A DNA stretch of 58,106 nt from a virus: the IMG/VR virus record IMGVR_UViG_3300035180_000411, positions 1 through 58,106 of that record. One strand, 5' to 3'. Positions 1 to 58,106 of the stretch are shown in pieces. Below the pieces are notes generated by a model that worked only from the letters and a program-made list of their open reading frames with translations, ran no database searches and had not been told where the DNA came from. The translations under genes were made by a program, and so were the position numbers. The stretch's first letter is position 1. The number at the start of each line of letters is the position of its first letter.

Positions 1-124
1 ACGTGTCACAAGATAAGATACTTGTTCTTATTGAGCAAGCCAATGATCCAAAAGACCGCGCGTTTCTGATCGTCCTCCAGCAGATCAACGAATCGCTGAT
101 CGCCAACACCCGTATCATCAACGA
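1..124. repeat. direct terminal repeat, left copy
   Basis: These 124 bases are identical to 57983-58106 at the other end of the window. The open reading frame that begins at 57952 continues through the repeat into position 365 without a shift, so the ends join into a circle of 57,982 bp. A repeat this short is what an assembler leaves on a circular or circularly permuted molecule; a true short terminal redundancy is also possible. Confidence 0.97.
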
Positions 125-365
125 AGTAGCGGAAAAACTCGACAACCACTTGACGGCTTATGAGGCCCACACAGAACGAGAGCAATTGCTGCTGAACCAA
201 GGCAAAGGGATGTGGCGAGTGGCGGCGAGATTGCTTGGGGGTATCCAAGCCATTGCCATTGTGCTCATAAGTTTCGCGTTCAACGAGATCGTCACTATCA
301 AGAAAGATGTCAGTGATATAAGCGCGTGGGTTAAGGTGCACGATGCGAAGGAGAAGGTACGATGA
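1..365 (+). CDS. single-TM lysis-cassette protein (XhlA-like layout), 3' part
   Basis: The reading frame begins in the previous turn of the circle at 57952. The protein has a charged helical N-terminal region, one hydrophobic segment (about residues 84-104 of the full protein, GGIQAIAIVLISFAFNEIV), then a charged tail. The layout recalls hemolysin XhlA-like holin accessory proteins, but no family signature proves it. It overlaps the holin gene by 4 bases (ATGA at 362) and heads the lysis cassette, so a role as holin partner or antiholin at the inner membrane is likely; that is inference from position. Confidence 0.75.
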   Translation, partial: VSQDKILVLIEQANDPKDRAFLIVLQQINESLIANTRIINEVAEKLDNHLTAYEAHTEREQLLLNQGKGMWRVAARLLGGIQAIAIVLISFAFNEIVTIKKDVSDISAWVKVHDAKEKVR

Positions 366-583
366 AACTCTATGCAGACTGGAAGAATCTTGTAATACAC
401 GCCTGGAGCGTGCGCTTCGCCCTGTTGACAGCGGCACTCAATGGGATGTTCATCTCCATTCCAGCATTCATGGGTATAATCGAGCCACGCTTGTTCGCGG
501 CTGTGACGGTTGCGCTTTCCGTTGCGGTAGTGATTTCTCGCCTGGTGCGTCAGCCAAAGACGTTGGGCGACGACGATGCCTGA
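362..583 (+). CDS. putative class II holin
   Basis: A 73-residue protein with two hydrophobic segments (about residues 19-40 and 43-62) separated by a short polar turn, and an acidic C-terminus (LGDDDA). Size, topology and position immediately before the endolysin fit a small two-TM holin that depolarises or perforates the inner membrane at lysis time. Because the endolysin carries a signal-anchor, a pinholin role is plausible. It starts at ATG 362 overlapping the previous stop, and its end overlaps the endolysin start by 8 bases. Confidence 0.75.
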   Translation: MKLYADWKNLVIHAWSVRFALLTAALNGMFISIPAFMGIIEPRLFAAVTVALSVAVVISRLVRQPKTLGDDDA

Positions 584-1073
584 CCAACCACGCATTCCTG
601 CATCGACATGGAAGACCGTCGGCGCAACGGCGGCTGTCATTGCGTCGCTTGCTGCTTATGAGGGTTACCGTGGCGCGGCCTACGACGACGGCGTGGGCGT
701 GCAGACAATAGGGTTTGGCACGACCCAAACCGTATCTGGGCCTGTCAAACGCGGGGATAAAACCGATCCTGTGCGTGCAGTGATAACCCTCCAGCGCGAT
801 GCAGACGCTCACGCTAAAGGTCTGGCTGGGTGCATTGGCGATGTGCCTCTTAGAAAGGGTGAGTGGGATGCTTATGTTTCGTGGGCTTATAACGTCGGTG
901 TTGGCAATGCTTGTCATTCCTCTCTAGTGAAGAAGCTCAAGCAGGCCCCACCAGATTATGCTGGTGCGTGCAAAGAATTGCTGAAATGGAATCGTGCTGG
1001 TGGTATGGAATCGTTTGGGCTTACCAAGCGCCGCCAGGCAGAATATAAAATGTGTGTAGGAGAACAGCCTTGA
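576..1073 (+). CDS. SAR endolysin, GH24 lysozyme
   Basis: A 165-residue muramidase of the T4/P22 lysozyme type. The catalytic pattern E-x8-D-x5-T is present at E29, D38 and T44 (YEGYRGAAYDDGVGVQTIGF). Residues about 12-27 form a weakly hydrophobic Ala/Val-rich segment typical of a signal-anchor-release domain, so the enzyme is probably exported by Sec, tethered and inactive, and freed when the holin collapses the membrane potential. Conserved GEWDAYVSWAYNVG and GLTKRRQAE segments support GH24. It sits between holin and spanin genes with overlaps at both ends. Confidence 0.93.
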   Translation: MPDQPRIPASTWKTVGATAAVIASLAAYEGYRGAAYDDGVGVQTIGFGTTQTVSGPVKRGDKTDPVRAVITLQRDADAHAKGLAGCIGDVPLRKGEWDAYVSWAYNVGVGNACHSSLVKKLKQAPPDYAGACKELLKWNRAGGMESFGLTKRRQAEYKMCVGEQP

Positions 1074-1606
1074 ACCCGTTACCAATCATCGCCGCTGTGC
1101 TGCTCTTTGCTTTGGGCTTGGCTTCCGGTTACACATGGGAGCACCGCGCAAAAGTAGCCGAGGTGTCAGCGCTCAAGGCCGATATAGCCAAGCGTGAAAC
1201 TGCCGCCGCCGAAGAAACCCGCCGCCGCATTGAAACGGCAAGTCATGCCGCCGATCAGGCGCTGGCCGAGCGCGATGCTCGCCTAACTGACCTAGAAACT
1301 ACCAACCGGAGACTCCGAAATGACATCAAAACCGCTACTACTGGCCGCACTTGCCTGTCTGCTGACGCTCGCGGCCTGCTCCAGCAATCCCCCGCTTTCG
1401 GTGTCAAGTTGCCCGCATCCTCCGGCAGCGCTGCTGCAGCCCCTGCCGCCGCTTCCACAAATACCAACGACAGCACGGACACCGACGTTGCAACCTGGAT
1501 CGTCGATGCCGCAGACCTCTACGAGCAGTGCAGGGCGCGTATTGACGCGCTGAGAGCGTGGGATAGTAATAACCAAGGAGAATCAAAATGGCAAAACCAA
1601 AACTAG
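1070..1606 (+). CDS. Rz-like inner-membrane spanin (i-spanin), TTG start
   Basis: N-terminal membrane anchor (PIIAAVLLFALGLASG) followed by a long Ala/Glu/Arg-rich coiled coil, the design of Rz i-spanins. The start is placed at TTG 1070: it overlaps the endolysin stop (TTGA), and an AGGAGA box lies just upstream. The in-frame ATG at 1052 would put charged MCRRTA residues before the anchor and has no good ribosome site. The product is 178 residues. It pairs with the lipoprotein encoded inside it (1320-1553) to bridge the periplasm and fuse the membranes in the last step of lysis. Confidence 0.85.
   Translation: MNPLPIIAAVLLFALGLASGYTWEHRAKVAEVSALKADIAKRETAAAEETRRRIETASHAADQALAERDARLTDLETTNRRLRNDIKTATTGRTCLSADARGLLQQSPAFGVKLPASSGSAAAAPAAASTNTNDSTDTDVATWIVDAADLYEQCRARIDALRAWDSNNQGESKWQNQN
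1320..1553 (+). CDS. Rz1-like outer-membrane lipoprotein spanin, nested in Rz
   Basis: A 77-residue reading frame wholly inside the Rz gene in another frame. It has a lipoprotein signal peptide with lipobox LAAC (Cys20) and a short proline-rich mature part (PPLSVSSCPHPPAALLQPLP). Prolines and an embedded position are hallmarks of Rz1 o-spanins, which are lipidated at the outer membrane and bind the Rz C-terminus. The ATG follows a purine-rich GGAGACTCCGAA stretch. Confidence 0.87.
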   Translation: MTSKPLLLAALACLLTLAACSSNPPLSVSSCPHPPAALLQPLPPLPQIPTTARTPTLQPGSSMPQTSTSSAGRVLTR

Positions 1607-1752
1607 GTTCTGGTAAGCGCTTCGCTTCGCTTGAAAAAACTCTGTCTAAGAAAGGTGCGGAAGACCCTGCCGGGTTGGCTGCAGCTATTGGTCGCAATAA
1701 ATACGGCAACGAGAAGTTTCAGAAACTTTCTGCCAACGGTAAGAAGAAGTAA
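1588..1752 (+). CDS. small basic conserved phage protein
   Basis: A 54-residue Lys/Gly-rich protein beginning MAKPKLGSGKRFASLEK and ending in GKKK. The ATG at 1588 follows an AAGGAG box (1574-1579) and the gene overlaps the end of Rz by 19 bases. Short basic proteins of this design occur in many phage late regions. Function unknown; nucleic acid or virion association is only a guess from charge. A second short basic protein is encoded at 12963-13154. Confidence 0.8.
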   Translation: MAKPKLGSGKRFASLEKTLSKKGAEDPAGLAAAIGRNKYGNEKFQKLSANGKKK

Positions 1753-1797
1753 GGTTTCATGATATACTCGTCGTATCAATCTGTTAGGCTGTCGTAA

Positions 1798-3000
1798 ATG
1801 CAGACTAGCTCTATCAAAACGCTACGTACCTTCGATGGGCTGAATAATGTTTCAGACCCTATGCGTGGGACCGGGGTGGGAACTGATCAGAAGCGTACAT
1901 GGTCCTGGTGTTCTATCGCGGACAATGTTGATTTTACAAACTCGCACGGAGTGGCGTTGCGTGAAGGGTACACGTCTCACGTTGCTGCGACGCGCATCAC
2001 CGGATCGTACAGCTCCTTCGATTACAGCAAGTTCTACATCATCGACGCTGGGACGCTTAAACGGGTAAACGCTGACGGTACGACTACCTCTCTGTACGGT
2101 ATCCTTACAGGCACTGCTCATTGGAGCGAGCAGAACGATATCGTTTATCTTTCCTGCGGTGCTGACAAGCTACTGATTAAGCCGGATAACACCGTCGCAC
2201 GGTGGGGTGTGCCCGCTCCTTCACAGCCAGATATAGCAGATTCTAGCGGCAGGCTGTTTGCCGGATTCTACCAAGCGGTTCTCACTTACACAGATTCGAC
2301 AGGGCGTGAGGGCGGAGCTAGTCCCGCAGTAGGCGTACAAGTCTTGGACGGCGGTTTTACACTCAGCAACATTCCGCTGCTCGCTGGCTATACCACACAA
2401 CTTTACGTGACTGAGGCTGACGGTACGGTGTTCTACCACGTAGACAGGGTATTGACAGACTCCTACACGGTTACAAGTCTGCCGCTTGGTCCTGAGCTTA
2501 CTACGCAGTTCTTGGACGAGCCATCTGAGAATGGTAGCTACATTGCCTTTTTGGGCGCCAACGCCTACATGGCGGAGTACATCCCGGAAATCGACCAAAC
2601 AGTAGTCTGGTTCAGCGCCGAGTTTGGATATCATCTGTTTAACCTGAACAGTGACTATTTCGTTGTCCCTGGGGAAGTAACACAGATGTATGGTGCGGGG
2701 GTTGGGCTGGTTATCACTACACAGAATCGTGTGTTTGCGTATAATGACGACAAGCTCGTTCAGCTCGCAGAATACGGCGCCGTTCACGGTCAGCATGCTG
2801 ACCTAGGTCCAGACGGGTTGATCTACTTCTGGACTAAGCGCGGTCTGTGCTGCGCAATGCCTTTCAAGAACATGACAGAGCTAAATGTTAGCGTAGCCCC
2901 CGGTGTACAGGCAGGGGGCGGAATCATCGAACGCGGCGGTTACAGGAAGTACGTCGCGGTAATCCATCAGGGCGGCGACGCCTACAACGCAAGGAGTTAA
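1798..3000 (+). CDS. virion structural protein, beta-propeller-like
   Basis: A 400-residue protein with many short beta-strand-like segments and repeated aromatic/glycine turns (ALREGYTSH, LLIKPDNTVARWG, DLGPDGLIYFWTKRGL), which suggests a propeller or tail-hub fold like that of podovirus tail-stabilisation proteins. The N-terminal ductus TLRTFDGLNNVSDPM pattern is common in phage structural proteins that begin a tail module. It opens the tail region after the lysis cassette. The family cannot be named from sequence alone; a structural role is well supported by context. Confidence 0.65.
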   Translation: MQTSSIKTLRTFDGLNNVSDPMRGTGVGTDQKRTWSWCSIADNVDFTNSHGVALREGYTSHVAATRITGSYSSFDYSKFYIIDAGTLKRVNADGTTTSLYGILTGTAHWSEQNDIVYLSCGADKLLIKPDNTVARWGVPAPSQPDIADSSGRLFAGFYQAVLTYTDSTGREGGASPAVGVQVLDGGFTLSNIPLLAGYTTQLYVTEADGTVFYHVDRVLTDSYTVTSLPLGPELTTQFLDEPSENGSYIAFLGANAYMAEYIPEIDQTVVWFSAEFGYHLFNLNSDYFVVPGEVTQMYGAGVGLVITTQNRVFAYNDDKLVQLAEYGAVHGQHADLGPDGLIYFWTKRGLCCAMPFKNMTELNVSVAPGVQAGGGIIERGGYRKYVAVIHQGGDAYNARS

Positions 3001-3004
3001 CACT

Positions 3005-3457
3005 ATGACCACACGAGCTTCCACAGGGGCGCGCAACAAAATGCTCGACGGCGGCGCGTCCGGCGGGCTGAAAGCCTCGCTAGCGCTTGGCGCGATTAAC
3101 ATATACTCTGGCCCCCAACCACTTTCCGCGGATACCGGGGCAACTGGGACTTTGCTTGGCACGGTGTCAATTGACGGTCTCGGCGTTACCGGCTTGACGT
3201 TCGATGCGGCAGTCGATGGCGTGCTATCAAAAGCGGCAGCGGAAACGTGGAAATTCGTCGGGGTGGCTGCCGGCACCGCTGGGTGGTGTCGGTTCTACCC
3301 CGCTGGCGGAAACCCCGCTGTTCTGTCTACCACTGAATCGCGCGTTGACATGGCGATTGCCTCTAGCGGCTCCGACGTGAGTCTTAGCAACATCAGCATT
3401 ACCGTCGGTGCACCTGTCACGGTAGATATCTACCAAATCACATTGCCTTCAGCCTAA
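3005..3457 (+). CDS. virion protein, paralogue A of a tandem pair
   Basis: A 150-residue Gly/Ala/Thr-rich beta protein. It shares an ordered set of motifs with the next gene: a T/S-TG-RNK-LD start, IxIYSG, ATGTLL or VTGTLL, GLTFDAA, SKAxAETW, AGTAG or TGTAG, LSTTExR, and a C-terminal VDIY or IDYY strand. The two are a tandem duplication of one structural module, probably a tail or decoration subunit. It begins four bases after the previous gene ends. Confidence 0.72.
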   Translation: MTTRASTGARNKMLDGGASGGLKASLALGAINIYSGPQPLSADTGATGTLLGTVSIDGLGVTGLTFDAAVDGVLSKAAAETWKFVGVAAGTAGWCRFYPAGGNPAVLSTTESRVDMAIASSGSDVSLSNISITVGAPVTVDIYQITLPSA

Positions 3458-3469
3458 AGGAGATAAATC

Positions 3470-3910
3470 ATGGCGTTCAAAGAATCTACTGGACTTCGTA
3501 ACAAGAGCCTTGACACTGCTCCACTGCGCACCATTTTGAATCTTGGCTTTATCAAGATTTATTCCGGCGCAGCCCCAGCGACCGCCGACGCGGCTGTTAC
3601 AGGCACGCTGCTGTGCACCATTTCCAACGCGAGCACTGCGACCGGGTTGACGTTCGACGCGGCGGCTGCAAACGGAGCCATTTCCAAGGCAAGTGCTGAA
3701 ACGTGGTCTGGCGTTAACGCTGCAACGGGCACTGCAGGCTACTACCGCTTTGTTGCGCCGGGCGATACAGGCGCGTTGAGTACGACTGAGGCGCGGCTCC
3801 AAGGCGACGTCGGCACGGCTGGTAAAGAGCTGAATTTATCCTCGGTCAATCTGACATCAGGCGCGACTCAGACAATTGACTACTACGTGTACGCACGGCC
3901 GACGCTGTAA
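3470..3910 (+). CDS. virion protein, paralogue B of a tandem pair
   Basis: A 146-residue homologue of the preceding gene, with matching IKIYSG, TGTLL, TGLTFDAA, SKASAETW and LSTTEAR segments in the same order. An AAAGGAGA ribosome site precedes ATG 3470. Divergence between the copies is considerable, so the duplication is old. Probably a structural component of the tail or capsid surface. Confidence 0.73.
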   Translation: MAFKESTGLRNKSLDTAPLRTILNLGFIKIYSGAAPATADAAVTGTLLCTISNASTATGLTFDAAAANGAISKASAETWSGVNAATGTAGYYRFVAPGDTGALSTTEARLQGDVGTAGKELNLSSVNLTSGATQTIDYYVYARPTL

Positions 3911-3914
3911 GTAG

Positions 3915-4355
3915 ATGCCGATACTGATAGAACAGACAGTATGGAACAACCCGTGGGACGGGGGTGACGTACTCGTTGCGGCGAGCGTTTCCAACGTCGC
4001 TGGGACGTTGAATCCTACGCCCCCTGCGGCGGGGTGGCAGGTCGGGTATCGACCCGCTACTGTAGACTTTTACATACACGTGCCCACTGCGTCGGCTGCG
4101 TATTTTGCCACAATATATATTGACGATGGCATAGGCCCCCTAGGGCATGCGATTAACAGGCCGTTGACTAGCGCCGGAACCACCCGGATCAGCGTCGCCC
4201 TGACTTTCACCAGCGCAGACATTTCAGGCGCGCAGTTGGTCATCAGCGACGGCGGTGGGGCTGTGGTGGACGGCGTTGCTTACCTGCACGGCATAGAGTT
4301 CCCGATTAACCTGTTCTGGACTTCCTTGGATGGCTGCGTGGAGTCGGCTGGGTGA
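3915..4355 (+). CDS. putative virion structural protein
   Basis: A 146-residue beta-rich protein (VDFYIHVPTASAAYFATIYI; GAQLVISDGGGAVVDGVAYL) resembling a jelly-roll or carbohydrate-binding appendage domain. Not assigned to a named family. It overlaps the next gene by 4 bases (GTGA), so it is probably translated with the large appendage protein that follows. Confidence 0.65.
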   Translation: MPILIEQTVWNNPWDGGDVLVAASVSNVAGTLNPTPPAAGWQVGYRPATVDFYIHVPTASAAYFATIYIDDGIGPLGHAINRPLTSAGTTRISVALTFTSADISGAQLVISDGGGAVVDGVAYLHGIEFPINLFWTSLDGCVESAG

Positions 4356-6712
4356 TTACTCATAAGATCGTCGAGACTCCTGAAGCGGCGGTGTATACCC
4401 CGTTCGCGCTGTCCAAGCTGCGCTGGATGGCTAATAACATCAAGTACACCGCGGTGCAGACGTTTATCGTAGGAGACGTGACCATTCGGCTGGAGCACAA
4501 CCCCTCGTGCGGATACCAGATTGCTCGGCTATCCGGGGGCGTAGGTGTCAAGTACGAGTTTTTCACCAGCGATGCGCGGCATTACCCGTTTGATGCGAAG
4601 TATTGCTACGGCCATGCGACCAACGTGCGGATTGGGCAAACAACGCTGTCAGCGAAAATGGCTGCCTCGTGGGACGAACTCAACGGGGCGCCGTTATACA
4701 ACCCGCCTACGCACATATCTGCTGAGGCGGTTGCGAGGTGGGTAGGGGCTGATGCCTACAATGACCAGAAAGTCGCGTTCGTGCAGAACTACACGACTAC
4801 GTTGTCGGCGGATGGAAAGATATCGCTGCACTACACGACTGTTCCAACTACGGGGCGGTATATACTCCCAAGTTACCCAAATAACTCGGGCGCGATGTTC
4901 GAATTTCTGCCGTCCAACGAGGACTCCGAGGATTACGGGTGGGATGTCCGAAACCCCGTGTTCCGGGAAGGAAAGCTATTTTCCGAGCTGCAGCCGCAGT
5001 TGCCAGCTCCGTACTGGTGGAGGCGAGGGACCGTTATTCTGGCGAAGGATGCTGATGGAGCAACTCATCCGATCACCGTGGTCACGGACGCGATGAGCAA
5101 CTTCCATTTCTTCCGCACTACGTTGGCTGACAAGTACACCGTGGGCCACCAGCTATACAACGGGCGGCTCGTCCCGGCCAGTTGCCGCGTGACCGTCTCC
5201 GCTTCGTCGTTCTTGCCCTCTTGGGTCGAGATTCCGACGATAAACACGATGGGGCCGCCAATATCTTTCCTCCCGGACAGCCCTCTCACGTCAATAATAT
5301 TCCCCACCACCCCTCAATTTGCGCACTCCCCAGACACTTCCTTACCTGGCGAGGATGTGTGGAAAGGCAGCGCCAATACCGACGATATACTCCAGCGCAA
5401 CTCCTACTTGTGGGTATTCAATTCTGACGGTAGCGCCGCATCGGCCATTGTCCACAGCAACAAGGGGGCGGTTAAATACAACCCAGGGGGCGGCGCCAAT
5501 ATGTTCGCGGACAACCCCGCCAACGTGGAGGCTAAAGTTATGCGCTGGGGATACCCTAACGTCTGGATCAGGCACGATACGGAAGCCGCTGACGCCGCGT
5601 TCTTCGCCGCACATGGAGGGCTTGAGACGCTTCAGGTGCGTGTGCGCGGGCTGCTGAGCGTGAGCATCGCAGTATCCATCACGGGCACTGGTCCGACGGA
5701 CTTCACGGTGTCGATCACCCCCACGCTCGAATTGCAGGATCGCTGGTACATGGACGTGGCCTATGCGATGCACCAGCCGAAGCTGGTTGCCAAAGGCGTA
5801 CATCGTGACGAGCTACTGACGACTGAGCTAGAGCTATTCACCGCCTTTGCCCCTTACGGAATATCTGGCCGCCCAACTGCCTCGAAGTTTAACTGCGTGC
5901 CAGTTGCCACAGTCAGAAACACTACGCTGGGGGCAGACTCCGCACCGCTGCTACGTTGGGGGCTGTCGAGGGGGGTGGGTGGGTCGAGTGACTTCCTTGT
6001 AGGTGTCACAGTAGGCACTTCCGACATGAACGGAATTACCACGTACCAAGGCGTGCTTGTTGTCACAGAGTTCGAGGCACTTCCCCAGTCATGCTACATG
6101 CGGCGCTTTTCTGCTAGTGACCTCAAGGCACTGGCCTTCGTCACAGTGGACGACGCTTTCGGCCCAGCCGTCACCGAGACGAGCGGCCTGCGGCTATTCA
6201 TGTTTGGCGAAGAGGTATCCTCGGCGGGTTCCCCACCCCCGGCGGAACAGTACGGAGCACCGAATCTCGCCGCGACCCCGATGGAAGAGCCCTCGTACCC
6301 GATGCCGGGGGACCTGTCCCCGGCGGAACAGTACGGAGCACCGAATCTCGCCGCGTCCCCGGTGAAAGTGGCTGTGTTTCCATCGACCGATACGGTGCTC
6401 GGCGGCTACCCGGCGTATGCTGCGTACTCAGAGTTGGGGCGCCTGATGACGGGCGAGGTTGACCTGTCGGTACTCAACGTACACCCGGACGGGCACTACT
6501 CGGTGTACGTGCACTCCGTGGCCATTCCGGACGTGGTGCTGGACGAGATTGCGTACTGCACCACGAAGGCTGACGGGAGCGTGGCGTACCGGCGCACTAC
6601 ACACCGCGCGATGTTCAACGCGGCGTTTAAGCAGTCAAGGACGTATGCGGACTACCAATACGGAGCCGTTTACGGAGTGGGTGGGTTTGCAACAGCAGGA
6701 ATGTGGCTATGA
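4352..6712 (+). CDS. large tail/appendage protein, GTG start
   Basis: A 786-residue protein starting at a GTG that overlaps the previous stop. It is beta-rich and contains a proline-rich hinge near residues 625-675 in which PAEQYGAPNLAA occurs twice, encoded by the direct repeats at 6237-6274 and 6318-6355. Lacking a known motif, it is called structural by position among tail genes. It could be a receptor-recognition or baseplate-type protein. It ends in ATGA overlap with the next gene. Confidence 0.6.
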   Translation: MITHKIVETPEAAVYTPFALSKLRWMANNIKYTAVQTFIVGDVTIRLEHNPSCGYQIARLSGGVGVKYEFFTSDARHYPFDAKYCYGHATNVRIGQTTLSAKMAASWDELNGAPLYNPPTHISAEAVARWVGADAYNDQKVAFVQNYTTTLSADGKISLHYTTVPTTGRYILPSYPNNSGAMFEFLPSNEDSEDYGWDVRNPVFREGKLFSELQPQLPAPYWWRRGTVILAKDADGATHPITVVTDAMSNFHFFRTTLADKYTVGHQLYNGRLVPASCRVTVSASSFLPSWVEIPTINTMGPPISFLPDSPLTSIIFPTTPQFAHSPDTSLPGEDVWKGSANTDDILQRNSYLWVFNSDGSAASAIVHSNKGAVKYNPGGGANMFADNPANVEAKVMRWGYPNVWIRHDTEAADAAFFAAHGGLETLQVRVRGLLSVSIAVSITGTGPTDFTVSITPTLELQDRWYMDVAYAMHQPKLVAKGVHRDELLTTELELFTAFAPYGISGRPTASKFNCVPVATVRNTTLGADSAPLLRWGLSRGVGGSSDFLVGVTVGTSDMNGITTYQGVLVVTEFEALPQSCYMRRFSASDLKALAFVTVDDAFGPAVTETSGLRLFMFGEEVSSAGSPPPAEQYGAPNLAATPMEEPSYPMPGDLSPAEQYGAPNLAASPVKVAVFPSTDTVLGGYPAYAAYSELGRLMTGEVDLSVLNVHPDGHYSVYVHSVAIPDVVLDEIAYCTTKADGSVAYRRTTHRAMFNAAFKQSRTYADYQYGAVYGVGGFATAGMWL
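6237..6355. repeat. 38-bp in-frame direct repeat pair (6237-6274, 6318-6355)
   Basis: Two identical 38-base segments lie 81 bases (27 codons) apart inside the appendage gene; similarity continues past them with one mismatch. The spacing keeps frame, so recombination would remove or add 27 residues of a proline-rich linker. Confidence 0.9.
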
Positions 6713-6918
6713 CGACACTTACAAAAACCAAACTCACCACATACGTGCCGGGCAGTCCCGGCGTGCCCGGTAACCCCGGAAGCCCCGCCGTGCCGAGCGT
6801 CTGTACGGTACTTGTGCCGATAATCGACCTCTCGTCCCCGCAACTGATGTGCAACTGGGGACTAGACGGCTTCGGCGTTCGTAGATACCTGTGCGTGCCT
6901 ACAGGGTGGAGGGTATGA
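6709..6918 (+). CDS. small collagen-like protein
   Basis: A 69-residue product from ATG 6709, which overlaps the preceding stop (ATGA). It contains a short Pro/Gly repeat, VPGSPGVPGNPGSPAVPS, of collagen character. Such patches act as trimerising stalks in phage tail proteins. The following gene also opens with a Pro/Val repeat (IPAVPPTPAVPPT), so the two may be pieces of one fibre or may have split from a longer ancestor. Confidence 0.65.
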   Translation: MTTLTKTKLTTYVPGSPGVPGNPGSPAVPSVCTVLVPIIDLSSPQLMCNWGLDGFGVRRYLCVPTGWRV

Positions 6919-8915
6919 CGGTATTCTGCACCCCATATATACCGGCTGTACCGCCGACTCCTGCTGTACCCCCCACAGCGGGGCAGTTTATCATCAGCAA
7001 TAATATCGGTTGGAACGCCGGGGGCCGGAGTATCGCCAGTGTAGTAGGAGACGGCGGTTTTAGCTTTAAGGTCAATGCGGGCGCCGTTGGCGTAATCGTT
7101 GGGCTGAATGACGTTGACACTGGGGTTGGCTACTTCGAGTTGGAGAATAGCCTTTACTTCAGCAACAATGTGGTACAGGTGTACGAGAATGGCGCATTCG
7201 TTGCCAACGTCGGGCCATTCACCGCGACGGATGTTTTCGCAATTGTTCGCGTCGGCGGCACGGTCAGCTACCTGAAAAACGGCGCCACCCTGTGGGTGAG
7301 CGCGCAGGGCATCACCGGCAACTTCTTCCTTGACACCTCGCTCTATATGGCTGGGGACAGCGTTATTGACGCTGCCCTGTACACGGTGGCGAGCACGCAG
7401 AACACCTCACTACCATCTATAGCCTACGGGTATGGCGGGTACAAATCATACGGATACGGCGCAGCACTCCCTGCCACAACGACAGCGTACACAACCGATG
7501 GACACGGCTGGGGTACGAGTAATTCTCTCCCGTCCATAGCTCAGGGGTTCGAGGGCACGTATGCCCAGAGTGTGAACTACTCCCTCCCCGCAACGGCGGT
7601 AGGCGGCGTGTCTGCGGCGTATAGCCTGAACGTAGCGCTCCCTGCCACGACAGAAGCCTATGCCGGCCAGTACGCGATCAGCATCAACATCTCGCTTCCG
7701 TCCACAACGACCTCTGTGTCGGGACTGATCCAGCCATCGTGGGCTATTGGCGAGAGCGTGTCGGTGCCGTCTGTCAGTTACGCCACAGGATTGACTGGGG
7801 AGATCGGTGGCCAGACAGGTGCGAACTCTGCGGCGTCCACGGCGCATGCCTCGAATTTCGCTACAGGTTACAGCGATGCAATATCTCAGGAAGCGGTAGC
7901 ATACGGCGCGCAGTACGTAGAGGTGAACTACGCACTTGGCACGCTCCCGTCCTTAATTGGGTCGGCAGAGATGACCATGAGGGCGCCTAACGCCGCTCTC
8001 GGGATACTACCGGCGTTGGTGGGTAAAGCATTCACTGGCGCTGTTGCCGAAGGGTCGCTGCCCGCATTGACGGGGCTGGCCACGATGGATGGTCCTGCGG
8101 TAATGCGTGGCAACGCCACCCTGCCCGCGCTGACTGGTTCCGCGTCCATGATCGCAGGCGGCTTGTTTTCCGCTGCGGGGTCGCTGCTCCCGGTGACGGG
8201 TTCCAGTTACGGCGGAGCCGTCGCAGCGGGCACCCTGCTCCCAGTTACAGGTAGTGGCTCAGGCGTAACCGGCGGCGTATTGTCTGCGGCGGGCACTTTG
8301 GCGGCCCTCTCAGGGCGAGCGTCCTTAACGCAAGATGTCGTGATGCGCGCATACGGAACGTTGTTGCCGTTAGCATCGCCTCCTTCCGGGACCGCGTATC
8401 TCACACTGCCCGCGCTTACCGGCCACGCGGTGATGACGCGGGTTGTCGCGGTTACCTACGAAGCCTACGCCATCAACCTTACAACCGGCGCAGTTAGCCA
8501 CTATACCAACTACCCGTTCGATAACATCTTGCGCTTCGGAAGTAAGTATTATGGGGTCAAGGCCGACGGGGTATTCGAGATAGGTGGCTCGCTAGACCTG
8601 ACCGTGCCCATCGACGCGCACATTAAAACCTTCCAAACAGACTTTGGCGTCAAGAACTATAAACGGCTTCCTTATGTATATGCTTCAGGGCGTAGCGACG
8701 GAGGTGTTACAATAGGCGTAACTCCCGACGAGGATGTAACCTATGAGTATGACTCCTACTGGGGTGAAGTGCCGGGAAGTACAAACCATCGGACGACCGT
8801 AGGGAAAGGAATCAAAGGCGTGTACTATAGTTTGGATGTGAAGAACATAAACGGTGGATCGTTTGAGCTGGATGAGATCAGCGTGCAGGTTACACCTACA
8901 GTGAGGGCTATCTAA
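6915..8915 (+). CDS. repeat-rich virion protein with lectin-like N-terminal domain
   Basis: A 666-residue protein. ATG 6915 overlaps the previous stop and follows a GGTGGAGGG box. After a Pro-rich start, residues about 20-160 look like a concanavalin/SPRY-type beta sandwich (VGDGGFSFKV, VGYFELEN, GTVSYLKNGATLW). Then come two repeat families: LPS/LPA units of about 25-30 residues (LPSIAYGYGGYK, LPATTTAYTTDG, LPSIAQGFEGTY) and GxLPALTGxAxM units (LPALVGKA, LPALTGLATM, LPALTGSASM, LLPVTGS). The C-terminus returns to an ordered beta domain. Probably an adhesin-like tail component. Confidence 0.62.
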   Translation: MTVFCTPYIPAVPPTPAVPPTAGQFIISNNIGWNAGGRSIASVVGDGGFSFKVNAGAVGVIVGLNDVDTGVGYFELENSLYFSNNVVQVYENGAFVANVGPFTATDVFAIVRVGGTVSYLKNGATLWVSAQGITGNFFLDTSLYMAGDSVIDAALYTVASTQNTSLPSIAYGYGGYKSYGYGAALPATTTAYTTDGHGWGTSNSLPSIAQGFEGTYAQSVNYSLPATAVGGVSAAYSLNVALPATTEAYAGQYAISINISLPSTTTSVSGLIQPSWAIGESVSVPSVSYATGLTGEIGGQTGANSAASTAHASNFATGYSDAISQEAVAYGAQYVEVNYALGTLPSLIGSAEMTMRAPNAALGILPALVGKAFTGAVAEGSLPALTGLATMDGPAVMRGNATLPALTGSASMIAGGLFSAAGSLLPVTGSSYGGAVAAGTLLPVTGSGSGVTGGVLSAAGTLAALSGRASLTQDVVMRAYGTLLPLASPPSGTAYLTLPALTGHAVMTRVVAVTYEAYAINLTTGAVSHYTNYPFDNILRFGSKYYGVKADGVFEIGGSLDLTVPIDAHIKTFQTDFGVKNYKRLPYVYASGRSDGGVTIGVTPDEDVTYEYDSYWGEVPGSTNHRTTVGKGIKGVYYSLDVKNINGGSFELDEISVQVTPTVRAI

Positions 8916-10816
8916 TGGCAAATGATGCATCCGCAATTATATCCAATGCTATAGCCACTGCGCAGGACATGCGCGAAGGGGCTGCTACGGCCATAGATGA
9001 TGCGCTTGGACGGTTGTCGCAGTACCGGGAGCCGCGTACCAGCGACATTCCATACATGCAGATATGGTCGAACTTCAACCTTGGTGATGCTCCAGAGTTC
9101 CACGGCCAACATTACACCCCGCCGAACAAAGATTTTGGTCCGCGTCCTGAGTTAGCTTCGAATCCTGAACGCGACTACGGGGAAAAGCCAGGTCTAACCG
9201 CGCAACAACCGTTGTTCATCGAACCGCTCCGCCCGAGCGAAATGAGGCCATTTGGCTATACACCCCCTTCACTGAACGGCCTTACTATTCCTCCTGCGCC
9301 TGCTGCGCTGTCGAACCTGAACTTTGCGCCGCCTAAACTGGCGGATATCGCTGTACCCCCTGCACCGTCAGTCCATTTGCCTGAATTTGCCGCAGTTGCT
9401 CCAGATACAGACATAGAAGCGCCCACCGACTTCGAAGCAAGATTCGCGGCCAACTATGCGAGTATGTCTGTCTCCATGCGTAACAGTTTGGATGCGGCAG
9501 TAGATGCGCACCTAAGTAAGATTAACCCCGAGTACCACAATCAGATGGCCACGCTGGAAGCCAAACTCTCCAAATATATGGCGGGGGGCACCGCGCTACC
9601 GATAGAGGTAGAGCAGGCTATCTACAACAGGGCACGTGACAAGACTAACGCTGAGTACCTTAAATCGCGTGATCAGATCATGAAGGAGGGCGCCAGTAGG
9701 GGCTTTACCATCCCTGGCGGCGCACAGTACAGCGCACTTGCTCAGTCTCGGCAAGCAGCAGCAGACAATAACGCCAGAGCTGCGATGGATATTGCCATCA
9801 AGCAAGCTGAGATGGAGCAGCAGAATATTCAGTTTGCCGTGACTCAATCTGCTAATTTGCGGGGCGTAGTGCTGCAAGCGGCGTCGTCGTTCCTGTCAAG
9901 TCTGGTGCAGATCAACGGGCAAGCCGTTGAATACGCCCGAGACGTACTCTCTGCCGCGATTGCGCTGTATGACACGATGGTGAAGATCGCTACTGCGCGT
10001 ATTGAGATTTACAAGGCTGAGGCGCAGGTATATGAAATTCGTCTGCGAGCGGTGCTGGCGGTGTACGATGTATATCAGGCAGAGATCAAAGCGATTGAAG
10101 CGCAAGTGAACGTCGATCAAGCGCGCGTAGCTGCTTTCACGGCGCAGATGAACGGCTATGGTGCCTTAGCCAATGCGTACAAAGCCGTAATAGATGGGGT
10201 AGTGGCGCAAGCTCAGGTAGAGAAACTGAAAGTCGATATTTTCGGCGCGGAAGTTAGCTCGTATTCCGCTGAAGTCGGGGCTAAACAAGCAGAGTGGCAA
10301 GGGTTTATTGCGCAGGTACAGGGGGAGTCTGCCAAACAACAAGCCTATGGTGAGGAAGTCAGGGCCTACGCAGCCGAGGTAGAGGGGTACAAGACAAGTG
10401 TTTCTGCCTGGGCGGAAGAGGTCAGAGCCGTAGCGGCCAAAAATGAAGGGGCGCTTAAAGTATATGAAGCGGCGGTTAAAGCATATATAGCCCAGGTGCA
10501 GGGGGCAAGTGCCTCGGCCAAGGCTGAGGTTGAATCGTTTGCGACTACTTTACAGGGATATGTGGCAAAGGCGAATGCAGAAGAAGCGCGGGCGAAGGCG
10601 GATATACAGGCGGCAGCAGCTAACCAGTCAGCGCTTCTTGCTGTGCGGGATGCGAACAACAAGACCTTGCTAGCTACGTCTTCCGCGTATAATAGCTATA
10701 TGACAAACGCTGCAAGCGTAGCGGTTAACGCTTCGAACGTGTATGCAAGCATGGCAAATTCTGCAATGGCGGGCATTAGCTCGCTCGGTGCAGTAGTTGA
10801 AACGATTACTGGGTAA
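8915..10816 (+). CDS. long alpha-helical virion protein (coiled coil)
   Basis: A 633-residue protein whose ATG shares a base with the previous stop (TAATG). The first 170 residues are Pro-rich, with repeated IPPAPAAL / VPPAPSVH elements. Residues about 170-600 are almost entirely helical and Ala/Glu/Lys/Gln-rich, with long heptad-like runs (EIKAIEAQVNVDQARVAAF; AYAAEVEGYKTSVSAWAEEV). The design fits a tail needle, tail shaft or ejected internal protein. Located directly upstream of the portal gene. Confidence 0.6.
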   Translation: MANDASAIISNAIATAQDMREGAATAIDDALGRLSQYREPRTSDIPYMQIWSNFNLGDAPEFHGQHYTPPNKDFGPRPELASNPERDYGEKPGLTAQQPLFIEPLRPSEMRPFGYTPPSLNGLTIPPAPAALSNLNFAPPKLADIAVPPAPSVHLPEFAAVAPDTDIEAPTDFEARFAANYASMSVSMRNSLDAAVDAHLSKINPEYHNQMATLEAKLSKYMAGGTALPIEVEQAIYNRARDKTNAEYLKSRDQIMKEGASRGFTIPGGAQYSALAQSRQAAADNNARAAMDIAIKQAEMEQQNIQFAVTQSANLRGVVLQAASSFLSSLVQINGQAVEYARDVLSAAIALYDTMVKIATARIEIYKAEAQVYEIRLRAVLAVYDVYQAEIKAIEAQVNVDQARVAAFTAQMNGYGALANAYKAVIDGVVAQAQVEKLKVDIFGAEVSSYSAEVGAKQAEWQGFIAQVQGESAKQQAYGEEVRAYAAEVEGYKTSVSAWAEEVRAVAAKNEGALKVYEAAVKAYIAQVQGASASAKAEVESFATTLQGYVAKANAEEARAKADIQAAAANQSALLAVRDANNKTLLATSSAYNSYMTNAASVAVNASNVYASMANSAMAGISSLGAVVETITG

Positions 10817-10832
10817 CAGCGGAGTTTAAGAC

Positions 10833-12923
10833 ATGAGTGGTGCGATACCTGTAAGTGCTTCTGGCGGGCTATTACGCATATCCTCTAACGCAGACCTTGC
10901 GCGGCAGGAAGAAGCTACCGCGCGGCAGGCGGCTGAGGAAAACAATAACCAGCCGGTACTACGGGGGTTAGCAGGGCATGTGATGGGGTGCTGGGAATCG
11001 GCGCGTGCCGCTAAAACGGTTATCACGGAAAGATTGTTGTCCGCGCAGCGCGCTCGCCAAGGTAAGTACGATCCCGCCAAGGAAGCAGCCATTAAGGAGT
11101 TTGGCGGATCAGAGGAGTACGCGCGTATCACGGACAACAAGTGCCGCACTGCTGCTGCGTGGCTTAAAGATGTGTACCTTGGTCAAACCGACATGCCGTG
11201 GACGCTCAAACCCACTCCAATCCCTTCTCTGCCGGACGATTCGCTAAATAAGATCAAGGCACAGGTTGGTCAGGAAATTGCACAGGCGTTCGCCGCTACA
11301 GGCCAAGCCCCGGCACAGGAGGACGTGACCGCCCGTATGGATGCATTACGTGATGCCGAGACGGAGCGCATCAACGAGAGCGCTCGTGAAACTACGGAGC
11401 GAATGGCTAATAAGATAGAAGATCAAATGGCCGAGGGAGGCTGGGCGGCTGCTTTCGCGGACTTCTTGGACGACCTGGTTACGTACCCCGTAGCGCACTT
11501 CAAGGCACCTGTCCTACGTAAGCGTTCTACGGTGGTGTGGAACTCAGAAGGCGGAACCTGGATACCAAGAGTAGAAGAATCCATCGGTATGGATTTTGAG
11601 CGCGTAGACCCGTTCCGTATTTATCCTTCGCCGGGGGCCACCAGTCCGCAGGACGGTTCGATGTGCGAGATTCTTCCGTATTCCCGCGACGACCTATATT
11701 CCTTGATCGGTGTTCCTGGCTTTGATGAAGCCGCCATCCGGGCGGTGCTGGAAGAGTACGGTAGGGGCGGCCTTGTTAATTGGCTTGGTATCAGCCCCGA
11801 ATACCAGAAAAACGCAATCAACGATATCCCGCTGCACAGCCAGACTCCAGGAAACGTTGACATTGAGTGTCTGGAGTTCCACGGCCCGGTACGGGGGCGT
11901 GATCTTTTAGAGTGGGGCATGGACGAGTCCATGATCGACGATCCGGATAAGGACTATGAAGCTACGGTGTGGTTGATAGGCCGGTGGGTCATCAAGGCAC
12001 AACTCAACCCGGACCCCCTCAAGAAACGTCCGTATTACAAGGCCAGCTACCAGACCGTTCCAGGCTCTTACTGGGGTAATGGTTTGGTAGATTTGCTTGA
12101 TGACGTGCAGGGCGTGGTCAACGCCGCAGTGCGCTCACTGGTGAATAACATGGGAATGGCCAGTGGCCCGATGCTTGGTGTCAACGTGGACCGTCTGGCT
12201 CCCGGTGAGGAATTAACAACGCTTCGTCCGTGGCAGATTGTGCAACTGGTTAACAGTGAGTACGGCAACAATGCTGATCGACCTCTTGAGTTCTTTCAGC
12301 CGCAGTCGAATGTGAACGACCTGCTGGTGGTCCTTAACCGATTCTATGATCTCGCTGATGACTTCTCAATGGTTCCTCGCGTCATGGCGGGCCAGTCCCC
12401 TACCGGCGGTGTTGGCCGTTCCGCGTCGGGTATGTCTATGATGATGAACGCCGCGAACAAGGGACTAAAGGGTATCGTATCTGCAATCGACACAAGCGTG
12501 CTAACCCCGATGATTACTTCGGTGTACAACTACAATATGCTGTTCGATCCCGATATGTCGATCAAGGGTGATGCTCAGGTTGTGGCCTCTGGTGCTACCA
12601 GCTTGATGCAGCTTGAGTCCTTGCAGTTGCGTAGAAATGAGTTCCTGACATCGACTAACAATCCGAACGATATGCAGATCGTTGGCGTGGAAGGTCGAGC
12701 GGAGGTGCTGAGGGAAGTGGCCAAGGGTCTGGATATCGACGTTAATCGTATCATCCCTTCCCGAACTCAGCTCCAGGCGATGCAGCAACAGAATGACGCC
12801 GCGCAAGCGGCACAGCAGCAACAGGGAGCGGGGCAACCTCCTGCTCCGGGTGGGGCACAGTTGCAGGACGGTAGTGCGGTGACTAACAATTTTGGGCCAA
12901 GCAGCCTGCGACAGCCCTCGTAG
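10833..12923 (+). CDS. portal protein
   Basis: A 696-residue protein with the features of large podovirus portals: an alpha/beta core with FRIYPSPGATSPQDGSMC, a wing with YYKASYQTVPGSYWGNGLVD, a long clip/crown helix region with PRVMAGQSPTGGVGRSASGM, and a Gln-rich C-terminal tail (MQQQNDAAQAAQQQQ). It should form the dodecameric vertex through which DNA is packaged and ejected. A scaffold and capsid gene follow, as expected for the head module, although it lies far from the terminase genes. Confidence 0.87.
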   Translation: MSGAIPVSASGGLLRISSNADLARQEEATARQAAEENNNQPVLRGLAGHVMGCWESARAAKTVITERLLSAQRARQGKYDPAKEAAIKEFGGSEEYARITDNKCRTAAAWLKDVYLGQTDMPWTLKPTPIPSLPDDSLNKIKAQVGQEIAQAFAATGQAPAQEDVTARMDALRDAETERINESARETTERMANKIEDQMAEGGWAAAFADFLDDLVTYPVAHFKAPVLRKRSTVVWNSEGGTWIPRVEESIGMDFERVDPFRIYPSPGATSPQDGSMCEILPYSRDDLYSLIGVPGFDEAAIRAVLEEYGRGGLVNWLGISPEYQKNAINDIPLHSQTPGNVDIECLEFHGPVRGRDLLEWGMDESMIDDPDKDYEATVWLIGRWVIKAQLNPDPLKKRPYYKASYQTVPGSYWGNGLVDLLDDVQGVVNAAVRSLVNNMGMASGPMLGVNVDRLAPGEELTTLRPWQIVQLVNSEYGNNADRPLEFFQPQSNVNDLLVVLNRFYDLADDFSMVPRVMAGQSPTGGVGRSASGMSMMMNAANKGLKGIVSAIDTSVLTPMITSVYNYNMLFDPDMSIKGDAQVVASGATSLMQLESLQLRRNEFLTSTNNPNDMQIVGVEGRAEVLREVAKGLDIDVNRIIPSRTQLQAMQQQNDAAQAAQQQQGAGQPPAPGGAQLQDGSAVTNNFGPSSLRQPS

Positions 12924-12954
12924 CTTGTTAGTGTATTTGACATAATGCTATTAT
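12924..12954 (+). promoter_or_regulatory. possible sigma-70 promoter with extended -10
   Basis: The gap after the portal gene contains TTGTTA (12924-12929), a 19-base spacer and TATTAT (12949-12954) preceded by TG two bases upstream (TGCTATTAT), an extended -10. A TTGACA also occurs at 12937. It lies just ahead of the small gene at 12963. Moderate similarity only. Confidence 0.35.
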
Positions 12955-12962
12955 AGGAGTAT

Positions 12963-13154
12963 ATGACTGTGGCAACGAAACAAGCGTTTTTGTTTGGCAA
13001 AGGGAAGAAAGGCCCGGCTGAAAAGTCTGAGCCCAAAAAAGGTGAAATGAAGGAACTCAAGTTGTCACCCGGTGTCCGTAAGAAGGCCGAGGCCAATGAG
13101 GCAATGACTCCCGCCTTCAAAAAAGGTGGCCCTGTTAAATCCAAGAAATGTTAA
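12963..13154 (+). CDS. small lysine-rich protein
   Basis: A 63-residue, very basic protein with FGKGKKGPAEKSEPKK and a C-terminal KKGGPVKSKKC. ATAGGAG lies before ATG 12963. The FKKGGxVxxKK tail is common in small phage virion-associated proteins encoded near head genes. Function unknown; association with DNA or the capsid interior is suggested only by charge. Confidence 0.7.
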   Translation: MTVATKQAFLFGKGKKGPAEKSEPKKGEMKELKLSPGVRKKAEANEAMTPAFKKGGPVKSKKC

Positions 13155-13166
13155 GGAGAAGTTGGT

Positions 13167-13376
13167 ATGTCAAGACGTGAGGAACTATCGGTAAATACAC
13201 TTATCACCCCCACGGGCGCGCGCCGCTCCTATGGCACTGCGGCGCCTACCGCTGGTAAGTGGGGCGTAGGTGACACCGTTATCAATACTGTCCCTACCGC
13301 AGGCGGAGTTTATTGCTGGGTCTGCGTAACGGCTGGCACTCCAGGAACCTGGAAATCGGTTGCTATCGCGGCCTGA
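13167..13376 (+). CDS. small beta-rich virion-associated protein
   Basis: A 69-residue protein with a TPTGARRSYGTAAPTAGKWGVGD segment (interrupted here as TPTGARRSYGTA and TAGKWGVGD) and a terminal WVCVTAGTPGTWKSV. The latter is the recurrent end of phage fibre or decoration domains. AAGGAGA precedes ATG 13167. It overlaps the next ATG by one base. Possibly a head-decoration or fibre-attachment domain. Confidence 0.65.
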   Translation: MSRREELSVNTLITPTGARRSYGTAAPTAGKWGVGDTVINTVPTAGGVYCWVCVTAGTPGTWKSVAIAA

Positions 13377-13603
13377 TGATTAAGCCGAACGAACCCGTGC
13401 TGGGAAGGCTATATGCTATCCGGCACGACACGGAACTAACCGGCTGGCTATCCGCTAGTTTGGAAGCGTACCGCGATGCAGCGGTGATGCAGCGAGACGA
13501 AACAGAGCTGCGAATCATTCAGGGGAAGGCCCAAGTTCTGAAAGAGATACTGGAACTGATAGCCAAGTCCCCTGAGACAATCGATAAATTACGGAGAGCC
13601 TGA
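13376..13603 (+). CDS. small helical protein in head module
   Basis: A 75-residue, largely alpha-helical protein. ATG 13376 overlaps the preceding stop (TGATG), which favours this start over an in-frame upstream one. A long C-terminal helix (RDETELRIIQGKAQVLKEIL) suggests a coiled-coil or dimer. Unknown function; encoded between small head-associated proteins and the scaffold. Confidence 0.65.
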   Translation: MIKPNEPVLGRLYAIRHDTELTGWLSASLEAYRDAAVMQRDETELRIIQGKAQVLKEILELIAKSPETIDKLRRA

Positions 13604-13656
13604 ATGTACTGCACCCTTTCTGGGAGAGCATGTACCGGCACCGATAGGAGATAGTT

Positions 13657-14625
13657 GTGAACCCTTCGAAGTTAGCAGAGATGGAAGCAGAAGCAGATCG
13701 TGTAATTCAGGACTTGCATACGGCCAATAATGCCGAGCCAGTCGTGGAAAGCGAAGCCGCTAACACCCCTGAACTGGTGCAGCCAATTGACGACCAGGGC
13801 GTTTCTGACGCTAAAACAATTGCAGACAGTTCCGCCAATAATGGGGAACTGGACAAGCTGAGAGAAGAACTGAGCACCTCCGAGCAACGGTATCGCACGT
13901 TGACTGGAATGATTGAAGCGCGCAACAGGGAAAACGATTCGCTTCGTGCCCTTGTCGCACAGCTTACACAGTCCGTAGAGCAGCTTAAAGCAAGCGCTCA
14001 GACCCAACCCGCTGCGGCCCCCTTGGTCAGTTCTGCTGACGAAGAGGCTTTTGGTGGAGACCTGATCGACGTAATGCGCCGGGTGGCACAAGAAACTGCC
14101 GCTAAGGAACTTGCGAAATTGAAAGGTGAAGTTGGTGCGGACATCGAACAGCTTAACCGGCAAGTAAGTACAGTGGCGGAAGTCACTGCGACTTCAGCGG
14201 TAGAGCGGTTCGAAAGCAAGCTGGATTCGGTGGTTCCTAATTGGCGTGAGATCAACCTTGAGCCGGGTTTTACTGCATGGCTTAACGAGTACGGTATGTT
14301 GGAACCGCTTAATGCGGCGTATAGCAACATGGATTTAGCTAAGACAGCCAAGTTTTTTAATGGTTATCTGAAGTTTACAGGCGCAGCACGCACAGCTCCG
14401 GTGAAACCCACCACGGCAGCAAGCGCAGCCGACTTCGTGGCCCCTGGCAAGTCCAAGGCTACTCCTGCACCCGTAGATACCCCAACCGGGAAAATCTGGA
14501 CTGCGGCAGACATTAACCGTCTATATGAAGACCAGCGTACCGGCAGGCTCACGCCGGAGAAGTTTCAGTCTCTCGAAGCAGACCTATTCAAAGCGCAGTC
14601 AGAAGGGCGGTTTACCCGTGGGTAG
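13657..14625 (+). CDS. capsid scaffolding protein, GTG start
   Basis: A 322-residue acidic protein just before the coat gene. It has an acidic, Ala/Glu-rich N-terminus, a long coiled coil at about residues 65-115 (LREELSTSEQRYRTLTGMI... NDSLRALVAQLTQSVEQL), and a C-terminal part rich in Ala/Pro ending with a basic, helix-prone segment, the layout of internal scaffolds that template procapsid assembly and then leave. GTG 13657 follows TAGGAGA. Confidence 0.82.
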   Translation: MNPSKLAEMEAEADRVIQDLHTANNAEPVVESEAANTPELVQPIDDQGVSDAKTIADSSANNGELDKLREELSTSEQRYRTLTGMIEARNRENDSLRALVAQLTQSVEQLKASAQTQPAAAPLVSSADEEAFGGDLIDVMRRVAQETAAKELAKLKGEVGADIEQLNRQVSTVAEVTATSAVERFESKLDSVVPNWREINLEPGFTAWLNEYGMLEPLNAAYSNMDLAKTAKFFNGYLKFTGAARTAPVKPTTAASAADFVAPGKSKATPAPVDTPTGKIWTAADINRLYEDQRTGRLTPEKFQSLEADLFKAQSEGRFTRG

Positions 14626-14671
14626 CAGCAGACTGCGGTAGTATCTTTTAACGTATTGAAGGAGATTTACA

Positions 14672-15592
14672 ATGGCATTTCCAACCGTTGCAGGAACCCC
14701 GAGTTACTCGGGAACGTTTATCCCGGAGATTTGGTCCTCCAAACTTCAGGCCAAATACTACGATGCCACTGTGCTGGCGCAGATTACCAACCATGACTGG
14801 GAAGGTGAAATCAAGGGGCAAGGCGATAAAGTCAAGATTCGCACTATCCCTACCCTCACTATCAACGATCACGTGTCGGGTCAGACTCTGGCTTTGCAGC
14901 GTCCTACCAGTAACAACATTGAGTTGCTTATCGACAAAGGTAAGAGCTGGTCTGTGATCCTCGACGATATTCAGCATGTGCAGCAAGACCTCAACGCCAT
15001 GAACATCTGGACTTCGGACGCTGCCGAGCAGATGAAGATCGCCGTCGATACCGACGTGCTCGGTGCTCTTACCCCCGATGTGGCCGCTACCAATAAGGGC
15101 GCAACTGCCGGGCGTCTGTCCGGCAATATCAATCTGGGTGCTACTGGTGCTCCGGTGGCCATGACCAAGGTCAATGTCATTGATTCTATCGTCGATATGG
15201 GCTTGGTGTTGGATGAGCAGAATGTTCCCGAGACCGGACGCTGGATCGTTATCCCTGCGTGGATGGCGGCCCTGCTCAAAAAATCTGACCTGAAGGATGC
15301 CTCGTTGACTGGTGACGGTTCTTCTGTGTTGCGTAATGGTCGCCTCGGCTCCATTGATCGTTTCACGCTTTACTCGTCCAACCTGCTGCCGCGTGTAACC
15401 GATGGTTCTGTGCAAGCGTACACTATGTACGCCGGCACCCGCGACGCTATCTCGTTTGCTACTCAGCTTACCAAGGTAGAAACCCTGCGCGCCGAGAGCA
15501 CTTTTGGTGATATTATGCGCGGTCTGAACGTGTATGGTTACAAGGTCACCAAGCCAGAAGCCATCGCCGCGATGTACGCCTACAAAGCGTAA
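14672..15592 (+). CDS. major capsid protein
   Basis: A 306-residue protein following the scaffold, with a very strong AAGGAG ribosome site. Segments such as YSGTFIPEIWSSKLQAKYYD, IKGQGDKVKIRTIPTLTIND and GRWIVIPAWMAALLKKS match the E-loop, spine helix and P-domain strands of HK97-fold coat proteins of the P22-like/N4-like type. It would form the icosahedral shell together with the protein encoded next. Confidence 0.9.
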   Translation: MAFPTVAGTPSYSGTFIPEIWSSKLQAKYYDATVLAQITNHDWEGEIKGQGDKVKIRTIPTLTINDHVSGQTLALQRPTSNNIELLIDKGKSWSVILDDIQHVQQDLNAMNIWTSDAAEQMKIAVDTDVLGALTPDVAATNKGATAGRLSGNINLGATGAPVAMTKVNVIDSIVDMGLVLDEQNVPETGRWIVIPAWMAALLKKSDLKDASLTGDGSSVLRNGRLGSIDRFTLYSSNLLPRVTDGSVQAYTMYAGTRDAISFATQLTKVETLRAESTFGDIMRGLNVYGYKVTKPEAIAAMYAYKA

Positions 15593-15644
15593 TGTGATAA
15601 TATAGGGGGTAGTTAGCTACTCCCTGCTCAAAGGAGATTCAGAT

Positions 15645-16118
15645 ATGACGACTATTGTAAATTATGGCGGTCCGAACCAGCGCCCTATTGTGTCCTACAG
15701 CGGGTCCAACGCTGCCGGTTTTCCGGCCCCGGTTGTGATCGAAGGCTTCCTCGACTGCACCCGAACCTCGGCTCCTATGGCTCAGAATGATGTGGCTGAG
15801 GTCGTTTCCATCCCCGCCGGTACGTTTATCCAAGGCGTAGTCTGGGAAGTGGAAGTTGTTGAAGGCGCCGCGCGTAACTTCGCAGTGGGTGACGGCTCTA
15901 ATACGTCTGGTTTTGTGCCGTCTACTTCGGCTAATTCGATTGGCTCTGGCTGCTCCGCGCTGGCTTTGACCGAAGGTACGCCCAATACCGTTACGGGTTA
16001 CACCGCCGGTAAATACTATGCTGCCGCCGACACCATCGACGTGCTGGCTGTAACTGCTGGTGGCCTGACCGGCGCCAAGATTCGCCTGAAAGCCTTTGGC
16101 TGGACGGTCGGTCTGTAA
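15645..16118 (+). CDS. putative capsid decoration or stabilisation protein
   Basis: A 157-residue beta-rich, Gly/Ala-rich protein encoded directly after the coat protein, with its own AAAGGAGA site. Segments VVSIPAGTFIQGVVWEVEVVEG and ALTEGTPNTVTGYTAGKYY resemble beta-sandwich surface proteins. Position after the coat gene is the main argument for a decoration role. Confidence 0.65.
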   Translation: MTTIVNYGGPNQRPIVSYSGSNAAGFPAPVVIEGFLDCTRTSAPMAQNDVAEVVSIPAGTFIQGVVWEVEVVEGAARNFAVGDGSNTSGFVPSTSANSIGSGCSALALTEGTPNTVTGYTAGKYYAAADTIDVLAVTAGGLTGAKIRLKAFGWTVGL

Positions 16119-16128
16119 TACCCCCGCT

Positions 16129-16144
16129 AGGGGCTTCGGCCCCT
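16129..16144 (+). terminator. UUCG stem-loop after the decoration gene
   Basis: AGGGGC-TTCG-GCCCCT forms a 6-bp GC-rich stem (8 with a wobble and a C-G pair) closed by a stable UUCG tetraloop, eleven bases after the stop at 16118. No U-tract follows, so it may be a weak terminator or an mRNA 3'-end protector that sets high capsid mRNA levels. Confidence 0.5.
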
Positions 16145-16171
16145 GGCCCCTAATTCCTTGAGGACGATACT

Positions 16172-16378
16172 ATGGCACTGCTCCGACACAAACCCACAGG
16201 CGATCTCTACGTAAGTACCACCGCTTTGTTGGCACGCGGTGATATGGAAGTTGTTGCAGACGAAGTTACTGCAGACGAAGTTACTGCAGAAGAAGTTGTT
16301 GCAGACGAAGTTACTGCAGAAGAAGTTGTTGCTGCTGAGGACGTTGACCTCGATGCCTTGCTTGATGCCCACGAATAA
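16172..16378 (+). CDS. small acidic repeat protein
   Basis: A 68-residue, strongly acidic protein. After an ordered start (MALLRHKPTGDLYVSTTALLARG) it contains six five-residue units of the type EV(V/T)A(D/E), encoded by the 15-bp tandem repeats at 16247-16336, and an acidic end (DVDLDALLDAHE). It ends in TAATG overlap with the gp4-like adaptor gene. Function unknown; the ordered N-terminus resembles short phage proteins that modify head completion. Confidence 0.7.
   Translation: MALLRHKPTGDLYVSTTALLARGDMEVVADEVTADEVTAEEVVADEVTAEEVVAAEDVDLDALLDAHE
16247..16336. repeat. six 15-bp tandem repeats, in frame
   Basis: Units are variants of gaagttNNtgcaga(c/a); alternate copies carry gtt or act at the variable codon. 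Unit length is a multiple of three, so copy number can change without frameshift. Confidence 0.92.
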
Positions 16379-17037
16379 TGCTCGGCGCTGACCTGCTCGA
16401 TACTATTCGCACCGACATGCTGCGCGACACTGCGCAGCCTTACCTATGGTCTGACGACCTGATCTACCGCTACCTCAATGAAGCCCAGGAGCGTTTCTGC
16501 CGCCGGACTTACGCACTGCTGGACGATGAATCTGATCTCACGACATTCGATACCGAAATTGGCGTGAGTAGCTACGGTTTAGACCCCAAGATTTTGATGG
16601 TAAACTCAGCGCGTATCGTTACAGAACCTAACGATTTGCTCAGCCGCACGCGCCAAGTAATACCCACCCACCTAGCCGATAGTACCGGCATTCCATTGCT
16701 GTTTACTCAGGACGAAGCCCAAGGGAAAATTAGGCTGTACCCCGTGCCGGATAAGGTCTACACGATTGTTACGCGCGTCTCGCGTCTTCCTCTGACCCAA
16801 ATATCCGACGCAGTAGCCCCCGAGATTCCGGAGCAGTATCATTTGGATTTAGCTGAGTTTGCGGTCTATCGCTGCTTGAATAACAACGACCCGGACGGTA
16901 GCAACGCCAACGCCGCCCAGAATTTCCTGAAAACGTGGTCTCAGCGTCTAATAGAAGCTAACCGCGAATATTACAGAATACGGCTAAACAATAACCCACT
17001 GGTTCGGCAGAGCTGGACGGGCAAACAACCGAGGTGA
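16378..17037 (+). CDS. head-tail adaptor, P22 gp4-like
   Basis: A 219-residue helical protein beginning with LLDTIRTDMLRDTAQPYLWSD and containing DDLIYRYLNEAQERFCRR, the typical N-terminal helices of P22 gp4-like and related podovirus head-completion proteins. GKIRLYPVPDKVYTIVTRVSRLP is the central beta hairpin. These proteins bind below the portal and seal the head after packaging, giving a platform for tail attachment. ATG 16378 overlaps the previous stop. Confidence 0.8.
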   Translation: MLGADLLDTIRTDMLRDTAQPYLWSDDLIYRYLNEAQERFCRRTYALLDDESDLTTFDTEIGVSSYGLDPKILMVNSARIVTEPNDLLSRTRQVIPTHLADSTGIPLLFTQDEAQGKIRLYPVPDKVYTIVTRVSRLPLTQISDAVAPEIPEQYHLDLAEFAVYRCLNNNDPDGSNANAAQNFLKTWSQRLIEANREYYRIRLNNNPLVRQSWTGKQPR

Positions 17038-17045
17038 GGTAGCAT

Positions 17046-18836
17046 ATGGGCGATTCATACATATACCCTGGACGCGCGCTGCGAGCAGGCGGCGGTATGT
17101 ATCCTATATCGGATTTATTTTCTGTAGAGGATACACCTAGACCGGAGGTGCAACCTGCGCCGCAGGCACAGTCTCCTCGCCCTGCTGTAGGAGGTGCATC
17201 AGGTACGTGGGATGCCCCTACTGTAGGAGGTACATCTGGTATAAGAAACACTCCTGCGCAACCAAGCCCATCGGCGGTACCAACTACACAGCCTTTTAGC
17301 GCGCCTAACGCGGATCGTTATCGTGACATTGCGGACAATCCAAATGGGGGCAATGCCACCAACGCACAATGGAACCAGGCCGCTGCCGACTGGAAAAATG
17401 TACTGCCGGGTCAATCTATCAATGACTATCGCCAAGGCAACCCCGGCGCGATACAGAATCTAAACGTCAGCCCCGCTTCGGGCAACTATAACCCGGACAA
17501 CGTTCGCGCTCAGCGCGACCAGGATGCCTATTGGGGGGCGCAGCGTATGCTGGCTAATGCGCAGTCCCCGTATGAAAGAAATATGGCGCTGACCGCGCTT
17601 AACAACCTGCGAGCTAATGATGTAGCGCTGCGGGGGCAGGACGTTACCCAGTACGGGTACAATCAATCTCGCGGAACGGAGCAGGATCGTATCGCGGGGT
17701 TGCAACGTCTCCAAGATACTAACCCAGCGCTGCCGGCTAATGCGTACGATGCCCTCGCACGTGGGGCATTAAATACGGCTCAAGCGCAAGGTCTTGACCT
17801 GTCGAACCAATATACTCAGTCTCTGAATGCGCTGAAACAGCGCATTATGAGCGATACGAACCCTAAAACACGCGAGGAGGGGCTGGCGCACCTTCAGCAA
17901 CTGATATACGCAAGCATGCCGCCGGTCCCGCTCAAACAGTTCTCGAATGGGGCACAGGAGAGTGACATCTTAGTCCCCGCAGCCGCTGCCCTTAATGCTC
18001 CATACCAGCGCGCCCCAAGCAGTACCCCCCCTACGAGCCGCGAGCAAATGCTGCGAGACCCGGTATTTCTCAGCAAAACACCTGAACAGCAAAAAATACT
18101 CTTGGACACTGTAAAATTCGCTGAAGGTGGCCCCATCGGTTACGCTCAAGGCGGTGCAATCCAGAACCCGGCGCAAGACCTAATGCAGCAGGTTCACCCA
18201 CTGGTTAGCGAGTACCGGCGCTATGCGGTTATGGCGCAGCAGATGGGGGCTACGCCGGTGTCGTTCGAAGACTTTGGCGCGTTGAGACAGGCAGCAGTTG
18301 CGCAACAAAACCAGCCGCAGAGCCCCTATGGTGGAGCGGTTGCACCGCAGAATCAGCCGCAGAGTTTCTCCGATGGAGGCGCTGTATGGAACGACCAGCC
18401 CGTTGACGGTTACGCCGACGGCGGCGGAGTAGCTGGTTGGCTACGTGAGAAGTTCATGCCGCAGACAACGGCGGCTATACGGGGCGATAACCTACAGCGG
18501 CAGATAGACCAGCAGACTGCCCCACAGCGCGTTGCGTATGTTCCGCCGAGCCAACCTACGGCGGAGGTGCATTCTTCTGATCCTGAAACAGAAGCATTGC
18601 TTCGCAAGTACAAAAACGTGGGCTACGCCAATGGCGGTGCGATCCCCGTAGGGGGGAACCAAGTGCTAGGTCCTGGAGACGGCAAATCTGACTCAATCCC
18701 TGCGGTAATTGACGGGCATCGTCCCGCTGCGCTGAGTACAGGCGAGTTCGTTATGCCCGTCGAAACTGTGCGTCACTTCGGCATGGACCGTTTGAGAAAA
18801 ATGGTGGAAGCCTCCCGTAAACCTCAAGGGAACTAA
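17046..18836 (+). CDS. Gly/Gln-rich virion protein with tape-measure-like C-terminal motif
   Basis: A 596-residue, low-complexity, Pro/Gln/Gly-rich protein. It has repeated FSDGGAVW / YADGGGVAGW / YANGGAIP patches and, at about residues 540-575, GPGDGKSDSIPAVIDGH followed by LSTGEFVMPVETVRHFG. That last motif is seen at the C-terminus of many phage virion and tape-measure-like proteins. It is encoded immediately before the 2137-residue protein and probably accompanies it in the head or tail channel. Confidence 0.62.
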   Translation: MGDSYIYPGRALRAGGGMYPISDLFSVEDTPRPEVQPAPQAQSPRPAVGGASGTWDAPTVGGTSGIRNTPAQPSPSAVPTTQPFSAPNADRYRDIADNPNGGNATNAQWNQAAADWKNVLPGQSINDYRQGNPGAIQNLNVSPASGNYNPDNVRAQRDQDAYWGAQRMLANAQSPYERNMALTALNNLRANDVALRGQDVTQYGYNQSRGTEQDRIAGLQRLQDTNPALPANAYDALARGALNTAQAQGLDLSNQYTQSLNALKQRIMSDTNPKTREEGLAHLQQLIYASMPPVPLKQFSNGAQESDILVPAAAALNAPYQRAPSSTPPTSREQMLRDPVFLSKTPEQQKILLDTVKFAEGGPIGYAQGGAIQNPAQDLMQQVHPLVSEYRRYAVMAQQMGATPVSFEDFGALRQAAVAQQNQPQSPYGGAVAPQNQPQSFSDGGAVWNDQPVDGYADGGGVAGWLREKFMPQTTAAIRGDNLQRQIDQQTAPQRVAYVPPSQPTAEVHSSDPETEALLRKYKNVGYANGGAIPVGGNQVLGPGDGKSDSIPAVIDGHRPAALSTGEFVMPVETVRHFGMDRLRKMVEASRKPQGN

Positions 18837-18839
18837 GAT

Positions 18840-21800
18840 ATGGGTGACTGGACGGATGCGTACCTTAAGCCTGCGGCCACTAATGACGCGCCTGCCGGAG
18901 ACTGGACGGATGCGTATCTTAAGCCTGCGGCTACCAAGGTAGGTGCGTTATCCGACATCGCGCAGGCAGTTCCCGCTGAAGGTCGGCGCCTTGGAAGGTC
19001 AGTTCTAAATTTAGGCGCATCGCTGGGCGGCGCGCTCGGTCTGGTGAGCGACGATACCGCTGCGGGTATCGTTCACGACAACATGAAGGCTAATGAGGCG
19101 GACAACTACCAGGCGAGAACCACAGCAGGCAAGGTCGCTCAGGGGCTAACTCACATGGCCCCGGCTATTGCGCTGGGTATTGCCAACCCCATAGCGGGTC
19201 TAGGTGCTTTTGCCGCACAGGGTGCGTGGGATGCTGGAACCGGCGCCATCGACCAAGGTGACAGCTTGCGTAATGCCCAGATCAAGGCTGTCGGGCAAGG
19301 TGCGCTAAACTCAGCACTGGGTGAAGTCGTAGGTGGTAGCGGAAACGCGGTTCTGTCCAAGCTCCCATATGTCGGTAATGTATTTGCTCCGGCTGCAGCG
19401 GATACGGCTGGCGCGATAGGTAAGCGGATGGTTCAGGGCGCCGGGACTATGGCGGCTTTCAAACCCGCTGGTACAGCCATTGACTACGCGGCAGACATGG
19501 CTACTGGCGAGAATAACGGCCAGCAACGTGACTGGTTTCCTAATGTGGCTGACCTGGCTACAGGTGCCTTGATGGGCGTGCCGCACGCTGCGATGGAGTA
19601 CCGTGCCCGTAATAACGTACCTACCGGCGTGACACCGCTGGCGGACGGCTCATCGATCATGACGCATGAAAACGGTTCGCTGTTTTCATCCCCTACAGCG
19701 TCTGACGCATTTATCAAGGTTAACGGGCTGAGTGCCGCGGAGTCTGTCCCCGTCACCGAAAGGATGTTCGACCCCGAAGCCAAAACCGATAAGATAGTCG
19801 GCTACGGTGTACGGGTTGAAGCTACTCCAGCCATCCCCACGCCGGTGCCACCGGAAACCATCGTTCCACCAGAGTTGCAGCCGAAGGACTTGGTTGCTGG
19901 TACTGATACACAGAATCCCGAGCCGACGCCATCTGAGCCTATCGTTCCGCCGGAGGCGCGACCCGTGAGTGCTAACGTACCCGGCACCCCTGGGTTCGAC
20001 ATGGCTCGTTACATGGCCGACATAATACATGGTGAACGTACCCAAGCCCCCGCGCAGCCTGTAGTATCAGATATTCCGCCGGAGCTACAGCCGAAAGACT
20101 TGGTTGCGCCAAAGGTGTCCACAGCAGAGAAGACAGAACCCGCCACGGTTCAACCGGAATCACCCGCACCAGGCGAGGTCATCGCATCACCCGCAGCACA
20201 GCCGGTTGCTGCTGCGGAATCACCTGCGCCCGCTATCTCCCCGCTGTTCGAAGATATGGGCATCAAACCGAACAAGAAGAACGCTGACATCGTAGCCCGC
20301 GCCGATGCGCTACGGGCGAGTAACCCGGAGGTAGACCTTACCGACGTAGGCGTAGCATTGGCGAAGTACAAGTATGGTGCGGCGGAAAAAGCGTTGCGCG
20401 AACTGGAGGAACAAACCGCAGAGGAAGCACCTGTAGAAGCACCCGCAGAAGCACCCGCAGAAGCACCCGCAGAAGCACCCGCAGAAGCACCTGTAGAAGC
20501 ACCGGCAGAAGCACCTTCACCTAAAGACATGGTAGAACAACCTACAGTGAATCCGCCATCTGCGATCGACCAGGCTAGTCAAACCGGCGACCTTGACGCA
20601 TATACAGGAAGACAGGTGAAGGTAGGCAAAGAGCTGATCACTATTCCAAAACTTCCTCCAGTGCAGCAGAAAGTATTTAACTTACTCGACCGGGCTAGTC
20701 AAACCGGCGACCTTGACGCATATATGGGAAGCTACGAGAAGGTAGGCAAAGAACTGAACTTGGCTCGTGGTTCTGTCCTAAAGGCCATGCAAGGAATGCG
20801 GAAGGCTATCAGCAAGGCGTCGGGTATGGATGTCCCGCAATATCTGGATACGCTTAATAAAGCCAATCGTAGCGTTGAGAAGACCGATGAGGAGCTCTTC
20901 GGACAAAGCCCGGATAAGCAGCGCTCGGTCGTAGATACATCAGAACTGTATGGTGGCTCTGACGCTGGTCATGACGATAAATCCATAGGTATCATTAACA
21001 GCGCAGGTGGTTCGCGGGGCAAGACGAGTGGCTCCTTGGATATGAAAGCGGCGCAACAAGTACGCCGTGCCGTAGAAGCCTACCCGCCGGAAGCACGTGA
21101 AGCGCTGCAGAATAGACTGTCTGATCTGGGCGAAGACTATAAAGATTTTAGCAATGAGGAACGCCTGCATTTGCTGGGGGCTTCGAGTGACCACGACATT
21201 ACGCATGATGACATAGATGAAGCACGCCACCTTAGTCGGGGCACGCGCGGGGAAGACACAGACGATGGTACGTACCAATCCGCGACCGAAGCCGCTGCGG
21301 AAGACCAGGCAACGTTGAAACGAGAAGCCGCTGCGAAGGCTGAACACGCGGAAATGCTACGTGAAGTAGCTGATGACTATAATGAGAGCCTGCAGGAAGG
21401 GGATGTTCCATTCGAGCAACTACCACGGCGCCTGCAAGACCTTTACATTGATGCATTTGAGGATCACCGTAACGGCGACCTCACTGCGCAGGAGTTCATG
21501 CGCAAGTTTTCGGAGATAGCAGATGAAGCCAAATACCAAGCAACTGTTGAAAGAGGAAGCCTGGGCCAAGTTCAAGCAGGAGTTCCAGACAGCGGTACGG
21601 AAAATGGGCAAAAACAGCCAACCGGCGTCGCCGAACAGCCTGCCGCCGGGCGAGGAAGTGAAACAAAATACGCCGGCGAGGCGGTAGCCCCCACCGGCCA
21701 GCGTGCCGCTGAGATGGAGAGTAACCTGCGCAGCGCGTTCTCCAGCCCGTATTTCTTCGACCGCGCAGTGGGTATCGCGCAGGATGTGTCGAGCTTGCCG

Positions 21801-24800
21801 GAAGGTGCGCGTCGGGACGTAATGAAAGCCCAGTCGTCCGGCGGCAAAGTGAAAGGATTCTATGACCCCAAGACCAACAAAGTTTGGCTGATCGCCGATA
21901 ATATACCGAAGGGCGCTGAACTGTCCACGTTACTGCACGAAGTCGGCGTGCATATGGGTATGAAGAATTTACTCGGCGATAGAAACTACGCCCGTCTGGT
22001 GGAGCAGGTTAAGCAGTTTGCAGAGCGAGACGACGGGGGCTTGGAATCAGAACTGGCAAAAACTGCCTTGCGCCGGGTTCTGGCTGCGGAAAAATACCTG
22101 GGCAAAGAATATGGGGACAAAAGTTTCGACAGCGAACTGCTGGCGTACTTTACGGAAGAAGCCGTGCGTAGAGGGATCAACCCTACGGCGCTGGATAATT
22201 CTAGCGAGATAGGCAAGTTCTTTGCGACAGTTATGCGCGCAATCAATACAGCGCTACTCAAGCTAGGGATTAAACCAGAAAGCCTTACCGCTAAAAACGT
22301 AGTTGACCTGGCCTACGGCGCAGCGCACAAGGAGTTGAACGCTCCCCGTGAATCTGCTGAACCCATCGAACGGCGCTTCTCCATCGCTGCCGATAAGGAA
22401 GACGATGAAATAATCAAGGCCAACATCGCCAAGGCGCCAGTGGGGCTGCGCAAGAATCTCAACGTCATCATGGATAACGTCAAGTACACGGGTAAATCGT
22501 CGCTACTTGCATCGGGGTTCCTGCATGATGTCGTCCGGGTCGCCAAGAAGTCGCTGCCATCATCGGTAGAGTATTTCAAGAATGTGGAAGAGGGGGCTGC
22601 AACCAAGACTGCCGGAGACAAGGTGATCAACCAGGTTGCGCAAATGTATAACAGGTTGAAAATCCGCGACCGCGAAGTCGTCAATAATTTCCTTAAGGAA
22701 GGGACAATCTCTCAGAAATGGGGCTACCAACCGAGCTGGAAAACGGAGAATGTAGTAGACCGTGCGGCAAAGCGCGAATTTGATGCACTTCCACCCGAAG
22801 CCCAAGCCGTTGTCCAAGTGGTATTTCAACACGGGCACGATACCCTAACGGCGCTACGTGAAAGGTTTAATCAGGAAATACACTCGCAGGCATCGGGCGC
22901 TATAGAAGAAATAGAGCGTGCCGGCGGCGAAGATACAGACGCGCGTATACAGGAGGTAATTAAAGCTCGGGATGCAGCGCTTGAAAAAGTCGCTAAAGAT
23001 TTTCCAGAGCTAGCTGGCCCCTATGCCCCCCTTATGCGCTTCGGCGATTTTATGGTGGTAGCTACCTCAAAAGAATACCGCGAAGCCAGGGACGGCTCCC
23101 CTGAAAAAGAAGCCATGAAATCTGACCCGAATCATCGCCAAGTAATAGGGGCAGACAGCATCGGCGAAGCAAACCAGCTCGCAAAGGAAGTGCAGGAGGC
23201 GTATCCGCACATGCGCGCCGAAGCCTTCGAAAAGGAATACTACGCCAAGGCGCTACAAGAAGCTCCGTTCGCCACCATTGAGCGTATGAAGGAAATGGCC
23301 AAGGGGAATCTGGGGGATGACGCCAGCCCTGAGACGGTTAAGGCTATAGACGACTCGCTTACTCAGCTATATATCTCGTCACTGGCGGACACCAGTGCCA
23401 TGCACTCACGCACAAGGCGTACAAATACTGCTGGCGCAAGTGACGATATGATGCGGGCGTTTATCAGCAGGGGCCACTCCAATGCTCACCTGCTGGCTCT
23501 GCTGGATCATAACGCTGAAATTCAGCGGGCCATCACCAAGATGCGCAATGAGGCACACTCTGGAGTGGACTCTGAGGGAAACCAACTGCCCGGCACTAAG
23601 AGCGAGCGCAGACAGTACCTGAACGAGTTGCTAAAGCGGCGCGCGCTATCGTCGATATATTCAGCTAGTCCGTGGACCCACAAGTTTATGCAGCTTACCG
23701 CAACGTGGAAGGTACTAACTTCCCCAGCGTTTTACTTGCAGACTTCCACTGAACCGTTCATGGTAATGCGTCCGGTACTCGCTGGTAAGTTTGGCAATGC
23801 TAAATCGTTCACGACGATGCTTAAAGCATTCAAGGATGCTGCTGCGTTTGTTGCATCGCACCGCCCGGATGAGGCGGTAGATGTTTCCCGCTGGACCAAG
23901 TCCTCGGGCCGCGGCGCACGTAATGGGGATATGCTAAAGGCGCTGGACCGTAGGGGGCGCATCGACCTTGGCCAATTGTCTGATTTTGGCAATACCGACA
24001 TTACACACGGAAACCCTGTAAGCGCTGCGTTCAACCTTGTGATGTCCAAAATCAATCGCGTCGCTACCTCGATGGAAGCGTCTAACCGTATTACATCGGC
24101 GAACGCAGCATATACATTGGCTTATGAGCATGCATTAGACAACCTCAAAATGGCGCCAAAGGCTGCGCACGACTACGCAGTCGATTACGCGGACCAGACC
24201 GTACTCGACACGCATGGTAGCTACGACGCCTTTAACGCCCCGCGAATCATGATGCAGGCGAACTCCCCCGGACTCCCTGTAGCGCTGCTTGCGCAATTCC
24301 GCAAGTTTCAAGTGATGGAAATGTCGCTGTTCTCGCGGTTGGCGTATAACTCATTTAAGCACGCAGACCCGGCTGAGAAACTTATCGCTCGGAAGTCCTT
24401 GGCATATATGCTCGGCCAGCAAGCGGTGATAACGGGCGCTCTTGGGCTACCAGGCTATGGGGTAATTTCGACGTTGCTAAACTATATTTTCGGGGACGAA
24501 AAAACTCCAGTAGACGCCGACCTCGCTCTGCGCCGGGCAATAGGCGACAAGGACTTGGCTCACCTGATTATGAATGGAGTGCCTGGACTGCTCGGTATGC
24601 CTGTCACTACCAAGTTGGGCATGGGCGGAATGTTCAGTGTAGTACCTTTCGATAGTGTCGATCTCAAGAATAAAGCAGGATTGGGGGAGACTGTGCTGGC
24701 GATGAGCGGCCCCTTTTTAGGGGGGATGTTGCCGGATGGCGTGAACGCGGTAAACAAACTGCGTCAGGGAGAGTATTACAAAGCTACCGAGATGCTGATG

Positions 24801-25253
24801 CCCTCGTTAGTACGTAACGGCATGAAGTCCTATCGTCAGGCGACGGAAGGCGTAACCAATTCTAAGGGTGATATCCTTTTACGGCCAGACGAACTTTCGG
24901 AAGCGGATACTATGCTGCAGGCGCTTGGATTCAGTTCCACGCACCTTAACGACCGAACATTTACCCAGAACGTCGTCATGGAGTACGAGGAATATTACAA
25001 AGACCGCATGGACCGCGTTACACATAAGTACGCCAAGGCATTCAGAGAGGGGGACACTGAGGGTATGCGGGACGCACGGGATCAGTTTATGGAGTACCAG
25101 AAGGCCCAACGTGAAGCCGGGTTACTGCCTACACCAATTAGCTCAATGTACAGAGCACCTTCGGAACAGATCAAGCGTCAAGCAAAGACCATTGGCGGTG
25201 TACAGTGGGACAAGCACAATCTCAGAGTAGTGAAGGAACTGTCAGGGGAATAG
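18840..25253 (+). CDS. giant virion protein with zinc-metallopeptidase motif
   Basis: A 2137-residue protein, the largest here. It opens with a duplicated GDWTDAYLKPAAT unit, then an Ala/Gly-rich, membrane-active-looking region (about 90-220), a Pro-rich disordered part with AEAP repeats (about 529-560), duplicated SQTGDLDAY segments with a helix-turn-helix-like stretch (EKVGKELNLARGSVLKAMQG, about 640-660), and a HExxH site at H1033-E1034-H1037 (LLHEVGVHMG) with a possible third ligand E1099. The C-terminal half is long and helical. Such multidomain proteins are packaged and ejected with the DNA; the peptidase may act on the envelope or on host proteins. Roles are inferred. Confidence 0.72.
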   Translation: MGDWTDAYLKPAATNDAPAGDWTDAYLKPAATKVGALSDIAQAVPAEGRRLGRSVLNLGASLGGALGLVSDDTAAGIVHDNMKANEADNYQARTTAGKVAQGLTHMAPAIALGIANPIAGLGAFAAQGAWDAGTGAIDQGDSLRNAQIKAVGQGALNSALGEVVGGSGNAVLSKLPYVGNVFAPAAADTAGAIGKRMVQGAGTMAAFKPAGTAIDYAADMATGENNGQQRDWFPNVADLATGALMGVPHAAMEYRARNNVPTGVTPLADGSSIMTHENGSLFSSPTASDAFIKVNGLSAAESVPVTERMFDPEAKTDKIVGYGVRVEATPAIPTPVPPETIVPPELQPKDLVAGTDTQNPEPTPSEPIVPPEARPVSANVPGTPGFDMARYMADIIHGERTQAPAQPVVSDIPPELQPKDLVAPKVSTAEKTEPATVQPESPAPGEVIASPAAQPVAAAESPAPAISPLFEDMGIKPNKKNADIVARADALRASNPEVDLTDVGVALAKYKYGAAEKALRELEEQTAEEAPVEAPAEAPAEAPAEAPAEAPVEAPAEAPSPKDMVEQPTVNPPSAIDQASQTGDLDAYTGRQVKVGKELITIPKLPPVQQKVFNLLDRASQTGDLDAYMGSYEKVGKELNLARGSVLKAMQGMRKAISKASGMDVPQYLDTLNKANRSVEKTDEELFGQSPDKQRSVVDTSELYGGSDAGHDDKSIGIINSAGGSRGKTSGSLDMKAAQQVRRAVEAYPPEAREALQNRLSDLGEDYKDFSNEERLHLLGASSDHDITHDDIDEARHLSRGTRGEDTDDGTYQSATEAAAEDQATLKREAAAKAEHAEMLREVADDYNESLQEGDVPFEQLPRRLQDLYIDAFEDHRNGDLTAQEFMRKFSEIADEAKYQATVERGSLGQVQAGVPDSGTENGQKQPTGVAEQPAAGRGSETKYAGEAVAPTGQRAAEMESNLRSAFSSPYFFDRAVGIAQDVSSLPEGARRDVMKAQSSGGKVKGFYDPKTNKVWLIADNIPKGAELSTLLHEVGVHMGMKNLLGDRNYARLVEQVKQFAERDDGGLESELAKTALRRVLAAEKYLGKEYGDKSFDSELLAYFTEEAVRRGINPTALDNSSEIGKFFATVMRAINTALLKLGIKPESLTAKNVVDLAYGAAHKELNAPRESAEPIERRFSIAADKEDDEIIKANIAKAPVGLRKNLNVIMDNVKYTGKSSLLASGFLHDVVRVAKKSLPSSVEYFKNVEEGAATKTAGDKVINQVAQMYNRLKIRDREVVNNFLKEGTISQKWGYQPSWKTENVVDRAAKREFDALPPEAQAVVQVVFQHGHDTLTALRERFNQEIHSQASGAIEEIERAGGEDTDARIQEVIKARDAALEKVAKDFPELAGPYAPLMRFGDFMVVATSKEYREARDGSPEKEAMKSDPNHRQVIGADSIGEANQLAKEVQEAYPHMRAEAFEKEYYAKALQEAPFATIERMKEMAKGNLGDDASPETVKAIDDSLTQLYISSLADTSAMHSRTRRTNTAGASDDMMRAFISRGHSNAHLLALLDHNAEIQRAITKMRNEAHSGVDSEGNQLPGTKSERRQYLNELLKRRALSSIYSASPWTHKFMQLTATWKVLTSPAFYLQTSTEPFMVMRPVLAGKFGNAKSFTTMLKAFKDAAAFVASHRPDEAVDVSRWTKSSGRGARNGDMLKALDRRGRIDLGQLSDFGNTDITHGNPVSAAFNLVMSKINRVATSMEASNRITSANAAYTLAYEHALDNLKMAPKAAHDYAVDYADQTVLDTHGSYDAFNAPRIMMQANSPGLPVALLAQFRKFQVMEMSLFSRLAYNSFKHADPAEKLIARKSLAYMLGQQAVITGALGLPGYGVISTLLNYIFGDEKTPVDADLALRRAIGDKDLAHLIMNGVPGLLGMPVTTKLGMGGMFSVVPFDSVDLKNKAGLGETVLAMSGPFLGGMLPDGVNAVNKLRQGEYYKATEMLMPSLVRNGMKSYRQATEGVTNSKGDILLRPDELSEADTMLQALGFSSTHLNDRTFTQNVVMEYEEYYKDRMDRVTHKYAKAFREGDTEGMRDARDQFMEYQKAQREAGLLPTPISSMYRAPSEQIKRQAKTIGGVQWDKHNLRVVKELSGE
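20424..20516. repeat. 12-bp tandem repeats encoding AEAP
   Basis: About seven and a half units of gaagcaccNgYa inside the giant virion gene, encoding (A/V)EAP. In-frame, low-complexity linker likely to vary in copy number. Confidence 0.9.
20573..20724. repeat. 32-bp direct repeats (20573-20604 and 20693-20724)
   Basis: Two identical 32-base copies encode ASQTGDLDAY and lie 120 bases apart; similarity continues into the downstream VGKEL segment. This is an internal duplication of about 40 codons within the giant virion gene. Confidence 0.9.
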
Positions 25254-25275
25254 GAGGCGGAATTGCGCCGCCTCC
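25253..25275. terminator. stem-loop at the convergent gene junction
   Basis: GGAGGCGG (25253-25260) pairs perfectly with CCGCCTCC (25268-25275) around a 7-base loop. It starts within the last stop codon of the rightward genes and lies just beyond the stop of the leftward primase gene (25283), so it could end or protect transcripts from both sides. No U-tract is present on either strand. Confidence 0.6.
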
Positions 25276-25282
25276 GGCCCGG

Positions 25283-28207
25283 CTAAACGGCCTGGTCGGC
25301 CCCTTTTTCGTCGGACTCCCGCGCAGCTTCTACAGCGTTTACATCGACTAGATGAACACGCTCCGCAAAGGCTGCCCAGTCAAGCTCTATAACCTGCTGC
25401 TGCGGGATTGCGTAGTCAACCAGACCTTTGCCGAGGCAGTATTTGAACCTGCCACGATACCATCCGCGCGCCGTGGCGACTTCGATCATTTCGTCTACCG
25501 GGGTGTTGTTTTCTTTACACCATTCGCGGATTGCATGTATGGACACCAGCACCCGGTTGTCGTTGATAATCACTCTCCCCGTGACGGCTCCGCGTGGTGG
25601 GTAGCCGTGGATAGTCGCAGCCTTACCATCTTTACTACGGCGGTCGCCTTCGATAGCTGTCATAAGGAATCCGCTGTGGAGCTCTGCTATCATATCCCCG
25701 AACAAGCCAGCCATATCTACATGAGAGTCGCTTACCCTGTTGTGCATGTCGCGTAATGAACGTTTAATCCATGCCTTGAGCGCGCCTCCATCGAACTTCT
25801 GCAGGCCAAGCGCGGTAGTAATCTCGTGAGCTACCCAGATGCAGGCCGCGATCTTTAACCAGAACCTGGCTTCTTGGTTAAGGTTTAGAACCGTAGTGAA
25901 CTCTTCATCGACAGCATCCAGGCGGCTGGCGATCTCGTCTCGGTGCGTAACCACGTAGCGTATGAATGCGTCACCGGCTACTCCCTGCATACTGAGCAGT
26001 TCGTTGATTACGCGCTGCCCCTCCGACTTACCCAGCATTTCGGAACTCTTGGCGGTGAACTTATACTCCCAGATACGGTATATGCGGGGGCCAGGGTTGA
26101 CGTAGTTTGCGATAATATGGCTCACCATTGACTCGTTGGAACTGAGCAACGCGATGTTCGTCCATCCAGCGTCTTTGTTATCGCGCAGCGATCCGTCTTG
26201 CTTGAGCCGGTCTTTCGGCAATCCTTGGCTATAGCGGTAGGCGAAGTCAGAGGCTTTCTTTCCGCCCCAGGGCGTGATTTCGTCTATCAGCATGGGCAGG
26301 TGACGCCGCATCTCGGCTTTACCATACATGGCATTTTCCGTGGTGCTCTCGGCGCCAGTCAGGCGCGTAGCTTCGCCCCATATGCCCGTAGCCAGTTGCT
26401 GCGCCGTAGTTTTTCCCGCGCCGCTCTGGTTGGAGTGCGCTGCGATGATTCCACCCATGAATCCAACATGGTGTAGCGGGAGCAACACCGATGCGAAACC
26501 TCCTAGCCAGGTGAACTGATGGGGCTCGTGATTGGGGCGATTATACAGTTTGTCTATAAGCTCGATGTACCTACCGAGGTTGCCCTTGACTTCGAATTGA
26601 GGAGCGTAGGTTTGTAGATACTCTGTCAGCGCGACGAAGCGTGTTCCGCCTTCGGGTAGGTATTGAGTGTTCCCAACGACGAAGGAGCCGTCCGGTTTCC
26701 ATCCAAAGTACCCGTGCATTTCTGTTTCTGCGGTGTGCATACGGGTTCTTTCCGCCCACAGTTTCATATAGTTCTCCAAATGCTTTGCCCTGCCGTAAAT
26801 TGGGGCAATCATACAGTAGCTACTAAGTTCCTTGAGCATCGCGGCGCCACCAGCAGCGATAATTCCAGCTTCGACGTGTGCGGTGTCCCACGTATTGCTT
26901 CGTAGCCAAGTTTTGATGGTGTACATCCACTTAAGGGTGGTGGTGTCTTTGTAGTACGCGGTGATGTAAGGAATCGTGGTGGTGAACACTTCCCATACTT
27001 CAGAGCCGTCTTTGTCTTCCGTCCGGGCTTCCATCCCGCTACCTTTAACAAACCGGAACCGTTCTTCTACATCTGGAGGGAGCGCCGGAATGTCCTCGGT
27101 TTCTCCCGTCGTAGCATCCACGATTTCTCTTGCCGCCGTGGGGGCAAGTCTGCCCAAGGCAATAGGTGAATTAACGCTTTGGGAGCACCCGGCGCAGATA
27201 CCAGGTCCGTCTTGCTTGAACTTCTCGCAGAGCGTAGGGCCGGCATTCCACTTTTCTATTACATCCTGGCATATCCCAGGCTGATAGTCTTCATGCCCTG
27301 AACTCCACTCATGTATAAGAGCGTCGCCCTCAACACAGTGTTTAAGGACACCTATACAGTCGCGCCATACTTGGTAGTCTTGGCCTACGCCCTTGAAGTC
27401 CCGAAAGTTACCGATTTGCGCGCAACGTTCCGCGATCTTGACTGCGGACGATTCAGGGTACTCCATGCCGCCCAGAATTGCTGCGTTCATTCCTGCCGCT
27501 ATGCTCTTGGTTTTTCCAGAGGCTTTCGGCTGTAAAACCTTGATTCCATACTCTTCTTTAATGTCCCGCAGTTTCGCAACCCATGCAGACACATTGACCA
27601 GTGCTGTTACCGGCTCGCCTATCAGCTTGACCTGCTTGATGCCCAACCCTTTATGGGTCTTATCATTCACCGTCCCTATAGGGCGCAGCACGCTGGCTAC
27701 GTCTGCCGTTCTGGTTGTATCGTCCACACCCAGCTTGAAGTGCGCTGCGACAGACTTGAACAGCTCCGCCATTTTGACCCAGGAATCTTTTGGGATGTCG
27801 CGGTTGAATACCCAGTATGCGTGAATCCCATTGCCGGAGTCTACCAACACGTTCGGACGCTGTATCCCTGTCGTATCGCAGAACCGCTTTAGGTCGAGCA
27901 GGGCATCTTTCTTCGTGGCGTACTGATTTTTTACATCCATATCAAGCCATTGCGACCTGACTAATAGCGCGTTTTCATGCGTCCGCCAGCACGTTTTACC
28001 GTTGCCATCTACGTATGAGGCTTGCGCGTAGCTTGCGCACGCATGGTATACGTTCTTTCCCTGTGAGCTAAGTAGGAGCGCCTTGTGGGCGGCCTCCTCG
28101 GTGGAGGCGCACGGGTAATGCTTGGGTGCTCCAGCTTCTTTGATCCATACCACATAATATACTCCCGCTGAGGGGAGTATAAGTTTAAGAAAATCTCCGG
28201 TGTTCAT
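25283..28207 (-). CDS. primase-polymerase/helicase fusion
   Basis: A 974-residue replication protein. The N-terminal 190 residues form an archaeo-eukaryotic primase-type domain: DxD metal site at D89/D91 (QWLDMDVK), SGNGIHAYW with H129, and RPIGT at 175-179. A cysteine pair cluster follows (C327, C338, C341). The C-terminal half is a DUF927-like superfamily 3-type helicase with Walker A SGAGKTT (K599) and Walker B PMLIDE (D642-E643). It should prime and unwind DNA at the fork. Start ATG 28207 follows AGAGGGG. It is the last gene of the leftward block. Confidence 0.87.
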   Translation of the reverse strand: MNTGDFLKLILPSAGVYYVVWIKEAGAPKHYPCASTEEAAHKALLLSSQGKNVYHACASYAQASYVDGNGKTCWRTHENALLVRSQWLDMDVKNQYATKKDALLDLKRFCDTTGIQRPNVLVDSGNGIHAYWVFNRDIPKDSWVKMAELFKSVAAHFKLGVDDTTRTADVASVLRPIGTVNDKTHKGLGIKQVKLIGEPVTALVNVSAWVAKLRDIKEEYGIKVLQPKASGKTKSIAAGMNAAILGGMEYPESSAVKIAERCAQIGNFRDFKGVGQDYQVWRDCIGVLKHCVEGDALIHEWSSGHEDYQPGICQDVIEKWNAGPTLCEKFKQDGPGICAGCSQSVNSPIALGRLAPTAAREIVDATTGETEDIPALPPDVEERFRFVKGSGMEARTEDKDGSEVWEVFTTTIPYITAYYKDTTTLKWMYTIKTWLRSNTWDTAHVEAGIIAAGGAAMLKELSSYCMIAPIYGRAKHLENYMKLWAERTRMHTAETEMHGYFGWKPDGSFVVGNTQYLPEGGTRFVALTEYLQTYAPQFEVKGNLGRYIELIDKLYNRPNHEPHQFTWLGGFASVLLPLHHVGFMGGIIAAHSNQSGAGKTTAQQLATGIWGEATRLTGAESTTENAMYGKAEMRRHLPMLIDEITPWGGKKASDFAYRYSQGLPKDRLKQDGSLRDNKDAGWTNIALLSSNESMVSHIIANYVNPGPRIYRIWEYKFTAKSSEMLGKSEGQRVINELLSMQGVAGDAFIRYVVTHRDEIASRLDAVDEEFTTVLNLNQEARFWLKIAACIWVAHEITTALGLQKFDGGALKAWIKRSLRDMHNRVSDSHVDMAGLFGDMIAELHSGFLMTAIEGDRRSKDGKAATIHGYPPRGAVTGRVIINDNRVLVSIHAIREWCKENNTPVDEMIEVATARGWYRGRFKYCLGKGLVDYAIPQQQVIELDWAAFAERVHLVDVNAVEAARESDEKGADQAV

Positions 28208-28269
28208 ACAAACCCCTCTGGCGCGAAGGAGATAATCTACTCCCTGTCGGTTGCCAACACAATCTGTTG

Positions 28270-28524
28270 TTAATCTCGTATCGCTCGTAGTGTGTCCAGA
28301 ATGTAGCGGGCTTTGGCTTTCCCAGCCAGGTCTACGGGCGCCGGTAGTTTGCCGTCCGCTACCGCGCGCTCGACGGCATTGGTGAACTTTGCTACGCGGT
28401 CTGCAAGTATAACGTGCGGCTTCGCGTGCCCATTAAACCACGTAGACGCGGTAACTCGTGTTACGCCGATGAAGGCCGCTGCGTGCTGAGGTGTCAGCCC
28501 TGCTGCTTTTGCTTTTTCAAACAT
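28270..28524 (-). CDS. small helix-turn-helix DNA-binding protein
   Basis: An 84-residue protein with a Cro/C1-like HTH at about residues 11-40 (TPQHAAAFIGVTRVTASTWF). AAGGAGG precedes the ATG. It is the only clear stand-alone repressor-like protein, encoded between the ssDNA-binding protein and primase genes. It could control the promoter/operator at 29961-29991 upstream of its own unit; that link is inference. Confidence 0.77.
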   Translation of the reverse strand: MFEKAKAAGLTPQHAAAFIGVTRVTASTWFNGHAKPHVILADRVAKFTNAVERAVADGKLPAPVDLAGKAKARYILDTLRAIRD

Positions 28525-28584
28525 GGTTCCTCCTTGGAATTAGGTGCGCGTTTTAAGCAGGACGCGCCCCCTGCCAGGTACTGG

Positions 28585-29541
28585 TTAAGCGTCGTCGAAA
28601 ATTGCGCCGAGCTGGCTGTCCAAGTCGTCGTCATCGCTTACAACAGGTTTGGCCTTCGGCTTGGTTTTCGGTGTGGGCTCGTCATCGTCCTCCACTACTG
28701 CGGGTTTGGCCTTCGCCTTGGCTACTGCTTTGGCAGTTGTAGCGGGCGCGGTGTCCAATCCCTCGTCGTCATCGCTCACCCGTTTCGCTGCGGGCTTTGT
28801 TTCGAACGCCTCATCGTCATCGCTCAGGTGTGGGAGCGCCATAGTACCGATAATTTGCAAAACAATTTCAGTTTTAGCAAGGTCTTGCACTTCATTCTGC
28901 ATCGTCTGCGGGAGTACGCCTACCGGGATGAATACCAGCTTCGGAGTGGCCTCGTCCTTGTCGAACCTCAATTTGGTCAGCACCTGGTCGAAAGACAGGC
29001 CACGGTTACTCAGGGTTTTACCAAACTCCGCAAGCGACTTGAGTGAAGCAGGCGGCACGCGCAGTAGCATTGGCTCGTTAAGCTGGCTCGGTGACGAAAT
29101 CGCAAGCCGCCGGCTATCCTGGCAGGCTTTGCCTTTGCCGTTCCTACCGCTGCCCCACACGTTCTTGGGGCATACTGCGCAGGTTTTGGAAACCGGGTTC
29201 TCAACTTGCGCATCCGGCATGATACCATCGTTGGACATGCAGTCCGGCTTACCTGTACTACCTTCTTCGAACTCTCCTTTGTAGTAGACCTTCGACAGAT
29301 GCGGGTTCGCCGCCAGAATTACCACTTCGATAGCCGCTGCGGGGGTGTCGTCATCGTCGGGGCGCATAATTACTTTGCGTTCCTTATCCTTGACCAGCGT
29401 AAAGACTTTACCCTTGATGGACATAACGGGGAACGAGCCACTACCTACTCCGCCCAGCAGAGCGTTGTTACGATCTTGCGCGGCCTTAACTGCGGCAACG
29501 GTAGGTTTATATGACTCGAAAGAAATAATATTTGTGCTCAT
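28585..29541 (-). CDS. ssDNA-binding-like protein with Cys4 zinc site and acidic tail
   Basis: A 318-residue protein with an OB-fold-like N-terminal half (SIKGKVFTLVKDKERKVIM; AAIEVVILAANPHLSKVYY), four cysteines spaced as a zinc site (C101, C121, C124, C140, with CPKNVWGSGRNGKG between), a Lys/Ala/Asp-rich linker, and a very acidic C-terminus (DDDDLDSQLGAIFDDA) like the partner-binding tails of phage SSBs such as gp2.5 and gp32. It should coat single strands and recruit polymerase or helicase. Sequence GGAG lies before ATG 29541. Family assignment by features, not by a named domain. Confidence 0.72.
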   Translation of the reverse strand: MSTNIISFESYKPTVAAVKAAQDRNNALLGGVGSGSFPVMSIKGKVFTLVKDKERKVIMRPDDDDTPAAAIEVVILAANPHLSKVYYKGEFEEGSTGKPDCMSNDGIMPDAQVENPVSKTCAVCPKNVWGSGRNGKGKACQDSRRLAISSPSQLNEPMLLRVPPASLKSLAEFGKTLSNRGLSFDQVLTKLRFDKDEATPKLVFIPVGVLPQTMQNEVQDLAKTEIVLQIIGTMALPHLSDDDEAFETKPAAKRVSDDDEGLDTAPATTAKAVAKAKAKPAVVEDDDEPTPKTKPKAKPVVSDDDDLDSQLGAIFDDA

Positions 29542-29559
29542 ACTGATGCTCCTTGGTTG

Positions 29560-29937
29560 TTAAGAACGACGTACATTGATTGTTGCAACTCTACTCACAT
29601 TGACTCCCGGCGGAAGCTCTCCTGTGGCTTCCAGGTACGCATCTACCGCGGATTTATTTACACTGCTCGGGAGAAACTCAGGGTGCTCAATAGCCCAGGG
29701 CATGTAGCTATCCCGATCCGCCACTGTAGCCGAAATTTTAACGCTCTTAAATGCCGTGCCCGCATCGGTTCTCGCGGACTCTACGCCTGTTTCGTTAAAG
29801 TACGCCATCAGTTTGGCTTCAATCTTCTCCTGAAAACCCTTGTCCTTCGCATCGTCCAGCTCGTACTCAGCCTTGCGTTTGGACCTGCGATCTCTCAGCT
29901 TGATGTACAAGCTGACCAACTCGTCTATTTGAATCAT
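29560..29937 (-). CDS. conserved phage replication-module protein
   Basis: A 125-residue protein with an N-terminal coiled coil (LRDRRSKRKAEYELDDAKDK) and a C-terminal half containing AGTAFKSVKISATVADRDS and GELPPGVNVSRVATINVRR. This pattern recurs in phage genomes next to ssDNA-binding proteins; its function is not established. It is the first gene behind the promoter at 29964-29991, with AAGGAGG before the ATG. Confidence 0.75.
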   Translation of the reverse strand: MIQIDELVSLYIKLRDRRSKRKAEYELDDAKDKGFQEKIEAKLMAYFNETGVESARTDAGTAFKSVKISATVADRDSYMPWAIEHPEFLPSSVNKSAVDAYLEATGELPPGVNVSRVATINVRRS

Positions 29938-29960
29938 CGTTTACCTCCTTGAAAACATAA

Positions 29961-29980
29961 GCCAGTATACACTTACTGGC
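29961..29980. promoter_or_regulatory. palindromic operator overlapping a -10 box
   Basis: GCCAGTA (29961-29967) and TACTGGC (29974-29980) are perfect 7-base inverted arms around a 6-base centre. The palindrome covers the TATACT -10 element of the leftward promoter, the usual place for a repressor to block RNA polymerase. Confidence 0.65.
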
Positions 29981-29991
29981 GAAACAGTCAA
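29964..29991 (-). promoter_or_regulatory. sigma-70 promoter for SSB-like/HTH/primase unit
   Basis: On the minus strand TTGACT (29991-29986) and TATACT (29969-29964) are separated by 16 bases, each matching the host consensus at five of six positions. It reads into the genes at 29937-25283 and lies in the only substantial gap of the replication block. Confidence 0.75.
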
Positions 29992-29996
29992 CACGT

Positions 29997-31544
29997 TTAC
30001 ACTTTCTCCTTAAAAGTTTCCAGCAACAGACCCTGCATCTTCCCTTTATTCCTTAGCCGATCATAAATTCTCTGTTCGATAGGGCTCCCTTCAATATGGA
30101 TAATTAGCTGCTTGTTCTTCTGCCCCGGTCGTGTGATACGCGCGTTCGCCTGTTCGTATGTTTCATTGCTATTGACAGGCGCGAACCAGATAATCGTATT
30201 CGCCGCGGTGAGCGTAAGGCCATGCGACATCGCAGCAGGTTGCGCAACGAGCACGCGGGGTTCCGAGGTATTCTGAAAGGCACCAAGTATGCGGTCACGC
30301 TCCGCTTTGCTGACACTTCCGTCTATGACCTCTACTGATGCGTGTTTGCTGAGATACGCTTCTACCGCCCGTAGCACTGCCGTAAAGGGAACGAACACGA
30401 TAACCTTGGCCGGGGCTTCCTCGATGATCTCAAGGGTTGCCGCCAGACGTTCGTGCGCGGGGACCGCTACCGCGTTGCCGTCATTATCCAGGCAAACTCC
30501 TGCCGCGATCTGAACCAACTTCATCGCCTTGACCGCCTCGTTAACCGCCGTGATCTGGTTACCGTTCATTTCGGTGTGGAGTCTAGCCAGCATTTCCTTG
30601 TACATCCGAGTCTGGTCCGGCGTCATCTTTGCGGTACGTGTTTCGTACACACATTCCGGCAGGTCGATACACTCATCCCGCTTATAACGTATCGCTGGCT
30701 GCATGGCGTCGTGCACGATATCCAGCGCGTTTGGCCTGGCTACCCACTTGAAGTTGCTGACCTGCTTCATCACCGAGTCTCTAAACTTACCATAGTAAGG
30801 GGGCACGTTTTCTGGTACGACCAAGCGACACTGCGCCCATGCGTCAGTCGGTTCGTTTGGCGTCGGCGTACCTGTCAGGCCCCACACCCACAGCTTATCC
30901 TTGATAATCGCTTTGAGCGCTTTCCATCGGTCGGTGCTGGCGTTGCGTGCGGCTTGGGCTATCTCGTCGATAACCACTATGTCAATGTCAGCGCGCGCAG
31001 CGATTTGCTTGGCAAGTATCTTGGCCCCGTCGTGGTTGATGAGGTAAACATCTACGTCTTCCTGCAGTAACTTCTCTCGTCGATCTCGCGTTCCATGCAG
31101 CACCGCGAAGGTCAAGTGCGGGAAGTTCCTGAAAAGCTCATCTCCCCAAGTACGCTCCAGTGTCGAAAGCGGAGTGACCACGAGCAGTTTATGTACAACC
31201 CCTTCCTGCCGTAGGTAGTCGTAAGCCCACAGCGTAGCTATGGTTTTGCCCACGCCCATGTCCCCTAAATTGAAGCACCTATGGTGCATGGTCATGAACT
31301 CTGACATTACGCGCTGATGCTCGAATGGCTCAAACATGCCCGACCATTCATAGTACGAACTTATCGGCGGAGGAACTTCGATCCCAAGGTTCTTGAGTAT
31401 CTTTACTTCGTCTATCCGGTGGGGGACTGCTACGAGGGCACGGCCTTTGTGCTGGAACTTCTTCGCTGTAGGAATCAGCGTTGTAACGCGGTCAGGGTAT
31501 TTAAGGTTTAGAACTACCGCTCTGTGCTTCTTGTTGACTAGCAT
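29997..31544 (-). CDS. SF2 (Snf2/DEAD-like) helicase
   Basis: A 515-residue ATPase with motif I GDMGVGKT (K100), motif II IDEI (D193-E194), motif III GLTGTP, and motif VI QANARITRPGQ. This is the arrangement of phage Snf2-like helicases that process forks or recombination intermediates. ATG 31544 overlaps the preceding gene by 44 bases and has GGAGATGGAG upstream. No extra nuclease or DNA-binding domain is visible. Confidence 0.88.
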   Translation of the reverse strand: MLVNKKHRAVVLNLKYPDRVTTLIPTAKKFQHKGRALVAVPHRIDEVKILKNLGIEVPPPISSYYEWSGMFEPFEHQRVMSEFMTMHHRCFNLGDMGVGKTIATLWAYDYLRQEGVVHKLLVVTPLSTLERTWGDELFRNFPHLTFAVLHGTRDRREKLLQEDVDVYLINHDGAKILAKQIAARADIDIVVIDEIAQAARNASTDRWKALKAIIKDKLWVWGLTGTPTPNEPTDAWAQCRLVVPENVPPYYGKFRDSVMKQVSNFKWVARPNALDIVHDAMQPAIRYKRDECIDLPECVYETRTAKMTPDQTRMYKEMLARLHTEMNGNQITAVNEAVKAMKLVQIAAGVCLDNDGNAVAVPAHERLAATLEIIEEAPAKVIVFVPFTAVLRAVEAYLSKHASVEVIDGSVSKAERDRILGAFQNTSEPRVLVAQPAAMSHGLTLTAANTIIWFAPVNSNETYEQANARITRPGQKNKQLIIHIEGSPIEQRIYDRLRNKGKMQGLLLETFKEKV

Positions 31545-31788
31545 GCTCCATCTCCATTTTCTCCAGACGCTTAAGCTCTGCCTGGGCGTAAAAGATGATC
31601 TTTTTAATGTCGCGTTTCATCGGACTGTGCGCGACCAGCCCGTAACGATAGCACGCCCGGAAGATTTCCCCGATCTGCGCATTCATGTTTCGGTGCGAGA
31701 TCAGGTCTTGCAGCTCCGTCGCTCCCCCCGGTAGTTCGTAGTAGCTCGCTGTGGAGCCGTCGCTTTGGGTACTTCCGGAATATGACAT
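31501..31788 (-). CDS. DUF3310-like small protein
   Basis: A 95-residue protein with YYELPGGATELQDLISH, then NAQIGEIFRACYRYGL and KRDIKKIIFYAQAEL. It resembles DUF3310-type phage proteins (sometimes called nucleotide kinase) that carry one helical motif shared with deoxynucleotide enzymes, but no kinase P-loop is present here. Its 3' end overlaps the helicase gene. Confidence 0.65.
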   Translation of the reverse strand: MSYSGSTQSDGSTASYYELPGGATELQDLISHRNMNAQIGEIFRACYRYGLVAHSPMKRDIKKIIFYAQAELKRLEKMEMEHASQQEAQSGSSKP

Positions 31789-31797
31789 CCCTGTCTC

Positions 31798-32070
31798 CTA
31801 TTTAACATTTGGCACTTTATACCCGCTTTCGCCCTTGCGCCATCCACGGTTGGCCTTTATCGAACCTACCTTGGTATTAGAGTCGCTGGTTGATCCGCCG
31901 TTGGCGAGTGCTACTTTGTGCACCACGTCTTTTTTATCTCCGATGGCGACTTTTCCCTCCGCGATGTCGTGCCTACGGGCACGGCGCCGTGCTACACCTT
32001 TGGCTGCTTCTTCCGGTTTGGCGTTATAGGCGGCTTGATACGCCAACTTCTTTGGTGTCGATTTAGGCAT
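31798..32070 (-). CDS. small conserved protein, possibly degenerate HNH
   Basis: A 90-residue basic protein. It has LAYQAAYNAKPEEAAKGVARR (quoted in part: AYQAAYNAKPEEAAK), ARRRARRHDIAEGK, and GDKKDVVHK...NRGW. In related phage proteins the last part reads GDGKDVDHK and resembles the first half of an HNH nuclease; here the Asp before the His is Val, so a nuclease role is doubtful. ATG 32070 is chosen over the adjacent GTG because AAGGAG is correctly spaced. Confidence 0.65.
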   Translation of the reverse strand: MPKSTPKKLAYQAAYNAKPEEAAKGVARRRARRHDIAEGKVAIGDKKDVVHKVALANGGSTSDSNTKVGSIKANRGWRKGESGYKVPNVK

Positions 32071-32362
32071 CACGTACTCCTTCTAACCATTTATCTAACT
32101 CATCCGTTCCGGTCACTTCATTGACCACGAACACCTTTGCTCCTGCGTCCTGCATTTCACGGATTGTATTTTCTTGGCGCTCCGTGGGGCGCTTGTTGCC
32201 TGCTTTTGTTTCAATAGCGTAGAACCTGCCACGGTGGCACCCGACAAAATCCAGAGAGGGGGCGCCCATCCCGTTCTGTACCGGGCAGTGCCAGTAGGCT
32301 TTATGCTTCTTTAAGACCTTGCGGACTTGGTCTTTTACTGCGGCTTCTGGTGTTCTTGCCAT
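32063..32362 (-). CDS. VRR-NUC family nuclease
   Basis: A 99-residue PD-(D/E)xK nuclease of the VRR-NUC type: D38 in SLDFVGCHRG, the E51-x-K53 pair in AIETKAG, and Q63 in ERQENTIREM. Stand-alone VRR-NUC proteins cut branched or flap DNA structures and are common in phage replication modules. It overlaps the following small gene. Confidence 0.87.
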   Translation of the reverse strand: MARTPEAAVKDQVRKVLKKHKAYWHCPVQNGMGAPSLDFVGCHRGRFYAIETKAGNKRPTERQENTIREMQDAGAKVFVVNEVTGTDELDKWLEGVRDA

Positions 32363-32371
32363 TATAATGTT

Positions 32372-34036
32372 TCACCTATAAGTTCCATTTTGACCCTTCC
32401 AAAATGTGCAATTAGCTTTACCCACCGGGCACCAGCCACAAAGCCCCGACGGCTTGACCTCCCATTTATCGTTCTCGTATGCAATCTCCAGCCGTCTAAC
32501 GCGCGGTAAGAAACCCTGCCAGATGTTACTTACATCTGCCCGCGTAAACTTTTCCTTCGTGATTTTGTTATGCGCCAGCCAGACAAAAGCAGTGCTCACT
32601 TTATCAATTTTCGGCTCGGTGTGAAACACGAATGCAGCGAATAATTTGAGTTGGTCTGAGTCCGCCTTGGGGCGACCCGTATTGTGCGTTGGAATCATAC
32701 GCTCAGTACACAAGAATGTGTGGTCTTTCGAGTCTACTGAGATGCACTGAGTTGGCACCGACGGGATTTCCGCTACTGACACCACGCGCCTGCGCCATGA
32801 CTCTCCTCGGCCCCACTGCGTCGAAACTCTGTCGGCTTTGCGCGGGAGCAGGAAGGGGTTTATTCCGTTTGGTCTAAATGAAATGGGGTACGCAGTAACT
32901 TCCAGACCGAACCCGTGAGCGAGAACTGAGCTTTGCAGCGGACGCTGCCCCAGCGAGCAGAGTAGCTCCATGACAGAATCAGAAAGACCTTTATCCGTCG
33001 TTGTAAATATAGCCTGTTTCCGTACTGAATTTACATTCCCGTCGCCGTCCATAAGCCCTCTCAGCAGGTCAAGTCGCTGCGCATACCCCGCCCTAAGATA
33101 CACTGCGGGTATGTGTTTGTTTTTAAGGAGCCCTGTTTCTCGGAGCAGGGTACGCAAACCCAAAACAGTGTGCACCCTACACTTACCACCTTGCGCCTTG
33201 GCGCTGTAGTCGTGGCTTATATTGAAGCCGCGTCGTTTAATCTCCTCCCACACAAACTCATCGGGTTTAGTAATTTCGGCGCTTGAGTGTTTTCCGTCAG
33301 CCAACCACACACCTAGCACGTAGGGGTCTATAGGTAAAACAGCGTCCGAAAGGCTGAGTGGAGCGGCAACAAGTAATTGTGAGCTATTAACAGGCCCTGT
33401 TCCAATTACGTACCTATTGCCTTGGGTGTCTAGCTCCTTTACGTTAACCACACTTCCGTCGTGGAGCTTCCATAAGTGGTTTTCGTCACAGACCACCGAT
33501 GAGGTGTCGTCAAATGTAATTTTGTAACACTTTATGTTCTTTACTTGTGACTTACCTACTACAGTACACATCTCACCCGATTCTGAAAATAGTGTGTCGC
33601 CAACCCTTACATCTCCCATAGTAGTAAAGCCTTCAGGTGTCGGGAGCTTAGTATCCAGCGCAAGACCTTTCCAGTCTATGAGTACCGCGCGGTCTCCCAA
33701 TAATACACCAGCGTCTACAATACCGCGAACCCATGCATCCGGCGACCGCCACTCAGTCGGCCTGAAATCTGCAGTTAGTGCGTACTGGCGCTCAGTAAAT
33801 ACCTCTCCGCCGTATGACTGGATGCGGTCGCACAGTGGCTGCCACTTCTGCATGGATTCCGGGACTGGCGTTCCGTCCTTGACGCGGTTCTCTAGGGCGG
33901 TATGCACCTCCGTCCCCCACTTGGTAGCCTCGGTGCCGGGTTCCGCGACTTGCTTGGACACCCTTGTGAGGTAGTATCTACGGGGGCAGTTTTCAAAAGC
34001 GGTGAGCGACGAGTAAGACCACGGCGGGATGTTCAA
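32372..34036 (-). CDS. Cas4/RecB-type nuclease with in-frame intein, TTG start
   Basis: A 554-codon gene; the mature nuclease after removal of residues 124-452 would be 225 residues. Extein features: SLTAFENCPRRYYL with C17, H45 (GTEVHTALE), D108 (GIVDAG), D121-W-K123, TGRPKADSDQLKLFA with Q462, and C533, C536, C543 near the C-terminus. C17 plus the three late cysteines match the 4Fe-4S arrangement of Cas4/AddB nucleases. The enzyme should resect or process DNA ends in replication/recombination. TTG 34036 follows AAAGGAGG and overlaps the upstream stop (TTGA). Confidence 0.87.
   Translation of the reverse strand: MNIPPWSYSSLTAFENCPRRYYLTRVSKQVAEPGTEATKWGTEVHTALENRVKDGTPVPESMQKWQPLCDRIQSYGGEVFTERQYALTADFRPTEWRSPDAWVRGIVDAGVLLGDRAVLIDWKGLALDTKLPTPEGFTTMGDVRVGDTLFSESGEMCTVVGKSQVKNIKCYKITFDDTSSVVCDENHLWKLHDGSVVNVKELDTQGNRYVIGTGPVNSSQLLVAAPLSLSDAVLPIDPYVLGVWLADGKHSSAEITKPDEFVWEEIKRRGFNISHDYSAKAQGGKCRVHTVLGLRTLLRETGLLKNKHIPAVYLRAGYAQRLDLLRGLMDGDGNVNSVRKQAIFTTTDKGLSDSVMELLCSLGQRPLQSSVLAHGFGLEVTAYPISFRPNGINPFLLPRKADRVSTQWGRGESWRRRVVSVAEIPSVPTQCISVDSKDHTFLCTERMIPTHNTGRPKADSDQLKLFAAFVFHTEPKIDKVSTAFVWLAHNKITKEKFTRADVSNIWQGFLPRVRRLEIAYENDKWEVKPSGLCGWCPVGKANCTFWKGQNGTYR
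32681..33667 (-). mobile_element. class 3-type intein with LAGLIDADG homing endonuclease
   Basis: Residues 124-452 of the nuclease gene (329 residues). It begins GLALDTKLPTPEGF, so the first residue is Gly, not Cys or Ser. Block B has H187-x-W189 (DENHLWKL), block F has C431 (TQCISVDS), and block G is T450-H451-N452 followed by extein Thr453. The W-C-T triplet and non-nucleophilic first residue define class 3 inteins, which use the block F cysteine to start splicing. The endonuclease has two LAGLIDADG motifs: LGVWLADG (D247) and LLRGLMDGDG (D330/D332). Removal rejoins DWK and TGRPKAD, the catalytic motif. Confidence 0.9.
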
Positions 34037-34350
34037 GCGGATGCCTCCTTTAGACGTTTGCGATATTGCGCCATATATTTCCGCATGTAAAGGGCTTTAC
34101 TCTTTCTACGTTGCTCGGCGGCTGCCTTGGCATGCTCTTCCTTACGCCGTTTTTCAATTGCTGGGCGTTGCTCTACCCGCAGAATGTCTAACTGCTTTTT
34201 GAACTTAAGCCACTGCGCCAAGTCCATTTCCAGGAAGCACTCCATAGGAGGCTCGCCCTGGTTGTTGTAGTAACTTTCAGCCCGCTTCTTGAACGCTATC
34301 CAGTGCGGGTCGTCCAAGAGCAGCAGTTCCATACGTTCATCTTTGTTCAT
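34033..34350 (-). CDS. small charged protein upstream of nuclease
   Basis: A 105-residue Lys/Arg/Glu-rich helical protein (EMDLAQWLKFKKQLDILR; RKSKALYMRKYMAQYRKRL). ATG 34350 is preferred because GGAGA lies just upstream; an in-frame upstream start would add twelve residues. It sits between polymerase and nuclease genes. The highly basic C-terminus suggests nucleic acid contact; function unknown. Confidence 0.65.
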   Translation of the reverse strand: MNKDERMELLLLDDPHWIAFKKRAESYYNNQGEPPMECFLEMDLAQWLKFKKQLDILRVEQRPAIEKRRKEEHAKAAAEQRRKSKALYMRKYMAQYRKRLKEASA

Positions 34351-34360
34351 AGTTTTTCTC

Positions 34361-36253
34361 CTAGTGTGCTTCGCCGTAAGCGCCACCTATAGCGCCTTCG
34401 CTCCAAGTAACTAGCTCAGGCCACCATTTGGGTGGTGTACGCATTGTTGTTTGCATAAAATCCAGTGCATCCTGCGCTTCGCTCTCTGGTACAACCAGAA
34501 TAATTTCATCATGTACCATATGCGCGATGGGGTAGCGCTTCTGTATGACTAACGCATTATCCGCGATAATCTCGCGTGCTAAATGCTGTACGCAGTTTTC
34601 ATCAATTTTCCCGGCGTATATACGCGCCTTGTGACGACCTTGCCCGTACCACCATTCCTGATTGCCATTTTCGTCTGTTTCCTGTCGCAGATCAGGGTAG
34701 CGGATCATGCCCTGCGGAGTTTTTATTCCGCCCTTGACTGCTTGGCACAGTCCCCACGGGTCGATATCTACGGGTTCGTCATCGAGCATCATATAGTCTA
34801 ACATTGAGTGGCATGTACGCCACCCACGAGCTATTTGTGGGTACTCCCCGCGCCACTTGGCTACTACGTTTTCGGACTCGTCCTCGGTTAGCGATACGCC
34901 ACCCATCAGCTTGGCCACCTTCCGGAAGGTGGTAGCCCCGGCCCCGAACCCTAGTCCCAAGTGCGCGACCTTGCCTACTTGGCGCTGGGCCTTGCTCACT
35001 TCATCCTCGGTTATGTCATATAAGGACGCCGCGAAGTTTCTATATAGGTCGGCCTTGTCTGGGCTTGCCCGGTACAGCGCCATGCTGCTCGGCACCTTCC
35101 ACAGAAAGTGGTTAACCCTCAGCTCGATACCACTCAGGTCGGCGACGACTACCTTGTAGCCTTTGGGCGCCCGCATGCACATACGCAGCGCGTCACTGAG
35201 TTTAGGCTTGCCCGGCGTAATACGCGGTAAATTCTGCGGATTATATGCCCACCCGCTCCACCGCTTCGTAGTGTCTGCGCCAGCATATTTCAACGGGATT
35301 GGGAGTTTACCATCCACCGCATCAGACGCCTTGATAAACGCCTCAATTCGCGTCTCCAGGATAGTGGACTTAACCCCCAGGCGAGCAGTAGCGGCAGCAG
35401 CAACAATAGTGTCGTCATGCTCCTGAAGATCGAGAAATGATTGATCTGTCTTTGCCAGTGCATAGGTTTGCTTCTCCGGGTTTGAAGGGGACGGCTTCAT
35501 CGGCGGCTCAATACCGCGCTCGACTAGAAACGATGCAAACTTGGGACCGGACGCCAACATCGACTGCAGTACATCTATAGAATCGGCGCCCATAAGCTCG
35601 GCTAAGTCGGCCAATGATTGTTCTTTGCGTAGCTTCTCCGCATTTAGCGTTGCCGCCAGTAAATCGCGGTCAACCTCAAACTGGGGTGACACAAGCATAC
35701 GGATGGTCATGTCGATCAGTTTAAGTTCCCGCACCGAAGTCTGCGCATATAGCTTTCGAAATAAAGCGGCGCACTGCACTACATCAGCTTTGTTGTATAC
35801 CCCCATTTCCTTTATTTCATCGGGAGTGAAGTCGCGCAAGTGCCGCCCCCTTGTATTATGTAGTGCGGTTGCGTCCTTTACCCCAAGGCCGTAGTGCTCT
35901 ACCAGCTTTGCGAGCGAAAGTCCTGTCGTCTTGGCATGTATCGGTCTCGCCATTGCCAGCGTGCACCCCCACATAGCAGGCTCGATACCCAACCGCCACG
36001 CGGCGATCATTGAGTCAAATCCCTCGTTGTTGTGCGCGATGACGTATTTATCAGACCAATCCACGCTGTTGGCCCAGGCTTTTATCTTGTCCTCCCCAAA
36101 TATAACGTGCACCGCATCATCATTGAAACGGTACGCCAGGCTAATAATTTCGGTTTCTGGGTGCATGACATATGCCATCGGCGACATCTTGGACAGGGTG
36201 TGCTCCTGTGACCAGAAAGTCTCGAAGTCGATATACGTTGGTACTAGCTTCAT
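34361..36253 (-). CDS. family A DNA polymerase with 3'-5' exonuclease
   Basis: A 630-residue PolA-type polymerase. Exonuclease residues appear at D9 and E11 (YIDFETF) with VYNKAD further on. Polymerase motif A is VVVADLSGIELR (D372), motif B RQVGKVAHLGLGFG (R424/K428), and motif C MVHDEI (H581-D582-E583). It lacks a 5' nuclease domain, as is usual for phage polymerases. ATG 36253 overlaps the previous stop (ATGA); a GTG seven codons upstream is less likely. It would be the replicative polymerase. Confidence 0.93.
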   Translation of the reverse strand: MKLVPTYIDFETFWSQEHTLSKMSPMAYVMHPETEIISLAYRFNDDAVHVIFGEDKIKAWANSVDWSDKYVIAHNNEGFDSMIAAWRLGIEPAMWGCTLAMARPIHAKTTGLSLAKLVEHYGLGVKDATALHNTRGRHLRDFTPDEIKEMGVYNKADVVQCAALFRKLYAQTSVRELKLIDMTIRMLVSPQFEVDRDLLAATLNAEKLRKEQSLADLAELMGADSIDVLQSMLASGPKFASFLVERGIEPPMKPSPSNPEKQTYALAKTDQSFLDLQEHDDTIVAAAATARLGVKSTILETRIEAFIKASDAVDGKLPIPLKYAGADTTKRWSGWAYNPQNLPRITPGKPKLSDALRMCMRAPKGYKVVVADLSGIELRVNHFLWKVPSSMALYRASPDKADLYRNFAASLYDITEDEVSKAQRQVGKVAHLGLGFGAGATTFRKVAKLMGGVSLTEDESENVVAKWRGEYPQIARGWRTCHSMLDYMMLDDEPVDIDPWGLCQAVKGGIKTPQGMIRYPDLRQETDENGNQEWWYGQGRHKARIYAGKIDENCVQHLAREIIADNALVIQKRYPIAHMVHDEIILVVPESEAQDALDFMQTTMRTPPKWWPELVTWSEGAIGGAYGEAH

Positions 36254-36447
36254 TTTATACGCTCCAAATACCACCTATGCTCGCTCTCGCATTCGGCGTC
36301 GCAGTAGAGCTTGGGTTTAGGTATTTTTGCCTCACAGTTGTAACAGCACCCCTTTGGTTCGCGGTGGGGTGTATGCGCGGCCCGAGTCAGACAATCACGC
36401 AGTTCCAGCTCGATTGCATCACCAGCTCTATCAGCGTCGTCGCTCAC
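36250..36447 (-). CDS. small zinc-finger protein, GTG start
   Basis: A 65-residue protein with CCYNCEAK and LYCDAEC, a CxxC/CxxxC zinc site, and a C-terminal HRWYLER helix. Short proteins of this design often sit beside phage polymerase genes. GTG 36447 follows AAAGGAG. It overlaps the polymerase start by 4 bases, so it may be translationally coupled to it. Confidence 0.7.
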   Translation of the reverse strand: MSDDADRAGDAIELELRDCLTRAAHTPHREPKGCCYNCEAKIPKPKLYCDAECESEHRWYLERIK

Positions 36448-36828
36448 TTACCAAGCTCCTTTATGGACCCGTACTTTACCTTGCGGTAATTTAACTTTGC
36501 TCGGCCAGAAATCTCCAAGGATAAACGGTAAGTTAGCGCTTGCTATTTCCCCTTCGCGGCGAGGTCCGTCATAATCGGGACGCGAGTACATAGGGATGAA
36601 ACCCCCGCGAGAGTTGCGGTTTGTCGATTTGCGCACTACCAGCAGTCCACGCTTGACCAGTGGTGACACCACATTAGCTACCCGTTGAACCCCCACCAGG
36701 TCTCCAATTTCACCCCCCGATACCTCGCCTTTTTCATCTACGAACGCCATGATCTTTTCTGTGCGTTTCAGCGCGGCTTCTTCGTTAGCCCGCTTCATCG
36801 CGCGGGTTGCTTCTGTTGGTGCTCCCAT
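36448..36828 (-). CDS. winged-helix DNA-binding protein
   Basis: A 126-residue protein whose residues about 20-75 form a winged helix: TEKIMAFVDEKGEVSGGEIG, DLVGVQRVANVVSPLVKRGL and VVRKSTNRNSRG. ATG 36828 is chosen over an upstream start because GGAGG lies 6 bases before it. A transcription regulator is likely; the C-terminal half is unassigned. Confidence 0.7.
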   Translation of the reverse strand: MGAPTEATRAMKRANEEAALKRTEKIMAFVDEKGEVSGGEIGDLVGVQRVANVVSPLVKRGLLVVRKSTNRNSRGGFIPMYSRPDYDGPRREGEIASANLPFILGDFWPSKVKLPQGKVRVHKGAW

Positions 36829-36938
36829 GACGACCTCCCAAGTGTTAGTTCCCCGTCTTTCCGGGGTGTCACCGGCTGGGGCGTCCAACCTCTGATCCCG
36901 TCTCCTGTATTATGGTACGGTTAATCAACGCCGGATAT

Positions 36939-37376
36939 TCAGTAAAAATCAACTTCAACGCCGCTTTCATTAAACATGGTGGCGGCTACTTCGAAACTGT
37001 CGGCCCACCGACCGTCTATCTCGGGTAAAGGGGCGATAACTTTAGTAATTCCTGCCTGGATGATTAGTTTAGCGCATTCCGCGCATGGATGGAGCGCACT
37101 GACAATAAGTGTCCCACCTGCAACGGATATTCCTGAGCGTGCGGCAGTTGCTATCGCATTGGCTTCAGCGTGAATGACATACTTCAGCTTTGTAGCTCTG
37201 TCGTTCAGTCTTGCATCGGTATCCTCCACCCCAACGGGGAATCCATTATACCCGATGCTCAAGATACGATTCGCTTCGTTGACAATACAGCACCCGACCC
37301 TGGTACTTGGGTCTTTTGACCATGACCCTACCAAATGTGCCAAGTCCACAAATTTTGATTGCCACGATGGTTTCAT
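36939..37376 (-). CDS. deoxycytidylate (dCMP) deaminase
   Basis: A 145-residue zinc deaminase with H69-A-E71 (VIHAEANAI) and P97-C98-A-E-C101 (HPCAECAKLIIQAGI), the zinc-binding and catalytic set of the cytidine deaminase superfamily. The N-terminal LVGSWSKDPSTRVGC and GYNGFP segments are specific to dCMP deaminases. It converts dCMP to dUMP for thymidylate synthesis. No thymidylate synthase is present here, so host enzymes must complete the pathway. Confidence 0.92.
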   Translation of the reverse strand: MKPSWQSKFVDLAHLVGSWSKDPSTRVGCCIVNEANRILSIGYNGFPVGVEDTDARLNDRATKLKYVIHAEANAIATAARSGISVAGGTLIVSALHPCAECAKLIIQAGITKVIAPLPEIDGRWADSFEVAATMFNESGVEVDFY

Positions 37377-37468
37377 TTGTGCGTTCCTGTGCTAATGAAC
37401 CAGCCTAGAAACAAGGCAACTGCTATCGACAAAAGAAACCAGAAAAGTAGTGCGAGCAGGAAGTCCAT
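37373..37468 (-). CDS. 31-residue single-TM protein
   Basis: ATG 37468 follows AAGGAGA and the stop overlaps the dCMP deaminase start (ATGA). The product, MDFLLALLFWFLLSIAVALF plus a short GWFISTGTHK tail, is almost wholly a membrane helix. The coupled start and ribosome site make this a real micro-gene. Role unknown. Confidence 0.65.
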   Translation of the reverse strand: MDFLLALLFWFLLSIAVALFLGWFISTGTHK

Positions 37469-37479
37469 TTCATTCTCCT

Positions 37480-37719
37480 TCATTGCTGCGGCAAATGACT
37501 AAACCAACGCTTAACAGCAGACTCAACGTCTTTTTTTGCTTCCGCCGATGTTGAGAATCTAGTACGTCCTGTAACTCCTGGAAGTTTGCATGCGGCTACG
37601 TATCTGAGCATATCGTCTTTGGGGCTAAGACCGTCATATTCTACGTAGCCGACAACCCACGGCCCAAGATACAGCGCTTCTCCACTCAAATATTGAGATG
37701 TGTCTTTTTTCCATTCCAT
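37480..37719 (-). CDS. small conserved phage protein
   Basis: A 79-residue protein from ATG 37719, chosen because AGGAGA lies 8 bases upstream; the same AGGAGAATGAAATGGA string also precedes the micro-gene at 37468. It has LGPWVVGYVEYDG, YVAACKLPGVTGR and TSAEAKKDVESAVKRWFSHL. The VGxV...LPG...eAK...E..V..WF pattern is widespread in phage early regions. Function unknown. Confidence 0.68.
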   Translation of the reverse strand: MEWKKDTSQYLSGEALYLGPWVVGYVEYDGLSPKDDMLRYVAACKLPGVTGRTRFSTSAEAKKDVESAVKRWFSHLPQQ

Positions 37720-37739
37720 TTCATTCTCCTGCATATCTT

Positions 37740-37934
37740 TTACGCATCGTTGCCAATAGATTCCAGCATCCATTCAGCGAATGTTTTACTGGTTTTCGTA
37801 TTTAACCATTCGTCAAAGGCAGCAAATGCAGCGCTACCGTCTGCACATGCATCACAAATTTCGACGCCATGTGAAAGCGAAACGCCGTCATGCTCTTGAT
37901 ATTCACCAAAGCAGTGCGGACAAATTTTGTACAT
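37740..37934 (-). CDS. small zinc-ribbon protein
   Basis: A 64-residue protein with MYKICPHCFGEYQ and VEICDACADG: two CxxC pairs (C5/C8, C27/C30), a rubredoxin-like zinc ribbon, then a helical tail. AAGGAGA precedes ATG 37934. Probably a small DNA- or protein-binding host-modulation factor. Confidence 0.68.
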   Translation of the reverse strand: MYKICPHCFGEYQEHDGVSLSHGVEICDACADGSAAFAAFDEWLNTKTSKTFAEWMLESIGNDA

Positions 37935-37996
37935 ACGTTTCTCCTTAAAAAATCCGTCTGTCCCGTTGTCAGGTTACGCAGTCGTTGTATATCCAT

Positions 37997-38224
37997 TTAG
38001 TTCTCCTTGTGTAATTTCAACTTCAAGTTTCCTGATGAGGAGCCTCCGGTAACGGCATCTTTGTCGTCGCCCGTAATGGGGCGTTTGTTTAAGCAGGCTG
38101 CAAGTGCTTGTTCTGCAACATCTGCGCGGTGTACTGCAAGGGTCATCGCATGCTTATCTACCAAGATAACTAAATCCAGTATTATGCAGATTAGTAACAT
38201 CCAATCATTCTGATTTATTTTCAT
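37997..38224 (-). CDS. small membrane protein, paralogue of the upstream gene
   Basis: A 75-residue protein from ATG 38224 (GGAGGGG upstream). One membrane helix (MLLICIILDLVILVDK) is followed by AVHRADVAEQALAACLNKRP, which is nearly identical to the neighbouring protein's RAVHRADVAEQALVACLNKHP. Tandem duplicates with N-in, C-out or reverse topology. Function unknown. Confidence 0.68.
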   Translation of the reverse strand: MKINQNDWMLLICIILDLVILVDKHAMTLAVHRADVAEQALAACLNKRPITGDDKDAVTGGSSSGNLKLKLHKEN

Positions 38225-38246
38225 GAGGCCCCTCCGGTAACGGCAT
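38035..38246. repeat. 24-bp direct repeats marking a tandem duplication
   Basis: Positions 38035-38058 and 38223-38246 match at 22 of 24 bases and share the uninterrupted core CCTCCGGTAACGGCAT. They lie inside the 3' end of one membrane-protein gene and just downstream of its paralogue, which fits duplication boundaries. Confidence 0.85.
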
Positions 38247-38259
38247 TCAGTGGGTACAT
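38221..38259 (-). pseudogene. 12-codon remnant of a third membrane-protein copy
   Basis: ATG 38259, with GGAGG just upstream, gives MYPLNAVTGGAS and stops at a TGA overlapping the next ATG. NAVTGGAS matches DAVTGGSSS near the end of the protein at 37997-38224. It is therefore either the residue of a lost third copy or now a leader peptide coupling translation of the next gene. Confidence 0.55.
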
Positions 38260-38277
38260 AATTCCCACCTCCGATGG

Positions 38278-38511
38278 TCACAATTTCGTTGTAATAGGTT
38301 CGCAGAATGTTACTGTCCTGTCGTCCCCCATGAGGGGGTGCTTGTTCAGGCAGGCTACCAGGGCTTGCTCGGCAACATCTGCGCGGTGAACTGCGCGAGC
38401 TGCTGTGTCAGCAGATGTGGCATATTTATCTACCAAGGCGACAATCTCCAGCGCTGAACATATCAGTGCCACCACAACTGCGCCGAGCAGCCAATCGTTC
38501 CAATTTTTCAT
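38278..38511 (-). CDS. small membrane protein, paralogue of the downstream gene
   Basis: A 77-residue protein. ATG 38511 follows AAAGGAG. It has a membrane helix (LLGAVVVALICSALEIVALV) then AVHRADVAEQALVACLNKHP, the same order as the next gene. Divergence is mostly in the helix, so the soluble helix with EQALxACLNK is the constrained part. Confidence 0.7.
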   Translation of the reverse strand: MKNWNDWLLGAVVVALICSALEIVALVDKYATSADTAARAVHRADVAEQALVACLNKHPLMGDDRTVTFCEPITTKL

Positions 38512-38622
38512 GTAATGCTCCTTTGTTGTAGTTGTCGGTGGCCTTGGGGGAGTGAAGGATATCCAATCCACCGGCTGCCGGGTTTTAACCCACTGATCCG
38601 GCCTTGGGGTTATTCCGTTCCG

Positions 38623-38931
38623 TCACTCGCTGACCAGTGCTGTGCGCGCTCGACCCGCTTTCTTGTATATCGGTGTACGCTTGGTACGCTGCGCAATTTT
38701 CTCGCGTACTCTATGCAGGTTGAACCCAAACAGTGTGCACATCCACTGCAGGCTACCGATACACGCGCGATCTTCGCCGAACCAGTTCCGTGCATCGGCC
38801 CGCAGGTTAACATCCTTGGCGTTGTAATCCGCCACCGCAGTAGCCATGACCGATGCCCACAGGCGCATGTATGTCGTGATATCATCCGGGGCGCAAGCAC
38901 AATCCAAATCAGTGTACAAAGTATCTGCCAT
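38623..38931 (-). CDS. small conserved phage protein (WFGED/VREK type)
   Basis: A 102-residue protein from ATG 38931 (GAGGAGA upstream). It contains DARNWFGEDRACIGSLQWMC and FGFNLHRVREKI. The ARxWF...SxxWxCxxxGxxxxxVR pattern is frequent in phage small-gene regions; the second half resembles a DNA-binding helix pair. Basic C-terminus (TKRTPIYKKAGRAR). Possibly a regulator; not proven. Confidence 0.68.
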   Translation of the reverse strand: MADTLYTDLDCACAPDDITTYMRLWASVMATAVADYNAKDVNLRADARNWFGEDRACIGSLQWMCTLFGFNLHRVREKIAQRTKRTPIYKKAGRARTALVSE

Positions 38932-38941
38932 GTTAGTCTCC

Positions 38942-39181
38942 TCACTCCAGCGCTTCAAGCACAGCATCGCCGAACGCTTTGTACGTGTAATCTTCATAAA
39001 ACAATATCAGCAGCCTGCCTACTTCCTGTGTGTCTCCCTTACATATTGCAACCCGTAGGCGTTCCAAGTCAAGAATTTCTGTATCCTGGATTGCATCCAG
39101 TAAGGTTACTACCGTGCCGCGTTCGTTGCAGAGTTCTTGAATCATCATGATTTCTCCAATTAGGAATTGGGCGATATTCAT
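38942..39181 (-). CDS. small acidic protein, start uncertain
   Basis: Up to 79 residues, helical and acidic (LDAIQDTEILDLERLRVAIC; FGDAVLEALE). ATG 39181 overlaps the previous stop (ATGA); a second start at 39148 (68 residues) has the better TTGGAGA site. Either is possible. No family recognised. Confidence 0.6.
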   Translation of the reverse strand: MNIAQFLIGEIMMIQELCNERGTVVTLLDAIQDTEILDLERLRVAICKGDTQEVGRLLILFYEDYTYKAFGDAVLEALE

Positions 39182-39561
39182 ACTTCCACCGTGATGCAGA
39201 TAGAATCTAGTTCAATTGTCACTAAGTGTTCTGTAACAGCTATGCGCGCCTTAGACTTGGCTTGGTGAGATTCCACCTGTACCTGTGCCTGTGGTCGTAC
39301 TTTTACATGTGGTGTTTTAGCACCCTTCGCTACCTCGTATGCAAATTTCACTTGCGATCCTGGTACGACACAAGGGACCCGTGTCAACTGTCCAGATCGC
39401 CACAAGTCAGACAGTACCTGACTAAGTTTCCCACGGTCTGGGCACACCTCTTGCATCTCAGGAACATCGAACAGATCGAGTACGTTAGTCGGGGTGTCGA
39501 GTGTTTCCAGGATTGAGATAACGCGGTTTTGAATGAGCGCAATTTGTGTAATTTGGTTCAT
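39178..39561 (-). CDS. winged-helix-like protein
   Basis: A 127-residue protein. Residues about 10-80 contain ISILETLDTPTNVLDLFDVP, KLSQVLSDLWRSGQLTRVPC and VKFAYEV, the helix-helix-wing order of winged-helix domains. The C-terminal part is beta-rich. TAGGAG, part of the previous gene's stop region, serves as its ribosome site. Probable regulator; target unknown. Confidence 0.62.
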   Translation of the reverse strand: MNQITQIALIQNRVISILETLDTPTNVLDLFDVPEMQEVCPDRGKLSQVLSDLWRSGQLTRVPCVVPGSQVKFAYEVAKGAKTPHVKVRPQAQVQVESHQAKSKARIAVTEHLVTIELDSICITVEV

Positions 39562-39569
39562 GGTAACTC

Positions 39570-39806
39570 CTAGCTAAATAATTGATACGCGGGGTCGGAC
39601 GAGAGGAAGTCTATATTTTCAAGGAGCGTACTCCATCGTCTTTGTCCGTTTTCCCAATTTACATCGACCAAGTTATAGTCTGGTGCGTCGGCAACAACGC
39701 CTATATCCCCTGTATCATAACTAGGATTGTTAGGGTTTGGGGAACGCTTTATAGCGATTACTCTAGCCCCTACAAGAAGGCGCGGGTCGTTTTGGTCTAT
39801 CGGCAT
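39570..39806 (-). CDS. SH3/KOW-like small protein with C-terminal LFS tail
   Basis: A 78-residue protein. VGARVIAIKRSPN, YDTGDIGVVADAPDYNLVDV and NWENGQRRW form a small beta barrel of KOW/SH3 type. It ends DPAYQLFS, one of five related tails in this region (39570, 39816, 40161, 41661, 43506). The stop codon and following bases (TAG CTAGGAG region) provide the next ribosome site. Confidence 0.72.
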   Translation of the reverse strand: MPIDQNDPRLLVGARVIAIKRSPNPNNPSYDTGDIGVVADAPDYNLVDVNWENGQRRWSTLLENIDFLSSDPAYQLFS

Positions 39807-39815
39807 GATGATCTC

Positions 39816-40151
39816 CTATACAAACAATGGATCGACGGGCGCTTCTTGACGTTTGCCTACCTCAATCCCTTCGGTGACTAGGCGACCGTCGCCTAAGTAC
39901 CACGTGAAGTTCCGTTGATAAATGCGGGCATCGGTGTAGCTGTTAATTCGGTCCTTCGTGGTGCGTGAGTACCAGTTGCCGGGGTACAGAGTGATACGCC
40001 CGTCGGGATAGAATCTAATAATGTCAGTACGATACAACTGGATCGCCAGGTAATCACCCCTGTCAAAAATACGGGTATTGTTTTCTAGCGGTTTACCGTT
40101 AGCGCGGTTACGCGCCGTGTCGAGTAAGTTTCTTGCCTGAGAGTAATTCAT
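39816..40151 (-). CDS. conserved phage protein (NNTR/TTKDRIN family) with LFV tail
   Basis: A 111-residue protein with GKPLENNTRIFDRGDYLAIQ, TDIIRFYPDGRITLYPGNWY and SRTTKDRINSY. These three blocks define a very common phage early protein of unknown function, likely a small beta domain. It ends APVDPLFV, a variant of the shared LF tail. TAGGAGG precedes ATG 40151. Confidence 0.75.
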   Translation of the reverse strand: MNYSQARNLLDTARNRANGKPLENNTRIFDRGDYLAIQLYRTDIIRFYPDGRITLYPGNWYSRTTKDRINSYTDARIYQRNFTWYLGDGRLVTEGIEVGKRQEAPVDPLFV

Positions 40152-40160
40152 TACATCCTC

Positions 40161-40424
40161 CTAGGAAAAGAGCAAGTACGAAGGGTTCGCATGCACACGT
40201 TCGAAGCGAGTTTCGCTAAAAGCTACGCCGATTATCTGAGCGCCCGCTTCAAGGGTACTGTATTTTGTTGGTGTTATTAGCTCTATGTCGATACGCGGAC
40301 GTGCTCCACTGAGCATATATTTTTTCAACACTTTGAATATGACCCCGTAGAACCCAGGAGAAGTTTCGTCGCTTTTCGTGAACCGGAGGGTGTCTCCCTC
40401 TTGGATATCGTCAAACTTAAGCAT
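40161..40424 (-). CDS. SH3-like small protein with C-terminal LFS tail
   Basis: An 87-residue beta protein (DDIQEGDTLRFTKSDE, GVIFKVLKKYMLSG, IDIELITPTKYSTLEAGAQI). It ends NPSYLLFS. CTGGAGG precedes ATG 40424, inside the end of the previous gene. Function unknown. Confidence 0.7.
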   Translation of the reverse strand: MLKFDDIQEGDTLRFTKSDETSPGFYGVIFKVLKKYMLSGARPRIDIELITPTKYSTLEAGAQIIGVAFSETRFERVHANPSYLLFS

Positions 40425-40425
40425 G

Positions 40426-40680
40426 TCACACCTCCAGCGTAAGCGGAACTACATACCAGAGCGAGTCATCGAGCGCTGCACGACCCCAATCTTTTGCTTC
40501 TTTTTTATTGGTGAACGGGCCGTAGATTACAGCAGGTGTGTCACCTGCTACGATGCAGTATTGTCGATCAAGACGTTCACCGTTGACGCCAAACCCTGAT
40601 ACTTCCATGAACCGTGACAACTTCGACTCGATGCGAATGAGCCTGCTATGCACTTCTTCAATGTCTTTATTTGTTAGCAT
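40426..40680 (-). CDS. small conserved phage protein (GPF motif)
   Basis: An 84-residue protein with an N-terminal helix (DIEEVHSRLIRIESKLSRFM) and YCIVAGDTPAVIYGPFTNKK followed by EAKDWGRAAL. The YGPF...EAxxW motif is typical of short phage proteins with a SPOR-like fold. Its ATG lies within the end of the peptidase gene, so it is probably coupled to it. It does not carry the LF tail. Confidence 0.66.
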   Translation of the reverse strand: MLTNKDIEEVHSRLIRIESKLSRFMEVSGFGVNGERLDRQYCIVAGDTPAVIYGPFTNKKEAKDWGRAALDDSLWYVVPLTLEV

Positions 40681-41650
40681 TTTTTAACCCCTTCTTCGGA
40701 TGGAAGTGCGCATGTATTACAGCGGCCACTTCGTCGCCGTCCCACATACAGGCGCTTTCGAGCTGCGACAAACTCATGTTGCGCAAACGCTCTATGGTCA
40801 GCGGCTTGGTTTTCGTGCGCTTGGTGCCCCAGTCGTACCCTGTGTAAACAGGCGGGATATAAATTTCCTTCGGGTCACGTACTGAGGGTAAACTCTCCCA
40901 GTCAATCTTGACTACGGCGTCACGTAGCGCATGCAAGTGGGCTACATCCAGCCATTCGCTCGGCCCATGCTCGTTGTAGTATCCGCAGCTCAGGTTCGTA
41001 CATTCGGGAATAGTATCCCGGTAATTCGCCGTGTCGGTGAAGCTGCCCGTTGCTGCTGCATACGTCAGCCCCTGTTCCTTGAGTTGTGCTGACAGGGCCT
41101 TGACAAAGATATCTGAGCAGCATCTTCCGCCGCGCTGGAAGTCGATGATATCGCCTGTACCCTTGCGGTCGAATGCCACAGCGCGTTTGAACTGTCCCAG
41201 GAACTCGGTGTTGAACGACAGTGAACGACTACCAAGCCCCCCTATTTCTTCGCTGTGATGGAACACGTAGGTCCCCGGTACATTGGCGTCGATCATCTCA
41301 AGAAGCAGGTACATCCCCGCCCCATCGTCAGCCCCCAGGCAGTCGCGGTCGTAGGTTCCAAACACCGCCAGCCGATCGTGCGAATAAACTAGCGGCTTGA
41401 CCAGTGGTGCGTTGTCCAAGTGTATGCTCTCGAAGTTTTCGTCGTATACAAGGCGCTGAACTCCAGGCTTAGAATGCACCGTGTCGGTGTGGCATGAGAA
41501 CAGCGTAGTGGATTCCCCGACCTTAATCACTACGTTACCATTCATCAAGGTATGCGGATACTTGTCCGTGATTACTTCCTTGATAACAAATGCCTCTGAT
41601 GTTGACCCCGCCGGGCGCCGATGGCTCAAGATTTTAATAAGTCTGTCCAT
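40667..41650 (-). CDS. zinc metallopeptidase, M20/M28-like
   Basis: A 327-residue enzyme with the full metal set of the M20/M28 clan: H54-x-D56 (FSCHTDTVHS), D108 (LGADDGAG), the E134-E135 pair (HHSEEIGGLGS), D161 (AFDRKGTGD) and H228 (YNEHGPSEW). Members remove single residues from peptide ends or split dipeptides. It is cytosolic (no signal). It lies among the LF-tailed small genes, which may or may not be its substrates. TAGAGG serves as its ribosome site. Confidence 0.82.
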   Translation of the reverse strand: MDRLIKILSHRRPAGSTSEAFVIKEVITDKYPHTLMNGNVVIKVGESTTLFSCHTDTVHSKPGVQRLVYDENFESIHLDNAPLVKPLVYSHDRLAVFGTYDRDCLGADDGAGMYLLLEMIDANVPGTYVFHHSEEIGGLGSRSLSFNTEFLGQFKRAVAFDRKGTGDIIDFQRGGRCCSDIFVKALSAQLKEQGLTYAAATGSFTDTANYRDTIPECTNLSCGYYNEHGPSEWLDVAHLHALRDAVVKIDWESLPSVRDPKEIYIPPVYTGYDWGTKRTKTKPLTIERLRNMSLSQLESACMWDGDEVAAVIHAHFHPKKGLKNANK

Positions 41651-41660
41651 GATGATTCCT

Positions 41661-41903
41661 CTAAGTAAACAGCGCGTCTGCAGGATTTCGGCGTGTGAGA
41701 TTTTTCAGCTCGTTTTTATCTACTATATAGTTGACACGGTTTCTAGTATCGAAATTTATTCGCAACGCTCCGGGATACTCAGTTTCGTCGCGGTGAAGGG
41801 ATGGCATGACTATCCCTTCATCTCCGTCCACATAGTCGCCGTATACACATCTCCGCTCGTCAAGGGAGACGCGCACCCTGTCGCCTACTCTAAATTCAGG
41901 CAT
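41661..41903 (-). CDS. SH3/KOW-like small protein with C-terminal LFT tail
   Basis: An 80-residue protein with FRVGDRVRVSLDERRCVYG, YVDGDEGIVMPS, GALRINFD and a final IVDKNELKNLTRR, a clear SH3/KOW barrel. It ends NPADALFT. AAAGGAGA precedes ATG 41903. Likely binds RNA, DNA or a host protein; not known. Confidence 0.72.
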   Translation of the reverse strand: MPEFRVGDRVRVSLDERRCVYGDYVDGDEGIVMPSLHRDETEYPGALRINFDTRNRVNYIVDKNELKNLTRRNPADALFT

Positions 41904-41914
41904 GTCGGTCTCCT

Positions 41915-43492
41915 TTATTCGTTATCCAGCATGTTGCGAATATCCCAGACCGGATCGAACTTCGCACGCAGTGCTTCCGCTAACTTGCTGTTCGACAGAT
42001 TGAGTAGATAGTAAACAGTGGACCACGTATCAATACGTGTAGTACCCGCCCGGTGCTTGGATTTCACCACGTCCTGCAGAAACGCCATCAGTGTTTGCGT
42101 TTCCATCTTGGTCGGCACGCAGTGCGGATGGTACAGCGCCTTGGAATATGCGTCCCCGCCTACGCGCCAGGTATTGGTTCGGATTTCATCCGGCATTGCG
42201 AAGACCCGTACACCGTCTTTGATTCCGCAGCAGAACGCCCCGCCTGCGTTCCGGATAAATCCTTCCTTGTGGTGCGGCAGTGCGTTGTTTCTATGTGTCC
42301 ATACTCCACCCCGGAGTTGTACTAACCCGAGAGCTTCTTTATCTACAGTATTAAGGTATCGAACCCCGTCGATGACTATGGTGTTTTCTCGCCTGGCATA
42401 CATATCTATTGAGTCACTAATACGTGTCGCCGTGTAATGCGTGTCCCTACAGCTCGCGCAAACTTTTCCTCCTTCATGCACAGGTGTGAGCTTGCGTGGG
42501 CTAAACATATCTCCGCAGCAAACACAGGGTTCATGCCCAGCAGGGTTTTCGATATACACCCTACCTTCACGGGTAGCTGCAGCGCTATCCCCACTTTTCG
42601 CTATACGGATATAGTCACCGTCGATCTTCACCGTTTGCACAGGAGTATCGAGGTACGGCAGGATGTAGAAATCCGGTTTTCCCGGCGCCGGCAATTTCAG
42701 TAACCGAGCACCATCAAGCCCTAGCGCCTCACTTCCTCGGCTGTATTCATCTACGAAGCCCATTTCCCTGAGCCGGGCGGCGAGCATTGAATCTCCGTAC
42801 ACACGGGTGTACCTGGGGGGTGTTACTCCGATATGGCAGACAGTTCGGGCGTTGATTCGTCCATCCCGCCGTGTGTACGCCACGACAGTGTCCGGCCCTG
42901 CATACGCACGAACCGGGTGAACGCCTCCGGTGTTTACTTCCCAATACCGCATTTGATCCGCTCTACCGTCCATGCAGCTCTGCGGGCCGTTGCGGTATAC
43001 TTCTTCGATTTCGTCTTCGGTAGAGGCCCAGAGTACCAGACCCTCTTCGCACTTCTCGCGGTGCCGGTCTACCCACTGTTTGATTGCCTCGTTGTCGAGG
43101 TGCTCGGCGTAGTATTTCTGCAGGTACTTCCCTACCTTCATGCGGATTTGTACGTCCTGTCGCCCCTTTTCAGGGTTTGGCGTGTACGCGATCATACTGT
43201 TATCGTCGTCGCTTACGTGGACGAAATGGAGCGGGTCTACCCACGGCTCCGATGCGAATACTACCGGCGTGTAGGTGTGTATGAGTGTTTTCAGTTTGGC
43301 GTTGTCCGAACTACGAATGAGTTCACGCCAAATCCAGAAGTTTTCTTCGTTAGGCCCAGCGTTGCCTGCGAGTTCATAGTATTTAATTGTTTTCTCATAC
43401 GCAGGGCGTATACCGCAGGTTGTGGGGAATGTCCAGAAGCTGTCCAGCCATTCGTTGTATTGTTCAAGATTCGTTACTTTGTTTTTGCTCAT
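41915..43492 (-). CDS. large early protein with zinc ribbon and SCM motif
   Basis: A 525-residue protein. The N-terminal 130 residues are helical. Around residues 160-230 are NGPQSCMDG, VHPVRAYAG, VVAYTRRDGRINARTVC, and ATG-distal RVYGDSML. Around 320-345 is a CxxC...CxxC zinc ribbon (EPCVCCGDMFSPRKL; GKVCASCRD). The order SCM, then an RVYxG-like segment, recalls PcfJ-type and other large phage proteins with an SCxxG catalytic-looking site, but I cannot assign a function. ATG 43492 follows AGGAG. Confidence 0.68.
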   Translation of the reverse strand: MSKNKVTNLEQYNEWLDSFWTFPTTCGIRPAYEKTIKYYELAGNAGPNEENFWIWRELIRSSDNAKLKTLIHTYTPVVFASEPWVDPLHFVHVSDDDNSMIAYTPNPEKGRQDVQIRMKVGKYLQKYYAEHLDNEAIKQWVDRHREKCEEGLVLWASTEDEIEEVYRNGPQSCMDGRADQMRYWEVNTGGVHPVRAYAGPDTVVAYTRRDGRINARTVCHIGVTPPRYTRVYGDSMLAARLREMGFVDEYSRGSEALGLDGARLLKLPAPGKPDFYILPYLDTPVQTVKIDGDYIRIAKSGDSAAATREGRVYIENPAGHEPCVCCGDMFSPRKLTPVHEGGKVCASCRDTHYTATRISDSIDMYARRENTIVIDGVRYLNTVDKEALGLVQLRGGVWTHRNNALPHHKEGFIRNAGGAFCCGIKDGVRVFAMPDEIRTNTWRVGGDAYSKALYHPHCVPTKMETQTLMAFLQDVVKSKHRAGTTRIDTWSTVYYLLNLSNSKLAEALRAKFDPVWDIRNMLDNE

Positions 43493-43505
43493 TTTAGTTA
43501 AGCTC

Positions 43506-43778
43506 CTAACTAAATAATTGATCGGATGCGCTCTGTACGCGCGGGTATCGTTCGAAGTATTTTACGTTCATGGGGAGTTGCGCCCCTATTTTATTTCCTA
43601 AGCTATGGGTTCCATCGGCTTGCTCGATGAGTTCGATGAATTCGAACATGTAGTGTGTATTCGAATGTCCGCTACGGTGAGTAGCTCGGGCAACTAGCCC
43701 TACCCAGGAAGGGAAAGCCGGGTCTGTAAATACATATAGCTCGCCAGGGACGATATCATCTACTGTCAGTTTAGGCAT
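43506..43778 (-). CDS. small beta protein with C-terminal LFS tail
   Basis: A 90-residue protein (VDDIVPGELYVFTDPAFPSW, VGLVARATHRSGHSNTHYMF, EFIELIEQADG) that looks like an SH3-type barrel. It ends VQSASDQLFS. It is the first gene after the terminator at 43797-43821. ATTTAGGAG precedes ATG 43778. Confidence 0.7.
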   Translation of the reverse strand: MPKLTVDDIVPGELYVFTDPAFPSWVGLVARATHRSGHSNTHYMFEFIELIEQADGTHSLGNKIGAQLPMNVKYFERYPRVQSASDQLFS

Positions 43779-43796
43779 ACTGACTCCTAAATAAAA

Positions 43797-43821
43797 GGCG
43801 GGGCGTTATGAGCGCCCCGCC
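43797..43821 (-). terminator. rho-independent terminator, leftward
   Basis: GGCGGGGCG (43797-43805) and CGCCCCGCC (43813-43821) form a perfect 9-bp GC stem around 7 bases. Read on the minus strand it is followed by TTTTATTTAG. It lies between the genes at 43837 and 43778. Confidence 0.87.
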
Positions 43822-43836
43822 AAGACCCGTAATGAA

Positions 43837-44196
43837 TTAGGGCAGGAGCGCGAGCACGTGGTTGTCCAGGTCGTTCGCTGTCAATGATACGAGCTTGCGC
43901 GTATCGTCACGACGGACAAACACTGCCTTCTCGTCACCCGTGGCGTCGCGGTTGAGGCGCTCAACTACGCCTTTGAACTCAAACTTGGCACCACGCCAAT
44001 GGACGTAGTCACCTACTTCCACTCCGCAGAAGTCCTCGGAGGTGATGCGTGCATATGGTTCGTCCTGTTCAGGCGCTGAGGCGACTTGTTCGGTGACCAG
44101 TGCTGGCGCGGATTTTTCCGGGGCGGACTGTCCCATGCCTGCGAGCACGGCAAAGAAGTCTACGGTGGGGTTTTCAATAACGACGGTGATCTTCAT
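43837..44196 (-). CDS. small protein with SH3-like C-terminal domain
   Basis: A 119-residue protein. Residues 1-55 are low complexity with Ala/Glu/Pro. Residues about 62-119 form a barrel (GVEVGDYVHWRGAKFEFKGV; AVFVRRDDTRKLVSL; NDLDNHVL). AAGGAGA precedes ATG 44196. It lacks the LF tail. Function unknown. Confidence 0.7.
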   Translation of the reverse strand: MKITVVIENPTVDFFAVLAGMGQSAPEKSAPALVTEQVASAPEQDEPYARITSEDFCGVEVGDYVHWRGAKFEFKGVVERLNRDATGDEKAVFVRRDDTRKLVSLTANDLDNHVLALLP

Positions 44197-44265
44197 GGTA
44201 ATTCTCCTTGGTTAAATTAAATTGTGAGTCAATACTACACGGTGCGCCTCGCGGCGTTAGTTAGT

Positions 44266-44400
44266 TCATGCGATGCAAACTATCTTCAGTCTGCCGTTAG
44301 ACAGACCTAGAAAGTCTACCGCAAGAATGAGGGCCTCGACAGAATGCGAGGCGAAAACGGTTAACTGTTCGGTTTTGTTAGACACAATATAGGTGTGCAT
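44266..44400 (-). CDS. 44-residue early protein
   Basis: From ATG 44400, with GAGGTAGC upstream: MHTYIVSNKTEQLTVFASHS followed by VEALILAVDFLGLSNGR and a short end. Ordered beta-alpha pattern. It is the first gene downstream of the repeat-rich non-coding region. Unknown function. Confidence 0.55.
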   Translation of the reverse strand: MHTYIVSNKTEQLTVFASHSVEALILAVDFLGLSNGRLKIVCIA

Positions 44401-44525
44401 GATGCTACCTCGGGGGTGGTTTGTAGGCGCGGGGTGAGCTACCTTGGCAGGTTTTGTTAGCAATTATCCAAATGTTAGCCCCTAATTAGAAAATGGGGCA
44501 TTTTTTAAGTGCTTGATTTTTCAAT

Positions 44526-44549
44526 AATTATCCAATTATCCAATTATCC
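44526..44549. repeat. three tandem AATTATCC repeats
   Basis: Perfect 8-bp tandem copies at 44526, 44534 and 44542. A single copy occurs at 44462. Confidence 0.95.
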
Positions 44550-44736
44550 GCGAGAACAAACGCAAATTTGAAGTAACTTTTTCTACGGTGTGTTAACTCG
44601 TTAGCTCGTAGATTTTTACCGCTACACGGGGTTTTATATATATACGTATTTCTAATTGTATAAATAGGGGCTAACAAGTCCACTCCGGCTAGTGTTTATA
44701 GGGCTTCCAGCCTGTTAGCTCGTTTTCTAAAACCCC

Positions 44737-44752
44737 GGATAATTGGATAATT
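44737..44752. repeat. two tandem GGATAATT repeats, inverted relative to 44526
   Basis: Perfect 8-bp tandem copies that are the reverse complement of the AATTATCC unit. Together with 44526-44549 they bracket the AT-rich segment. Confidence 0.95.
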
Positions 44753-44816
44753 ACCTGTAGGTGTTAGCTCGCTACGCGCGCAAGTCCTTGATTTTGCTTG
44801 TGAGTAGCTAACAGAG

Positions 44817-44845
44817 TGAGCTAACATCCGATGGATGTTAGCTCA
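44817..44845. repeat. 29-bp perfect palindrome built from two iterons
   Basis: Arms TGAGCTAACATCC and GGATGTTAGCTCA (13 bases each) flank GAT. Each arm contains one TGTTAGCTC element, here facing each other. No T-tract follows on either strand, so it looks like a paired binding site rather than a terminator. Confidence 0.92.
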
Positions 44846-44875
44846 TGAAATGCGAAAGGCCGACGTAGCGCCGCG

Positions 44876-45055
44876 CTATCCTTGCCTGGCGCGGTAGTAT
44901 GCGTCCTGGTCGGCGAGGTGCTGAACCTCCCCTGGCACTGGATAGCCGGTGGGATACCAAAGATTGCATCTTTGGCCATCTATGCTGCTTTCATACGTGG
45001 CATTGATCTTGCCTTCTGTTTCGTAGCGTGCCGCTATGAGAATCCATGTTTCCAT
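44876..45055 (-). CDS. 59-residue early protein
   Basis: From ATG 45055 (GGAG six bases upstream), METWILIAARYETEGKINAT, then a YPTGYPVPGEVQHLADQDAY segment. It lies between a terminator (45075-45100) and the repeat region. No family recognised. Early position suggests host takeover. Confidence 0.6.
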   Translation of the reverse strand: METWILIAARYETEGKINATYESSIDGQRCNLWYPTGYPVPGEVQHLADQDAYYRARQG

Positions 45056-45074
45056 TTCCTTCTCCAAAAAACAA

Positions 45075-45100
45075 AGGGGCTATGGTTATCCATAGCCCCT
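45075..45100 (-). terminator. rho-independent terminator, leftward
   Basis: AGGGGCTATGG and CCATAGCCCCT form an 11-bp perfect stem with a 4-base loop. On the minus strand it is followed by TTTGTTTTTT. It separates the genes at 45158-45721 and 44876-45055. Confidence 0.92.
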
Positions 45101-45157
45101 AGAATCAATTAAAACAGGGCAAGAACGCATCGGCGCGCCTCACCCCTTGCCACCCTA

Positions 45158-45721
45158 TTATGCCGCGATGCGAAGAGGCTGAAAGGCCGCTATACGCATT
45201 TCTGTGAGGTATTGCGCCAAGGCCAGCGCTTCCTCTTCGCTGGTTTCAATCAGTTCACCCTTCACGACGAGTCCGTACAGTACCGGATTAGCCGTTACAT
45301 ATTCGCCTTCGATAACTTCTGGTTCGGATTCCACGGGTTCAGCCACCGGCGCGGACTCCGCAACAGGCGCGGGTTTTGCGGCGGCCTTCCTTGCCGCTCG
45401 TTGTTCCTTCTGGATTCTCCGAACTTCAGCTTGTGCCGCGAATACTGCCGCCGTCATTGCCTGTGCCATGTTCTCGGCACGGGCTTCAGTCATGGAGAGG
45501 TCGCGTTTTCCCGTATTCATCGGCAGCTTTTTCAGCTTCTCCCCAAGCCAAGCCGGCGCGGCCTCAACCAATTGCGCTTTAAGATTCACCCGCGCGCCAT
45601 CCACCACCCGGCCATTCCTGTGATACTGGATCAGCACGTATGCTACAGCTTCCTGTACTGCTTCCTGCAATGCCTCATCAGATTTTTTAATAGCGGCCAG
45701 CAATTGATTAAACGATTTCAT
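45158..45721 (-). CDS. helical early protein with Ala/Pro/Glu linker
   Basis: A 187-residue protein. Residues 1-115 are mostly helical (FNQLLAAIKKSDEALQEAVQ; RAENMAQAMTAAVFAAQAEV), followed by a PVAESAPVAEPVESEPEV linker and a short C-terminal alpha/beta part (VVKGELIETSEEEALALAQY). ATG 45721 follows GGGAGA in the duplicated leader. A host-binding or DNA-associated role is possible; no family recognised. Confidence 0.68.
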   Translation of the reverse strand: MKSFNQLLAAIKKSDEALQEAVQEAVAYVLIQYHRNGRVVDGARVNLKAQLVEAAPAWLGEKLKKLPMNTGKRDLSMTEARAENMAQAMTAAVFAAQAEVRRIQKEQRAARKAAAKPAPVAESAPVAEPVESEPEVIEGEYVTANPVLYGLVVKGELIETSEEEALALAQYLTEMRIAAFQPLRIAA

Positions 45722-45726
45722 GATTT

Positions 45727-45752
45727 TTCTCCCAAGTAATTAACTAAACAAA
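45727..45752. repeat. duplicated 26-bp leader, copy 1
   Basis: Identical to 46147-46172. On the minus strand it reads from the terminator T-tract through TTAGTTAATTACTTGGGAGAA, i.e. it includes the ribosome binding site of the gene at 45158-45721. Confidence 0.95.
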
Positions 45753-45755
45753 GAA

Positions 45756-45779
45756 TCACAGGCGAATATTCGCCTGTGA
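45756..45779 (-). terminator. rho-independent terminator / 24-bp palindrome, leftward
   Basis: TCACAGGCGAAT and ATTCGCCTGTGA are perfectly inverted. As RNA this forms a GC-rich hairpin followed on the minus strand by TTCTTTGTTT. It separates the genes at 45787-46140 and 45158-45721. Confidence 0.85.
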
Positions 45780-45786
45780 GATCACG

Positions 45787-46140
45787 TTACACGGCAGGGA
45801 TAAACCCTGCACGTTTTGCCTTCTTCCCCTTTTTTTGGGTGGAGAAAGCAAAGACTGGTTCCATCCCCCCGCGCTTCAGGTCCCTAATCAACGCGGGGAT
45901 AAGCCAAGAAGGCCCATCAATCAGCACTTGGGAAGGTTTTTCACCTTCAAAGCCGTGGTTAATTACATATAAGGCGATGAAGGCAGTAACCGCCGCGCGG
46001 GAATCGATTTCCGCTGGCGACGGGGTTTTATCGAAGGACAGCAGGGCGCGAATCGTGCTATGGTCAGCAGCGGGCATGTCAACCACTCCCGCTTTAACTT
46101 GTTCAGGCGTGGCCTTGCGGGATGTCAGATTCAAAATCAT
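45787..46140 (-). CDS. conserved phage/plasmid protein of unknown function
   Basis: A 117-residue alpha/beta protein. It starts MILNLTSRKATPEQVKAGVV, then LLSFDKTPSPAEIDSRAAVT, then AFIALYVINHG, VLIDGPSWLIPALIRDL and GGMEPVFAFSTQ. The pattern ILNLT.HxATPEQ...GV with LLTFD, SxxEI..RA and PxYAFS is widespread in proteobacterial phages and plasmids without an agreed function. ATG 46140 is chosen because TTGGGAGA in the leader provides its ribosome site. Confidence 0.78.
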   Translation of the reverse strand: MILNLTSRKATPEQVKAGVVDMPAADHSTIRALLSFDKTPSPAEIDSRAAVTAFIALYVINHGFEGEKPSQVLIDGPSWLIPALIRDLKRGGMEPVFAFSTQKKGKKAKRAGFIPAV

Positions 46141-46146
46141 GGCTTG

Positions 46147-46172
46147 TTCTCCCAAGTAATTAACTAAACAAA
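46147..46172. repeat. duplicated 26-bp leader, copy 2
   Basis: Identical to 45727-45752, in the same position relative to a start codon and to a terminator hairpin, here for the gene at 45787-46140. Confidence 0.95.
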
Positions 46173-46174
46173 AA

Positions 46175-46202
46175 AGAGGCTACGAAAAAATCCGTAGCCT
46201 CT
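46175..46202 (-). terminator. rho-independent terminator, leftward
   Basis: AGAGGCTACG and CGTAGCCTCT form a 10-bp stem with an 8-base loop, followed on the minus strand by TTTTTGTTTAG, which merges into the duplicated leader. Confidence 0.88.
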
Positions 46203-46215
46203 CAAAATTTCAGTA

Positions 46216-46239
46216 GCCAATTATTCGCGGACAATTGGC
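46216..46239. repeat. hairpin with 7-bp arms and 10-base loop
   Basis: GCCAATT (46216-46222) and AATTGGC (46233-46239) are perfect inverted arms. It lies in the leader of the leftward early genes, next to a second hairpin of similar loop length. Confidence 0.7.
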
Positions 46240-46246
46240 AATACCG

Positions 46247-46276
46247 TTTAATGCGCCTTATGCAAAGCGCATTAAA
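46247..46276. repeat. hairpin with 10-bp arms and 10-base loop
   Basis: TTTAATGCGC (46247-46256) and GCGCATTAAA (46267-46276) are perfect inverted arms. No T-tract follows, so termination is unlikely; an RNA signal or protein-binding site is more likely. Confidence 0.75.
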
Positions 46277-46308
46277 GATTCCGGTCTGTTCCGGTCGGAG
46301 TCATTTAG

Positions 46309-46569
46309 TTAACGATGGCGACAACCACACAATGCCCTAAGTAACAAATACGCCAGACAATACGACGGCATATTTAGATAGCCTAGGCTAATCCTTGTTC
46401 CCTCAAATTTCGCCTTGATTGTTTCGCACACCATGCAAAACTGCATGTAATGCGCCGGCATTGGACTATCCGGAAAAACCTTTACGGCGCCCCGCCTATT
46501 TGCGCGCTCCAGGTGTGCCTGGCGATGCGGGGGACTTGCGCGGTCGAATTTCACGATGACCGGCGTCAT
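46309..46569 (-). CDS. possible early protein, weakly supported
   Basis: An 86-residue frame with a Cys-rich C-terminal half (FCMVCETIKAKFEG; LRALCGCRHR). It fills an otherwise empty stretch upstream of the early genes, in their orientation, but ATG 46569 has no good ribosome site and the N-terminus is not convincing. A shorter start at residue 42 is possible. Confidence 0.35.
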   Translation of the reverse strand: MTPVIVKFDRASPPHRQAHLERANRRGAVKVFPDSPMPAHYMQFCMVCETIKAKFEGTRISLGYLNMPSYCLAYLLLRALCGCRHR

Positions 46570-47059
46570 TGCCAGTCAAACTTTAACAGGGATTCGACGC
46601 CCTGCAAAATTGCGCGTCCTGCTGCCTTGTCCGTTTTGTTGACCGCTTGCTAACCCGACAACCAATAACGCCTATGATGTTTCAAGCGCTTCCCAGCTGC
46701 CGGTGCTCACTTCTGCCGCGCCCGATTGCGGGGGCGTGGGCTTACGTAAACTGCGGACATGCAGTCTCCTTGACGCGCCAGATTTTGAAAGATCAGGTAC
46801 TACGTCAAGGGCGCGGCGTCAACCAGCTTCGCTATGCTGTGATTTTTTATGGGTCAAAAGGCGTCAACCCCAGGGTATGGGACCAACCCCGCCCCAGGGG
46901 GGAGGGCCGATTTTACCTATCTCACTCACAGCATCCCCCAAATTTCCACTCCTGTAAGCCACCATACACCCCTCAAAATTTCCCCCACAAAAACCACACC
47001 TGTAACCCCCAATACACTACCCACTTGACACAAATCCCCCCGCCTGATAGCGTTACCCA
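46570..47059. promoter_or_regulatory. divergent control region between early and late genes
   Basis: About 490 bases without a credible gene, between the leftward early block and the rightward terminase genes. It contains several TTGAC-type -35-like strings on both strands (for example 46639, 46768, 46811r, 46858r, 47025) but few good -10 partners. The last 140 bases (46925-47058) are C-rich on the plus strand with a loosely repeated CCACxCCTGTAA unit at about 46947 and 46995. Promoters for both directions and possibly a packaging site are expected here; I cannot fix their exact positions. Confidence 0.5.
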
Positions 47060-47557
47060 ATGACTACCCAATTACCAGCCATAGCCGATATACCTGCCCT
47101 GTTCATTTTTGACGCAGCCGTAGGGGTATACACGCTCGACGAACTGTGCGCGAAGTACGAATACCCGCCTGAATACGCCGCGTACCTGGAGAAAGAACCT
47201 GCATTCCAGAAGGCGGTGCGCGAGCAGGAAGCGGAACTGGACAAAACAGGGGTATCGTTCAAAATACGCAGCGGCCTGGTAGCTGAAGAGGCCATGATGA
47301 TTATCCGGGACAGGATAAAACGCGGGGATACTCCGACGCCGGTCGTGCTGGATGCGTTCAAGACGATGGCAAAGTTCGCGGGGCGTGAACCAGCCCCTGC
47401 AGGACAGCAGGCAGCCCCCGGTAGCGGGTTCAGTATCACGATCAATATCCCCCAGATGGGCGCCACGCCCGCGTCAACCATGACATTGGATTCGGTTTCT
47501 ACCCGCGTGGCGGACACCGCCGAGGTAGAAGTTGACCCTGAGTACGAATACTACTGA
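47060..47557 (+). CDS. terminase small subunit
   Basis: A 165-residue protein directly before the large subunit, overlapping it by one base (TGATG). The N-terminal 60 residues hold a helix-turn-helix-like region (VYTLDELCAKYEYPPEYAAY), followed by an oligomerisation helix (FKIRSGLVAEEAMMIIRDRI; PVVLDAFKTMAKFAGREP) and a flexible acidic tail. It should recognise viral DNA and present it to the motor. No ribosome site is evident before ATG 47060. Confidence 0.82.
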   Translation: MTTQLPAIADIPALFIFDAAVGVYTLDELCAKYEYPPEYAAYLEKEPAFQKAVREQEAELDKTGVSFKIRSGLVAEEAMMIIRDRIKRGDTPTPVVLDAFKTMAKFAGREPAPAGQQAAPGSGFSITINIPQMGATPASTMTLDSVSTRVADTAEVEVDPEYEYY

Positions 47558-48954
47558 TGAGCGGACTGGAATATAACCCGACGCCATCGGTAGTTCCTTA
47601 TTTCCTGAGCGACAAGTTCGTCAATCTCATCGTGGGCCCTGTCGGTAGCTCCAAGACGACGGCCTCTTTGATGAAACTGGTATACGAAGCACAACGCATA
47701 GCTCCGTGCCGTGATGGGATACGCAGGTCGAGAGCGGCCATTATCCGCAACACCTCGCAGATGCTGGACGATAGTACGATCCCAGACTTCATGAAGTTGC
47801 TCGGTGAAGCTGGTGAGTATATGAAAACCGGCAAGCGTATCGTACTCAAGTTTAACGATGTGGAGCTAGAGGTTTTGTTCCGGGGGCTTGACGACCCGGC
47901 GGCAGCGAGACGGCTCCTGAGTACGCAGTTGTCATTCGGTGTCATCGACGAGTTCAGGGAGATTCACCCTGATATTTTCAATGCACTGACGGGTCGCTTG
48001 GGTAGATACCCTGACAAGACGATGAACGGCGTCGGATGCTGCGACGACGCGGGGAAGCAGATACACAAGGTGTGGGCCGCGTCGAACCCGCCGGATATGG
48101 ATTCGTGGTGGGAGAAATATCTCAGCAATCCTCCGGAGAACGCAGCAGTATTTTTCCAGCCCAGCGGGTTGTCGGACGAAGCAGACTGGAAAAAGTTTTT
48201 GCCCGATGGGTATTATGAAAACTTGATGCTTGGCAAGAGCGAGGATTGGATCGAGACCAACGTGCACGGGCGTTTCGGTAGGTCTCTGTCGGGTTTGCCC
48301 GTGTTTCGCTCGTTCGACCAAGACTACCACGTAGCCAAGGCACCCTTGAAGCCGATTATAAGCACGAACCACCCGTTGATTATCGGAGTAGACTTCGGGT
48401 TGACCCCGGCGTGTACCATCAATCAGCAAGATGCACGGGGACGGTTTCTCACGTATCGTTCGCTGGTGTCCGAGGGCATGGGTATTTTGAGGTTCTGCCG
48501 TGAAAAATTGAAACCCATGCTAAATAATGAGTTTCCCGGCCACCCTGTGATTGTAATCGGGGACCCTGCGGGAGTACAGCGCGCGCAGACCGACGAGCGC
48601 AGCGCGTTTGATATCCTCAAGAGCGAGGGATTCACAGCGATAGCGGCCAAGACGAACTCCGTTACTGCGCGAATCGCTGCGGTGGAGAATCTTCTGTCAC
48701 GCCAGATAGACGGAGAAGCTGCTTGGTTGATCGACCCAGGGGCCACTGAGCTCATACGTGCGTTGCGCGGGGGGTATAGGTACCGCGCCAAGACTAATGG
48801 GGAGATGGAGGATAAGCCGGATAAAAACCAGTACAGCCATATCGCTGACGCATGTCAGTACAGCGTATTGCACGTAGACTCCGTGTTCGGCGCAGCCTTG
48901 AAAGCGTCAGCTCGGCGCGAGGTAAAGCGAGCAGTCGCGTTTGGATGGACTTGA
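47557..48954 (+). CDS. terminase large subunit
   Basis: A 465-residue packaging motor. ATPase: Walker A GPVGSSKTT (K33) and Walker B SFGVIDEF (D131-E132). Nuclease: IIGVDFGLTPAC (D279), VIVIGDPAGV (D336) and a late acidic residue in HIADACQYSVLHV. It docks on the portal, hydrolyses ATP to translocate DNA and cuts the concatemer. Its distance from portal and capsid genes is unusual. Confidence 0.93.
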   Translation: MSGLEYNPTPSVVPYFLSDKFVNLIVGPVGSSKTTASLMKLVYEAQRIAPCRDGIRRSRAAIIRNTSQMLDDSTIPDFMKLLGEAGEYMKTGKRIVLKFNDVELEVLFRGLDDPAAARRLLSTQLSFGVIDEFREIHPDIFNALTGRLGRYPDKTMNGVGCCDDAGKQIHKVWAASNPPDMDSWWEKYLSNPPENAAVFFQPSGLSDEADWKKFLPDGYYENLMLGKSEDWIETNVHGRFGRSLSGLPVFRSFDQDYHVAKAPLKPIISTNHPLIIGVDFGLTPACTINQQDARGRFLTYRSLVSEGMGILRFCREKLKPMLNNEFPGHPVIVIGDPAGVQRAQTDERSAFDILKSEGFTAIAAKTNSVTARIAAVENLLSRQIDGEAAWLIDPGATELIRALRGGYRYRAKTNGEMEDKPDKNQYSHIADACQYSVLHVDSVFGAALKASARREVKRAVAFGWT

Positions 48955-48979
48955 TTTGTGGTAATATGTAGGGTATAAG
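48951..48979 (+). promoter_or_regulatory. probable sigma-70 promoter
   Basis: TTGATT (48951-48956), a 17-base spacer and TATAAG (48974-48979) give four and five of six consensus matches at ideal spacing. It sits at the end of the terminase gene, ahead of the tail-fibre genes starting at 49004. Confidence 0.6.
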
Positions 48980-49003
48980 GTGCGAAAATAACAGGGGCCG
49001 CCC

Positions 49004-49603
49004 GTGTCAACTGATTTCACTATAAAGCAGGGTACTACATTCAGCCGCGTGCTACGGTGGGAATCCCCCACGGTGGTGTATAAGCCGATTACAGCGATAG
49101 CCAACTCAGCTCCGGTGAGCATTACATCTGCGGCACATAATGTCCCTGATGGGTGGCGCGTGAATATTCAGTCCGTACAAGGGATGAAACAGCTTAATGC
49201 GCTCAACACTCCCCCCAAAGCGTCGGATTATCATAAAGCTACGGTCGTCGATCAAAACACCATTACGCTGAACGACGTGAACTCGCTCGGTTATGGAGCG
49301 TATACCTCCGGCGGGGTAGTAGCATACAATCAGCCCATCGACCTCGCGGGCTACACGGCTCGCATGCAGATCAAGGGTAAGATCGCTGATACAGTAAGCA
49401 TACTTAGCCTCACCTCAAGTCCTGCTGCGGGTCTCGTGCTGGATAATACCGCTAAAACCATCACCATTACGATATCCGCTGACCAGACAGCGCTTCTAAC
49501 GTTCAAAACAGCCGTATATTCCCTGGAAATGGTGTCCCTCGATGGTGTTGTAACCGAAATCATGGGCGGAAAAATTACGCTGGAGCCGGAAGTTACGCGG
49601 TGA
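49004..49603 (+). CDS. appendage-module protein (baseplate-upper-like), GTG start
   Basis: A 199-residue protein. It starts TDFTIKQGTTFSRVLRW, with DLAGYTARMQIKGKIADTV and ALLTFKTAVYSLEMVSLDG later. The arrangement of a FxIxQGxTFxxxLxW start and DLxGYxAxxQxR strands is widespread in phage tail-fibre modules, where it forms a beta adaptor. GTG 49004 follows an AGGGG box. Confidence 0.7.
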   Translation: MSTDFTIKQGTTFSRVLRWESPTVVYKPITAIANSAPVSITSAAHNVPDGWRVNIQSVQGMKQLNALNTPPKASDYHKATVVDQNTITLNDVNSLGYGAYTSGGVVAYNQPIDLAGYTARMQIKGKIADTVSILSLTSSPAAGLVLDNTAKTITITISADQTALLTFKTAVYSLEMVSLDGVVTEIMGGKITLEPEVTR

Positions 49604-49613
49604 GCTGGGTATC

Positions 49614-49760
49614 ATGCAACAAGGATTCATCCGGTTTGCCACCCAGCATGACCTGAATACGCAGCTAGCAGATTGCGCGTGCTGCACGTATCAAGACAAA
49701 CATACCGAGCTGGCGTGGATGATGTGGCAATGGATATGGAGATACCAGTGTGGCTTATAA
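49614..49760 (+). CDS. 48-residue Trp/Cys-rich protein
   Basis: MQQGFIRFATQHDLNTQLAD, then CACCTYQDKHTELAWMMWQW and a short end. It fills the gap between two tail genes in their orientation. The clustered Cys and Trp are unusual. No strong ribosome site (TGAGCTGGG upstream). Probably expressed; function unknown. Confidence 0.5.
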   Translation: MQQGFIRFATQHDLNTQLADCACCTYQDKHTELAWMMWQWIWRYQCGL

Positions 49761-49775
49761 CAAGGGGTTTGAATA

Positions 49776-50198
49776 ATGCCCATATTCTCGGTCACAAATA
49801 AAGCATCCGGGAAAGAGGAATATCGCTTTGAGGCTCAAGCCCTTACTGAGTTGGACTTGTTCCCATTCTCGTCGTTTGATTACACCGAAGTTACCAACGC
49901 GCCAGTAGCGCAAATGCCCCAGCCCGTATACGGCGGGAGACGTATATTATCGAAACTTGAGTTCAGACGGCTATTCCCTGATGCCGCACGCCCTTATGTG
50001 GATGAATTCAATGCTACGTTTGAGTCGAGCGCACTACTGACGGCGGATCAGAAGCGCGATATAAGATCGGGGCTGGAGGACTTCAAGGCGGCGTCAGAAA
50101 TTAACCTGGATGATGCGTCTATTTCTCAGATTCTGGCGTTGTATGTGGCTCTTGGACTCATAACCAAGACAGAAATGGAGACGATCATAAATGGCTAA
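49776..50198 (+). CDS. putative tail-assembly protein
   Basis: A 140-residue protein. After a beta-rich start it has ILSKLEFRRLFPDAARPYVD and helical LTADQKRDIRSGLEDFKAAS and QILALYVALGLITKTEME. The KLEFRxLF motif is seen in small proteins encoded next to phage tail fibres. It overlaps the next gene by 8 bases. Confidence 0.65.
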   Translation: MPIFSVTNKASGKEEYRFEAQALTELDLFPFSSFDYTEVTNAPVAQMPQPVYGGRRILSKLEFRRLFPDAARPYVDEFNATFESSALLTADQKRDIRSGLEDFKAASEINLDDASISQILALYVALGLITKTEMETIING

Positions 50199-52383
50199 CA
50201 AGTATCTCGACCATTATCTGTATGCCACTAATGCATCCTTTACTGGTTCTGTTTCTAGCACTACCTTAACTGTGTCCGCGGTGGCATCAGGTGTTATCGG
50301 TATTGGTTCGGTTTTAACGGGTGTTGGCGTGCCAGACGGTACTTTCATCAAGGCGCTTGGCACGGGATTGGGCGGCACGGGAACCTATACGCTCAATAAC
50401 TCGTTTACCTTATCGAGCACGACACTAACAAGCACGAATGGCAATCCGAGTATAGCAATGCCTGCTTGGGGTGTTGCTCAAGATGGGGACGGCCTTGCTA
50501 CTGGGCAAGCAACCCCTGCACTGGCTTCGTTGACCATAAACGCTGTAGCCGCCGCAGGGAATACCATAACTATTGCAGGGGTAACGCTCACTGCGGTTTC
50601 TTCCAGCGCCACATCTACGCAGTTTAACGTAGGCTCAGACGTTAATACCCAAGCGACGAATATTGCGACCGCGCTCAATGCTGCAACTGGTGCGGTTGGT
50701 GCGAATGTCTCGGCAACGCTCACGCAATTGCGCAACATTATATTTGCATCCGCAAGCGGATCAGTCGTCAATATCATGACCCGTCAGGGGAGTATCAACT
50801 CAAATTATGCAAACAACAGTTATATGGCGATCTCTTCGTCAGGATGGAGCACTGCCCCTACTGTAGTACAGTTTGCCGGTGGGGCGTCTGGCGCGTGGGG
50901 ATGGCTGTTCAATACTTATGTCATGTGGCCTAGCGCCATCGCTGTTGCAAACTACGGGTTATTTGGAGCGACGCAACCTTTTCTTGGGGCGGTATCTCCA
51001 GGAGACAGCGTTTATGTGCGCTCAAATAAGATTCTGTATTGCTACAACGCGGGTTACTCTTTGAGTCCTCCGACAACTTTTAGTACGGCAGCGCTCCCGA
51101 CAAATATCATTTTTGATGATGGGACTAATGTCCCAGCTTGGAACGCTGACGCGCCCGATCCGGTGTTTAGAGTTAATTGGACTTCCGATGTTAGCCTAGC
51201 CAACTTACTTTCCCTGGCTAACCACAAAGCAACGAGAGTTGTTGGGAAAGTAAATTCAACGGGGTTACCTAATTTACAATTTCATAACACAAACCCCGCT
51301 ATTACGAATAGTGCATATTTTGGATGGATTTTCTCGAATAATTGTTACGCGAAAGGGGTAGGTTTCTATAACGATTACCAGAGTAACACTGGCATTTATG
51401 CACAATTAACCGTTTCCGGCACAGCCGATGCAGGCGCTAGTGTTATGTATGAAGACATTTTTATGTCATTCAGCAATACGTCTAGTAGCATATATAGCTT
51501 GGGGTACGCTTACTGCTCAGCAACGATCCGCAACCTTGTATTTGACAATTCTGGGGCAACCGCGCCACACGCAGGACTGATAAATTGTGTTAATGCAGCC
51601 AATGATCTAGTCATCAATGGGATTAAGGCTATCAACTGCCTTGTAGGCTCTAAATCAGTAATAAGCTCCAATGGTATAAGTAACGGTAACGTCTTGATTA
51701 TCAATGCTGATCTTGGTAATGCTTTTGCATTTGATCCAATCGCATCAATGTATGCAAACGGCTCTTACTATACCTTGCACCGAACGATATCAATATTTTC
51801 TAGCGCTACAACCAGAGATTTCCAAATAAATACCTTGCGCGGCAAGAGCGATTGGATTTCTGGGCTGGGCTTTCCAACGCTTAGTGCTACGCTGCTTGAC
51901 GGGGTGACTCCTTGGAGCATTAAATTCCTTGCCAGCACAATTCCAGGCCAAACATCAACAGGTAGACCGCACTCTAGCCCACGTATATCGAAAATCAATT
52001 CGCTCGCGAATGGGGCAAGAACAATTACTCTGGAATATCTGCTAAACGACACATTGTCTGGGATTGATACCAGCAATCTTTGGGCAGAGTTGACATATAC
52101 CGATACCAATGGACGGGCCGTGTACTTAACGACTCGCCAGATTTCCCCTGCCACAGCATTAACGCCATCGACGAATACTGGATGGTCAACGTGGAATGGG
52201 ACAAAAGCAACGTGGATATCTGGCGGTACGATCAATTTTGACAGGTATAAATTCGTGCTAAGCACTCCAGCGGGACATGACATGGCTTCTGGGTGCGAGA
52301 TCATCGCTCAGGTGCACATTGGGACATCAGTAGCAAACGTGCAGCAAGTGCTGTTTATCGACCCTGACACGAGCATTGCATAA
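50191..52383 (+). CDS. tail fibre/spike protein
   Basis: A 730-residue protein. Residues about 14-70 form a beta module common in phage appendages (FTGSVSSTTLTVSAVASGVI, GVGVPDGTFIKALGTGLGGT). A second domain has ITIAGVTLTAVSSSATSTQF with NVGSDVNTQATNIATALNAA. Residues about 330-560 look like a right-handed beta-helix with short repeated strands (IISSNGISNGNVLIINADLG in part). Probably the main host-recognition protein. GGAG precedes ATG 50191. Confidence 0.72.
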   Translation: MANKYLDHYLYATNASFTGSVSSTTLTVSAVASGVIGIGSVLTGVGVPDGTFIKALGTGLGGTGTYTLNNSFTLSSTTLTSTNGNPSIAMPAWGVAQDGDGLATGQATPALASLTINAVAAAGNTITIAGVTLTAVSSSATSTQFNVGSDVNTQATNIATALNAATGAVGANVSATLTQLRNIIFASASGSVVNIMTRQGSINSNYANNSYMAISSSGWSTAPTVVQFAGGASGAWGWLFNTYVMWPSAIAVANYGLFGATQPFLGAVSPGDSVYVRSNKILYCYNAGYSLSPPTTFSTAALPTNIIFDDGTNVPAWNADAPDPVFRVNWTSDVSLANLLSLANHKATRVVGKVNSTGLPNLQFHNTNPAITNSAYFGWIFSNNCYAKGVGFYNDYQSNTGIYAQLTVSGTADAGASVMYEDIFMSFSNTSSSIYSLGYAYCSATIRNLVFDNSGATAPHAGLINCVNAANDLVINGIKAINCLVGSKSVISSNGISNGNVLIINADLGNAFAFDPIASMYANGSYYTLHRTISIFSSATTRDFQINTLRGKSDWISGLGFPTLSATLLDGVTPWSIKFLASTIPGQTSTGRPHSSPRISKINSLANGARTITLEYLLNDTLSGIDTSNLWAELTYTDTNGRAVYLTTRQISPATALTPSTNTGWSTWNGTKATWISGGTINFDRYKFVLSTPAGHDMASGCEIIAQVHIGTSVANVQQVLFIDPDTSIA

Positions 52384-52784
52384 TGCCTAATGCTGTATTC
52401 GCCCCAATGAACTTTAGCTACGCGAACGCGCTATCAGTTCCAAGCACCAGGGGGCCATTTACCGTTGGCGGAGGGGTGGCTGTCTCAAACGGGCGTCTTC
52501 CTACAGACTCTATTGGCAACTTTGCGTTGACACTAACCAATCTGGTAGTGGGTTCCGCAATATCCGTTGAGGCTTACAGCACTGGACAGCAACTATTCTT
52601 TGGAGTAGCAGCAAGCACGACGCAGCTCATAAATTTAGGGGTGTATCAATCCGGCGATCCGAAGAATGATCTACGGATTAAAGTGCGACAAGGAACAACA
52701 GCACCATACTATAAACCATATGAAACACGTCAGATGGCCATCGTAGGATCGGCCAGCTTGTATATCGACCAACAGCTTGATTAG
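52383..52784 (+). CDS. small tail-appendage protein
   Basis: A 133-residue beta-rich protein (VGSAISVEAYSTGQQLFFGV; DLRIKVRQGTTAPYYKPYET). The VRQGxxAPxYxPxxT pattern recurs in phage appendage proteins. ATG 52383 overlaps the previous stop (TAATG). Confidence 0.68.
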   Translation: MPNAVFAPMNFSYANALSVPSTRGPFTVGGGVAVSNGRLPTDSIGNFALTLTNLVVGSAISVEAYSTGQQLFFGVAASTTQLINLGVYQSGDPKNDLRIKVRQGTTAPYYKPYETRQMAIVGSASLYIDQQLD

Positions 52785-52795
52785 GAGAAGACACT

Positions 52796-54256
52796 GTGTC
52801 TATAACCGCAACAGATTTTAGTATAGCGACAAACGGGGACTTGCGCAGTGTAGCAGGAACGTCCGTTTATTCGGTGCTTGATCTACATGCGTGGTTGCAA
52901 GACCTCGCAGATAATCCGAACGTAACTGCAGACGATAACGTCTCTATCCTTGGCGCTGTGCCATCGGAGCTTGCCGGTAAGCGTAACGCTCTCAGGCCGT
53001 CTGCGCTGACGCTTCTGAACGGCGTCAACATTGACTCCTTAACGAGTCAACGCTTTAACTTTGGTTCCATTGAGCAAGGAAGTGGGGCGGAGCTATATAC
53101 CGGCATCAATACCATCGGCTCTGGTTTGACAGGCCGTAGTCACTACGTTGTGCAGAATGGCGCAAAGTATAATTCTGGCACCAAGTGGTGGCCTGCCGGG
53201 CCGATTAGGGCATTGTTCAAGGTTAAGACAGCAGGCAATCTAATCAACTCAGGAATTGTTACCGTACTTTCCAGAGAGTGGGGTTATGCATTCAGCCACT
53301 TCGACGTGGACTGTTCCGCCGGTTCCGAACAGGTGGCGGCATTATCTGTGTCGGCTGACGGCAATATTTCCAGGGCCGTCGGAAATTACACCGGTGGCGC
53401 AAATACTGTCACTTCTACAACACCATCGGGTGTTGTTACGCTAACATTCGGCACGGTCACTAAGACTCTTGGAAGTGTTACCAAGCAATATAAAGGAACG
53501 ATTTCTTGGACTGGAGCACTTCGGCTAACGGAGGTGTATCAGGCTTTGCAGTGGGCTTGCCATGAAAACAGCACGGCCACGCTGAATGGTATAGCTGGGT
53601 GGCAATACCGGAAACTGGATGCAGCATATAACGATATCCAAGAAGCACCATTTGGCAAGATATCCGGTGGCAAGTTTTTCGTTGCTCAAGGTTGGTGGAT
53701 AGACTTAAACAGCCTGCATAGCGCGGATTTACAGGCGTACCAACTGGTAAGCGATGATGGAACAACGGTTGTCCCGCCAAACGTTATCGCCGTGTCCGCC
53801 GGTAATTTGATGGCTACTGACTATATCCTCATAGGTAAAGACAATGGCTCCGGCGGGTTCAACACAACCACTGGCATTACTGGCACTGGAAGCGCAGCAA
53901 GCACCACGCTAACGCTATCCGGCGCGCCTGCGGGTGATGTCGCTACTGGCGCAGGGTATATTCGCATTGCGAATAACCCGCATACCTACACCGGAATCTC
54001 GGGTACAACTGTATCCGGATTGTCGCCTGCGATCCCGACTGGTGGATACTCTGCGGCAGCGGTATGGTTCCCATATATTGACAAACAGACCTCGCAAACA
54101 TCGGAATCGAGCGGGACATTTAACTATGTGGCCGACTTTACGGCGCGCGTTCGTGTCCGTAACGGCGGGGCATCGCCTATCGTACCTTTCGAGACTACAT
54201 TCCCGGTAACTGTCACTGGCGGCTCGGTTAACGCTATCCGAAACGCTGACGTTTAA
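52796..54256 (+). CDS. appendage protein, GTG start
   Basis: A 486-residue beta-rich protein. It starts SITATDFSIATNGDLRSVAG, with SVLDLHAWLQDLADNP, YTGINTIGSGLTGRSHYVVQ and NKGxKWW-like GTKWWPAGPIRALFKV. A second part holds IAVSAGNLMATDYILIGKDN and GGYSAAAVWFPYIDKQTS. This architecture is widespread in phage tail appendages. GTG 52796 follows TTAGGAGAA. Confidence 0.7.
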   Translation: MSITATDFSIATNGDLRSVAGTSVYSVLDLHAWLQDLADNPNVTADDNVSILGAVPSELAGKRNALRPSALTLLNGVNIDSLTSQRFNFGSIEQGSGAELYTGINTIGSGLTGRSHYVVQNGAKYNSGTKWWPAGPIRALFKVKTAGNLINSGIVTVLSREWGYAFSHFDVDCSAGSEQVAALSVSADGNISRAVGNYTGGANTVTSTTPSGVVTLTFGTVTKTLGSVTKQYKGTISWTGALRLTEVYQALQWACHENSTATLNGIAGWQYRKLDAAYNDIQEAPFGKISGGKFFVAQGWWIDLNSLHSADLQAYQLVSDDGTTVVPPNVIAVSAGNLMATDYILIGKDNGSGGFNTTTGITGTGSAASTTLTLSGAPAGDVATGAGYIRIANNPHTYTGISGTTVSGLSPAIPTGGYSAAAVWFPYIDKQTSQTSESSGTFNYVADFTARVRVRNGGASPIVPFETTFPVTVTGGSVNAIRNADV

Positions 54257-54264
54257 GGCACAAA

Positions 54265-54822
54265 ATGTCTCTCACGGTAGACTTTGCGAGCCGGATAGTG
54301 CATTCGGACGCCTCCATTACAGATATGGTGGCGTTTCACCTCGCGTTGCGCGATATTGAGGTTGGGGCGGATGCTATAATCTACCCCGCCATCCATACGT
54401 ATAAAGAAGTCAGCCTGGGTGGCGGGGCGGTATTCCCCGCTATTGCTTTTGTCAATGGATGGACGCTTCAATTTCCGGCGGGTAATTGGGTTATACGCGG
54501 CGGCAACCTGGACTGCATGATAAATCCAGTCTCTGGCGCGTACATTGAACGCACGCAATCTGCTGCATACGCGGTGACCAGTATTGGTGCTAGTGGAGCA
54601 ACACCTTCGGATATTGCCACAGCGGTATGGGGCGATCAAGTGGAAGGAACTTTCACGGCGCGGCAGCTCCTGCGTTTGATAGCAGCAGTGCTCGTTGGAA
54701 AAGTCTCTGGTGCAGGTACAGGAACCGAGGTATTTAGAGCCGTGAATGATTCGATGGATCGTGTTACTATATCAGTTACACCCGAAGGCAACCGAATTAA
54801 AGTTATTCTCAATGTTATCTAG
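54265..54822 (+). CDS. appendage-module protein
   Basis: A 185-residue protein: VDFASRIVHSDASITDMVAF, YPAIHTYKEVSLGGGAVFPA, GWTLQFPAGNWVIRGGNLDC, and a C-terminal helix with ATAVWGDQVEGTFTARQLLR. These features are shared with small proteins next to many phage tail fibres. It overlaps the following short gene by 11 bases. Confidence 0.7.
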   Translation: MSLTVDFASRIVHSDASITDMVAFHLALRDIEVGADAIIYPAIHTYKEVSLGGGAVFPAIAFVNGWTLQFPAGNWVIRGGNLDCMINPVSGAYIERTQSAAYAVTSIGASGATPSDIATAVWGDQVEGTFTARQLLRLIAAVLVGKVSGAGTGTEVFRAVNDSMDRVTISVTPEGNRIKVILNVI

Positions 54823-54988
54823 TTTTGCAGCCAGTACCTTTGCAGCATGGACGTTCAGACTGATCTGGGGCGTCGCTGGTGTAATTCCTACGGGGTGGGT
54901 GCGCCAACCGCGTGAGTTGTTTATTACTTACAGGCGAGAGGATTTACATGTTACGCTGCATCCAACTACGGTAATAGTGTTATTATGA
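54812..54988 (+). CDS. 58-residue appendage-module protein
   Basis: From ATG 54812, MLSSFAASTFAAWTFRLIWG, then VAGVIPTGWVRQPRELFITY and RREDLHVTLHPTTVIVLL. It overlaps both neighbours (11 and 4 bases). The FAASTFAAWTFR start resembles other short phage appendage proteins. Too small for structural assignment. Confidence 0.65.
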   Translation: MLSSFAASTFAAWTFRLIWGVAGVIPTGWVRQPRELFITYRREDLHVTLHPTTVIVLL

Positions 54989-55482
54989 GCGAAACGCTGG
55001 TTATTGATACCCTTGTATCCGAAGGCGTGTTCTCGGTAGAAACACAAGTGCTTTCCGTTGTGTCGCCCGAACAGGTATATATTATTGCTGACGGTGCGCA
55101 AGGCCCAGTGGGTCCACCCGGCCCCACTGGAGGCTACGCGCTGCAATACCCAGCCGGCGAAGCGCTCGGCGGACACCGCATGGTGGTGCTGGATGACACT
55201 GGAAAAGCAATCTATGCCGATAACACGGTGCTCAGCCACGCCAACAAGGTGCTGGGTATAACCACTGGGGCGGCGTCAATGGGGGCAACGGCAACTATCC
55301 AGACTGGCGGAGAAATGACCGAGCCGTCGTGGTTATGGGCGCTCGATACGCCAATCTGGCTATCATCATCCGGGATGCTGACCCAGGTTGCGCCCGTAAC
55401 CGGATTCAGCTTGATCGTCGCTTTCCCGGTCAGTGCTACGAAGGCGATCATCAGTTTACGTGAACCGATATTTTTGAACTAG
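54985..55482 (+). CDS. fibre-linker protein with collagen-like turn
   Basis: A 165-residue protein. VSPEQVYIIADGAQGPVGPP continues to GPTGGYALQYPAGEALGGHR, a short collagen-like GPVGPPGPTG trimerising element, then a beta domain (MVVLDDTGKAIYADNTVLSH; AVVLG-like KVLGITTGAASMGATATIQT). The second domain is common at tail-fibre tips. ATG 54985 overlaps the previous stop. Confidence 0.72.
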   Translation: MSETLVIDTLVSEGVFSVETQVLSVVSPEQVYIIADGAQGPVGPPGPTGGYALQYPAGEALGGHRMVVLDDTGKAIYADNTVLSHANKVLGITTGAASMGATATIQTGGEMTEPSWLWALDTPIWLSSSGMLTQVAPVTGFSLIVAFPVSATKAIISLREPIFLN

Positions 55483-55492
55483 GGGAAACATC

Positions 55493-56008
55493 ATGGCCGG
55501 AAACAAATACATCCAAAACAATGCAGGCGTGTTGACTGAAGCTGTCGCGGTTCAAACATCGGGGGGTGCAGCCGACGCTGGAAAAATCCCCGCGCTTGAC
55601 CCGTCAGGTAGATTCGATAACAGCATGATGCCGGTGGGTTTGGGTGCAGAAGCTGATGTCATTCCAGCATCCGAGAATCTGGCGGCTGGCAATTTGGTGA
55701 ACATTTGGAATAACTCTGGTGCTGCAAACGCCAGAAAAGCCGATGCTACAACCGCAGGAAAAGAGGCCGTGGGGTTTGTGCTGGCCGCCGTTACCGCACC
55801 TGCAAACGCTACAGTGTACCGCACATCGCAGTCCAACACGCAGATGTCGGGACTTACTCCGGGGGCAAAGTATTTCTTGGCAACGACCGCGGGTGGAATC
55901 ACTGCAACCGCGCCCTCTGGTTCCGGCAACGTAGTGCAGAGTGTCGGGACGGCGATCAATGCGACTACGTTATCGTTCAACCCCGGAGCCGTGGTCGTTC
56001 TGGCCTAA
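55493..56008 (+). CDS. tail-fibre domain protein
   Basis: A 171-residue protein. AADAGKIPALDPSGRFDNSM and MPVGLGAEADVIPASENLAA lead into a beta module (VNIWNNSGAANARKADATTA, GFVLAAVTAPANATVYRTSQ, LTPGAKYFLATTAGGITATA). GKIPALDxSGRxDxSMMPxG is a recurrent fibre motif. AGGGGAA precedes ATG 55493. Confidence 0.78.
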   Translation: MAGNKYIQNNAGVLTEAVAVQTSGGAADAGKIPALDPSGRFDNSMMPVGLGAEADVIPASENLAAGNLVNIWNNSGAANARKADATTAGKEAVGFVLAAVTAPANATVYRTSQSNTQMSGLTPGAKYFLATTAGGITATAPSGSGNVVQSVGTAINATTLSFNPGAVVVLA

Positions 56009-56011
56009 ATC

Positions 56012-56233
56012 ATGGCGACAAAAAAACCACTGGGTAACTATGCAGGAACGGTGCAAGAAATGCCCGCAGGAGATGTCATCGCTGTTGCCAACGGTGGTAC
56101 AGGTCTGTCATCTTCTGGTGCATCTGGAAATGTGCTAACCAGTGACGGCACAAATTGGGTAAGCAGTACGCCCGCGGGAGGCGGTGGGGTGACTGAAGCC
56201 CAGGTCGTCGCCTTGGTGATAGGATTAAGTTGA
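56012..56233 (+). CDS. short fibre-type protein
   Basis: A 73-residue protein with VANGGTGLSSSGASGNVLTS followed by DGTNWVSSTPAGG, the classic GGTG...NVLTSDGTxW fibre repeat. Only one repeat is present, so this is a minimal piece, possibly attached to the neighbouring fibre proteins. Confidence 0.72.
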   Translation: MATKKPLGNYAGTVQEMPAGDVIAVANGGTGLSSSGASGNVLTSDGTNWVSSTPAGGGGVTEAQVVALVIGLS

Positions 56234-56234
56234 C

Positions 56235-56564
56235 ATGGCTACAGCCTTCAAAAATGCACGGTTACTGGTTACAACAGCGTATTCCACGGCTTACATTTGT
56301 CCAGCGGCTACTACGGCCATTATACTGAGCATCAATGCTGCAACGGTCGCAACATCATCCGGGACGACCCTGTCCGCGCAATGGTTGGATAGCAGTAACG
56401 CCAACGCAGTAACCAGATTTATATTAAACGCTCCCATGTACGTTGGGGTGGCAGAAGAACTTATAGTAAATAAACTGGTGCTGGAAGCAGGAGATGCATT
56501 GCAATTCGTTGCCTCCGCGGTATCGTCTTCAGAAGTTACTATTTCCATTATGGAGCTTTCGTAA
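56235..56564 (+). CDS. small beta-sandwich virion protein
   Basis: A 109-residue protein. LLVTTAYSTAYICPAATTAI, SGTTLSAQWLDSSNANAVTR and LEAGDALQFVASAVSSSEVT form a simple beta sandwich of the type encoded near phage fibres. It shares a base with the next ATG. Confidence 0.68.
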   Translation: MATAFKNARLLVTTAYSTAYICPAATTAIILSINAATVATSSGTTLSAQWLDSSNANAVTRFILNAPMYVGVAEELIVNKLVLEAGDALQFVASAVSSSEVTISIMELS

Positions 56565-57475
56565 TGACGGTTAATGTGTATAGATCGACAGACGCCGGGG
56601 CTCCTATTGCAAGTGGTACGGTGGGGTCCCTAATTGCTTTGCTCGATGCTTGTCTCGTAAACGGATACGGGGCTAAGGCAGGAGCTGGGTGGACTAAGGA
56701 GTTTTCCGGTACTAACCTAGCTGCATATAAAAACGCTTCTAACATGTCGCAAGCGTACTACCGGGTAGACCATACCACCGCCACCAGTCCAAAGGTGGTC
56801 GGGTATGAAGCCATGACAGATATAAACACGGGGACAGGCCCGTTCCCCACTTCGACCCAAGTATCTGGGGGGATGGTCATGCAAACATCAACATCTGCGG
56901 ATTCTACTCCTAGATGGTGGACTATCGTAGCATCTCAGAACATTGCTTACATCCTTATCAATCCTACAAGCAATCTCGTCACTAATACCAGTGTTGGCGT
57001 ATACTGTTTTGGAGCATTTAACTCCTACATGGTAAATGACGCTTACAATAACTTTATAAGTGGATCAGGGGGTGATTATACTAGCTCTGTTATGGATAAC
57101 GCTATATCCAGCATTTCGTCTGCCAATAGTAGCTCTTATTGCCCACGGTCGTATACTCAGACAGGCAGCAGCGTTGCGGTAGGAAAGCACGGAGATACAG
57201 CTAAAGCAAATAGTGCGGCTACTGTTTTTGGGGTAGGAAGTTCCGGGGGTACTTACCCTAACCCTGTGGATGGTTCTATGGTTATATCCCCTCTCTACTT
57301 ACATGAAATAAATGTAGTTCGTGGAATTTTTCCTGGTTTTTGGTTCCCTTGCCATAACAAGCCACTAGTTACAAATGACACATTAACAGGTACGGGTCCT
57401 CTCTCAGGTAAGACCTTAGAAGCGTTCACTACTTATCGGGGTCAGATTTTACTAGAAACTTCGAGCACTTGGTGA
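56564..57475 (+). CDS. virion protein, fibre-tip module
   Basis: A 303-residue protein. VNVYRSTDAGAPIASGTVGS, LIALLDACLVNGYGAKAGAG, WTKEFSGTNLAAYKNASNMS, then MTDINTGTGPFPTSTQVSGG and RGIFPGFWFPCHNKP. These blocks define a widespread phage protein encoded together with the next two genes at fibre tips. Exact role unknown. Confidence 0.75.
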   Translation: MTVNVYRSTDAGAPIASGTVGSLIALLDACLVNGYGAKAGAGWTKEFSGTNLAAYKNASNMSQAYYRVDHTTATSPKVVGYEAMTDINTGTGPFPTSTQVSGGMVMQTSTSADSTPRWWTIVASQNIAYILINPTSNLVTNTSVGVYCFGAFNSYMVNDAYNNFISGSGGDYTSSVMDNAISSISSANSSSYCPRSYTQTGSSVAVGKHGDTAKANSAATVFGVGSSGGTYPNPVDGSMVISPLYLHEINVVRGIFPGFWFPCHNKPLVTNDTLTGTGPLSGKTLEAFTTYRGQILLETSSTW

Positions 57476-57482
57476 GGTTAGT

Positions 57483-57692
57483 ATGGCGGACTACGGGGCT
57501 ATAGGAAAGACTTATCAACTAGGATATGACAGGGTCCTTGGTGGGGCCGCCGCTCTTCCAAATTATATGGGCGTGAATCTTCGGGTTTATAGTCCCTTTG
57601 ACAATAGTCCGGTGCAAGGGATTATAGCCAGATCAGAGCTCACTAGGTACATCAAGTCAGAGTATATCGCTGGGTTTAGGGTGCATAAGTAA
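57483..57692 (+). CDS. small virion-associated protein
   Basis: A 69-residue protein (YQLGYDRVLGGAAALPNYMG; RVYSPFDNSPVQGIIARSEL). It follows the 303-residue fibre-tip gene as a unit. GGTGAGG precedes ATG 57483. Function unknown. Confidence 0.68.
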   Translation: MADYGAIGKTYQLGYDRVLGGAAALPNYMGVNLRVYSPFDNSPVQGIIARSELTRYIKSEYIAGFRVHK

Positions 57693-57694
57693 AC

Positions 57695-57955
57695 ATGGTT
57701 ATTAAACAACGACTTCTTAATTTACTCGTCGCTGTCGATCAGTTACTATGGGTTACTCTAACGTTTGGTGAGGGTATGCCTGATGAAACTATTAGTGCGG
57801 CGTTATACCGCATGGAGCGTGAGGGAAGACCCTCTGGAAAGCTGCTGCGGCCATTTGTTGACGTGCTGTTTAGCCCGTTTGAGCACGATCACTGTAAATT
57901 GAGCTTTGAATCCGAGCTACGTGGTACACAATTACCGCCGGAGTATCGGCAATGA
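57695..57955 (+). CDS. conserved protein preceding the lysis cassette
   Basis: An 86-residue protein. LLVAVDQLLWVTLTFGEGMP, DETISAALYRMEREGRPSGK and LLRPFVDVLFSPFEHDHCKL. The DQxxW...GEGxPDETISAxxxR and DxLFSPFExDHC blocks occur in many phages just upstream of lysis genes. Function unknown. It overlaps the next start (ATGA at 57952). Confidence 0.78.
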   Translation: MVIKQRLLNLLVAVDQLLWVTLTFGEGMPDETISAALYRMEREGRPSGKLLRPFVDVLFSPFEHDHCKLSFESELRGTQLPPEYRQ

Positions 57956-58106
57956 CAGAATTACATAATAGAAGGGCCGCTGACGTGTCACAAGATAAGA
58001 TACTTGTTCTTATTGAGCAAGCCAATGATCCAAAAGACCGCGCGTTTCTGATCGTCCTCCAGCAGATCAACGAATCGCTGATCGCCAACACCCGTATCAT
58101 CAACGA
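57952..58106 (+). CDS. single-TM lysis-cassette protein, 5' part (continues at 1-365)
   Basis: True start of the gene cut by the window ends. ATG at 57952 overlaps the stop of the preceding gene (ATGA), implying translational coupling. The first residues are MTELHNRRAADVSQDK, and the frame continues at position 3 of the window. The full protein is 131 residues. See the entry at 1-365 for the rest. Confidence 0.85.
   Translation, partial: MTELHNRRAADVSQDKILVLIEQANDPKDRAFLIVLQQINESLIANTRIIN
57983..58106. repeat. direct terminal repeat, right copy
   Basis: Exact copy of positions 1-124. The base before it (57982, g) and the reading frame leading into it show which gene start is real: the protein begins upstream at 57952, not at the GTG at position 3. 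Confidence 0.97.

Follow-up and report, generated by a model that had tools for sequence, protein, structure and literature searches.

A compact noncoding repeat array in the genome of a tailed phage probably serves as the phage's replication origin, to which a PrimPol-DUF927 helicase encoded by the phage, and not a small HTH protein, would bind. The window, by which we mean the whole stretch of DNA analysed, is the 58,106-base IMG/VR virus record IMGVR_UViG_3300035180_000411, which is classed as linear. Leftward early genes extend from ~46.5 to 25.3 kb, rightward late genes start at ~46.6 kb, and the array lies within the early block, ~2 kb from the point where the two diverge. Judging from the flanking ORFs and from indels between relatives that fall inside it, a noncoding region at 44401-44875 (no strand assigned) contains the entire array. 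On the left it is bordered by a conserved 44-aa ORF (44266-44400, -) whose differences from relatives look synonymous, and on the right by a 63-aa ORF (44876-45067, -). The sequence-only reading, which had seen no gene in this space, was correct on this point. AT content in the array region is 0.64 compared with 0.47 for the genome, terminator-like stems number 10 against 3.9 in shuffles, and Rfam returned no match to it. Just upstream of the array on the early strand, three strong terminator-like stems lie between small early genes (45075-45100, 45756-45779 and 46174-46203). Elsewhere in the window, a RecB-like PD-(D/E)XK nuclease gene (32372-34036) is about twice as long as its relatives and has a LAGLIDADG match close to the threshold; it probably contains an intein or homing endonuclease insertion.

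The array is a cluster of ~300 bases comprising six AATTATCC iterons, set out in 8-bp tandems as two inverted sets, and eight exact TGTTAGC boxes. A single iteron occupies the left outer position (44462-44469, +), three tandem iterons with an 8-bp period make up the left inner set (44526-44549, +), and two tandem inverted iterons, GGATAATT, make up the right inner set (44737-44752, -). The mirrored arrangement of three units against two that had been described earlier is thus borne out, as is the AT-rich stretch between the inner sets (TTTTATATATATACGTATTTCTAATTGTATAAATA, 44633-44667), which is conserved in two of three close relatives and altered in the third (L006). The most AT-rich 40 bp of the window (44500-44539, 83% AT) is a candidate unwinding element and overlaps the left inner iterons. 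Boxes of the TGTTAGC type are found at 44455-44461 (box 1, +), 44473-44479 (box 2, +), 44670-44676 (box 5, -) and 44713-44719 (box 6, +), with boxes 3 and 4 reading TGTTAAC and CGTTAGC, 8 bp apart (44591-44605, +). Boxes 7 (+) and 8 (-) form the ends of an imperfect inverted-repeat unit (44762-44813) of a kind that is duplicated in the relatives L004 and L005, and boxes 9 and 10 form the perfect palindrome already noted at the end of the array, TGAGCTAACATCC-GAT-GGATGTTAGCTCA (44817-44845), which is exact, with 13-nt arms and a 3-nt loop. An earlier count of ten TGTTAGC-type copies holds only with degenerate ones included, because exact TGTTAGC occurs eight times; GTTAGC occurs nine times in the stretch and TGTTAAC once.

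This clustering far exceeds chance. The window has eight copies of AATTATCC where shuffles predict 1.4, none of 100 shuffles attained eight, and six of the eight fall within 44462-44752 (one single, three in tandem and two in inverted tandem). Local dinucleotide shuffles (n = 2000) reached maxima of one AATTATCC and two TGTTAGC, and in whole-genome shuffles (n = 20) every 8-mer stayed at or below three copies per 300 bp, compared with six in the array. The sole denser 8-mer cluster of the window, near 20424, sits inside a long gene (18840-25253). We conclude that the array is genuine and noncoding, with repeats at a density well beyond chance. Its inverted repeats and palindromes would also suit a partition site or another structural DNA element, but a profile search of the array's neighbours found no partition genes, and we regard this explanation as very improbable.

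The array is retained by three close relatives (L004, L005 and L006), whose array-adjoining 119-aa gene is 75-94% identical to that of the window. The sequence-only reading had itself named absence from relatives that share the neighbouring genes as the observation that would speak against it; the array is present in them. In L004 and L005 the right side of the array has additional TGTTAGCT...AGCTAACA units and the iterons are nearly unchanged. The TGTTAGC/GTTAGCA boxes (window 44455-44845) constitute a second type of repeat, which L004 and L005 have amplified as hairpin-like units; such boxes also occur at G041 8627-8980, G042 19700-20150 and L165 2300-2440, and some distant relatives have them close to the matching AT-rich spot.

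Exact scanning of viral contigs for AATTATCCAATTATCC returned 73 stretches. Exact AATTATCC tandems in the two-sided layout were present in ~50 viral contigs, and almost all of these encode a homologue of the large terminase (TerL). The usual plan consists of outer singles, an inner tandem, ~100-190 bp, an inverted copy or tandem, and outer copies again. Nearly all loci with at least four copies within 400 bp and sufficient flank carry a homologue of the window's TerL, and 16 of the 17 loci with only two copies are without one. The array therefore belongs to one phage lineage, the remainder being chance hits. Bacterial genomes gave no match for tandem plus inverted iterons 90-120 bp apart, while the exact triple tandem returned 19 scattered contigs; a DNA search of named phages with the array neighbourhood gave none, and a search using another phage's array gave chance matches only. 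A literature search of papers outside subscription found no earlier account of the array. The array's most AT-rich 40-bp stretch lies at or above the 99.7th genome percentile in 12 of 12 genomes, to which the iterons, themselves AT-rich, contribute. More distant, mostly GC-rich relatives have no clear array, nor do five more distant phages encoding DUF927 proteins. At the corresponding place, TM3 (MN988472) has an AT-rich, repeat-containing spot (19560-20010) without a clean tandem.

Comparing loci by their terminase, irrespective of motif, revealed that the motif changes and its place does not. This motif-blind search, anchored on TerL (window 47557-48954, +), yielded 80 loci, and in most closer relatives 8-mers cluster densely at ~2.3-4.4 kb upstream of TerL. 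Of 29 relatives with TerL identity of at least 60% and at least 3 kb of upstream DNA, 27 have clusters of related 8-mers at this place; the other two have just 3.4-3.6 kb upstream. Motif words across lineages are AATATTCC, AATTTTCC, AATTTGnn, AATATTCT, AATTATCT, AATTATTG and AATTATCC, with TATTATCC in additional complete genomes and CTAGACAn in a distant relative. Layout and 8-bp period are constant across motif classes, and the array's place beside the early/late gene boundary is fixed across relatives. Cultured Pseudomonas phage Rollin (OR577172) has eight of its nine TTGCATA sites at 260-679, and three of these in a 9-bp tandem adjoin the most AT-rich 40 bp of its genome. In the Rollin record, the proposed origin region (1-700) and a ~10-kb stretch at 51782-61282 are without annotated genes, and AAAGGTAG palindromes stand at the place matching the window's TGTTAGC boxes. 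Among the terminases themselves, a 762-aa TerL (L062 4747-7035) has its Walker A motif interrupted by what looks like an intein.

A motif that changes while place, layout and period are kept argues against chance, -10 promoter elements and host DnaA boxes. The DnaA box is TTATNCACA, and TTATCCAA resembles it, which could suggest that the phage employs host DnaA at TTATCCA-like sites. However, TTATNCACA is absent from 44401-44875, the 8-bp period is shorter than the 9-bp box, and at the same place the motif is replaced by AATATTCC, AATTTG, CTAGAC or TTGCATA. Motif replacement largely refutes the use of host DnaA, which we find barely credible.

Transcriptional control has somewhat more in its favour. 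A phage repressor or activator might act on repeats placed between the first early gene and the remaining early block; in the genomes mapped, the array does lie just downstream of that first gene, the iteron contains a -10-like GATAAT, and terminator-like stems stand upstream on the early strand. Yet promoter-like matches are as frequent as shuffles predict, the AATATTCC, AATTTG and CTAGAC classes have lost the -10-like hexamer, and no conserved regulator adjoins the array, where at least three unrelated first genes are found. Early transcription control is therefore improbable, and the proposal of a master switch in the sequence-only reading is likewise not supported. Array-adjoining genes of unrelated types occur with one motif, and one type occurs with several motifs. 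The adjoining gene was rejected as the iteron binder because gene types do not match motif classes.

Sequence comparison and structural modelling together indicate that the likely iteron binder is a PrimPol-DUF927 helicase of ~1000 aa and not a small HTH protein. The window's copy, our proposed initiator, is a 974-aa PrimPol (AEP)-DUF927 helicase (25283-28207, -) that matches Pfam DUF927 (E 1.2e-25) and is assigned by PHROG as DNA primase/helicase; its nearest sequence matches in the PDB are 8tch, a pathogenicity-island protein, and 5dgk, the SCCmec helicase Cch. In every complete array-bearing genome that we fetched there is a gene for a ~1000-aa protein that combines an AEP-like N-terminus with a DUF927 helicase domain. 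The homologue in TM3 (MN988472, 42239-45322) is named 'putative integrase' in its record, which looks like a misannotation. An AlphaFold model of residues 745-974 (pLDDT 88) displays a strand-helix-helix-strand-strand unit typical of a winged helix, and we place a predicted C-terminal winged-helix segment at residues 873-945 (25373-25591, -) from this model, a fold search and co-divergence with motif class. The best fold match of the C-terminal model is 8tch, the SaPIbov1 replication initiator (Foldseek E 4e-5; Z 9.8), at an rmsd of 8.8 over 178 residues, a value so large over two domains that the match reflects domain order as much as exact shape. Further fold matches are SCCmec Cch (5dgk) and then TcpK, a winged-helix protein bound to oriT DNA. 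The C-terminal domain of SaPI Rep recognises origin iterons, and Cch, which contains DUF927, is related to SaPIbov1 Rep (PMC7581432). The earlier statement that the phage encodes no obvious origin-binding protein is thus probably wrong, given that its primase-helicase appears to bear the C-terminal winged helix of that initiator class. A small HTH or winged-helix binder, also suggested earlier, finds no support, the HTH protein (28270) having no detectable same-place counterpart in most relatives.

Another conserved protein, of 318 aa (28585-29541, -), occurs throughout the group's complete genomes and is considered here solely as part of the replication context. Its invariant Cys residues, four in number, and its acidic C-tail suggest that it probably binds ssDNA; a fold search against solved structures gave no significant match. 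We rejected it as the iteron binder, since its divergence is not linked to the motif and its features suggest ssDNA binding.

Covariation across genomes points to the same part of the initiator. Among 18 genomes with known motif and initiator, and with the rest of the protein as control, divergence of the winged-helix segment followed motif distance more closely than that of any other part (partial r 0.51; 0 of 2000 permutations of labels, which ignore phylogeny), as did that of the initiator tail (partial r 0.25, p 0.016). Segment borders were drawn by the model, and this test came after coarser ones that took the C-terminus as a whole or diagnostic columns and gave no clear signal in either direction. 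Correlation with the motif was not significant in these 18 genomes for the primase, middle, helicase and linker domains or for the 318-aa neighbour. Sliding windows ranked the winged helix second of 91 over all genomes, where a helicase window (543-616) scores equally, and first of 91 in the closest clade, the one with the most motif change. Almost no other part of the initiator thus appears to co-diverge with the motif as strongly as the winged helix.

The main rival explanation is a pac- or cosB-like packaging site, in which the small terminase (TerS) would bind the repeats to begin headful packaging and protein and site would co-evolve. The TerS candidate, recognised by its position before TerL (47060-47557, +), diverges in step with motif class (partial r 0.41, p 0.002; 19 genomes); the large terminase, portal and two other late proteins show no motif link. 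In nearly all relatives the array is 2-4 kb upstream of the terminase genes, contig break points vary as expected of permuted genomes, and the R-sites of lambda cosB likewise lie in both orientations around a bend site. Nevertheless, early genes occupy the 2.2 kb between array and TerS, and extreme AT-richness and a two-sided layout are origin traits. Within the closest clade, moreover, the TerS correlation is r 0.23 (p 0.16), whereas the initiator winged helix ranks best. We therefore consider a packaging site unlikely. Because the permutations ignore phylogeny, the coarser tests gave no clear signal and TerS also correlates, the pairing of initiator with motif is supported, not proven.

With replication as the preferred role, we tentatively propose, at a little less than an even chance, that the 8-bp origin word has repeatedly switched in all its copies simultaneously, with place, spacing and period unchanged, and that it tracks the winged helix of a SaPI-type initiator. 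This lineage of tailed phages would then fall into specificity groups comparable to plasmid incompatibility groups.

Initiator binding, melting, ring loading and the direction of replication are inferred, the steps after binding from SaPI Rep. The PrimPol-DUF927 helicase would bind the 8-bp iterons through its C-terminal winged helix, placing two initiator sets on the oppositely oriented inner iterons. The AT-rich region between the iteron sets would melt, and two helicase rings would be loaded in opposite directions, facing each other across it. Synthesis would then begin with the initiator's primase domain, the phage family-A polymerase and the putative ssDNA-binding protein. The origin candidate of the sequence-only reading is supported: the array is kept in close relatives, its two-sided layout is that of SaPI/PICI origins, and a SaPI-Rep-like initiator accompanies it in all complete array-bearing genomes. 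The GC-skew check proposed alongside it was equivocal, with a minimum 2.7 kb from the array here and within 3 kb in just 6 of the 12 genomes with an array, so skew speaks neither for nor against an origin.

Several known systems share parts of this design. In the lambda origin, O iterons lie beside an AT-rich region, as in the window, but they are part of the O gene, whose product is not a helicase; the window array is intergenic. The P4 alpha initiator acts on repeated iterons (ori/crr) and, in its general domain plan, resembles the window in combining a fused primase-helicase initiator with iterons. P4 pairs its fused primase-helicase with a cognate ori (PMC7145576, PMC6092414). SCCmec Cch2, a self-loading helicase with a putative origin, uses its C-terminal domain to bind direct repeats (PMC7581432), as we propose for the window protein, but Cch2 is of the D5/Primase_Cterm type and the window protein, like Cch, of the DUF927 type. 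In PICI origins an AT-rich region is always flanked by two sets of iterons, and in the pri-rep-ori module of SaPI/PICI, as in the window, these are opposed sets of short iterons (PMC6092414). Both systems also have a primase and a DUF927-type helicase, which in SaPI is the initiator and reads dsDNA with its C-terminal domain (PMC6092414, PMC7581432); by similarity, the window protein would likewise be a DUF927-class Rep with a C-terminal winged helix. Unlike these satellites, the window is a tailed-phage genome of ~58 kb that carries terminase, portal and tail genes of its own; its primase and helicase are fused, its iteron sequences differ, and its array (44.5 kb) is ~16 kb from the rep gene (25.3-28.2 kb) rather than directly 3' of it. 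Although probably similar in working, it is not a SaPI/PICI member, because rep linkage and satellite context are lacking.

Rollin is cultured and has the same anatomy, which makes the idea directly testable. If it is true, a common origin system would link satellites and phages, and a broad phage lineage would have an origin that is unlinked from rep and switches its address word. Its members would also supply a series of natural initiator/iteron pairs from which the specificity of winged helices could be decoded.
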